Shown here: positions 1-39,017 of the stretch, one piece after another | Numbering within the stretch: position 1 is the first letter of the stretch | Layout: each line of letters begins with the position of its first letter | Assembly: GCA_913048135.1 (NCBI GenBank) | Contig: CAJWVY010000010.1 | Span: 1-39,017 of the forward strand | DNA: 39,017 nt | Direction of reading: 5' to 3' | Source: an uncultured Verrucomicrobiales bacterium | GTDB lineage: Bacteria > Verrucomicrobiota > Verrucomicrobiia > Limisphaerales > UBA1100 | Notes under the pieces: generated by a model | Seen by the model: the letters and a program-made list of their open reading frames with translations, nothing else | The model's database searches: none | What the model was told of the DNA's origin: nothing | Translations under genes and position numbers: made by a program

Positions 1-156
1 ATCCCGGCGGCCAATGGCGGTGCGTCGCTGGTCACCGCGCAGATCGACGATACGCGCCTGTGCTACTCGGTCGCCGAACCGGGCGAGCACTGGATCGACA
101 ATTCGCTGGCCGTGATGGCGACCGTTTATGCCGTTGGCGGCGATCTTGGCGCCGGC
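1..156 (+). CDS. murF: Partial MurF-like fragment (alphaproteobacterial type), probably foreign to the rest of the contig
   Basis: Frame +1 reads IPAANGGASLVTAQIDDTRLCYSVAEPGEHWIDNSLAVMATVYAVGGDLGAG, resembling the MurF segment '(G)xHWxxNSLAVLAxVxAxGGD'. Similarity fades after ~155. Boundary approximate. Confidence 0.5.
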
Positions 157-285
157 GATCTCTGCGTCCTCGAGGACCGTGTTCAGCGTCCCAGCCCACC
201 AGGCCGCGTGCAGCACCTGGTTGAGCAGGTCGCCGGCCACCGGCAGTTGCTCCAGGGAGTCGGTGAGGGTAGCCAGGGGATCGCC

Positions 286-620
286 GCCTTCACCGCCGGC
301 CCACGCTCGGCGACGAGGCCCGTGATGTCGACACCTTTGAGCTGACCCCCGACGACCCAGACCGCACCCGGATACGCCGCCAGAGACGACGCGGCCGCGT
401 GGGGGTTCGTCGCCTTGGAGTCGTCGACCCAGGTGATCCCGGCCTCTGCGGCGACGACCTCGATGCGGTGCGGATCGAGCGTGAACGCGGTGAGCGCGTC
501 GCGGACCGCCGCCGGCGGCGCACCGACCGCGCGCGCCAGAGCGGCCGCCGCCAGGATGTTCGATACGACGTGGGGAGCGCCGAGCCCTCGGGCATCGCGG
601 CCATCGCTTCGGTCCGCGCG
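286..620 (-). CDS. murD: Partial UDP-N-acetylmuramoylalanine--D-glutamate ligase (MurD) fragment, actinobacterial type; foreign or chimeric
   Basis: Minus-strand reading ...APHVVSNILAAAALARAVGAPPAAVRDALTAFTLDPHRIEVVAAEAGITWVDDSKATNPHAAASSLAAYPGAVWVVGGQLKGVDITGLVAERGPAVKAA; 'DDSKATNPHAA' and 'GG.LKG.D' are MurD hallmarks. No start or stop; reading frame breaks on both sides. Confidence 0.75.
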
Positions 621-645
621 AGGAGGTCGTAGTAGAAGAAGAAGA

Positions 646-958
646 GGTGCTTCGCCTGAAGCGGGAGCATTTCCGAAAAACGAATGCCCGGCACATTGGT
701 GGCCATGTCCCCCCAAGGTCCGCGATATTCCTTCGGCGCCTTGGGCTTGGGATCGTACGTCTCCATATGGCTCGGACCGCCATCCAGCCAAATGAGAATC
801 ACCGACTTGTTATTGCGGGCCGCTTTCCCTTCCGCCCGCAACCGCATCAGGTCCGCACTCGAAAGCCCAAGCGCGCCCAGAAAGCCCGCCTTCAAGGCTG
901 AACGACGCGAAAAGCCCGAGCAGTTTTTCCCAAATTGGCCGTGTTGCAGTTCCAGCAT
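646..958 (-). CDS. DUF1501 domain-containing protein, N-terminal part only (truncated at chimeric junction)
   Basis: MLELQHGQFGKNCSGFSRRSALKAGFLGALGLSSADLMRLRAEGKAARNNKSVILIWLDGGPSHMETYDPKPKAPKEYRGPWGDMATNVPGIRFSEMLPLQAKHL: Tat-like signal and the DUF1501 motif 'WLDGGPSHMETYDPKP'. Similarity ends near 645. Confidence 0.75.
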
Positions 959-1017
959 GACAACTAATTAGACGTTACCGAAAAAACCGCATTCGAAAAA
1001 GAGAAATTAGGGGTTGG

Positions 1018-2328
1018 TTACTGGTCCTTCTTTTTGCCAATGGCAAAAAGCGTTCGTGTGCCGCGCAAATACAACACGCCATCGGAAAGCGCCGGAGACG
1101 CCATCAGGGTTTCGCCGACGGGATATTCGACGGGCGGCTGAAATTGTTCCCCGGCTGTCAGGACAAACACAATACCGTCTTCCCCAGCACAATAAATTTT
1201 GCCGTCAGCGACAACGGGCGAGGCGCTGAAGCCGTGGCCGCGATGGCGAATGCGCTCGAAGTAATGTTCCCGGCCGGTCTTCAAATCGTAACAGCCGATG
1301 AGGCCGCTGTTGTTCAGCGCATAGACTTTGCCGCGGTAGATCAACGGCGTGGGCATGTAGGGGCCGCGGCGGTTTTGCCAGGCCACATGTTCGCCACCGG
1401 TGAGATTACCACGGCCGCCGCCGATCAGGCAGAAAATGGGGCGCTCGGGATGGCGACCGCTGGCGACGATGATGCGGTCACCGGCAAACACCGGCGTGGG
1501 CGCGGTGATCTTCGAACTACCGTCAAGCCGCCAGAGTTCCTTGCCGGTTTCAGGGTGGTAGCCGCGGATAAACTTCGAGCCGTTGGTGACCAGCTCCGGC
1601 TCCTGCCCGGGCCAGACATTGGGCGTGCCCCACGAAGGCAGCTCATCACGCGGCGTACGCCATAGTTCGCGACCGGTCTTCACATCGAACGCCACGATAA
1701 ACGAATCCTTCTGTGAATCGCATTGCACGAACACCTTGCCGCGCCAGATGATCGGCGAACTGGCCGAGCCCCACTCGTATTCAGGCAGGTCATACGCGCC
1801 CACATCCAGGCGCCCGAGGTGTTGTTTCCACAACAACTCACCCACCACGCTGTAGGCAAACAATCCTTCCGAACCGAACAACGCCACCACATGTTTGCCG
1901 TCAGTCGCCGGCGTGGCATTGGCGTAGGTCGCTTTGATGTGCCGTTTATCGGTTGGCTTGCGCTTCACCGCCACGCGCGACCACTGGGTTTTGCCAGTGC
2001 GCTTGTCCAAACAGATTACGCGCCACTCATGCACCGATTGATCGGCCGCCGCCGTGCCCGCGCCGTACAGACCGGGTTTGAAGGTGGGATCCGCCACACT
2101 GCTGACGGCCGTAGTCAGGAACAGGCGGTTACCGGAAATGATCGGAGACGAATGCGCCAAGCCCAGCACGGGCACCTTGAACAGGACACCCTCACCGGCA
2201 GGCGCATTCCAACGAGCGGGAAGATTTTGGCCATCGGCCACGCCGGCAGCATGCGGCCCGCGAAAGGACGGCCAATCTTCAGCATGCAACGCGGCGGCCA
2301 GCGTCAGACATGCCAGCAACCGGATCAT
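1018..2328 (-). CDS. Secreted PQQ-like (BamB-type) beta-propeller protein
   Basis: 436 aa ORF with signal peptide (MIRLLACLTLAAALHAEDWPSFRGPHAAGV) and repeated blade motifs 'VFVQCDSQKDSFIVAFDVKTGRELWRT', 'FIRGYHPETGKELWRLDG', 'GLIGCYDLKTGREHYFE'. Confidence 0.85.
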   Translation of the reverse strand: MIRLLACLTLAAALHAEDWPSFRGPHAAGVADGQNLPARWNAPAGEGVLFKVPVLGLAHSSPIISGNRLFLTTAVSSVADPTFKPGLYGAGTAAADQSVHEWRVICLDKRTGKTQWSRVAVKRKPTDKRHIKATYANATPATDGKHVVALFGSEGLFAYSVVGELLWKQHLGRLDVGAYDLPEYEWGSASSPIIWRGKVFVQCDSQKDSFIVAFDVKTGRELWRTPRDELPSWGTPNVWPGQEPELVTNGSKFIRGYHPETGKELWRLDGSSKITAPTPVFAGDRIIVASGRHPERPIFCLIGGGRGNLTGGEHVAWQNRRGPYMPTPLIYRGKVYALNNSGLIGCYDLKTGREHYFERIRHRGHGFSASPVVADGKIYCAGEDGIVFVLTAGEQFQPPVEYPVGETLMASPALSDGVLYLRGTRTLFAIGKKKDQ

Positions 2329-2330
2329 GG

Positions 2331-3767
2331 CTAAAGAATTTCTTTCACCACACGGGTGGGATATGTGTGCGTGATGCGTTCCTCGAGGCCGTTGCGGTCG
2401 ACGGTGAGTTTCTCGTGATCCATGCCAAGCTGATGCAGGATGGTGGCGTGCCAGTCCTGAATGCTCACGCGATCGCGTACGGCGCCGTAGCCGATGTCAT
2501 CGGTTTCGCCGTGCACCACGCCGCCCTTCACTCCGCCACCGGCCATCCAGCTGGTAAACCCACTGGGACCATGATCGCGCCCGGCCTTGGCGTAATCGCC
2601 TTGGGCCATTGGTAGTCGACCGAATTCGCCGCCCCAGAGCACGAGCACATCATCAAGCAACCCACGTTGACGCAGGTCGCGCAGGAGCGCGGCGCAGGGC
2701 TTATCGCTTTGGCGACAGGCGGCGGGCAGTGAGGTTTTGATGTTGCTGTGGTTGTCCCACATTTGGCCGCGCGGATAAATCTGCACGAAACGAACGCCGC
2801 GTTCCACGAGGCGCCGCGCCATGAGACAGCGTTTACCGAAATTATCCGTATCCTTCGCGCCAACCCCGTACAGCTCGCGTGTGGCCTCGGTCTCGCTAGA
2901 GACATCGAGCGCCTCACTGGCCTCCACCTGCATGCGGGCGGCCATCTGATAATTGGCAATGCGCGAATCGAGCACTGGCTGGTTCGGGCGCTTGGATTTA
3001 TGCAAGCGATCAAGGGCATTGATGAGATTGCGCTTGGCGGCGGTGATACCGGCGGGCTCCTGGTAATCCGGCTTGATGTGCAGCATCGGCGTGCCCTCGC
3101 TCTTGATCTGCGTGCCCTGATACAGCGGCGGCAAATATCCGCTCATCCAGTTCTCCACGTTGTTGACCGGCAACCGGTTTTGCGGATCGGCCAGCACCAC
3201 GTAGGCCGGCAAATTCTGGCTCACGCTGCCGAGGCCGTAGGTTACCCAAGCACCTAGGGTCGGGTGGCCGGGAAAAATCTCGCCGCTCTGCCACTTGTAA
3301 CAGGCCGGCTCATGGTTCTCGTGCACGTTGTACATCGAGCGGATGATCGCGATCTCGTCGATCATCTTGGCCGTGTGCGGCAGCAGTTCGCTAACCCACG
3401 CGCCGCTTTGGCCGTGGCGGGCAAACTTCCAGTGACTGCGCATCACCTTGCCCTTCATGCTGCGCCCGGCCGGGGCGACCTTGGTAAATTCCTCCGGGGC
3501 ATCCGCACCGTGAAATTTCTCCAGCGCCGGCTTGGGATCAAACAGATCCACCTGCGACGGCCCGCCCTGCATGCAGAACTGAATCACCGCCTTGGCCCGT
3601 GGCGCAAAGTGCGGCTGGCGCGGACGCGTGTCCATCGGCAACGGCGCCTTGTGATGCGGCTCCGCCCCGTACAAATCGCGCGAGAGCAACGACGCCAAGG
3701 CCGCGCCGTACAGACCGTTCTGGACGCTGTCAAAAAACTGTCGGCGGTTGATGGTGTTTGGATTCAT
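2331..3767 (-). CDS. DUF1501 domain-containing protein
   Basis: 478 aa; 'MNPNTINRRQFFDSVQNGLYGAALASLL' Tat-like N-terminus, 'VIQFCMQGGPSQVDLFDPKP', C-terminal 'VLWGGEFGRLPMAQ...GRDHGP.GFTSWMAGGGVKGG'. Confidence 0.9.
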   Translation of the reverse strand: MNPNTINRRQFFDSVQNGLYGAALASLLSRDLYGAEPHHKAPLPMDTRPRQPHFAPRAKAVIQFCMQGGPSQVDLFDPKPALEKFHGADAPEEFTKVAPAGRSMKGKVMRSHWKFARHGQSGAWVSELLPHTAKMIDEIAIIRSMYNVHENHEPACYKWQSGEIFPGHPTLGAWVTYGLGSVSQNLPAYVVLADPQNRLPVNNVENWMSGYLPPLYQGTQIKSEGTPMLHIKPDYQEPAGITAAKRNLINALDRLHKSKRPNQPVLDSRIANYQMAARMQVEASEALDVSSETEATRELYGVGAKDTDNFGKRCLMARRLVERGVRFVQIYPRGQMWDNHSNIKTSLPAACRQSDKPCAALLRDLRQRGLLDDVLVLWGGEFGRLPMAQGDYAKAGRDHGPSGFTSWMAGGGVKGGVVHGETDDIGYGAVRDRVSIQDWHATILHQLGMDHEKLTVDRNGLEERITHTYPTRVVKEIL

Positions 3768-3768
3768 C

Positions 3769-6129
3769 TTAATCGATGTACAAAAACGCCGCGCTATTAA
3801 ACAGCGCGTGGCACACTTCGGCGAGCGCTTTGTTGCGCTGACCGTCCTTGCCGGCTTTGGTATATTCGGCCTCCAGACCCTTCATGGCCGACACGGTTTG
3901 CTTGAGCTCCGCCGCCGTCGGAGGCCGGTTCACAATGCGTTCAAACGCCAGTTTCACGACCGGCTCGATACCTTGCGCTTCCTTTTGCAAATCGGTCGCC
4001 AGCTTGCGGGTGAGATTGTGCACCACTTTATCATGCAACAGGAACAGTGGCTGTTGCACCACGGTTGAATTGATGCGGGTGACGCAGTTAGGATTCATCG
4101 CCGGCAGGTCAAAGGTCTCCAGCAGCGTCATCATGTGTTTCCGCCGTTGTTGGATGTACACGCTGCGCCGCCATCCGCCTTCGCCCGGTTCGCCGGTCAC
4201 ATAACCGCCCTCGCGCACCTGCACCTTGTCGGGCTTGCCGCCCTGCCGCGGATTCAGCCGCCCGGTAATGGCGATCAGGCCATCGTGCAATTCCTCCGCA
4301 TCGAGCCGCCGCATGGGCATACGGGAAAGTAAATAATTCTCGGGATCCAATCGCGCGGCCGTTTCGGTTTTCAGTGATGACTGCCGGTACGCCGCGCTGG
4401 TGCAAATGAGCCGGTGCAGATGCTTGGTACTCCACCGGTTTTCCACCATTTCCCGTGCCAGCCAATCCAGCAAAGCCGGATGTGTGGGGGGCGCACCGAT
4501 CTTACCGAAATTATCAAGGCTACTGACGATGCCGCGGCCGAAGTGGTGCTTCCATACCCGGTTCACCCACACGCGCGCGGTGAGCGGATGTTCCGGACTA
4601 GCAATCCACTGCGCCAACGCCAGGCGGTTACCAGTCTTATTGCCCCCCACAACCGCGGCTGGCTTAAAAGGCTTTTCCGAAAATACCGCGGGCAAGGCGG
4701 CTTTCACCAACGGCCCAGGACTACCCGGATTACCCCTTAGGCTGACATACGTTGGCGAAGATTCGCCGCGATCCCACAGAGCACGGATCAGCGGGATCGA
4801 TTTTTTCTTCGCCTTAAGCGCATCGATTTTCTTTTTCAGTTCCCCACGCTCCTTGCCCTTGATCGTTTTAAACTGTTCCTCCATCGGTTTCAGTTCCGCA
4901 TCAATCTTGGTATTGTGATCCTCCACTGCCTTGCGCTCGGCCGGCAACGCCACGGCTAGGTGTCGCCGACTGCTGCCGGCCCATTGATTGCGAAACGCCT
5001 GCGGCGTGAGCCAGTTATATTCGTCGTAAGCCGCCTTGAAGATGGCGGCGAAGGAATAGTAATCGCGTTGGCTGATGGGATCGTATTTATGATCGTGACA
5101 CTTGGCGCACTTGAGCGTGAGGCCCATCACCCCACCGGCAAGTATCTGTAGCTCATCATCAATCACTTGCAAGCGATCCTCCACGCGGTTCACCGGATTG
5201 GCGCTCGTGCCGTCCGGCGCCATGCGCAGGAAGCCGGTCGCCACCAGCTTTTCAATCACCGTTTCATCCACCGCCTCGGCATCGGTGTAGTCCACCAATT
5301 CGTCACCGGCAATTTGCTCGATCAAAAACCGGTCGTACGGCTTGTCGGCATTAAACGCGTTGATCACATAATCGCGATACCGCCAGGCGTGATCGCGGAT
5401 CATGTCCGCATTGCGTTTGCCCTCGGAATCCGAATAGCCGGCCATGTCCAGCCAATGCCGCCCCCAGCGGACGCCATAAGCCGGCGATACCAGCAGGCGA
5501 TCCACCACTTTCTCCACGGCCGTGGGGCTTTCGTCTTTCAGAAACTCCGCCATCTCGGCGGAAGTCGGCGGCAGCCCGGTGAGATCGAAGGTCAGCCGAC
5601 GCAGTAACGTTAGTTTGTCCGCCTCTACAGAATACGACAGGCCCTTGGCTTCCAGCTTTGCTAGCAGAAAAGCATCCACCGGGTTAACCACGCGATCGGC
5701 CGCCTTCACCCGCGGTGTTTCCTCGCGTTTGGGCGGTTGAAACGCCCAATGCTCTCGGGCTTCCGGATCCACCTGTTGCGGTTTCAATACCTGCTCCACT
5801 TCCGGCGCGCCGGCCGCAATCCAATCCCGCAACGTCTGCAGCTCGCGGTCGCCCATTCGCTCAATACCCGCCATGCTGATATTTTTATCCGGCGGACAGG
5901 CGCGCGAAAGGATGCGCTGAATCATCGGGCTGCTCTCCGGCTTACCGGGAACAATGGCCTTGCTTGCCAGCATTGAGGATTTCGTGCGCAAATCCACCCC
6001 GCCATCCTTCAACGTCTGCCCATGGCACATCACACATCGCTGCAGCAAAACCGGAATCGCGTCATGCTGCGTCGGCTCCGCCAACACAACTGCGCTCAAC
6101 AGAAAATAAATGAATGCCCGAACACCCAT
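3769..6129 (-). CDS. PSCyt1/DUF1549/DUF1553 domain protein (planctomycete-type cytochrome C-like)
   Basis: Heme motif 'CVMCHGQ' after a signal peptide, second 'CAKCHDHKYDPI', DUF1549 'LLRRLTFDLTGLPPT', DUF1553 'RVWVNRVWKHHFGRGIV...LDNFGKIGAPPTHPALLDWLA'. Start set at internal ATG (6129, MGVRAFIYFLLSAVVLAEP) because the signal peptide begins there, not at 6201. Confidence 0.9.
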   Translation of the reverse strand: MGVRAFIYFLLSAVVLAEPTQHDAIPVLLQRCVMCHGQTLKDGGVDLRTKSSMLASKAIVPGKPESSPMIQRILSRACPPDKNISMAGIERMGDRELQTLRDWIAAGAPEVEQVLKPQQVDPEAREHWAFQPPKREETPRVKAADRVVNPVDAFLLAKLEAKGLSYSVEADKLTLLRRLTFDLTGLPPTSAEMAEFLKDESPTAVEKVVDRLLVSPAYGVRWGRHWLDMAGYSDSEGKRNADMIRDHAWRYRDYVINAFNADKPYDRFLIEQIAGDELVDYTDAEAVDETVIEKLVATGFLRMAPDGTSANPVNRVEDRLQVIDDELQILAGGVMGLTLKCAKCHDHKYDPISQRDYYSFAAIFKAAYDEYNWLTPQAFRNQWAGSSRRHLAVALPAERKAVEDHNTKIDAELKPMEEQFKTIKGKERGELKKKIDALKAKKKSIPLIRALWDRGESSPTYVSLRGNPGSPGPLVKAALPAVFSEKPFKPAAVVGGNKTGNRLALAQWIASPEHPLTARVWVNRVWKHHFGRGIVSSLDNFGKIGAPPTHPALLDWLAREMVENRWSTKHLHRLICTSAAYRQSSLKTETAARLDPENYLLSRMPMRRLDAEELHDGLIAITGRLNPRQGGKPDKVQVREGGYVTGEPGEGGWRRSVYIQQRRKHMMTLLETFDLPAMNPNCVTRINSTVVQQPLFLLHDKVVHNLTRKLATDLQKEAQGIEPVVKLAFERIVNRPPTAAELKQTVSAMKGLEAEYTKAGKDGQRNKALAEVCHALFNSAAFLYID

Positions 6130-6216
6130 CAGCAGAATATGTGCCCTTAGAGGGCCAAAATCGCAAGGGTATTCGATCAAGTTAATCGATCTCAAGGACA
6201 CCCTAACTGGTACTCT

Positions 6217-8328
6217 TTACCCCCAAATAAACCCGATTGCTGAGACTAGCAGCCCCAAACCCAACAGGCTTACCAGACCGAACTGAAACCAACGCACATC
6301 AAGACCATCGCGGGTGGGATTGATGACGGGTTGATAGTCTCCTCGATGTTCAGGCAGGATCAACATCCATCCGTGATCTTCACCGGTGGAGGCAAATTCA
6401 GCCGTTTGTTCCGCGTTCGCCATCATACCGGTCATAAAGATGAACACCAACCAATAGAGATTGTTATCGGAGAAAAAAACCAACCAGAACCCACACATTC
6501 CCCCTCCGAAAATGATGTGCCACTTCCGAACAACACGCGGGAAGAGGCGGTTACTGACTGATAAGCCCAGGGCTGTAAGAATACCCAGTGGTAATCCCAG
6601 CCACAAAAATTTCCAAGCGATACCAAACATTAAGGTAGCCCCTAAACACAGCAACCCGCCCAACACGAACAAGAATGGTAGATTGAAAACCATTAAAGCG
6701 GGCAGGTTTATTTTTCCTTTACGCTGCGGGATTTTTGGAGCTTTTAGTTTAGGCTGCACCAACTTGGTCCAGCCCCAACAATACGCTACAATTGGGCCAA
6801 CACCTAATGAACCAGCACAGAAGCGTTGAAACGCTTCCGATGAAGGTAAGTCGGTGAAGGCCACTCCAAGCGCTCCGATTCCCAAACCGCCCAGCAGGAT
6901 TAGCCACAATTTGCGCTTAATATACCGGCTCACTGCCGAACCATTCTTTTGAGACGACCCGTCGCCATCTAGCTGTGTCATCAAATCCAAACCGGCCGCC
7001 CCCCCAGCTAACACCATTAGGCCCGATGCACCGATCCCGCCAATGAACCAAAGAAAGCTGAGGCCCAAATTCTCTAAAGCGCTCGTCCAAACAGCGCTCG
7101 CAGCATACACGGCCCCCGTAACACAAGCGACCAATACAAAGGCACCATGTACTGCAACAAAGGATCGGAAACATCGGGTGAAATCAAAATGATATTTAAT
7201 CGAGGCCACTTGGAGGGCAGCTGAATCGGGATAATGGCGTCGCTGGAATCGATTCACGCCCAGCAATAACGCGCCTAGCAAACCACCCATCACGCCCACG
7301 CCGCCTAACCGGCCCAGTGCGCCTTCGGCCGGGTACCACGAAGGTTTGGACTCCGTTTGTGGGGTTGGTGTTTTCGGCACCGGAGCGGGAATAGGTGGCG
7401 GTACAGGAACACCATTGGTGTTTCCCTTGGGGATATTTTTGGAATCGCCCGGTTGAGTCTTGGGTAGAGGCTTGTCCTCGGCCCGGTCAGTACTCGGAGT
7501 ATCTTGGATAAGAGTGAGCCCGAAAAAAACCAGCACCACCACTCCAACAAAACCCAGTGCTGGCAGGTAAGCTTTTTTGGGATCGGTTTTGACGTTCGTC
7601 CAAACATGGCTTGCAGCGGAATCCGCAATTTTTAGTTGCCGTATCAGCACAAACCCCATGCTAACGAGAAATAACGCCATATTGACGCCGATGACCCAGT
7701 ACAACGAACTGGATATATTTCCCTCCCCGGTGCTCTTCAGCGTGACCCAAATAATCCCGGTGACGAACGCCAGTGCGAAGGTAAATACGGCCACATAAGT
7801 CGGCGCATTTTGACTGAGCCAAACGCCAAACTGAAACGAGTCTTCCGGCTCTGGCTCAACCAATGGCTCGGCGAGGGTTTCGCCATCCGCGGCGGCAGCT
7901 TCCTTCCTCTTCCGAAACACCACCGTTCCAAAGGCGCCCAAAAAGGAAAGCGCAGCCAGAACGAATACCCATTTCACTAGCGAATGGGCCACGCCACCGT
8001 CGTTACTCTGCACGGCCCAGACCACCGCCAATACAAATGCGGTGACGGCCGAAACCAACGCAACGGTGGTGGGCGTGTTTTGCCGGACCCAAACCCAGGC
8101 GGCGTTGGGTTCACGGGCCGGTTCAGGCTGTGGCAGAACTTCTAGTTCCGAAAGGACTTTCGGCTCCTCAACCTCAACCGGTTCCGCCACCGCCGAAGCC
8201 GTACCCGTCTTCAACTGGGCTTCCAGTGCGGTGCGAAGCTTATCCAAATCCACTGAGCCATCGGTCGGCAAACGCAGCCGCAACTTGACGTCGGGCGTAT
8301 TACGCGGTTGATGACGAGGCTGACTCAT
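6217..8328 (-). CDS. Large polytopic membrane protein (about 14 TM segments) with Pro-rich linker and duplicated N-terminal 2-TM module
   Basis: 703 aa ORF; many hydrophobic segments; repeated 'VWVRQNTPTTVALVSAVTAFVLAVVWAV' and 'VWLSQNAPTYVAVFTFALAFVTGIIWVT'. Starts 3 bp after the stop of the PLD-like gene. No family recognised. Confidence 0.75.
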   Translation of the reverse strand: MSQPRHQPRNTPDVKLRLRLPTDGSVDLDKLRTALEAQLKTGTASAVAEPVEVEEPKVLSELEVLPQPEPAREPNAAWVWVRQNTPTTVALVSAVTAFVLAVVWAVQSNDGGVAHSLVKWVFVLAALSFLGAFGTVVFRKRKEAAAADGETLAEPLVEPEPEDSFQFGVWLSQNAPTYVAVFTFALAFVTGIIWVTLKSTGEGNISSSLYWVIGVNMALFLVSMGFVLIRQLKIADSAASHVWTNVKTDPKKAYLPALGFVGVVVLVFFGLTLIQDTPSTDRAEDKPLPKTQPGDSKNIPKGNTNGVPVPPPIPAPVPKTPTPQTESKPSWYPAEGALGRLGGVGVMGGLLGALLLGVNRFQRRHYPDSAALQVASIKYHFDFTRCFRSFVAVHGAFVLVACVTGAVYAASAVWTSALENLGLSFLWFIGGIGASGLMVLAGGAAGLDLMTQLDGDGSSQKNGSAVSRYIKRKLWLILLGGLGIGALGVAFTDLPSSEAFQRFCAGSLGVGPIVAYCWGWTKLVQPKLKAPKIPQRKGKINLPALMVFNLPFLFVLGGLLCLGATLMFGIAWKFLWLGLPLGILTALGLSVSNRLFPRVVRKWHIIFGGGMCGFWLVFFSDNNLYWLVFIFMTGMMANAEQTAEFASTGEDHGWMLILPEHRGDYQPVINPTRDGLDVRWFQFGLVSLLGLGLLVSAIGFIWG

Positions 8329-8331
8329 GGA

Positions 8332-9036
8332 TCAACTGAAGTCGCGCCACAGTTTATCGAACATCCGCGTAAAATCCTTAAGCAGGTCGCGGTCGGTGGT
8401 AATGAGAAAATTTTCCTCGTTATGCAGCGAGGCTGAGCGCGTCCAGTTGTAGCTACCGGTGAGGAGTTTTGATTTATCGAAGATGGCAAACTTATGGTGC
8501 ATGTGATGCTCGGAGCGATCGACGCGCACGGGAATTCCCATTCGCTCAAGCCGATCGATATCAGAACCGGCATCCATGGCCTTATCATCATCGCTGATCA
8601 CCCGCACCTGCACATTGCGCCGATGGGCGCGCTCCATGGCATCCACAATCCGGTTGTCCGTGATGGTAAACACACACACATCTACCGAGGCGCGAGCCGT
8701 GCCAAACATTTCCGTGATCTTGCCCACGCAATTGTCATCCGGACTAAAGTACGATTTTGCTCCCTCGCGCTTGCCGCCGGCCGGAAGATTCTCGGTGGGG
8801 TGTAGGGTTTTGACCGTGCCTTCCAGCCAATCCAAAACCTGAAAGCGTTGGCCAGCATCGGCCTTGGCAAGGGCTTCGCGGGCGGCATCAAAGGCCATGC
8901 TCCGATAAAGCGCGCGGCGCTGCTCGTCGCCACGGACATTATCCAGCAAATCGCGGAGTTCGTTGCGTTCTTTCTTGGTGAGTTGATAATCCTCCAGCGT
9001 TTCCTGGAGCAGGGCTTTGACCTCGTGATCTTTCAT
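8332..9036 (-). CDS. Phospholipase D-like (single HKD motif) protein with helical N-terminal extension
   Basis: 234 aa; 'HHKFAIFDKSKLLTGSYNWTRSASLHNEEN' matches HxK(x)4D(x)6GS of the PLD superfamily; only one HKD motif. Confidence 0.85.
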   Translation of the reverse strand: MKDHEVKALLQETLEDYQLTKKERNELRDLLDNVRGDEQRRALYRSMAFDAAREALAKADAGQRFQVLDWLEGTVKTLHPTENLPAGGKREGAKSYFSPDDNCVGKITEMFGTARASVDVCVFTITDNRIVDAMERAHRRNVQVRVISDDDKAMDAGSDIDRLERMGIPVRVDRSEHHMHHKFAIFDKSKLLTGSYNWTRSASLHNEENFLITTDRDLLKDFTRMFDKLWRDFS

Positions 9037-9225
9037 AATTACAGGTATGCGTTGCCCGCGAATGGCGGGAGCGTTGGGACGGAAATTATCCTACCGAGCC
9101 GATCCATAACCGCCAAGAATTAACCCACGGATTTTCGGCGAAAAATGTTCCCTATATTCGTCTTTTCGACTAATCTTTGATTACCCACTCGCTGCGAACT
9201 ACAACCCACAAGGGAAGGCACTGTC

Positions 9226-10080
9226 ATGGCCAAGTTTCTGGATAATTGGAAAAACAAAGTTACGACCTATAAAAACAAGGCGGAAGAAATTCGCGCCATG
9301 ATCGAGGAAGGCGCGGAGACGATTCGCGACATCCGCGCGGATGTCGAGGGCACCGTCGAGGATCTTAAAGCCGACAGCGAGGAAAAGATGATGGAAAGCC
9401 TGGAGAAAATCCAGGACTCCGAGCGGGTCTTCAAGGAGGCAGGGTATCTGCTTAGCGCAATCGAACTGGAGATGGGGTTCAACCCCAAGGTCGTTGCCGT
9501 GCTGAAACGCGAATCGGAAATCGGATCCCGCAAAAAAGAACGCCTTTTGAAACAGCACGAGGATAACAAAGTGCTCTCCACCGTGCTCACCTCCCTGTTC
9601 AAAGCCGAGGCGCTGGAGGACAAGGTTCATCTTCGACGGCTGACCTTCACTGAGGTGCACATTGAGATGGGCCTCGTCCCCGCCGTACATGTGTTGTGGG
9701 AAGACAAGGCCGCCTCTGGCATCAGCTCGGCCTCCATTCTGCCGATTGAGGAAAGCTCCAGCAGCAGCGGCAGCTCATTTACCTCCAACTCCTCGTTCAC
9801 CAGCAGCCGCTCATCCTTCGTAAGCCAACCATCGGCCTTTACCTCCGGCGAAACCGTCGAAGCAGCCCCGACCGAAGAAGAAATCCCACCGCTGCCTCCA
9901 GCGGAACCGACCGCCGAGGAAGCTGCCGCGCCACCGCCACCACAAGCTGAGACCGAGGAGGAAGAGGATGCAGAGAGCTTCACCGCCCCGGTGGTCAGCG
10001 CTAGTGCTCGTGATCCGGAAGATGACAAATGGACCAGCTTTCCGGACATCTCCTTCCCATCGAGTAAGGACGACAAATAA
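9226..10080 (+). CDS. Hypothetical charged protein: N-terminal coiled coil, Ser-rich linker, acidic C-terminus
   Basis: 284 aa ORF with RBS-like 'aagggaagg' upstream of ATG; MAKFLDNWKNKVTTYKNKAEEIRAMIEEGAETIRDIRADVEG...; SSSSSGSSFTSNSSFTSSRSSF linker; EEEEDAESF acidic tail. Confidence 0.75.
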   Translation: MAKFLDNWKNKVTTYKNKAEEIRAMIEEGAETIRDIRADVEGTVEDLKADSEEKMMESLEKIQDSERVFKEAGYLLSAIELEMGFNPKVVAVLKRESEIGSRKKERLLKQHEDNKVLSTVLTSLFKAEALEDKVHLRRLTFTEVHIEMGLVPAVHVLWEDKAASGISSASILPIEESSSSSGSSFTSNSSFTSSRSSFVSQPSAFTSGETVEAAPTEEEIPPLPPAEPTAEEAAAPPPPQAETEEEEDAESFTAPVVSASARDPEDDKWTSFPDISFPSSKDDK

Positions 10081-10095
10081 CTAACTTATCTCAAC

Positions 10096-10127
10096 AAAAA
10101 GGCCGGCATCACGCCGGCCTTTTTTTT
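10096..10127. terminator. Bidirectional Rho-independent terminator between convergent genes
   Basis: aaaaaGGCCGGCatcacGCCGGCCtttttttt: 7-bp GC stem flanked by A- and T-tracts, directly between the stops at 10080 and 10144. Confidence 0.9.
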
Positions 10128-10143
10128 GTGGAAATTCAGCACC

Positions 10144-13100
10144 CTACTCCGCCGGAGGTGATTCCTGCCCCTCGGCCGGCGGCGCTTGTCCTTCAGTCTG
10201 TTGCTGGGCTTGAGCCGTTTTAAGCTGGTCCAAAATCTGTTGGATCAGTTCATCGCTGTTCTGCGTCATTTGTTGACTGACATCCACCACCACTTCGCTC
10301 GGCTGCGCCTCGCGCAGTTGCCCCTGTAATTCAGTGACTCTCTCTTGATAATTGCCGAATAACGCACCCACCTGTTGCAGTGCCGTCTGAAGTTGTGCGG
10401 CCTGAGCGGATGCCTGAGATTGGTTAATCGTTTGGGCCAATTGCTGGTTGCTCTGCTGGATGAATTCCATCATGGCCTGTTGGCGTTCGGCCAACATCTG
10501 CTGATTCCCTTCCGCCGTTGCGGACGCCTGGCTGGATTGCTCCAAGTATTTCTCGATCGCCCCGCTAATCACTTCCATCTGATTGGATGAAACCGGAGCC
10601 GGAGCACCTTCGCCTCCTACGACTGGAGCGTTAGCAATATTCTCTGCCAGCGTTTGGCGCAGGTTTTCCAGATCAGCACTTAACGCACTGGTGTCGATGG
10701 TGGTCGTGCGTTCCTTTGAAAGTTCTTCCTTGAGCGTGTCCTGGATCGACTCTAGCCCCCCGCTGAAAAGAGAAAGCTGGCTGACCACGCGGCTGACGGG
10801 ATCGTTTTGGTCGCCGCCCTGCAGATATTGGTTCCGGCCGAAGGTGCGCTTGATTTCCTCCCAACGCTCCGCTTCCTCCTCGCTCATCACGCCGATGAGT
10901 TGCTTAAACTTTAGGAAGTTCGCTTCGGCGCCGGTGGTGAGCGTTTGACTCTCACCCTTGTAATGATCGAGCACGAGATCCATCAACTCCTGCTCGTTCA
11001 TCATCGGCAACACCTTTTCGGCGAGACGGTTCATGTTCCGGTAGGAACCCTGCATTTTGAAGGCCGGCTCAGTGCGGAATTCATCGGACTGCCCAGCGCT
11101 TTCGATGTAGAGTTGGTTCACCTTCAACACCACATCGCGGAGCGTGATCATTTTCTTGATCACGGTGATTAATTCCTCTTGTTCGTTGGCGGAGAAATTA
11201 CCCTGCAATTCGATGCCCTCGCGCTGATCGGTTTCAGCCATGCGAATAAACGCCTGAATATCCTTCTGCGCCGCCTTACCAAGCGATTGCAGTGCGGGGT
11301 TCGAAGTGATTGCGTTCTCAATGTAACTGCCGGAGAAAGCAGTTTCGCGGCCTTTCATGTCGTCACCGAGATTGTAGGTGTCTGCACGGTTGGTGAGCAT
11401 GTCCGGCACACGGAATTTTTCACCGCTCTCGGTGTACGGGTTACCAGCCATCACCACCACCACGCGGCGACCACGCATATCGTAGGTCTTCGGCTGGCCG
11501 CGCCACACGCCCTCGATCTTGCGCTGGGCATCACACAACGAAATAAACTTCTGTAGAAACTCCGGATTACAGTGCTGGATGTCGTCCACGTAGATCATCA
11601 CGTTATCGCCCATCTCAAGCGCGAGGTTGAGCTTCTTGACCTCCTCACGCGCACCAGCATTGGGCGCCTCCTCGGGATCGAGCGAGGTCACCTCATGGCC
11701 AAGTGCCGGGCCGTTGATCTTCATGAAAATCAGTCCCATGCGGTTGGCGAGATATTCCATCAAGGTGGTCTTACCATAACCGGGAGGAGAGATGAGCAGC
11801 AGCAGACCCATGAGGTCCGTGCGCTTGGCATCGCCGGCCGCACCGATCTGCTTGGCAAGGTTATCACCGACGATCGGCAGATATACTTCATCCACCAACT
11901 GGTTCCGCACAAAGGATGACAGAACGCGCGGCTCAAATTCATGCAGGCGCAGCGCCTCTTTTTCAGATTCGATAAGCGCCTGTTTCAGCTCCTGATACGC
12001 CTCAAAGCGCGGCACCGATTCGCGGGCAAAGCGTCCGAGCTTCTCTTGGAAAGCCAGATAATCGAACGGATAATTCCCGCCCTCTTCCACTGCATCATGC
12101 GCGCCCTGAATACCTTCCAGAACCTGCCCGGTAGCCGCCTTCACCACGGCCTGTTTGTGGAGGTGGCCGCAGAAAACCAGTCCCGCCACTTCCTCGAGGT
12201 ATTTGTTGGCGCCATTTCGGTCGAGCAGGAAGCCTCGTACCCAGTCACGGATCAGCTGATAATGACTGTGCGGATCCTTCTGAAGCGGTTTCTGCGCCTT
12301 GGCAAAATCGCTTTCACGACCTTTCTTCACGAGATGCCGCTCAAACTCCGTGAGCAGACTGTCGGCCTCCTGGCTGACCACCCAATCGCGGCCGTTGGTG
12401 TGTTCGTAGAAGAGATATTCGCCGGCCGGATCCGCATCCTCGGGCGGGAATAAACCGGTTTCTTCAATAAACGCCGCCACCATGGCGCGCAGTTCGGCCA
12501 CATAATCGGCCTGAGTGGGATCGCCCGGGAAAATTTCGTTACGGGTGGCAAAGCCCTCCAGACGGGCGAGCATCATCTTCGCGGCATCCGGATCACAGAA
12601 TTTATTCCAGAACACCGCCGCACAGGCTCGCGCGCGGGGGTAATACCGCGCGAGTTGCAAGGCGCTTTGAGTGCTGAGCAGTGCCGCTAAAATCTTTTCG
12701 GCGTCCTGATCATGGATACCCTTGGTATAGGCCTCCGAATAACGATCGCCCATGAAGTCCTGCACAACCTTAAGGCGTTCCTCGACACTCATCTCCGCCA
12801 CCTCGGTCATGCGGTCGATGCCCTGCTGCTCCAGCTTTTGCCACAACAGGTAGGCGAGATATTCCGCGCGGTAAACTTCATTGTCCTCAGACACCACCGT
12901 TTGATCCCACACCTCGCGAGTGGCCAAGAAGGCTTCGTCGGTAACTTCATCGAAATATTGCGTGCCCGTCAGATGCAGATTCTGATCATTGCCGCGTCGC
13001 ACCATGGTAAGATCCAAAGGCTGTGCGTTGACGGCAAACTTATGTTTTCCGAACTGGATGACATTCTGCCCATCCACATACAGCTCCTGCTTATCCTTGA

Positions 13101-15645
13101 GCTGACGCACGGCCTCCTCGTGAATGCTCTTGAGCTGGCTTTGAATGCCCTCCGCTTCGCCGGCCTTATCCAGCGCCTGCAGTTCTTGCACGCGTTCACG
13201 TATCGAATCAATCATCCGATCGCCAGCCATATAGCCATTGATGTCATTGACATCCTCAAACGTCCCGAGCTTGTGCTCAATGCTCTTGAGCATGCGTTCC
13301 GCAGATGACACCAGTGCGGTGGCCTTGCGATTGCGAGCCTCCTCCAGTTGCAGGCGTTTCTGCTCAAAGGCCGTCTCCAGCTCACTGCGTTTCTGGTCCA
13401 GCTGCTCGATGTATTCCGGGAAATCTGCAAAGTCACCACCCAGATCCTCAAGTTGATTGAGGATATTATTGAAGTACTCATCGCACTTCTCCGGCGAGTC
13501 GGACATATCCAGATAATTGGTCGCCGTCTGGCTCAGCAGCAAAATCTGCGCGTTAAACTGCGCGGCCCCTTCCGCCGTCATCAGCGAGCGCATCTTGTTC
13601 TTCAGCGCTTCCTTTACCTGATTGACCACCTGATAAATCGCCGTGATTCCCTCCACGATGCGTGTCTGCTCGGTGGTATCGTCAATCGACAGACTCCGGA
13701 CGATGTCGATCAACATTTCCAGATCCGAGCCCGCCGTGGTGATCTCCTCCTCCAGCTCCTTGCCCTCAGCCACCTTAGTGACCCCATCCACGCGCCCGCG
13801 CTGTTCCTCAGCCCGTTCGCGATAGGGATCCAACGATTCGGGCTGCAGCAGAAATTCCACGCACTTTTGGGAGAGCACATCCACCTGCTCCTTCACCTGC
13901 GCTTCCAGCGCCTCCATGGCTGCGGTATCAATGAAACGCACCTCATCCTTCAGCGTAATAATCTCGCCGCGCATCCGCCGCAACCCACCCAGATTGGCCA
14001 CAAAATCATCCACGGACTTGAAATTGGCCCGACCCACCTGGCTAAAGAGTTCCTTGGAACGCTTGGCAATATCCTCGGATCGTTCACGAGCCTCCAGCTT
14101 GAGGCGGCGTACTTTGTCGAATTCCGCAATCGCTTTCTCCGCAGTTTCTGCGACGCCCTTGAGGACTTCGATAATCTTACCACCCTCCTCGGATCCCAGC
14201 CACGTGTGCGCGCTGGGAATACTACCTGCCTTGGCGGCCATGTCTGCGTACAGATCAGCATATGGCGATTCCTTTTGGATCAGCAGCAGTACCTCATTGC
14301 ACTCCGCCATCGCTTTCACCACGGCTTTGTTGCCCACCTGAAACAACAACGAATCGCGTTCGCCGCTCTCCGGTTCAAAGCCTGGTTGATAAAAGGGCGA
14401 TTGGCGCACCTGAATCATGTGATGCTTGATTGCCTCTTCCTCCGCCCGAAAGCTCACCAAATCACCATTCGGAAACAACGAAAATCCATTGCAGGCAATA
14501 CGCTCGGAGATTTCCTGTTCAATCAACCGATAGGGCATCAAGGCATACAGGCCGGACATGCGATTGAAAAAAACGTATAGATAATCTTCTCCATTCGGCG
14601 AGGTCATGGTCCGTTCCAGCAACATGTCGCCCTCTTCGGCCTCGTAACGCTTCAGCTCGCCGCTCTGTAGATAGTAGCCATCCGGAAAGATTAAGCCATG
14701 CTCCTCGGGCAGCAGGATGCAGGATTGCCCGATCGAATCCACACGGTGAACGGATTGCAGCTTTTCGTTGAAAATAAAATACCGGGTGACCTTCTCCCGG
14801 TAGGGCGTAATTTTGATCAGGATCAACGCGCCCTGAATAGCGTACTGAATCTCAGCATCGTCCAACTTCTGGTTACGATCCTCCACCGGTTCCGAGTAAA
14901 TGCCGTCCCCCGTGGCTGTATTGTCCTCGATCTTGATCGTGAGATCGCCGCCCACACATTCCACAAAAACCCGATCCTGAATCGATACATGCGGATTGTC
15001 ACCGTGCCGAACATCACTCGGTGTGGGGTTGATCCATTGGAAATTAAACTCCGCTGGAAACGCAGTGTTTAAGTATTCGTTGGCCGCTCTATCATTGTCA
15101 TAAACCAGTTGGCCATCAGCATTAATCAGCCACTTATAGACTGTGACATCCCCCACTTTGCTGCCCGTGCGGAACACAATATAAAAGTTCGAGCCAACCT
15201 GGGCAAACCGATGAAAGCGGGCATCCTTGTTGACTGAAAACATGACGCCAAACCGTTCCTGAAATTTAGCATCATGCAGGATGGACAGATCACCTTCCTT
15301 GAATTCCTCCGCAGCCTCGTCGTAATCGTATACGGCGAATACGTCGCTCAGCTGCCCCTGCTTAAGGCCCAGCTCAACATTGAAGCCAAAGAGGAAATGA
15401 TCGTGACCCAACTGAATCATATCCCGCGGCTCACAATTGAGTTGCGTGGACACGCGGGCCATTTTCTTAAGCTCCAGTTTCTTGGAGCCAAACACCTGTG
15501 CCCGGCGCTCATCCAGTTTCCCCAGCTCCTCGCGCAGGGTAGCGCCCTGGTCGTTCAGGCGCTGCTTGATGAGATCGTAAGCGCCGCCCTCCAGCGCGGT
15601 CGGTGCGCCTTCTCCGGTATTTCCACTGTCGGGAGGTTCCGCCAT
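10144..15645 (-). CDS. Giant AAA ATPase, DUF3686-like ('DNA repair ATPase' annotation family), Q/S-rich C-terminus
   Basis: Walker A 'SPPGYGKTTLMEYLA', Walker B-like 'NVMIYVDDIQHCNP', sensor-like 'VVVVMAGNPYTES'; N-terminal region with 'RYFIFNEKLQSVHR' (FIF motif recalled for DUF3686). Start set at ATG 15645 (MAEPPDSGN...); the upstream TTG at 15684 lies within a hairpin and is unlikely. Confidence 0.8.
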   Translation of the reverse strand: MAEPPDSGNTGEGAPTALEGGAYDLIKQRLNDQGATLREELGKLDERRAQVFGSKKLELKKMARVSTQLNCEPRDMIQLGHDHFLFGFNVELGLKQGQLSDVFAVYDYDEAAEEFKEGDLSILHDAKFQERFGVMFSVNKDARFHRFAQVGSNFYIVFRTGSKVGDVTVYKWLINADGQLVYDNDRAANEYLNTAFPAEFNFQWINPTPSDVRHGDNPHVSIQDRVFVECVGGDLTIKIEDNTATGDGIYSEPVEDRNQKLDDAEIQYAIQGALILIKITPYREKVTRYFIFNEKLQSVHRVDSIGQSCILLPEEHGLIFPDGYYLQSGELKRYEAEEGDMLLERTMTSPNGEDYLYVFFNRMSGLYALMPYRLIEQEISERIACNGFSLFPNGDLVSFRAEEEAIKHHMIQVRQSPFYQPGFEPESGERDSLLFQVGNKAVVKAMAECNEVLLLIQKESPYADLYADMAAKAGSIPSAHTWLGSEEGGKIIEVLKGVAETAEKAIAEFDKVRRLKLEARERSEDIAKRSKELFSQVGRANFKSVDDFVANLGGLRRMRGEIITLKDEVRFIDTAAMEALEAQVKEQVDVLSQKCVEFLLQPESLDPYRERAEEQRGRVDGVTKVAEGKELEEEITTAGSDLEMLIDIVRSLSIDDTTEQTRIVEGITAIYQVVNQVKEALKNKMRSLMTAEGAAQFNAQILLLSQTATNYLDMSDSPEKCDEYFNNILNQLEDLGGDFADFPEYIEQLDQKRSELETAFEQKRLQLEEARNRKATALVSSAERMLKSIEHKLGTFEDVNDINGYMAGDRMIDSIRERVQELQALDKAGEAEGIQSQLKSIHEEAVRQLKDKQELYVDGQNVIQFGKHKFAVNAQPLDLTMVRRGNDQNLHLTGTQYFDEVTDEAFLATREVWDQTVVSEDNEVYRAEYLAYLLWQKLEQQGIDRMTEVAEMSVEERLKVVQDFMGDRYSEAYTKGIHDQDAEKILAALLSTQSALQLARYYPRARACAAVFWNKFCDPDAAKMMLARLEGFATRNEIFPGDPTQADYVAELRAMVAAFIEETGLFPPEDADPAGEYLFYEHTNGRDWVVSQEADSLLTEFERHLVKKGRESDFAKAQKPLQKDPHSHYQLIRDWVRGFLLDRNGANKYLEEVAGLVFCGHLHKQAVVKAATGQVLEGIQGAHDAVEEGGNYPFDYLAFQEKLGRFARESVPRFEAYQELKQALIESEKEALRLHEFEPRVLSSFVRNQLVDEVYLPIVGDNLAKQIGAAGDAKRTDLMGLLLLISPPGYGKTTLMEYLANRMGLIFMKINGPALGHEVTSLDPEEAPNAGAREEVKKLNLALEMGDNVMIYVDDIQHCNPEFLQKFISLCDAQRKIEGVWRGQPKTYDMRGRRVVVVMAGNPYTESGEKFRVPDMLTNRADTYNLGDDMKGRETAFSGSYIENAITSNPALQSLGKAAQKDIQAFIRMAETDQREGIELQGNFSANEQEELITVIKKMITLRDVVLKVNQLYIESAGQSDEFRTEPAFKMQGSYRNMNRLAEKVLPMMNEQELMDLVLDHYKGESQTLTTGAEANFLKFKQLIGVMSEEEAERWEEIKRTFGRNQYLQGGDQNDPVSRVVSQLSLFSGGLESIQDTLKEELSKERTTTIDTSALSADLENLRQTLAENIANAPVVGGEGAPAPVSSNQMEVISGAIEKYLEQSSQASATAEGNQQMLAERQQAMMEFIQQSNQQLAQTINQSQASAQAAQLQTALQQVGALFGNYQERVTELQGQLREAQPSEVVVDVSQQMTQNSDELIQQILDQLKTAQAQQQTEGQAPPAEGQESPPAE

Positions 15646-15656
15646 GGATAGAGCCC

Positions 15657-15687
15657 CAATTGCCCCGGCCAATGACCGGGGCAATTG
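15657..15687 (-). promoter_or_regulatory. Perfect 12-bp inverted repeat (intercistronic hairpin) between flotillin and ATPase genes
   Basis: caattgccccgg-ccaatga-ccggggcaattg, 12-bp perfect stem, 7-nt loop, no following U-tract on the minus transcript; begins 6 bp after the flotillin stop and ends 11 nt before the ATPase ATG. Confidence 0.75.
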
Positions 15688-15693
15688 TGTGAA

Positions 15694-18012
15694 TTATTTG
15701 CCGAGTTTGTCGCCGAGGATCGTGCTCGCCAACTCGCTGCCAATTTCCGTGCCGCGCACAGCCTTTTCGGCCGCCCGCATTAGCCCGCGAAGCGAGTTGT
15801 CTTCGGTCTTGGATACCATGGAAGCCAACAATGCGGAGATAGTGAGATTCTTCACATCCTCGCTCTTTAGGCCGGATGCCTTAATCCAGCCGGCCAATTT
15901 ATTTTTCAGATGATCCGGGTCGCCGTTGAAGAAGGTGTTCTTCACGTCGGTGATAGTCTGACTGTTATCGACCAAGCGATCGACCACCTTGCCTTGACTC
16001 ACGGAGGAGACCACACGGTCGAAGAAGTCCTGCTCGCCGCCCACCAGATCGATGTTCGCGCTCTTGAGCGCTTCGCCCATTACGCGAGCCTGAGCATCGG
16101 CAATATCCTTCTTGATGTTGATATCGGCCAACTCCACATCCTTGTCCTTATCCAATTGCAGGCGGAATTCCTCGTGATCCTGAGAAGCCTTATTGAACAG
16201 CTCGATGGCCTTAGCCATCTCGGTCTTGGCCAGTGCCTCGGCAAGGCCCATCTTCTCGGCGCCCTGCGCCTCGGCCAGCCGGATCGCTTCCACGGATTTA
16301 CCTTCGGCCACACCCTTGGATTCGATACTCACACCTTCCGCAGTGCCCTTGGCGGCGATGCCTTTCGCTTCGCCCTCGCCTTCGGCAGCCTTTGCTGTAC
16401 CGGAAGCTTTACCCTGTGCCTCAATTACGGCGGCTTCAGCTAATCCCTGAGCCTTCTCGGCTTCGGCATCGACCGTCTTAGCCTCGGCCTTGGCCTTCAT
16501 CACATTGGCCTCGGCATAACCGGCAGCTGCCTGCATGGCTGCCGTTCCTTCGGCTTCCTGTTGCATAGCGTGGTTGCGTTTCTCACTCGCCTTGGCTTCC
16601 GCATCGGCAGTGATTTGAATTTGCTCGGCCGTTTGCTCGGCTTCCAGCTTGTCGGCTTCCGCCTTGGTCACATCCTCGTACTTGAGGGCATCAGCTTTCT
16701 TCTGGCGTACATCGTAATCGGCTTGCGCGGCAATGAGGTCGCGTTTTTGGTCCGCTTCGGCGCGGGCCTCGGCCTCGATGTTCAACACGCGGCGCGCCCG
16801 TTCGGCGCTCATGTCCGCCTCCACATCCAGTCGTTGTTGGTGCTGGGTGGTCACTTCCTTTTCCTTGGCCTCCAAACCGGCCTTGCTCTCGGCCACGCCA
16901 AACGCGGCGGCGATGATGGCCGCTTCCTTCTCTTGCGTCGATAACCCCACACGGCGCTCACGATCGACCTCGGCTTGCTGACCGGATTCCTTTTTCTCCT
17001 CCTCAAGTCGCAGCAAATCCTTGTCCAAATTCACGCGTGCTTCCTGCACCGATCGATCCTTTTGCACCGTGCGAACTTCCACATCCTCTTCAGTGCTCAA
17101 CCGGGCATTCTCGGATTCTTTCCGAGCAGCCTGAACGCTCTTTTCAGTTATGGCAGCCTCTTCCGCCTTGGTCACCTCCACCTCACGAGTTTGTGCAGCC
17201 AAGTGCTGCTCGTTTGTCCGATCCAATTCGCGCTGAGCAACCTCTGTCTCAATATCCTTGTTCTTGATCTGCAGCTCCATGTCCCGGTTCTGCCTGTTGA
17301 TCTCCTCTTCCTTGGCGGTATTCTGCTTGTTGATTTCCTCGTCCCTTTGAACTTTGCGCTGGTTCTCTTTCTCCTCCATTTGAGCAGTCAACTCCACAAT
17401 CTTTGCCCGACCTACGGAGTCCAGCACGTTATTGGGATCATGAGCATCCAATGGGGTTTGCTCGAGGTAATCAATCGCCACGTCCTCCAGCGTATAACCG
17501 TTTAGATCGCTGCCAATCGTGTCGATGATCTCCTGACGGAACGGAATACGATCGGTGTACAGCTTCTCGAACTGCATCTTCTTACCGGCCGACTTGAGTG
17601 CCTCGGAGAACTTCGCCTCAAATAACTGCTTGAGCAGCTCAATTTCCGATGCCCGCTCGCAACCCACCTGTGTCGCCACGGTTTTGATATCGTGAAAATC
17701 TGATTTCCCATCTACCTCGCTCTTTTCGTCATTTACGCGCACGTAAAAGACCACCTCAATATCCGCGCGAATGTTATCCTCACAAATCAACCCGTCCTTA
17801 CCTTTACGGACGACCTCCAGCTTTTTCACAGAGAGATCCATGATCTGCAACTGCTGAAGAATCGGCACACGATACATCCAGTCCTTCTTGACCTTGATAC
17901 CACCGAAACCAGTTCGCACACCGGCCTCACCTGGCTTGATTTTCTTAATAAATAGAAACAGACTGACCATCGTGACAAACAACAAACCACCGATAATTAA
18001 GAACCAAATCAT
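15694..18012 (-). CDS. Flotillin/SPFH (band 7) family protein with very long coiled-coil region
   Basis: 772 aa; N-terminal TM 'MIWFLIIGGLLFVTMVSLFLFI', SPFH-like 'IKPGEAGVRTGFGG...VPILQQLQIMDLSVKKLEV', then ~450 residues rich in A/E/K/Q with 'AEGEGEAKGIAAKGTAEGVSIESKGVAEGKS' typical of flotillins. Confidence 0.88.
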   Translation of the reverse strand: MIWFLIIGGLLFVTMVSLFLFIKKIKPGEAGVRTGFGGIKVKKDWMYRVPILQQLQIMDLSVKKLEVVRKGKDGLICEDNIRADIEVVFYVRVNDEKSEVDGKSDFHDIKTVATQVGCERASEIELLKQLFEAKFSEALKSAGKKMQFEKLYTDRIPFRQEIIDTIGSDLNGYTLEDVAIDYLEQTPLDAHDPNNVLDSVGRAKIVELTAQMEEKENQRKVQRDEEINKQNTAKEEEINRQNRDMELQIKNKDIETEVAQRELDRTNEQHLAAQTREVEVTKAEEAAITEKSVQAARKESENARLSTEEDVEVRTVQKDRSVQEARVNLDKDLLRLEEEKKESGQQAEVDRERRVGLSTQEKEAAIIAAAFGVAESKAGLEAKEKEVTTQHQQRLDVEADMSAERARRVLNIEAEARAEADQKRDLIAAQADYDVRQKKADALKYEDVTKAEADKLEAEQTAEQIQITADAEAKASEKRNHAMQQEAEGTAAMQAAAGYAEANVMKAKAEAKTVDAEAEKAQGLAEAAVIEAQGKASGTAKAAEGEGEAKGIAAKGTAEGVSIESKGVAEGKSVEAIRLAEAQGAEKMGLAEALAKTEMAKAIELFNKASQDHEEFRLQLDKDKDVELADINIKKDIADAQARVMGEALKSANIDLVGGEQDFFDRVVSSVSQGKVVDRLVDNSQTITDVKNTFFNGDPDHLKNKLAGWIKASGLKSEDVKNLTISALLASMVSKTEDNSLRGLMRAAEKAVRGTEIGSELASTILGDKLGK

Positions 18013-18019
18013 AATAATA

Positions 18020-18024
18020 CTCCT
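18020..18024 (-). promoter_or_regulatory. Shine-Dalgarno of the flotillin gene
   Basis: Minus strand AGGAG-TATTATT-ATG, 7-nt spacing. Confidence 0.7.
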
Positions 18025-18372
18025 AGAGGATATAGTTTAAATTCACACACCAAAACACTGGACACCATGCGTTGGGGATACTCCGTCCGTCAGGACAGAA
18101 AGTGGTGTCAGGCGAGACTGTAAGCCATTGCTGCCGAGAGGCGCTACTATAATCTTTAGAAAAGTTTATAATCGCCAACACGACTTTAGTTTTATTTGCA
18201 CGCAGCAAAAATGGCGACCTTAGCAGCATTTTTCAGATGAAAAACGCCCTCTTTTTCATCTGGTTCACCTGTCTCTATCTGTTTCGGCGGACTGGGGGAA
18301 AACTATTAAGCGTTTACTCAAGCTGCAAGTGGCCTATTCGGCCAAATAAATGCAACTTACGGGCAAGCTTCC

Positions 18373-20010
18373 TTAATTCCATTCGGGCTTGTGAATGTGC
18401 GGTCGAATGCGGACCACGAAGAGGGCCATGGTCAAACCGGCGACCAACACGACGAGATAAAAAATCTCCTGCGAGCCCACGCCGATATTACGCAGCAAAA
18501 AGAACAGGCCAATACCGCCCACTTCCAGCACGGTATCGATGGCGTTGGAGGCGGCGATGTATTGGCCGCGTGAATCCAACGGCGACAGCTTTTGCAGCAG
18601 TGCCTGCAGTGGCGTCACATACAAGCCCGCACTGGCGCCGACCACGAAGAGGCAGCCCACCACAAACCAAAGATCGTTCTGGCGCGACTCCACCGGCACG
18701 GCCACCAGCCCAGTCGGTTTTTTACTCTCGCCCTCGGTGAGATGATAAAACTCTGTGCCGTTGCTGTCCTTGTCCGGGGACACTTTACGGTTCGGGAAGG
18801 TGTTTAGATAGGCGGAGGAAATCACCATGGCTTGATAGTTGCCGTCCTGCACATCCTGCAGGCGTTGATCCAGTGCAATGCCTTCTTGGTGGAGTTTCAG
18901 GTCCGCGCGCAACTCAACAAGCCGATCCTTGGAGCGTTCCAGATAATAACTCACCTTTGCCCCTTCCGGAAGGCCGGCCACTCCCTGCGCCGCCCTTTCC
19001 TCATCGGCCGGATGAATCACCACATAACTGGAAGGCGCCAGCGCGAGAAGTAAACTCGCGATGCCAAACCCAATGCCGCCGGCCAGAATCAGCCGCGGCT
19101 GAATGCCACCTCGGGAAATGACGCCCGCCAACACGCTCCCCACCGCAATGGACACGCCAATGGTGCCGAACAGATACAGGCTCACTTTCTTTTCCGAGAT
19201 CCCCAACACCAGTGTGTAATCCGCCAGGATCAGCATCGCCAGATAGGCGAGCAGATAAAACATCGCCTTGAGAACGCACACGACCAGGATCGGAGTCTCG
19301 CCGGCGAGCATCTTGCGGATGGTTTGGATGTAGGGCGCAAAAAAATTCCACTGCACCTTCATGCCCGGGGCACTGGCCGGCAGTGTCGGCATTTGCTTAG
19401 CCGATATCAGACCCAGCACGGCGAAGATCAATAGTGCCACGCCGGGCAGCCAGAGCTGGCCATCCGGCGCGCCATCGGCCGCCGGACCGCGATAGGCCTC
19501 GTACAAAGCACCGCCTACCACCACGGCAAGGATGGCCGCCACGTTGGTAAGCATGATGATGGTGGCGTTGGCCATGCTGATTTTGGAATCCGCCACCAAC
19601 TCAGGAATCACCCCGTATTTGGCCGGACCAAAAAAAGCGCTCTGGGTGCCAAGCAAAAACATCGCCAGCAAAGCCAGCCAGACGTTGTTGAAATAAAAAC
19701 CGGCGAACGCCACCACCACGATCAGAAACTCCGCCTGCTTCACCCGCAGGGTCACCAGCTGTTTGCTGTAACGATCGGCCAACTGCCCCGCGATGGCACC
19801 GAACAGGAGAAACGGCATCACCAGCGCCATGGCCACCCAGCTTTGACCGCCATCGCCCAACACGCCGCTCCACACGCCGGCGGCAGCCAAGCCAAAGGTG
19901 AGCACCTGCTTCAGCAGGTTGTCATTTACCACACCAAAGAATTGGGTGATGACCAGCGACAAGAATCCGCGGTTGGCCAGCGGACGGGATGGATTGTCGG
20001 CGTCACTCAT
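18373..20010 (-). CDS. MFS transporter, lysophospholipid transporter LplT-like, with a ~110-aa soluble insertion
   Basis: 545 aa; 'FLSLVITQFFGVVNDNLLKQVL', 'LLFGAIAGQLADRYSK', 'FFGPAKYGVIPELV' resemble the LplT/Aas MFS domain. Confidence 0.8.
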   Translation of the reverse strand: MSDADNPSRPLANRGFLSLVITQFFGVVNDNLLKQVLTFGLAAAGVWSGVLGDGGQSWVAMALVMPFLLFGAIAGQLADRYSKQLVTLRVKQAEFLIVVVAFAGFYFNNVWLALLAMFLLGTQSAFFGPAKYGVIPELVADSKISMANATIIMLTNVAAILAVVVGGALYEAYRGPAADGAPDGQLWLPGVALLIFAVLGLISAKQMPTLPASAPGMKVQWNFFAPYIQTIRKMLAGETPILVVCVLKAMFYLLAYLAMLILADYTLVLGISEKKVSLYLFGTIGVSIAVGSVLAGVISRGGIQPRLILAGGIGFGIASLLLALAPSSYVVIHPADEERAAQGVAGLPEGAKVSYYLERSKDRLVELRADLKLHQEGIALDQRLQDVQDGNYQAMVISSAYLNTFPNRKVSPDKDSNGTEFYHLTEGESKKPTGLVAVPVESRQNDLWFVVGCLFVVGASAGLYVTPLQALLQKLSPLDSRGQYIAASNAIDTVLEVGGIGLFFLLRNIGVGSQEIFYLVVLVAGLTMALFVVRIRPHIHKPEWN

Positions 20011-20086
20011 GCGCGGGCGACTGTAACGGCTCCGACATGAAGTAGCTAATTGATTCGGGGAGCCTAACCATCAATTCAGTCGATAC

Positions 20087-21328
20087 TTAAAAGGGCTCTC
20101 CGCCTGGGTGAGAATTGTGGACATTAATTTGATCCAGACCAGCCTGCACGCCGGCCTCGAATTGATCGGTCAAGGCCGCCATAGCCAGACGCGGCTTGGC
20201 GGCGGCCGCCAGTTGTTCGGACACACAAATCGGATCGCCAAAACGCACGGTCACTGCACGGTTCGCATAAGCCGGAAACGCCCGCGAATACAGGTCCTCC
20301 TGCAGTTTCTCGATCGTTTCCCCCACCCGATCGAGCGTGGGGTTTTCGCTGAGATAATTACCGGCATAACTGAGAATCCGAAACGCAATGATCGCCTCAT
20401 CGGCCCAACCGGCGGCCACTGCGTGATCAATCTCCCGGTCCGGGTCAGAACGCACCTTGTGAATCTCCCGGCGCGCCGTGCGGATGCGGTCCATCAGGTC
20501 GTCGTCCTCCTTGGAGGCCAACCCCATCTTGGCCTCCAGTTGATTCAAAATTTGCCGGGCGCATTGCTGTAGGAGCTTAGGTAGATCGGTGTAATCCGGA
20601 TTCGGAGGCAGGAACCCGCGCTGGGACAGGTTACGTCGAATCATCGCTACGCCCACGGCATGCACCTGCTGCACAATGCCGTCTTCCCCGGAGGCCTCCA
20701 CTCCGAGCTGCTCGGCCATGTGATCGAGTGTCTCCTGCAAGACCACTCGAGCATCGGTGGTGTGAGTGGCCTTGATGGAAACCGGCACGGCAAAAATCCG
20801 ACCGGCATCCTTCATCTCCTGTTGCGCCTTCATCGCGATGTACGCCGGTCCTTCCAGAAACGGCGTCACACGGTCGTTCATGAAATACACGTTACCCTCG
20901 GGAAAAACCGTGAGGGCGTATCGGCCATCAATCACCGTGGCAATAGCGTCCTTCATGGAACGCCGATCACTCCCATCACGGTTGACCGAGAAAGCTCCCA
21001 TTCGCTGCATCACCCATCCCTGAGCCCGACTACGCAGGAATACATCGTACGCTGCCATGAAAATGGACCATACCCCGACCTGCCGACAGGCCTCGGCCAT
21101 AATCATTGGATCGCTATGGGTAGAGTGGTTCGGCAACAACAACACCCGCGCGCCGTGTTCGTGTTGGATCTTCTGCAACGGGCCCGCGTTCTCAACCGTC
21201 ACCGATTGGATCCGATGTTCCGGTCCGGCTAAAAGATATCTCCGAGACCACCACTCCCCCAGCCAGGCAATCAGCCGGTTGGGTTTGGGTGGGAAATATT
21301 CGTAAGGCTGATCGCTAAACTGCAGCAT
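20087..21328 (-). CDS. PlsC-type lysophospholipid acyltransferase
   Basis: 413 aa with HX4D motif 'LLPNHSTHSDPM' and 'TVFPEGNVYFMND'. Confidence 0.8.
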   Translation of the reverse strand: MLQFSDQPYEYFPPKPNRLIAWLGEWWSRRYLLAGPEHRIQSVTVENAGPLQKIQHEHGARVLLLPNHSTHSDPMIMAEACRQVGVWSIFMAAYDVFLRSRAQGWVMQRMGAFSVNRDGSDRRSMKDAIATVIDGRYALTVFPEGNVYFMNDRVTPFLEGPAYIAMKAQQEMKDAGRIFAVPVSIKATHTTDARVVLQETLDHMAEQLGVEASGEDGIVQQVHAVGVAMIRRNLSQRGFLPPNPDYTDLPKLLQQCARQILNQLEAKMGLASKEDDDLMDRIRTARREIHKVRSDPDREIDHAVAAGWADEAIIAFRILSYAGNYLSENPTLDRVGETIEKLQEDLYSRAFPAYANRAVTVRFGDPICVSEQLAAAAKPRLAMAALTDQFEAGVQAGLDQINVHNSHPGGEPF

Positions 21329-21338
21329 GCAGTGGTCG

Positions 21339-21381
21339 GACCCTACAAAAAAACGGACGATATCTCAAGACATCGCCCGTA
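21339..21381 (-). terminator. Rho-independent terminator (minus strand)
   Basis: Minus strand ACGGGCGATGTCT-TG-AGATATCGTCCGTTTTTTT: 13-position stem including G-U pairs followed by a U-tract; downstream of the 21401-22441 transcription unit. Confidence 0.75.
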
Positions 21382-21400
21382 ATAATTAGGGATTTTACTC

Positions 21401-21481
21401 CTAGCCCTTAACGACCTTCGGCGCACCGACTGCGACAGCCGCGGTGGCCAGTATGCGTTGATGGAATGTGCGTCGATTCAT
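21401..21481 (-). other. Mini-ORF (26 aa) consisting only of a twin-arginine-like signal sequence; small gene or truncated remnant
   Basis: atgaatcgacgcacattccatcaa... translates MNRRTFHQRILATAAVAVGAPKVVKG*; followed by a terminator. Confidence 0.4.
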
Positions 21482-21502
21482 GTTTCTTTGAGTTGAGTTA
21501 AA

Positions 21503-22441
21503 TTAGTTCAATTTCACGTCATAAAACGCAGCAGCATTTTTCCAGAACAGCTTCTCCAGAACCGCCCTCCCTTTGGGCGCGAAATAGTCATGAATGATCG
21601 CCAGCTGCTCGTGGTATTCGCCGCCACGATCAGTCACCGGCCAGTTACTGCCGTAGATCACGCGATCCTCGCCAAACGCCTCATACACCACCTCGAAGAT
21701 TGGCGCGTAATAGGCCACCTCCTTGGGCGCCGGCATCCGGCCGCTGCGCTGGAAAATCCCGCTCACCTTACAACTCACATTCGCGTGCGCCGCGGTGGCC
21801 TTCACCTCAGCCGCCCAATCAGCCTTGGCCGGTTCGCCCGTGATGGTCAGGCCCGTGAGATGGTTCACCAGAATTTTCAAATTCGGCAAGCGCTCGGCAA
21901 TTTGCCGAACATCGGCCAGTGTAAAATTGGCCATCAACACGTCCAGCGTGAGCCCCTTGTCCGAAAGCTGTTTCAGATCGCGCCAGACTGCGTCGGTAAA
22001 GCCCTCGACGCCCTCCGGGAAACTCCGCAACCGAATGCCCACATAACGTGAATCTTCAGCCAACCGGTTCAACTCCGCGGCAAAGGCATCCGTGCCCACG
22101 GGAAGATTCCCTACGACTCCCACGTAATGGCTGGGATTATGCGCCACCAAATCAAGGATCCATTGATTATCGGGAACCCGATCACTGGCCTCCACAATCA
22201 CCGTGGCCGTCACGCCATTGGCGCGGGTGACCTTGTCAAAATGCTCAGGCAACACTGGCCGGTATAACACCTGATCATCCACCGGTGGCCACGGCACGCC
22301 GCCCGCGCGTGTGGTGTCGTACAAATGAATGTGCGTATCAATCACCGGAATATCGCCGGTCACCCCCGGTTGCTTGGAGCAACACCCCATGAAATTCAAA
22401 GCCGCAACAACGCACCCCAGCAAAGCAGTCCAAAAACGCAT
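21503..22441 (-). CDS. Amidohydrolase family lipoprotein (metal-dependent hydrolase, TIM barrel)
   Basis: 312 aa; 'MRFWTALLGCVVAALNFMGCCSKQPG' lipobox-like N-terminus, 'VIDTHIHLYD', 'LVNHLTG', 'VIYGSNWPVTDRGG'. Confidence 0.85.
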   Translation of the reverse strand: MRFWTALLGCVVAALNFMGCCSKQPGVTGDIPVIDTHIHLYDTTRAGGVPWPPVDDQVLYRPVLPEHFDKVTRANGVTATVIVEASDRVPDNQWILDLVAHNPSHYVGVVGNLPVGTDAFAAELNRLAEDSRYVGIRLRSFPEGVEGFTDAVWRDLKQLSDKGLTLDVLMANFTLADVRQIAERLPNLKILVNHLTGLTITGEPAKADWAAEVKATAAHANVSCKVSGIFQRSGRMPAPKEVAYYAPIFEVVYEAFGEDRVIYGSNWPVTDRGGEYHEQLAIIHDYFAPKGRAVLEKLFWKNAAAFYDVKLN

Positions 22442-22500
22442 GACCGACTTTCCAACGGCCCCACCCAGATGTCCACTAGAATTGTGACGTCAGATTCCCC

Positions 22501-23544
22501 CTATCCCAGGCCCGCTTTAATCTCGACCGCCAAGCCCGGCAAATACATCGGCGAACTGCCGCACAACACAGCATCGGCTCCGGCCGCCATGAAATCCTCA
22601 TAATCCTGCACCGACGACACCCCGCCCACCGCCGCCAATGCCAGCGGCAATCCTTCCGCATCAATCACCGCACGCGCCTCGCGAACCGCTCGCACGCACG
22701 GTTCATGAATAATCCGCCCCAACACACCGGCCCGCAAATATTGCTCTCCGAAAACCGGCCGGCCATCGGCATGCCGCACCTCGCGCGCGATGCCGTTCAC
22801 CAAGGTGATCCCGTGCGCGCTACCGGAGACGGTTCGTAAAAAATCCCGCTGCAATGTCGTATCCGGAAACACCCCGATCTTTAACAACAACGGTAATTCC
22901 CCCATACCCGAGCGGATGGTTTCGGTGACCGTTTCGCTCAGGGCCACATCCGTGTACACCTGTCCCTCAGCCGAGCAGACATTGGGACAGGAATAATTTG
23001 CCTCCACCACATCCGCCCCCGCTTCCACCGCCCAGGCCGCACATTGCGCGTAATCATCAGCCACCTGCGCTGCGCTCCAGCCCGCTTCCGGACTGGCCAC
23101 CACGGAGACAATCAACAACTGGCCCGGCGCCAAAGCAGCCTTGGCCCGGGCAATGTCCTCACGCCAAAACGCCGGTTCCCGCGATGGCATGCCGAAACAA
23201 ACCGCCGAACTAATGGCCGCCGGATCGGCCGGCAATATTTCAGTGGCATACACCGGTCCATCCCCAGCATCCGCATCCACGAACACCCAATTGGGCACCG
23301 GATAACATTCTCGCGCGACTGATCGCACCGTCTTGTAGGTCAACAAATCCCAACCCCGCGCCGCATACGCCTCAATCCATTTGGCATTGGGCAACAACCC
23401 GGCGGCCACGCCCAGCGGACTGTTGACCGATCGACCCAGAAACGGGCGCGGCGAAGTTTGTGGAATGGCCGGAGCCGCATCAAGCTGCGGTCCGCGCTCA
23501 AAGTTTTCGGAGTAAGTCGCGGCAATATCGTAGGCCAACTGCAC
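22501..23544 (-). CDS. Dihydroorotate dehydrogenase-like protein
   Basis: 347 aa; 'NSPLGVAAGLLPNAKWIEAYAARGWDLLTYKTVRS', 'GADVVEANYSCPNV', 'LALAAVGGVSSVQDYEDFMAAGADAVLCGSS'. Confidence 0.8.
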   Translation of the reverse strand: MQLAYDIAATYSENFERGPQLDAAPAIPQTSPRPFLGRSVNSPLGVAAGLLPNAKWIEAYAARGWDLLTYKTVRSVARECYPVPNWVFVDADAGDGPVYATEILPADPAAISSAVCFGMPSREPAFWREDIARAKAALAPGQLLIVSVVASPEAGWSAAQVADDYAQCAAWAVEAGADVVEANYSCPNVCSAEGQVYTDVALSETVTETIRSGMGELPLLLKIGVFPDTTLQRDFLRTVSGSAHGITLVNGIAREVRHADGRPVFGEQYLRAGVLGRIIHEPCVRAVREARAVIDAEGLPLALAAVGGVSSVQDYEDFMAAGADAVLCGSSPMYLPGLAVEIKAGLG

Positions 23545-23576
23545 GTGGGGACGGTAATCGCTGGGAGCGGAACTGG

Positions 23577-24593
23577 CTAGTTTTGAACGAAGCGATAGGT
23601 GCCGTCATTCTCCGCTGCGATTTGCTTGAGCACCGCTTCCCCCGATTTGTCTTTGAAAGCAACTGTATTTATACGAATGGCGGATTGAGGATTAGCCGAC
23701 CGTATTTGCCCCAGCACTTCATCTTCATCGGCAAACTGACCATCCGTCAGCAACCACACGGTATCGGGCTTGAGACTAAATGTGAACCGCAAGGCATCGC
23801 TCGGATCGGTGCTACCGCCCACATCACGGCCCTCAATCCAGCGTGCGGCCCATGCAACATTTTTCGGGGTCGCCGCCATCATCGCCTTCACCGGCATTGG
23901 ATCCGCGATGTGGTCGAAAAAGTAAACCATGAATCGCGTATCCGGCTTAAGGCTTTGCAGAGTGGCAATCAATTCTCGTTTGGCTTTACCGAGCCGCCCC
24001 TGACTGTTCATGCTTCCGGATTTATCGATCACAAACACAAACCGTTTTCCTTTGCTGCGCGTACCAAAGAAGCTGACGCCCTCTTCGGGTTTGGTGTGGA
24101 GCATCTGGAGATTTTGCACGGCGGCAGCGTGCCCTTGCACGGCGGCTTTACCCCACCAATATTCGGCCGCCTGCTTGTTCAGTGGCCGACCCCGGCCACT
24201 GAAAAATAAATTACCCAAATCCACCTGCGCCGAAGCATTCCCCACAGTGGCCTGACGGATAAGATTCAAAATTTCCGCTTCCGTGGGCAATGGCTCAGCA
24301 GCAACCTGACCGGTTTGAGGGGATTGCGACATCGCCGGCGCGGGATTGGATTCCGATAATTTTCCCGGGATAGAAGATTCCGCAGAAGGCCCCGTTTCCC
24401 CTTCCGGTTCATGGACCTGAGAAACCGCTGACGATTCATCCACCAACGCCTGACCACTCTTCGCCAATCGCGGGTTTACAGGAGTCGCCGCAGGTTCATC
24501 TTTGGAACAACCAACCCAAGCCAAGGTTAAACAGAGGAGACTCGCGGTAGGGAGCAAAACACGCCTCATGAAACAAGATAACACTGGTTTCAA
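23577..24593 (-). CDS. Lipoprotein with Sel1-like repeat(s) fused to a von Willebrand factor A domain
   Basis: 338 aa; lipobox 'LCLTLAWVGCSK', SLR 'ASAQVDLGNLFFSGRGRPLNKQAAEYWWGKAAVQGHAAAV', VWA MIDAS 'FVIDKSGSMNS ... GGSTDPSDAL ... WLLTDGQF'. Confidence 0.85.
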   Translation of the reverse strand: MKPVLSCFMRRVLLPTASLLCLTLAWVGCSKDEPAATPVNPRLAKSGQALVDESSAVSQVHEPEGETGPSAESSIPGKLSESNPAPAMSQSPQTGQVAAEPLPTEAEILNLIRQATVGNASAQVDLGNLFFSGRGRPLNKQAAEYWWGKAAVQGHAAAVQNLQMLHTKPEEGVSFFGTRSKGKRFVFVIDKSGSMNSQGRLGKAKRELIATLQSLKPDTRFMVYFFDHIADPMPVKAMMAATPKNVAWAARWIEGRDVGGSTDPSDALRFTFSLKPDTVWLLTDGQFADEDEVLGQIRSANPQSAIRINTVAFKDKSGEAVLKQIAAENDGTYRFVQN

Positions 24594-24607
24594 AGTCCCG
24601 CAACCGG

Positions 24608-25177
24608 TTACGGGTCTAGGTATTTGCGGTTTTTATACACCGGAACCCCCAATAACTTCAGGTCACTATGAATGGCCGTGCCTAGGGACCGGACAGAAAA
24701 TAAATGTTTTCCGGTGGCTGATTCATAGCCGGTGATGGCGATCGCTGATTTACCCTCCTGCCGCTCATATTTATAGAAATATGCGGAAGGTGTCTGGAAG
24801 GTGCCCACGCTGGGCACTGGGATGGGTATGGAAGGAATACCGATGTTGGTTTTGGTATCATCAATGCCCAGACCGCCGGAGCGCGCCTCGACGATGACCT
24901 CAGCCTGATCGAGATCCGTCACCAGCTGGGCGCCCAGTTGCAGCAACCGATCGCGCAACTCGCCTTGAGTAAATTCCACATCCACCGTCTTGAGATAGGT
25001 GACATCCACCACCACCTTTTTGCCGGCCACTGCGTCGGCCTTAATCTGGCGCGCGGCATCCACCACGGCGCTGCTTATGATCAATTGCTCCGTAGCAGTG
25101 CGTTCAGGCTGGGTCTCCCGCACAGCCGTGCAGCCCAAGGCACACAGCAACGGTACTAGCAGAATCCATCGAGTCAT
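24608..25177 (-). CDS. Hypothetical lipoprotein (DUF6655-like, tentative)
   Basis: 189 aa; signal with lipobox 'LLVPLLCALGCTAVRETQPERTATEQLIISSAVVDAARQI'. Confidence 0.65.
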   Translation of the reverse strand: MTRWILLVPLLCALGCTAVRETQPERTATEQLIISSAVVDAARQIKADAVAGKKVVVDVTYLKTVDVEFTQGELRDRLLQLGAQLVTDLDQAEVIVEARSGGLGIDDTKTNIGIPSIPIPVPSVGTFQTPSAYFYKYERQEGKSAIAITGYESATGKHLFSVRSLGTAIHSDLKLLGVPVYKNRKYLDP

Positions 25178-25214
25178 GACTCTCCCCTATCGCAGTTCCG
25201 ACCGCTTGGCAAGG

Positions 25215-26654
25215 TCACTCGCCCCAGCCTTCGGCCAAACGCACAAGCGTCCGTACGGCCACGCCGCTGGCGCCCGTGCCGCAGTTGGGTTGCGCCTTGT
25301 CCACCCAGCAGGTGCCGGCGATGTCCAGATGCGCCCACGGGGTGCCATCCACAAACTGCTCCAGAAACTTGCCGGCGGTGATGGTGCCTGCCTTGCGATC
25401 CGCCGAAGCATTGCGCAGATCGCTCATGTCGCCCTTCATGGCGTCGAGATATTCCGGATCCATCGGCAACGGCCAGAACCTTTCGCCGCACTGGCGGCCG
25501 CGCAGCGCAATAGCGTCACCGAGGTCCTTGTCGTTGCCCAGCAAAGCCACCCGAATACTGCCCAAAGCCACACTCACCGCACCGGTAAGCGTGGCGGCAT
25601 TGACAATATGCGTGGCGCCCAGGCGCGTGGCGTAGGTCAAGGCATCGGCCAGCACCAAGCGGCCCTCGGCATCGGTATTGATCACTTCAATGGTTTTGCC
25701 GTTCAACGCGGTAATGATATCGCCTGGGCGCGTGGCAGTGCCGCTGGGCATATTTTCAGCCATGGCCAATAGGCAGCTGACGCGTACGCCCGGTTTGAGC
25801 CGTCCGATCGCGGTAATGGCGCCGAGCATGGTGCCCGCGCCGCCCATATCGTACTTCATTTTCTCCATGCCACTGGGCGGCTTGAGCGAGAGTCCGCCGG
25901 TATCAAAGGTGATGCCTTTGCCGACGAGAAAGAGGTGATCGTTACTCGTGGGATTTTCGGGCACGTAACTCAGACGAACGAGGCGCGGCGGACGCACCGA
26001 ACCTTGGCCCACAGCCAGCAGCGCGCCGGCGCCCATTTCGGCGAGGGCCGTTTCGTCAAACACTTCCACTTCCAGACCAGCCGCCGCGCCTTCTTGGGCA
26101 GCGCGCATGGCAAATTCCTCCGGGCCCAGATCGTTGGCGGGAATCTCCACCAACTCGCGGGCGAGATTGATGCCCTCGGCCGTGAGCTGGCCGCGATCGG
26201 CTTCCGCCGGTTCCGCGCCGGCCAAAAGAATGACCTCCTCCACGGGCCACGGCTTCTGATCCTTGTAACCGCTCGGCCGGTGCATGCCGTAGATGGCGCC
26301 TTCGGCCATCAGCCGGGCATCCGTGCCTTCAGGCAGGAGAATGGCCACGGAACGGCACTTGGCCTTGGCGGCCTGGCGCACGGCTTGGCCGGCGGCGGCA
26401 AACCAATGACGCGGCATCGGCTCGGCACCGACGCCCAAGAGAAAGAGGCGTTGCACGGAGGACTCGGGCACGCGATGGATCAGCGTGCATTGGCCGGCTT
26501 TGCCGGTCCATTCGCCGTTGTCGCGCAATTCGCCGAGCAATCCGCCGAGGCGGGCGTCCAGCGCTGCGTCCGGGGTGGCGTCGGCTGCCTGCGGCACGGC
26601 CAACGCGTCGATGTCGAGTTCCTCCCAGTTTCCGGAATGGATGGTGATTTTCAT
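25215..26654 (-). CDS. pepA: Leucyl aminopeptidase (M17 family)
   Basis: 479 aa with the M17 signature 'NTDAEGRLVLADAL', 'LVGKGITFDTGGLSLKP', 'MKYDMGGAGTMLG'. Confidence 0.95.
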   Translation of the reverse strand: MKITIHSGNWEELDIDALAVPQAADATPDAALDARLGGLLGELRDNGEWTGKAGQCTLIHRVPESSVQRLFLLGVGAEPMPRHWFAAAGQAVRQAAKAKCRSVAILLPEGTDARLMAEGAIYGMHRPSGYKDQKPWPVEEVILLAGAEPAEADRGQLTAEGINLARELVEIPANDLGPEEFAMRAAQEGAAAGLEVEVFDETALAEMGAGALLAVGQGSVRPPRLVRLSYVPENPTSNDHLFLVGKGITFDTGGLSLKPPSGMEKMKYDMGGAGTMLGAITAIGRLKPGVRVSCLLAMAENMPSGTATRPGDIITALNGKTIEVINTDAEGRLVLADALTYATRLGATHIVNAATLTGAVSVALGSIRVALLGNDKDLGDAIALRGRQCGERFWPLPMDPEYLDAMKGDMSDLRNASADRKAGTITAGKFLEQFVDGTPWAHLDIAGTCWVDKAQPNCGTGASGVAVRTLVRLAEGWGE

Positions 26655-27319
26655 GATGCTTCTTGGTCGGGGCCGGGCTCGATCTGTGCGATGGCGTGCA
26701 GCAGATCGGTGGCGGCCTGTTGATAGATTTCCTTGAGGCGTTCCTTATCCTTCGTCTGTTTTGCCTCGGCCCGAAGGTCGGCGAAGTCGAGCGGTTCGCC
26801 AAACTTTATTTGCACCTGATACGGCCGGGGCAGCCAATGATGCCGTGCATACGCCTCATAGGCCCCGAATAATTTGATGGGCACGACCGGCGCCGTGCTT
26901 TTGATAATGATCAGGCCAATCCCCGGCTGCGGTTCGCGAATCTGGCCGGTGGGCGAGCGGGTGCCCTCGGGATACATAATCACCGCATCGCCACCGCGCA
27001 GGCGTGAAAGAAATGTCTTCAGTCCGCGGCCGGTTCCCGTTTGATCCACGGGAATGACTCGCCAACTGCGCAGGATGCGGCCGCCCAAAGGCACGTTAAA
27101 AGCACTTTCGCGCGCCAACCCCACGACCATGCGTTCCAAGGCGCTGACCACGTACACCGGGTCCAGATAACTGACGTGGTTCGAGGCAAGAATCACGCCG
27201 CCCTCTGCCGGCACCCGTTCGCGATGGAGCACTTTCCAGCGAAACCAAATGCGGAAGAACACGCTAAAGGTGAACCGGGCAAACCGATACGAGAGCGTTG
27301 GCACGGTTGGCTCAGGCAT
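26651..27319 (-). CDS. PlsC-type acyltransferase
   Basis: HX4D 'LASNHVSYLDPVY', 'VIMYPEGTRSPTG'. Start set at ATG 27319 (MPEPTVPTLSYRFARF); 4-bp overlap with pepA. Confidence 0.87.
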   Translation of the reverse strand: MPEPTVPTLSYRFARFTFSVFFRIWFRWKVLHRERVPAEGGVILASNHVSYLDPVYVVSALERMVVGLARESAFNVPLGGRILRSWRVIPVDQTGTGRGLKTFLSRLRGGDAVIMYPEGTRSPTGQIREPQPGIGLIIIKSTAPVVPIKLFGAYEAYARHHWLPRPYQVQIKFGEPLDFADLRAEAKQTKDKERLKEIYQQAATDLLHAIAQIEPGPDQEAS

Positions 27320-27324
27320 GACCG

Positions 27325-28137
27325 CTACTCCGTATCGCCCTGCCCGCTGACCTTGCCGCGCACCTTGCGCCGTAACAAGCCCGGCCAGAGAAGTTTCAGC
27401 CAAGGCACCAACCGCAACTTGGCGGGCACCACCAATTCCCGGTCCCGCCGGCGCAAGGCCTCGAGCACGGCCAATGAACATTCCTCGGCGGAGATGGATT
27501 CACTGGTGTGCGAGCGCCGGCCGTCACCGACCAGCGAGCCATCGGCCGAACAGGCATTGGCGCGCAGTTGCGTGCCTCGGATCCAATGCGGGTGCACGGT
27601 GAGCACATTGATCCCCGTGCCTTCCAGGTCATACCGCAACGCCTCGCAAAACCCTTCCAGCGCATGCTTGCTCGCCACGTATCCGGTGTGGCTAGGCACG
27701 CCCATGCGGCTTTGGATGCTGGCGATGGCGGCGAATTGGCCACGGCTTTTCTTGAGATGCGGCAGGGCATGATGCATGCCATGCACGGCTCCGAGATAAT
27801 TGACCTCCATCAGTCGGCGGAAAATATTCAGGTCTTTCACCTCTTCAAACGGCGCCCACATGCTGAGGCCGGCGTTGGAGAGATAAATGTCCACCCCACC
27901 AAACTTGTTGACCGCGGCCTCCACCAGAGCACCACAATCCTCGGGCTGGGTAACATCGCCAATGACCGTGAGTGTTTCGCCACCGACCTCCTTACAGATC
28001 ATGGCGGTTTCCTCCAACTCCGCTTCCTGACGGCCGTGCAGCACACAACGTGCACCACAGGAGGCGAGATCGCGCGCCAGTTGGCGGCCGAGGCCCGATG
28101 AGGCTCCGGTGATTATGACGGTTTGTCCGGCAAACAT
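27325..28137 (-). CDS. Short-chain dehydrogenase/reductase
   Basis: 'VIITGASSGLGRQLARDLA', 'IYLSNAG', 'YVASKHALEGF'. Start set at ATG 28137, overlapping the upstream stop (ATGA). Confidence 0.9.
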   Translation of the reverse strand: MFAGQTVIITGASSGLGRQLARDLASCGARCVLHGRQEAELEETAMICKEVGGETLTVIGDVTQPEDCGALVEAAVNKFGGVDIYLSNAGLSMWAPFEEVKDLNIFRRLMEVNYLGAVHGMHHALPHLKKSRGQFAAIASIQSRMGVPSHTGYVASKHALEGFCEALRYDLEGTGINVLTVHPHWIRGTQLRANACSADGSLVGDGRRSHTSESISAEECSLAVLEALRRRDRELVVPAKLRLVPWLKLLWPGLLRRKVRGKVSGQGDTE

Positions 28138-29873
28138 CAGTTGCCCTTCTTGAAAGATTGAATGGCCTCTTCGGTCAAGCCCCATTCGGCCAACGGATGT
28201 TCGCCCGGGATGATCTTGCCGGGGTTCATGACGCCCTTGGGATCGAGCCCGCCCTTGAGTGCCGCCACGGCCTTTACGCCGGCGGGTGACAGATCCGCCT
28301 CGATCCAAGGTAGATGTTCGGAGCCCACGGCATGGTGATGACTAACCGTGCCGCCGTGTTCCATGAAGGAATCTTCCGCGGCTTTCTTGACGTACAAATA
28401 TTGATCCAACTCGCGCCCCTCGATCTGGCGACAGCCGAATGTGAAGTAGAGGCTCGCGCCGGTATGGTAGTTGTGGCTGATGTGACAGCCCACCCACGGA
28501 TCCGCGCCGGTGTCGCGAATGGCTTGGCGAATGTTTTCCAGCGTGTGGGTGTAGAGCGTCAGCAAATTGTCCCAAGTGGTGGCCGTCTCACTCACATCAC
28601 CCATCACGCCGCGGTTCATGAGATAATCGCGCACATGCGGAAAATCATATTTTGCCTCCTGAAAAGAGCGGCCCGGCCCTTCGCCCAGACACACGCCGCG
28701 GTGGCGTTTGAAAACATAAGCCGACTCCCGGCGTTGCTGATGGAAGGTATCGTAATCCCCTTCGCAGGCGGTGGTCATCATGCAGCACTGGGTGAAGTCG
28801 AATCCCTTGATCGTGCGCAGATACCATTTCAGCGCAGCGCCGATCTGCGCCTTCAAGCCCGTGTCCGGTTTTTTGAATGCCGCACTCAGGGCCGTTTTAC
28901 CTGGATCATTCAACCGCGTGATCATCGGCATAATGCCCATGCGCATGCATTCATGAATCGCCGCCACACCGCTCTCGAAATCCGGGAACAACCAGCCCTC
29001 AAACACCTTGTACTCCGGCAACCGGTGCACCTGCATGGTGAGCTCGGTGATCACTCCCAGAATCCCTTCGCTGCCCACGCACAACCGACGCACGTCAATG
29101 CCGTTGGAGGAATTGGGCACCGTGCGGGTCACGATTGTGCCGCTGGGGGTCACCATGCGCAGGGCGATCACCATGTCCTCAATCTTGCCGTACTTGTCAC
29201 TCTGCATGCCGGCCGAACGCGTGGCCACCCAACCGCCGAGTGTGGAGTGCACAAAGGAATCGGGGAAATGCCCCAGCGTCACGCCTTCGGCCTCCAATTG
29301 TTCCTCCATGTGCGGCCCATAAACGCCGGGTTGAATGCGGGCGATCAGGGATTTTTTATCTACCTCCAGCACCCGATGCATGCGGCACATGTCGAGGCTG
29401 ACAATGAATCGGTTTTCGCGATCCTTAGGTTCCAAACAACCAGCGATGTTGGAGCCGCCGCCAAAAGGAATGAGCACTGTATTGTGCTCATGCGCGGCCT
29501 TCACGATGGACACCACGTCCTCTTCGCTGGCGGGATAAACTACGAGGTCCGGCGCAAAATCCACCTGCCCGCGGCGCAGCCGGAACAAATCCCGAAAGGC
29601 CTTGCCGGCCGCGTGCACCAGACGATCCTTTTTGGTGGCGGATAATTGATCGGCCTCCAATGCGGTTTCCAGCGCCGTGGTGAAGGGAGTATTTGTCTTG
29701 GCCGCCGGCAGATCGATTTCCTCAAAGGAAACCGGTGGTGTGCGATGATCGTCGACCAAGCCCAGCTCGCCCTTGAGGTACGGCCACAGCTTCGGCTTGT
29801 CAGCATCGCTAAAGGTGACGTCCTCGTTGCCCCAGCCCCACCATTTCATGTGCCGCATAGTTGGATCAGCCAT
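28137..29873 (-). CDS. FAD-binding oxidase, alkyldihydroxyacetonephosphate synthase (AGPS)-like
   Basis: 578 aa; 'MRHMKWWGWGNED', FAD-binding 'LIPFGGGSNIAG', 'GHFPDSFVHSTLGGWVATRSAGMQSDKYGKIEDMV', 'GSEGILGVITE', 'NYHTGASLYFTF', 'GGTVSHHHAVG', all matching the eukaryotic AGPS layout. Confidence 0.85.
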   Translation of the reverse strand: MADPTMRHMKWWGWGNEDVTFSDADKPKLWPYLKGELGLVDDHRTPPVSFEEIDLPAAKTNTPFTTALETALEADQLSATKKDRLVHAAGKAFRDLFRLRRGQVDFAPDLVVYPASEEDVVSIVKAAHEHNTVLIPFGGGSNIAGCLEPKDRENRFIVSLDMCRMHRVLEVDKKSLIARIQPGVYGPHMEEQLEAEGVTLGHFPDSFVHSTLGGWVATRSAGMQSDKYGKIEDMVIALRMVTPSGTIVTRTVPNSSNGIDVRRLCVGSEGILGVITELTMQVHRLPEYKVFEGWLFPDFESGVAAIHECMRMGIMPMITRLNDPGKTALSAAFKKPDTGLKAQIGAALKWYLRTIKGFDFTQCCMMTTACEGDYDTFHQQRRESAYVFKRHRGVCLGEGPGRSFQEAKYDFPHVRDYLMNRGVMGDVSETATTWDNLLTLYTHTLENIRQAIRDTGADPWVGCHISHNYHTGASLYFTFGCRQIEGRELDQYLYVKKAAEDSFMEHGGTVSHHHAVGSEHLPWIEADLSPAGVKAVAALKGGLDPKGVMNPGKIIPGEHPLAEWGLTEEAIQSFKKGN

Positions 29874-30594
29874 GCAGTTCCTTCAGCTTGCGAATGCGTG
29901 ATTCCATTTCGGTGGTGATGGCCGTGTAGATCGACCGTCCGCCGCCATTTTCCTCAGCAAAACGGTGCGGGTCAATCGCTTCGCCAATATAAATGCGCAC
30001 CCGCGTCGGGCGAATGATCTTCACGCCCTTGGGATAAGCGCGGTAGGTACCGTCGATATACACCGGCACGATGGGCAGATTCAGCTCAGTGGCGATCATC
30101 GCCGCACCCTTTTTCATGGTCGCCATGTCGCCGGACTGCGACCGCGTGCCCTCGGGATAAATGATGATGCTGCGATTCCGGTGCGAGGTGAATTCCCGAC
30201 AGGCCAGCATCAACCGCACGATGCTCTCGCGCGACGCGCCGCGATCGGCCGGGATCAGGTTCATCAGGCGGGAGAGAAAATTGTTCCGGCTCTTATTATC
30301 GAAGAAATAATCCTTCGCCGCCACCATGCCGTACTGGTCGAAATCCTCCCCGCCGGCATACATCAAGGCCGCGCTGTCCATGTGGCTGCAGTGGTTGCTA
30401 CAAAAGATGAACGGCGCACTCGGCAGGTTCTCGCGACCCTCCACCTTGGCCGGACACCAGAGGTTGAAGAGCGCACGGCAGAAGAGCTCAAAGCACTTAT
30501 GCCAGAACGCGGTCACCCCGCGCGGATCACGCCTCAGGTACGCGTATTCCGGGTCCAGTTCCGCTTGCTTCAGCTTGTCCTGAAAGGTCGACAA
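29866..30594 (-). CDS. PlsC-type acyltransferase
   Basis: 242 aa; HX4D 'FCSNHCSHMDSAA', 'IIYPEGTRSQSG'. TTG start directly after the HMGR stop (TAAGGTTG); overlaps the AGPS start by 8 bp. Confidence 0.85.
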   Translation of the reverse strand: MSTFQDKLKQAELDPEYAYLRRDPRGVTAFWHKCFELFCRALFNLWCPAKVEGRENLPSAPFIFCSNHCSHMDSAALMYAGGEDFDQYGMVAAKDYFFDNKSRNNFLSRLMNLIPADRGASRESIVRLMLACREFTSHRNRSIIIYPEGTRSQSGDMATMKKGAAMIATELNLPIVPVYIDGTYRAYPKGVKIIRPTRVRIYIGEAIDPHRFAEENGGGRSIYTAITTEMESRIRKLKELHG

Positions 30595-30596
30595 CC

Positions 30597-31748
30597 TTAT
30601 CTCCCAAATTTCGCGTGGGCCTCAGCAAACTCGTTGCTGACAATCGCGCCCGCCAATGAAATCTCCAGTGCCAGTGCCGAGGCGCAAATAATCTCCGCCA
30701 GTTTACGCGAGGAATACTGTCCGCCCGCGCAGCCCACCAACTGCAGGTTGCCGTGCTGCGCATTCAACCGCGTGGCGCCGCCCACCGTGCCAACCGTGAG
30801 GCTCGGCATGCTGAGCGTGGCGTACAAATCTTCACCGCGTTTTTCGTAGGTGGCAATGCCGATGGCGTTCTCCGCCACACAGGCCACATCCTGCCCCAGC
30901 GCCAGATACAACGCCGCCAGCGCATTGGCCACGTGCAGGTTCATGCCCAGCAGGCCGGCCATCTGCGAGCCGAGATGTTTATCCACCAACGCCTCCAAAA
31001 TCTCATCGGCCGAGACGCGCAGCAGCTTTTTCAACACCCGATTGGGCACCTGAAAGCTGGCAATCACATGATGCCCGCGGCCTTTCATGAGGCTGCGTTG
31101 CGCAGGGTTTTTGTCCGCGTTGAAATTGCTTTCCACCAGATAGCGGTATGGCGTGCCGTTGGAGAGATTCTCCACAATGTACCGGCAGGCGGCATCAGTG
31201 CTGAGCGTGACCATATTTTGGCCCGCGGCCTCTGCGGTGTCGTAAATGAAATCCAGAATCACCCGGTTATGGATGGGGATCTTGTCGATGCGCAGCAACT
31301 TGCCGTGGCGCGTGGTGCTCTCAGCGGCCGCCTTGATTTCATCGTAATGCGAATCCACCTGCTTCACAAACTCGAGTGCCTGCTCGATTTCACTGAAGCG
31401 AAATACCGGCGCGCGCGATAGCTCCTGCTTCACATGCCGCGTCTTGATGCCGCCGCTGCGGTGCGTGAGATAGAAGCCGCGCGTCATGGAAAGCGACAAC
31501 GTGCCTTCCACCGTGCACAACGGCACATAAAAATCGCCCTGCGCGTAGGTGCCATCGATCTTGAGCGGGCCGGACACGCTTTGCGGCAGGCCGACGAAGC
31601 CCACGTGATTCTCGATCAGGCCCTTGAGGTTATCCGGTTCATCCAGGGCAAACTCCGGCATCGCGTGCCCTGTCTGCTCCTTCAACCAGAGCCGGCGCGC
31701 CTCGGTATCCGCCTGGGTATAGCCCCGCGGTGGTGTGAGTTTATTCAT
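30597..31748 (-). CDS. Hydroxymethylglutaryl-CoA reductase-family protein (divergent)
   Basis: 383 aa; 'ENHVGFVGLPQSVSGPL', catalytic Glu 'VPLCTVEGTL', Lys 'NADKNPAQ', Asp 'LALGQDVAC', 'LTVGTVGGATRL', C-terminal His 'EAHAKFG'. Confidence 0.88.
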   Translation of the reverse strand: MNKLTPPRGYTQADTEARRLWLKEQTGHAMPEFALDEPDNLKGLIENHVGFVGLPQSVSGPLKIDGTYAQGDFYVPLCTVEGTLSLSMTRGFYLTHRSGGIKTRHVKQELSRAPVFRFSEIEQALEFVKQVDSHYDEIKAAAESTTRHGKLLRIDKIPIHNRVILDFIYDTAEAAGQNMVTLSTDAACRYIVENLSNGTPYRYLVESNFNADKNPAQRSLMKGRGHHVIASFQVPNRVLKKLLRVSADEILEALVDKHLGSQMAGLLGMNLHVANALAALYLALGQDVACVAENAIGIATYEKRGEDLYATLSMPSLTVGTVGGATRLNAQHGNLQLVGCAGGQYSSRKLAEIICASALALEISLAGAIVSNEFAEAHAKFGR

Positions 31749-31848
31749 TATGTTTGGCCAAAAAACCCGTAAAAGGGGTCACCTGCGTCGTTGGGTCTGT
31801 TGCAAACAGGCGGCCGAAATCTACCCAGACACCCCTCATCGTCCAGCA

Positions 31849-34167
31849 TTACTTATGCTCCCCCCGCCCCAGCCACACCGGTAAAAGCACCAGCGCCGCC
31901 AGCAATGCCCCGGCCAGTCCCACCGCCAATAACAGCCCGAAATGCACGACCGGCGGAAAGACGGACACCCAAAACACCATCATCATGCCCACCAGAATGA
32001 TGGTGGTCGCCACAATCGGCCGCCCTTTCACCCGCAATGCCGATCGGGTAGCTTCGGCCGGACTCGCACCCGCCTGCCGTTCATCCCGCCAATGCGTGAT
32101 AAAATGAATCGTATCATCCACCGCCACGCCCAGCGCGATGGCCGCCACCATGATGGTGATCGAATTCAATGGCACACCGAGAAACCCCTGCAGGGCGATG
32201 ATCATTCCTACCGGCAACAAATTCACCGCCAACGCCAGCGCGGCCAATCCAACTGACCGCCACAGCACGGCCAGAATCACGCCGATGACGCCCACGGACC
32301 ATCCCACACTGCGGCGTTGGCTGCGCACAATCCGTCGATCCGCCTCGAGGATGCTGCGAATGCCGTTTTCCGCAGAGACTGTCACATTGGTCGGCGCTGC
32401 GGCGCGCGCCTCGGTTTCCACGCGCTCTAGGAGATTCAGATATTCGCTGCTCGGCATATCGCGCGTGCGCAGAGTGAGCTGGGCGGTTTGAAAATTGGTG
32501 TCGCACAACATAGTCAGAAACGGCAACTGCTCTTTCTGCGAAGTCACAAGGCCGGAAAAGAGCGCGGTCATCAGTGGATTTTCCGGCAGACAAAACGTCC
32601 CTTCCCGGCCGCCTTCCCATACCTCGTTAATCGCCGCCATCAATTGCGTGTAGGAATACACCGCCGTCACCCCCGGCTCGCGCGCCGCCATCTGATGCAC
32701 CGAATCGAGGTATTGCAGGAAATACGGATTGTTCAACCCGTTCGTCATTCCCGAATCCACCTGCACCTGCACCACGTTGATCCCGCCGTAGGCTTCATCC
32801 ATTTCCTCAATCATCACGCGCGTGGGGCTGGCGCGGTTCAGGAACTCCACTGCTCGCACATCCGTCCGCACCTGACTCAACCCCACCACCAGCAACACCG
32901 CGCTCAACACCAGCAACACCGCCATCGGCTGGCGCACCGCCTGCATCCGATCCGCCCAAGCCCGCCAACTGGAGTGATCCGCATCCGGTTCGCCGTCAGG
33001 CACTAGTTTAGCTTGAGAAGCAGATCGGTTTGCAAACAACAACGGCAACCATGCCAAGCCCGGCCCGAAAGTCAGCCCGAACAACATCGCAATCCCACTC
33101 GCGCCCAGCACACCGAATTCGCGCAATTGCTCCACATCACTGGCCAGCAAGGCCAGCAATCCCGTGATGGTCGTCAGTGCCGCAAACCCACTGGCGCGCA
33201 GCACTTCCCGGCCCATTGATTTCACCGCCGTCATCACCTCCTCGCCGGCCAACCAGGCGCGCTGAAACGAGGTCGCCACATGCGTCAACAGCGTGAGATG
33301 CACCGCGCTCAACAACGGCACCAACAACACCGTGAAAATATTCAGCTGCTGACCGGACAACTGATACAGCGCCGGCAACAACACCAACCCCATCACTTGA
33401 TTCGCCAACACATACACCATCAGGCGCGGTGTCCGGCGAAAGGTGAAGGCCAGCACCACCAGCAACAACCCCAACGCCACCGGCACAAACCGCACGGCAT
33501 CCGCCTTCACGGCGGTTCGAATTTCATGCTCAATCAATGGCAACCCGATCGCGTTCACCGAATAGCCGCGCTGCCGGAACTCTTCCAACACCGTGCCGAT
33601 TTCCTGGTCAAACACCGCCTGTTCTTCCGGTGTCACCAACGGCCGAGTGTAATTGGCTAGGATCACCGTGTGCCGGCCGTTTTCCGCCACCAAAATATTC
33701 CGGGCATAAGGATGCTCCTGCGACCAATGCCGCAGCTCGCTCATCCCCGCGGCATCCAGCCTCGAAGGTACAATATTTTTCCAGGCCAACCCAAATCCCT
33801 GCCGCACGGGCCGCTGGGCGGTCACTAAACTGTGCACGTTAGTGATAGAAAACACCCTGCCCTGCACATTGGTCACTTCGGTCACCGCTCCGGGCACCTT
33901 GCCGAGCGCCCAAGTCACCTCGCGGACCAATTCCAGCCCCGCCGGCGAATACACCTCACCGCAATCTAGGCTCACCGCAATCGGCACAGTCTCCCCCAAC
34001 ACCTCCCGCGCCGTCTCGTAGCTTTGCAGGTTCCGTTGATCGCCCGAAAGCAGATCATTCATCTCCGTGTCCACCTCGAGGTTGGCCATCCACACTGAAA
34101 TCCCGCAGGCCGCCAGCAACCCACACAGGGTGGCGCGCGGGAAATGCAGAAATGGATCACGCAACAT
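31849..34167 (-). CDS. RND/MMPL-family transporter
   Basis: Two 6-TM halves; 'DVRAVEFLNRASPTRVMIEEMDEAYGGINVVQVQVDSG', 'ITIMVAAIALGVAVDDTIHFITHWRDE'. Start set at ATG 34167 (MLRDPFLHFPRAT). Confidence 0.85.
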   Translation of the reverse strand: MLRDPFLHFPRATLCGLLAACGISVWMANLEVDTEMNDLLSGDQRNLQSYETAREVLGETVPIAVSLDCGEVYSPAGLELVREVTWALGKVPGAVTEVTNVQGRVFSITNVHSLVTAQRPVRQGFGLAWKNIVPSRLDAAGMSELRHWSQEHPYARNILVAENGRHTVILANYTRPLVTPEEQAVFDQEIGTVLEEFRQRGYSVNAIGLPLIEHEIRTAVKADAVRFVPVALGLLLVVLAFTFRRTPRLMVYVLANQVMGLVLLPALYQLSGQQLNIFTVLLVPLLSAVHLTLLTHVATSFQRAWLAGEEVMTAVKSMGREVLRASGFAALTTITGLLALLASDVEQLREFGVLGASGIAMLFGLTFGPGLAWLPLLFANRSASQAKLVPDGEPDADHSSWRAWADRMQAVRQPMAVLLVLSAVLLVVGLSQVRTDVRAVEFLNRASPTRVMIEEMDEAYGGINVVQVQVDSGMTNGLNNPYFLQYLDSVHQMAAREPGVTAVYSYTQLMAAINEVWEGGREGTFCLPENPLMTALFSGLVTSQKEQLPFLTMLCDTNFQTAQLTLRTRDMPSSEYLNLLERVETEARAAAPTNVTVSAENGIRSILEADRRIVRSQRRSVGWSVGVIGVILAVLWRSVGLAALALAVNLLPVGMIIALQGFLGVPLNSITIMVAAIALGVAVDDTIHFITHWRDERQAGASPAEATRSALRVKGRPIVATTIILVGMMMVFWVSVFPPVVHFGLLLAVGLAGALLAALVLLPVWLGRGEHK

Positions 34168-34279
34168 CTTCACGGTGCCCGCTTTTACGATGAATACCGG
34201 CCGGGCACGAACCTTTTCAGGCAGTCGCCGGTCAAAAGGAAATCCGTGACAGTCGTCACGCACCCGTTACCATCACCCC

Positions 34280-35647
34280 ATGCTTTCCCGCAGAAACTGG
34301 CTGCTCACTGCCTCCCTCGCTGCAGCCGCGCCCCTGACCGGTCTGGACCGACTACAACCCGCCGCGCGCCCCGGCCGCACCGAACCGGGCTTCCGCATCA
34401 AACACATTCGCCGCACCACCGTTGCCCTTCCGTATCGCCCCGTGCCCGCCCGCAATATGGCCCGCGAATTGCCGCATTGGGTGTACTCGGAAATCTGCGA
34501 GGTGGAGCTGGCCAATGGAATAGTCGGGTTTGGCGAGACCATGCTGTACTACACTTGGGGTGCCACCAGCGATGAGGACGTGAATTTCGCAAAAGGCAAA
34601 AACGCCGCCGCTCTTCTGTGGGATGACGAACTCGGTGCCGGTTTACAAATGGCCTGCTTCGACGCCGTTGCTCGGGCCATGGATGTGCCCATCCACGCGC
34701 TGCTCGGTAAACAAGTAAACAAACGTACACCGGTGGCCTGGTGGGATATCGATCTGCCGCCGGAAGACGTCGCCGCTGAAGCCAAATCCGCTGCCGCCGC
34801 CGGATACACCGCCTTCAAAACCAAAGGCCGCCCGTGGTTTGATATCTGGGAACAAGCCAAGCAAGGCAACGCCGCCGCGCCGAAAGGGTTTTCGATCACG
34901 TTTGATTACAACGATACCCTGCTCGACGCCGAACGCGGCATCCCAATCCTCAAGGCAGTGGAGCAATATCCCATCAGCAAGATGGTGGAAACCCCCATCC
35001 CGCAGGGAGATATCCCCGGCAATCAACGCATCCGGCGGGAAACCAAATCTGCGGTGGCCATGCACTACGGCAATCCCTCGCCTGTCGTCGCCATCCGCCA
35101 GCGCGTGTGCGACGGTTTTGTCGTGGGCGGAGGCGCCACCAGGGTCATGACTGCCGGCCGCATTGCCGCCATGGCCGACATGCCCTTCTGGCTACAGCTC
35201 GTCGGCAGCTCAATCACCGGCGCATGGTCGCGGCAATTCGGCGCCGTCCTTAGCCATGCCACCTGGCCGGCCGTCACCTGTTTCCAGTTGTACGCCGCCC
35301 AACCCACCAAACAAAACGTCGAGGTGCGCAACGGGTTCACCACCATCCCCAATGCCCCAGGTCTGGGCGTGGAACTCGATTGGAAAGTCATCAACCAATA
35401 CAAAGTGCCCAAACCGCCCGCACGCCCCGAACCCGCACGTCTACTGGAAACCCGCTGGCCCGACGGCCGCAAGCTCTACATCGGCAGCAACGGCAACGTG
35501 AATTATATGCTGCGGAAATTCATGAAGCCCAGCAACCTCCCCTACTTTGAACCCGGCGTGACCTGCCATCTGCTGGTGAACGACGGCTCCAAAGACTGGC
35601 GCGATCTCTATCAACGCGCCCGACGACACCCCGTGCTGACGCGCTAG
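34280..35647 (+). CDS. Tat-exported enolase-superfamily (mandelate racemase/muconate lactonizing-like) protein
   Basis: 455 aa; 'MLSRRNWLLTASLAAAAPL', 'EVELANGIVGFGETM', KxK-like 'GYTAFKTKGRPW', 'FDYNDTLLD', 'MVETPIPQGD'. Confidence 0.8.
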   Translation: MLSRRNWLLTASLAAAAPLTGLDRLQPAARPGRTEPGFRIKHIRRTTVALPYRPVPARNMARELPHWVYSEICEVELANGIVGFGETMLYYTWGATSDEDVNFAKGKNAAALLWDDELGAGLQMACFDAVARAMDVPIHALLGKQVNKRTPVAWWDIDLPPEDVAAEAKSAAAAGYTAFKTKGRPWFDIWEQAKQGNAAAPKGFSITFDYNDTLLDAERGIPILKAVEQYPISKMVETPIPQGDIPGNQRIRRETKSAVAMHYGNPSPVVAIRQRVCDGFVVGGGATRVMTAGRIAAMADMPFWLQLVGSSITGAWSRQFGAVLSHATWPAVTCFQLYAAQPTKQNVEVRNGFTTIPNAPGLGVELDWKVINQYKVPKPPARPEPARLLETRWPDGRKLYIGSNGNVNYMLRKFMKPSNLPYFEPGVTCHLLVNDGSKDWRDLYQRARRHPVLTR

Positions 35648-37458
35648 GCCGCGGCCATGGTGCGGGTCTTTTCCTGCGCCGAAGCAATTTGATCGGGCGT
35701 CATGCAACGTTCGGTCAGCCGCTTGTATTTGGACGCGATATCTAGCCCTTGTGCTGCGGCGTGGTTAAACCACACGTAAGCCAGCACATAATCCTCCGGC
35801 ACGCCTCGGCCGCGCAAATAACAATCGGCCAGTAACAACTGCGCAGCGGCCACGCCCTGCGCGGCCGCTGCCTTAAACCATTTGGCCGCCTCAGCCTCGT
35901 TGGCCTCCACGCCTTCACCGTGTTGATACAGGGAAGCCAACACATACTGCGCCGAGGCATGGCCCTGTCGCGCCGCGCGCTGGTACCATTCGATGGCTCC
36001 CGATAAATCCGCCTCTCCACCGCGGCCGGTGTGAAGCATCACCGCGAGGTTATACTGTGCACGCGGCAAACCCTGCTCGGCCGCCAAGGCGTACCAACGT
36101 AGGGCCGACTCCGGGCTTTCCTCCACACCGCGCCCGCGCTCGTACAGGGCGCCGAGGTTACATTGCGCACTCGCCACGGCCTGTTCGGCGGCTTGGCGAA
36201 AATACTCCGCAGCCCGAACATCATCCGGGATCACCCCGCGCCCCTGCAAGTACAGCACTCCGATGTTAAACTGTGCGGTGGCATGGCCGTTTTCCGCGGC
36301 CAAGGTGTACCAATCAATCGCATGCTCCGGATCCGGCTCGCAGCCTTCGCCGCGCTCCAATGCCACGGCCACGGCAAACTGCGCCTCTACCTTACCGCCC
36401 TCAGCCGCCTTTCGATACCACTTGTAGGCCTCGGCTTGCGCCTTTTCCGAGCTATCCCCTAGGAGGGTTCCGTCGTCATACACGCCGGCCAAACAATACT
36501 GTGCCTCGGTGTGCCCCGCCACCGCGGCCAACCGGAGCCAATGCGCGCCCATTTCGGCGTTCATCGGCACGCCATCGCCTTCCACCAAATGTCGGCCAAG
36601 ATTGTACTGCGCGGGCACGCATCCTTGTTGTGCCGCCGCACCGTACCAGCGAATGGCCTCCGCGGGATCAGGCGTGGTGCCGCGCGCTTCGATCAGGCGC
36701 AGGGCGAGATTGTTTTGGGCGGTCACATGGCCTTGCTCAGCCGCCTTTCGATACCAACGGCTAGCCGCGCCTTCATCATGATCGCCGCCTTCTCCGGCGG
36801 CGCACATTTCCGCGAGGGCAAATTGCGCTTCGCTGAAGCCTGTCTTAGCCGCCTGCTGAAGAAGATCCCGGGCCACATCCGGTTCGGCCGCTGTGCCACG
36901 ACCGTGCCGCAGCCGAATGCCGAGGTTGTGTTGAGCCGCGGTCAATCCCTGCTCAGCCGCCTTGCGAAACCAGCCAACCGCCTCAGTTTCATCCGGCTCC
37001 ACCCCGAGCCCCTCGGAGAGACAAATGCCCAGGCGGTTTTGAGCTGCCGCCACATCTTGTTCGGCAGCCTTGCGGGTCCATTCGTAGGACTCGGTTAAAT
37101 CCTTTACCACGCCCTCGCCCTGCCAAAGATGGCGTGCCAAATTCCATTGGCCGGCGGCCATGCCTTGCTGTGCGGCACGTCGGAACCATTTCACAGCCTC
37201 TTCTAGCTGAGGGCTCTCCAATCGTTTTCCAGCCAACAAAAGCCCAAGATTGTTTTGCGCTGGAGCAAAATCCTGTTGAGCAGCTTTGCGATACCATTTG
37301 ACGGCCTCGGCGACTTCCTTGGGGCCGTTTTCGGCCGTGCCCAGTTTGATACCCAATAAATACTGTGCCCGCACCGAGCCACCCCGGGCGGCCAGCCGCA
37401 GCTCCACTAGCTCCTTCAATGAGGCGGTCTTATCCTTGATGTCGCTTGATATGGACAT
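35644..37458 (-). CDS. Sel1-like repeat (TPR-like) protein, ~15 repeats
   Basis: About 15 tandem 36-aa units of form 'QG(x)AxAQxNLGxxLxxGxGVxxDxxEAxxWxRKAA'. Start set at internal ATG 37458 (MSISSDIKDKTASLKELVELRLAARGGS). Confidence 0.92.
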   Translation of the reverse strand: MSISSDIKDKTASLKELVELRLAARGGSVRAQYLLGIKLGTAENGPKEVAEAVKWYRKAAQQDFAPAQNNLGLLLAGKRLESPQLEEAVKWFRRAAQQGMAAGQWNLARHLWQGEGVVKDLTESYEWTRKAAEQDVAAAQNRLGICLSEGLGVEPDETEAVGWFRKAAEQGLTAAQHNLGIRLRHGRGTAAEPDVARDLLQQAAKTGFSEAQFALAEMCAAGEGGDHDEGAASRWYRKAAEQGHVTAQNNLALRLIEARGTTPDPAEAIRWYGAAAQQGCVPAQYNLGRHLVEGDGVPMNAEMGAHWLRLAAVAGHTEAQYCLAGVYDDGTLLGDSSEKAQAEAYKWYRKAAEGGKVEAQFAVAVALERGEGCEPDPEHAIDWYTLAAENGHATAQFNIGVLYLQGRGVIPDDVRAAEYFRQAAEQAVASAQCNLGALYERGRGVEESPESALRWYALAAEQGLPRAQYNLAVMLHTGRGGEADLSGAIEWYQRAARQGHASAQYVLASLYQHGEGVEANEAEAAKWFKAAAAQGVAAAQLLLADCYLRGRGVPEDYVLAYVWFNHAAAQGLDIASKYKRLTERCMTPDQIASAQEKTRTMAAA

Positions 37459-37604
37459 TTTTACCCTGCACAGGTACGGCCTAATGCGGAAAAGACGCCT
37501 TTTAGACGTTTTTTCTGACATTTTCCAGCCTTCTCCTTAGCGCAAAATTCTCGGGATTATTTGAGCAACCATTATGCCATTTTGTGAATAAACAGTTAAT
37601 AACA

Positions 37605-37631
37605 CGAAAAACCCCGCCCGAAGGCGGGGTA
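37605..37631 (-). terminator. Rho-independent terminator (minus strand)
   Basis: Minus strand CCCCGCC-TTCG-GGCGGGG-TTTTT: 7-bp GC stem, UUCG-type tetraloop, U-tract; downstream of 37666-38364. Confidence 0.9.
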
Positions 37632-37665
37632 AACAGGCGTGGTTGGGTAGCCCGTTGAGGATAAT

Positions 37666-38364
37666 TTATTGAGTGTCGGTCTGCTCCTTTTTGCCGCGTT
37701 TTTGGCGTTTAAGCCGCGCACCGTCTTCGTAGGTTTCCACTCCATCTGGTGAATCCACCTTAAGAATCTTGAATCCGCGATCAGTGATTTGCGCGAAAAC
37801 CTTAGCTCCATCACCGCATTCTGTTTCAACACTGATCAGCAAGCCGGTATCGGCCACCTTCCAAGTGCCGGTGAAAATCTCCCCTTCATTCGGGTCTTCC
37901 GCCGACCGAACTGAGGTGTGGCCGTTTGGCTGCAATTCAACCTGCATTCCCTCGCCATCAAACTCGCCGGTGTAAATGCCGGCGGGCCCTTTGTCCGCCA
38001 AGGCCTTTTTCTTGGCAAAATGCGGTGCCGTGAGTTCGTTCACTTCACCGTCCGGATTGATGATTTTCCTCAGAATTAGGTCGGCGCCATCACGATGGAA
38101 CACCACCGTGCCTTGGTCCCCATCAACGAAGGCGAGCTTGGCTGTCACGGTGTTGCCATCGGCTTTCCAGAAACCACGCAATACTGTCCCCGGTTCGTCG
38201 TCATTAGGATACACGAGCATGGTGCCGTCGGCTTTCAGAATGGCTCGAGCTTTGTCGCCTTCCACCACGCCAACATACACGCCGGCCAAGGCGGGTTTCT
38301 TATTATCGGCCCAAACCGAATTCAGCAGCCCGGTTAACAGAGCCAGTGTGAAAAAGATACGCAT
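37666..38364 (-). CDS. Secreted hypothetical protein with two tandem homologous ~95-aa domains
   Basis: 232 aa; signal peptide 'MRIFFTLALLTGLLNSVWADNK'; 'LAGVYVGVVEGDKARAILKADGTMLVYPND..PGTVLRGFWKADGN' parallels 'PAGIYTGEFDGEGMQVELQPNGHTSVRSAEDPNEGEIFTGTWKVADT'. Confidence 0.75.
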   Translation of the reverse strand: MRIFFTLALLTGLLNSVWADNKKPALAGVYVGVVEGDKARAILKADGTMLVYPNDDEPGTVLRGFWKADGNTVTAKLAFVDGDQGTVVFHRDGADLILRKIINPDGEVNELTAPHFAKKKALADKGPAGIYTGEFDGEGMQVELQPNGHTSVRSAEDPNEGEIFTGTWKVADTGLLISVETECGDGAKVFAQITDRGFKILKVDSPDGVETYEDGARLKRQKRGKKEQTDTQ

Positions 38365-38367
38365 GAG

Positions 38368-39017
38368 TTAAATATCCCAGCCCTTCCGATAGTCCTTGGT
38401 GGCCAGCGCGGTGGCTTTTTTGTTGGAGGAACTGAGTTTGTCGGCGTTCCAGTCGAACCCTTCACCCACCTTCATGGCGATGTTGCCCATGAGGATGGCT
38501 TCAGTGAAGTTACCGGCGTGGTTGAAGTTACTCAGGGCAATCTCAGGTTTGCCGGCCTTGATGGCCTCGGCCCATTCGATTTTCATCCCCACGTCGCCGC
38601 GGTTGTTGCGGGCCAGCACAGGGTCAACCTTCTTGTATTCAGGCGCCTTAGTGCCACCGGCCACGGGAAGGAGTTGCCAACTAGAACCATAATCGTTAGG
38701 CGAATACAGTATTCCCTTGGTGCCTACAATCAGCGAGCCGCTGTTGGGCGGGCGGTTGCCATGGAAAAGCTCCGCGGGCGGCAGTTTCTTTTTGCCGTCC
38801 TGTTTGCCTTCGTACCAGAAAAAGTCCACGGGTCCGCGGCCTTTGATGGCGGGAAATTTCAGTTTCACAATTGCCCAAGCCGGGAAAGTCTCGGGATTGA
38901 CGGGCCCCACAGTGATCGGCTCCACCCAGTTTGGCTGGGTGAGTTTGCAGCCCATGTAAGCGAGGTTGGCGGTGTGACAAGCCATGTCGCCCATCGCACC
39001 GGTGCCGTAATCCCACC
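38368..39017 (-). CDS. Gfo/Idh/MocA-family oxidoreductase, C-terminal part (runs off window edge)
   Basis: Frame open to the edge: WDYGTGAMGDMACHTANLAYMGCKLTQPNWVEP...LIVGTKGILYSPNDYG...GNFTEAILMGNIAMKVGEGFDWNADKL. Confidence 0.85.
   Translation of the reverse strand, partial: WDYGTGAMGDMACHTANLAYMGCKLTQPNWVEPITVGPVNPETFPAWAIVKLKFPAIKGRGPVDFFWYEGKQDGKKKLPPAELFHGNRPPNSGSLIVGTKGILYSPNDYGSSWQLLPVAGGTKAPEYKKVDPVLARNNRGDVGMKIEWAEAIKAGKPEIALSNFNHAGNFTEAILMGNIAMKVGEGFDWNADKLSSSNKKATALATKDYRKGWDI

What the first reader, a model, noticed from the sequence alone, without database searches (positions are those of the whole stretch)
6217..18012. Candidate membrane-associated system: flotillin + giant AAA ATPase + coiled-coil protein + single-HKD PLD + polytopic membrane protein
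Seen directly: flotillin and ATPase genes are adjacent in one transcription unit (48-nt gap). The PLD-like and 14-TM genes are separated by 3 bp. The small coiled-coil gene is convergent with the ATPase (shared bidirectional terminator) and divergent from the PLD gene. Knowledge: SPFH/flotillins scaffold membrane microdomains, AAA ATPases remodel assemblies, and PLD-superfamily enzymes cleave phosphodiesters in lipids or nucleic acids. The 'DNA repair' label on DUF3686-type ATPases has little direct support that I know of. Inference: a membrane-surveillance, repair or conflict module in which the ATPase acts on a flotillin platform and the PLD acts on lipid or nucleic acid. Related PspA/flotillin/AAA neighbourhoods have been discussed in comparative genomics of envelope stress, so novelty of this exact gene set needs checking.
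Basis: partly seen in the sequence, partly recalled or inferred. Interest (0 to 1): 0.85.

Follow-up and report, generated by a model that had tools for sequence, protein, structure and literature searches.

The report
Flotillin–AAA membrane module with swapped partner
A known bacterial gene pair that builds a membrane scaffold (flotillin) with a giant ATPase has, in one order of Verrucomicrobiota, lost its usual NfeD-type membrane partner and shows no sign of the stress protein PspA, and carries instead a small previously undescribed protein, which makes the role of those partners testable.

Summary
They are not one uniform system but three nested layers.

(1) Flotillin + DUF3686-AAA ATPase are a near-constant pair: 87 of 89 adequately covered ATPase loci across many phyla. 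This pair, usually with the NfeD-like protein YuaF/YqiJ and sometimes with CesT/Tir + PspA and a PLD, was already described by Ravi et al. 2024 (PMC11237479).

(2) The 284-aa gene ("CC284") has no Pfam, PDB-sequence or PDB-fold match. It sits directly after the ATPase in 12 families of one order (inverted only in the window's family) and was not found elsewhere in the phylum sample. CC284 and YuaF exclude each other: 27 versus 60 loci, none with both, and no overlap genome-wide. CC284-linked ATPases and flotillins each form one clade nested among the YuaF type, so this was a single partner swap. The flotillin coiled coil was rewritten at that point. No PspA was found in the 16 CC284 genomes checked.

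(3) The PLD is a semi-independent recruit, adjacent in only two CC284 families and close to Zucchini/MitoPLD and Nuc. The polytopic protein occurs only in the window's family.

Likely role: ATP-driven upkeep of membrane patches on a flotillin cage, with CC284 as adaptor (inferred). Nothing supports defence or DNA repair.

The parts
15694..18012 (-). Flotillin-like SPFH protein, 772 aa: N-terminal TM (4-22), SPFH domain (~26-190), very long coiled coil (~199-540), C-terminal helical region
   Evidence: single TM; secondary structure; Foldseek: flotillin complex 9l3g E 6.6e-11, prohibitin, HflK/C, stomatin; no Pfam hit
10144..15645 (-). Giant AAA ATPase, 1833 aa from the conserved ATG: DUF3686 (beta-propeller according to Ravi et al.), DUF7902/coiled coil, AAA domain with invariant Walker A (GYGKTT), Walker B-like VDDIQH, sensor-like GNP and NRAD
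   Evidence: DUF3686 E 1e-152, AAA/AAA_5 about 1e-6
9226..10080 (+). CC284: order-restricted new family; helix 2-64 + beta-beta-alpha-alpha-beta-beta domain 74-160 + disordered linker + conserved C-terminal motif [KR][FW]xx[FM]P[DK]
   Evidence: alignment; distribution; AF2 pLDDT about 85-94 over most of residues 1-160; no PDB fold match at E<=0.001; no PDB sequence match
8332..9036 (-). Single-HKD PLD-superfamily hydrolase, 234 aa: ~95-aa helical N-terminus plus PLDc with intact HxKx4Dx6GSxN (H180, K182, D187, G194, S195, N197)
   Evidence: closest solved chains are mitochondrial cardiolipin hydrolase/Zucchini 5e-37, then Nuc 3e-18, NucT 2e-15
6217..8328 (-). F703: polytopic membrane protein (about 11-12 hydrophobic segments), found only in the window's family, 3 bp after the PLD
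   Evidence: no Pfam family
10096..10127 (.). Bidirectional intrinsic-terminator-like hairpin between the convergent CC284 and ATPase genes
   Evidence: Sequence AAAAAGGCCGGC ATCAC GCCGGCCTTTTTTTT; not listed by the simple scan, which looks for a separate T run

Best explanation
This is a divergent branch of the known flotillin / DUF3686-AAA membrane-maintenance module. The flotillin forms a membrane-anchored SPFH ring or cage over a patch of inner membrane. The giant ATPase docks on it and spends ATP to remodel, extract or assemble membrane-associated proteins there, as FtsH works with HflK/C. In one order of Verrucomicrobiota the usual NfeD-like partner (YuaF/YqiJ) was lost and CC284 was gained on the same branch. 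CC284 probably acts as a soluble adaptor: its N-terminal helix and small alpha/beta domain bind the rebuilt flotillin coiled coil, and its conserved C-terminal peptide on a flexible tether reaches the ATPase. In the window's family a single-HKD PLD and a polytopic membrane protein were added. The PLD most likely cleaves a phosphodiester of lipid or nucleic acid at the patch. SHOWN: pairing, partner swap, single origin, fold classes, intact PLD and Walker A motifs, coiled-coil divergence. INFERRED: cage, remodelling activity, adaptor role, PLD substrate, stress role.
For: FLOT beside the ATPase in 87 of 89 covered loci; 27 with CC284, 60 with YuaF, 0 with both. CC284 in 40/320 genomes of the order, 36 of them also with DUF3686 plus 3 with the ATPase C-terminus beside CC284. 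YuaF profile hits 19/313 genomes, none of them a CC284 genome. CC284 in 0 of 367 other sampled genomes of the phylum. CC284-linked ATPases fall in one clade (SH-aLRT 100) nested in YuaF-linked ones; flotillins need one change, support 100. Flotillin coiled coil 191-540: identity 0.60 within CC284 group, 0.66 within YuaF group, 0.34 between; SPFH beta part 0.69/0.66/0.51; AAA domain 0.79/0.72/0.70. Flotillin fold. Published description of the parent operon and of NfeD as the standard SPFH partner.
Against: No physical interaction was tested. CC284 has no TM helix, so it cannot replace YuaF's membrane part one-for-one. CC284 and YuaF occupy different positions in the operon, so loss and gain could be two unrelated events on one branch. 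The tree is of quick type and the flotillin tree carries a long-branch warning. In the window's family CC284 is on the opposite strand and so not co-transcribed with the pair; in G282 it lies away from the ATPase. Walker B is DD rather than DE, so hydrolysis is not guaranteed.
Confidence: 0.6

Rival explanations
1. CC284 is not a partner swap but an accessory gene that hitch-hikes after the ATPase; YuaF loss was a separate event and the FLOT-ATPase pair simply works alone in this order.
For: CC284 is soluble and sits at the other end of the operon from YuaF; both changes map to one stem branch only, i.e. one evolutionary event. Abbreviated operons without PspA are known.
Against: CC284 is kept next to the ATPase in 36 of 40 genomes over 12 families, at 22-26% identity to the window protein outside its family, yet with conserved core and C-terminal motif; the flotillin coiled coil changed on the same branch.
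Confidence: 0.25
2. A conflict or anti-phage system: flotillin/AAA senses membrane or nucleic-acid disturbance and the PLD acts as nuclease effector.
For: The PLD is closest to nuclease-type single-HKD enzymes and weakly resembles DISARM DrmC; PLD genomes outside the family are enriched for the ATPase (6 of 11 vs 37 of 289, Fisher p=0.0017 without phylogenetic correction).
Against: DrmC, DpdK and NucT models are far below their cut-offs; no defence-specific PADLOC match for the other proteins; the locus has fixed chromosomal synteny and vertical inheritance inside the family; the PLD is usually absent or unlinked outside it.
Confidence: 0.07
3. The ATPase takes part in DNA repair, as the Pfam label says.
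For: Only the Pfam description of PF12458 and distant RuvB P-loop similarity.
Against: 98% of covered loci pair it with a membrane-anchored flotillin; RuvB similarity covers only the P-loop region; no paper in the held library mentions DUF3686.
Confidence: 0.03
4. The five genes form one obligate machine.
For: Order FLOT>ATP> <CC284 PLD>F703> is kept in the window's family; FLOT>ATP>CC284>PLD> is contiguous in another family (L132).
Against: CC284 loci in most other families have neither PLD nor F703; PLD mostly solo elsewhere; F703 found only in one family.
Confidence: 0.1

Closest known systems
CesT/Tir-PspA / Band-7-flotillin / beta-propeller-AAA / YqiJ-YuaF operon (Ravi et al. 2024, PMC11237479)
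   Same: [quoted passage not shown] an HKD PLD is an occasional member there too
   Different: No YuaF/YqiJ, no PspA, no CesT/Tir; instead CC284, and in the window's family F703; the main text of that paper does not mention Verrucomicrobia
SPFH2-NfeD2 pairs (YuaG-YuaF, YqiK-YqiJ; Hinderhofer et al. 2009, PMC2636767)
   Same: Flotillin-class SPFH protein with one N-terminal membrane helix
   Different: NfeD-type partner absent genome-wide; flotillin coiled coil strongly diverged
HflK/C-FtsH (SPFH cage with AAA protease)
   Same: Works-like analogy: membrane SPFH assembly plus AAA enzyme; predicted flotillin fold matches HflK/C chains
   Different: ATPase is not FtsH and no protease domain was found
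Mitochondrial cardiolipin hydrolase/Zucchini, Nuc, NucT
   Same: Single HKD with HxKx4Dx6GSxN, aligned through the whole PLD domain
   Different: Has a ~95-aa soluble helical N-terminal region and lies in a flotillin locus; substrate unknown

Membership tests
Ravi et al. flotillin/AAA operon | TM + band-7/SPFH + coiled coil flotillin protein | tested here: met
Ravi et al. flotillin/AAA operon | AAA ATPase with N-terminal beta-propeller and coiled coil, next to the flotillin | tested here: met
   DUF3686 + AAA, 48 nt from flotillin; 87/89 loci. The propeller fold itself was not modelled here
Ravi et al. flotillin/AAA operon | YqiJ/YuaF 3TM partner | tested here: not met
   Absent at the locus and genome-wide in the window's genome and all sampled CC284 genomes
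Ravi et al. flotillin/AAA operon | CesT/Tir-PspA dyad (full form of the operon) | tested here: not met
   No PspA in 20 family genomes nor in G024/G045; no CesT at the locus; abbreviated operons lacking the dyad are part of the published description
Ravi et al. flotillin/AAA operon | Optional HKD PLD | tested here: met
   also beside the PspA-type operon in Flavobacteriales L099
PSP (PspA) envelope-stress system | PspA/IM30 homologue | tested here: not met
   PF04012: 0 of 20 family genomes; CC284 is not PspA-like by hhalign (prob 2.7%)
SPFH2-NfeD2 pair | NfeD-type partner gene | tested here: not met
   CC284 and F703 do not resemble YuaF (hhalign prob 0.1% and 0.6%)
CesT/Tir chaperone family (for CC284) | Detectable profile similarity | tested here: not met
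   hhalign prob 2.2%
Single-HKD PLD nuclease/hydrolase (Zucchini/Nuc) | One HxKx4Dx6GSxN motif in a ~140-aa PLDc domain | tested here: met
Single-HKD PLD nuclease/hydrolase (Zucchini/Nuc) | Nuclease or cardiolipin hydrolase activity | not testable with these tools
   Needs a biochemical assay
NucT equivalog / DISARM DrmC | NCBIfam curated cut-off | tested here: not met
   58.6 bits vs 211 (NucT), 37.8 vs 133 (DrmC)

The most novel reading that the evidence does not exclude
CC284 founds a new class of soluble flotillin-ATPase adaptor that replaced the near-universal NfeD-type partner, so that a flotillin scaffold works with neither NfeD nor PspA. The single-origin swap, together with the rewritten flotillin coiled coil, marks where NfeD or its substitute acts on the cage wall.
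Probability: 0.35. Interest if true: 0.65.

Novelty: new variant of a known kind. Interest (0 to 1): 0.5.

Why it matters
What NfeD/YuaF does for bacterial flotillins is unclear. A lineage that dropped it in one step, acquired another protein next to the ATPase and rewrote the flotillin coiled coil is a natural swap experiment: it points to an interface and gives a concrete set of proteins to reconstitute. It also gives the DUF3686 ATPase, labelled 'DNA repair', a membrane context across many phyla.

Tried and rejected
CC284 as a diverged PspA, CesT/Tir or YuaF: rejected by profile comparison. F703 as a YuaF relative: rejected. CC284 fold identification by Foldseek against PDB: no match at E<=0.001. 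The simple promoter/terminator scan was uninformative: promoter-like hits were no more than in shuffles. PLD as the core effector: rejected because it is mostly unlinked outside the family. 'Defence system': no support. An ATPase C-terminal tail specific to CC284 loci looked promising but several same-order YuaF ATPases have tails just as long. A likeness of the CC284 C-terminal peptide to ESCRT MIM motifs was considered from memory only and is not claimed. Literature searches for DUF3686 found nothing.
Full report
OBSERVATION. The five genes exist at the stated places. The ATPase start is better placed at Met14 of the listed ORF, where all homologues start (MAE/MAD...); this gives the 48-nt gap to the flotillin. 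PLD and F703 are 3 bp apart. The CC284 and ATPase genes converge on AAAAAGGCCGGC-ATCAC-GCCGGCCTTTTTTTT at 10096-10127. Pfam gives DUF3686 (1e-152), DUF7902 and AAA for the ATPase and PLDc_2 for the PLD, and nothing for the flotillin or F703. The flotillin assignment rests on its predicted fold: TM helix, SPFH domain, very long coiled coil, with the solved flotillin complex as best PDB match (9l3g, E 6.6e-11) ahead of prohibitin, HflK/C and stomatin. The model is of moderate confidence (pLDDT about 80 in the SPFH part).

PRIOR ART. Ravi et al. [quoted passage not shown] shortened forms are said to be widespread. Hinderhofer et al. 2009 (PMC2636767) showed that flotillin-class SPFH genes are paired with NfeD-like YuaF/YqiJ. 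So flotillin + ATPase, and even PLD, is not new.

NEIGHBOURHOODS. A scan of 84,980 species genomes with the ATPase gave 80 loci from Verrucomicrobiota, Planctomycetota, Bacteroidota, Bacillota, Thermodesulfobacteriota and others. With the family loci fetched separately there are 138 ATPase loci; 89 have at least 3.2 kb upstream and 0.9 kb downstream. Of these 87 have the flotillin next door, 60 have YuaF, 27 have CC284, none has both. Some of these loci are the same contig fetched twice under two handles (for example L031 and L034), so the counts are slightly inflated; the zero overlap is not affected. The two exceptions (L050, L065) show neither flotillin nor partner. PspA (PF04012) and CesT_Tir_1 (PF22550) stand upstream of YuaF in 16 of the 89 covered loci, in Bacteroidota.

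CC284. The family was found in 40 of 320 genomes of the window's order, in 12 families and 17 genera, and in none of 367 other genomes sampled across the phylum. In 36 of the 40 it lies beside ATPase sequence on the same contig. In G198, G317 and G002 linkage could not be confirmed from the contigs read; in G282 it lies elsewhere. It follows the ATPase on the same strand everywhere except the window's family, where it is inverted. A profile of YuaF found it in 19 of 313 genomes of the order and in none of the CC284 genomes, so the exclusion is genome-wide. DUF3686 and CC284 co-occur in 36 genomes; with the ATPase C-terminus seen beside CC284 in three more fragmented genomes this is 39 of 40 (Fisher p about 1e-35 without correction for kinship).

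SINGLE SWAP. In the ATPase tree the CC284-linked rows form one clade with SH-aLRT 100; the only non-CC284 rows in it are contigs that end too early or G282. It is nested among YuaF-linked ATPases of the same order. Flotillins show the same with one change, support 100, though a long-branch warning applies. Between the two groups the flotillin coiled coil differs far more than expected (identity 0.60 and 0.66 within groups, 0.34 between), the SPFH domain moderately, the C-terminus and the AAA domain hardly, and DUF3686 somewhat (8 fixed differences). The residue boundaries there may be off by a few positions. My reading, an inference, is that the flotillin wall and the ATPase's N-terminal domain were refitted when the partner changed.

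WHAT CC284 IS. AlphaFold from five sequences gives helix 2-64 and a beta-beta-alpha-alpha-beta-beta domain at pLDDT about 85-94 over most of residues 1-160, then a disordered linker ending in a conserved short motif (alignment). There is no PDB fold match at E<=0.001, no PDB sequence match, no Pfam family at its cut-off, and no profile similarity to CesT, PspA or YuaF. The architecture (oligomerising or docking helix, small domain, tethered peptide) fits an adaptor, but no interaction is shown.

PSPA. PF04012 found no PspA in any of 20 family genomes, nor in G024 and G045, the other CC284 genomes of the 58-genome set, while it did find PspA in nine control genomes and in the YuaF-type genomes G054 and G032. 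PspA was not searched in the remaining CC284 genomes.

PLD. The HxKx4Dx6GSxN motif is intact. The best solved relatives are mitochondrial cardiolipin hydrolase/Zucchini (5e-37), then Nuc (3e-18) and NucT (2e-15); PDB content biases this ranking. The literature classes Zucchini, Nuc and NucT as nucleases (PMC5714352), and whether Zucchini acts on lipid or RNA was itself debated, so the substrate cannot be called. Full-length orthologues occur in 27 of 320 order genomes at E<=1e-30, one of them (G148) a partial match: next to the module in the window's family and, contiguous as FLOT>ATP>CC284>PLD>, in one other family (L132); elsewhere as a solo gene. Outside the family it favours genomes with the ATPase (6 of 11 vs 37 of 289, p=0.0017, uncorrected for kinship). 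A PLD also flanks the PspA-type operon in a Flavobacteriales genome (L099) and lies further upstream in Owenweeksia (L086).

F703. Found only in the window's family in a single-sequence search of 58 genomes. A 1042-aa gene in the F703 position in the basal genus (G011) shares its N-terminal motif. No Pfam family. Function is open; a membrane partner is the natural guess.

MECHANISM. Best-supported reading: an SPFH cage holding a membrane patch, served by a AAA machine. What the ATP is used for is inferred from FtsH-HflK/C and from the literature on SPFH proteins in membrane-protein quality control. In S. aureus FloA with NfeD was reported to stabilise unfolded proteins (cited in PMC13086221). 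The conserved chromosomal synteny and vertical inheritance inside the family speak for housekeeping rather than conflict.

LIMITS.

Noticed in passing
L116:2745-4056 (G014) and L028:15477-16073 (G019): One or two truncated tandem copies of the flotillin's TM+SPFH part (about 180-200 aa) lie just upstream of the full flotillin; some reading frames carry stops.
   Followed up: partly
L117:2983-3846 (G003), also G002, G005, G007; fragments in L119 and L124: A second, stand-alone SPFH-only paralogue (~288 aa, 42-45% identical) sits next to DUF1501/PSD1 genes in several genomes of the window's genus, sometimes broken by stop codons.
   Followed up: no
L115:5509-6138 (G011): A second, partial CC284 homologue lies about 4 kb from the first, on the far side of the long F703-like gene, in the basal genus of the family.
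   Followed up: no
L035:17202-19811: Some F703 proteins have a C-terminal extension of ~170-250 aa that looks Sel1/TPR-like by eye.
   Followed up: no
window 30597-31748: Full-length HMG-CoA reductase (PF00368) in a verrucomicrobial genome, near an MMPL transporter (31849-34263) and acyltransferase genes; flotillin microdomains are thought to need polyisoprenoid lipids.
   Followed up: no
window 35644-37521: Protein of 625 aa with at least nine Sel1 repeats.
   Followed up: no
L118:1684-4490 (G049): A remote YuaF-flotillin pair without the DUF3686 ATPase at the locus, about 31% identical to the window flotillin.
   Followed up: partly
L080:5944-9669: In one Bacteroidetes MAG the flotillin, a 183-aa SPFH fragment and YuaF are inverted as a block relative to the ATPase.
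   Followed up: no
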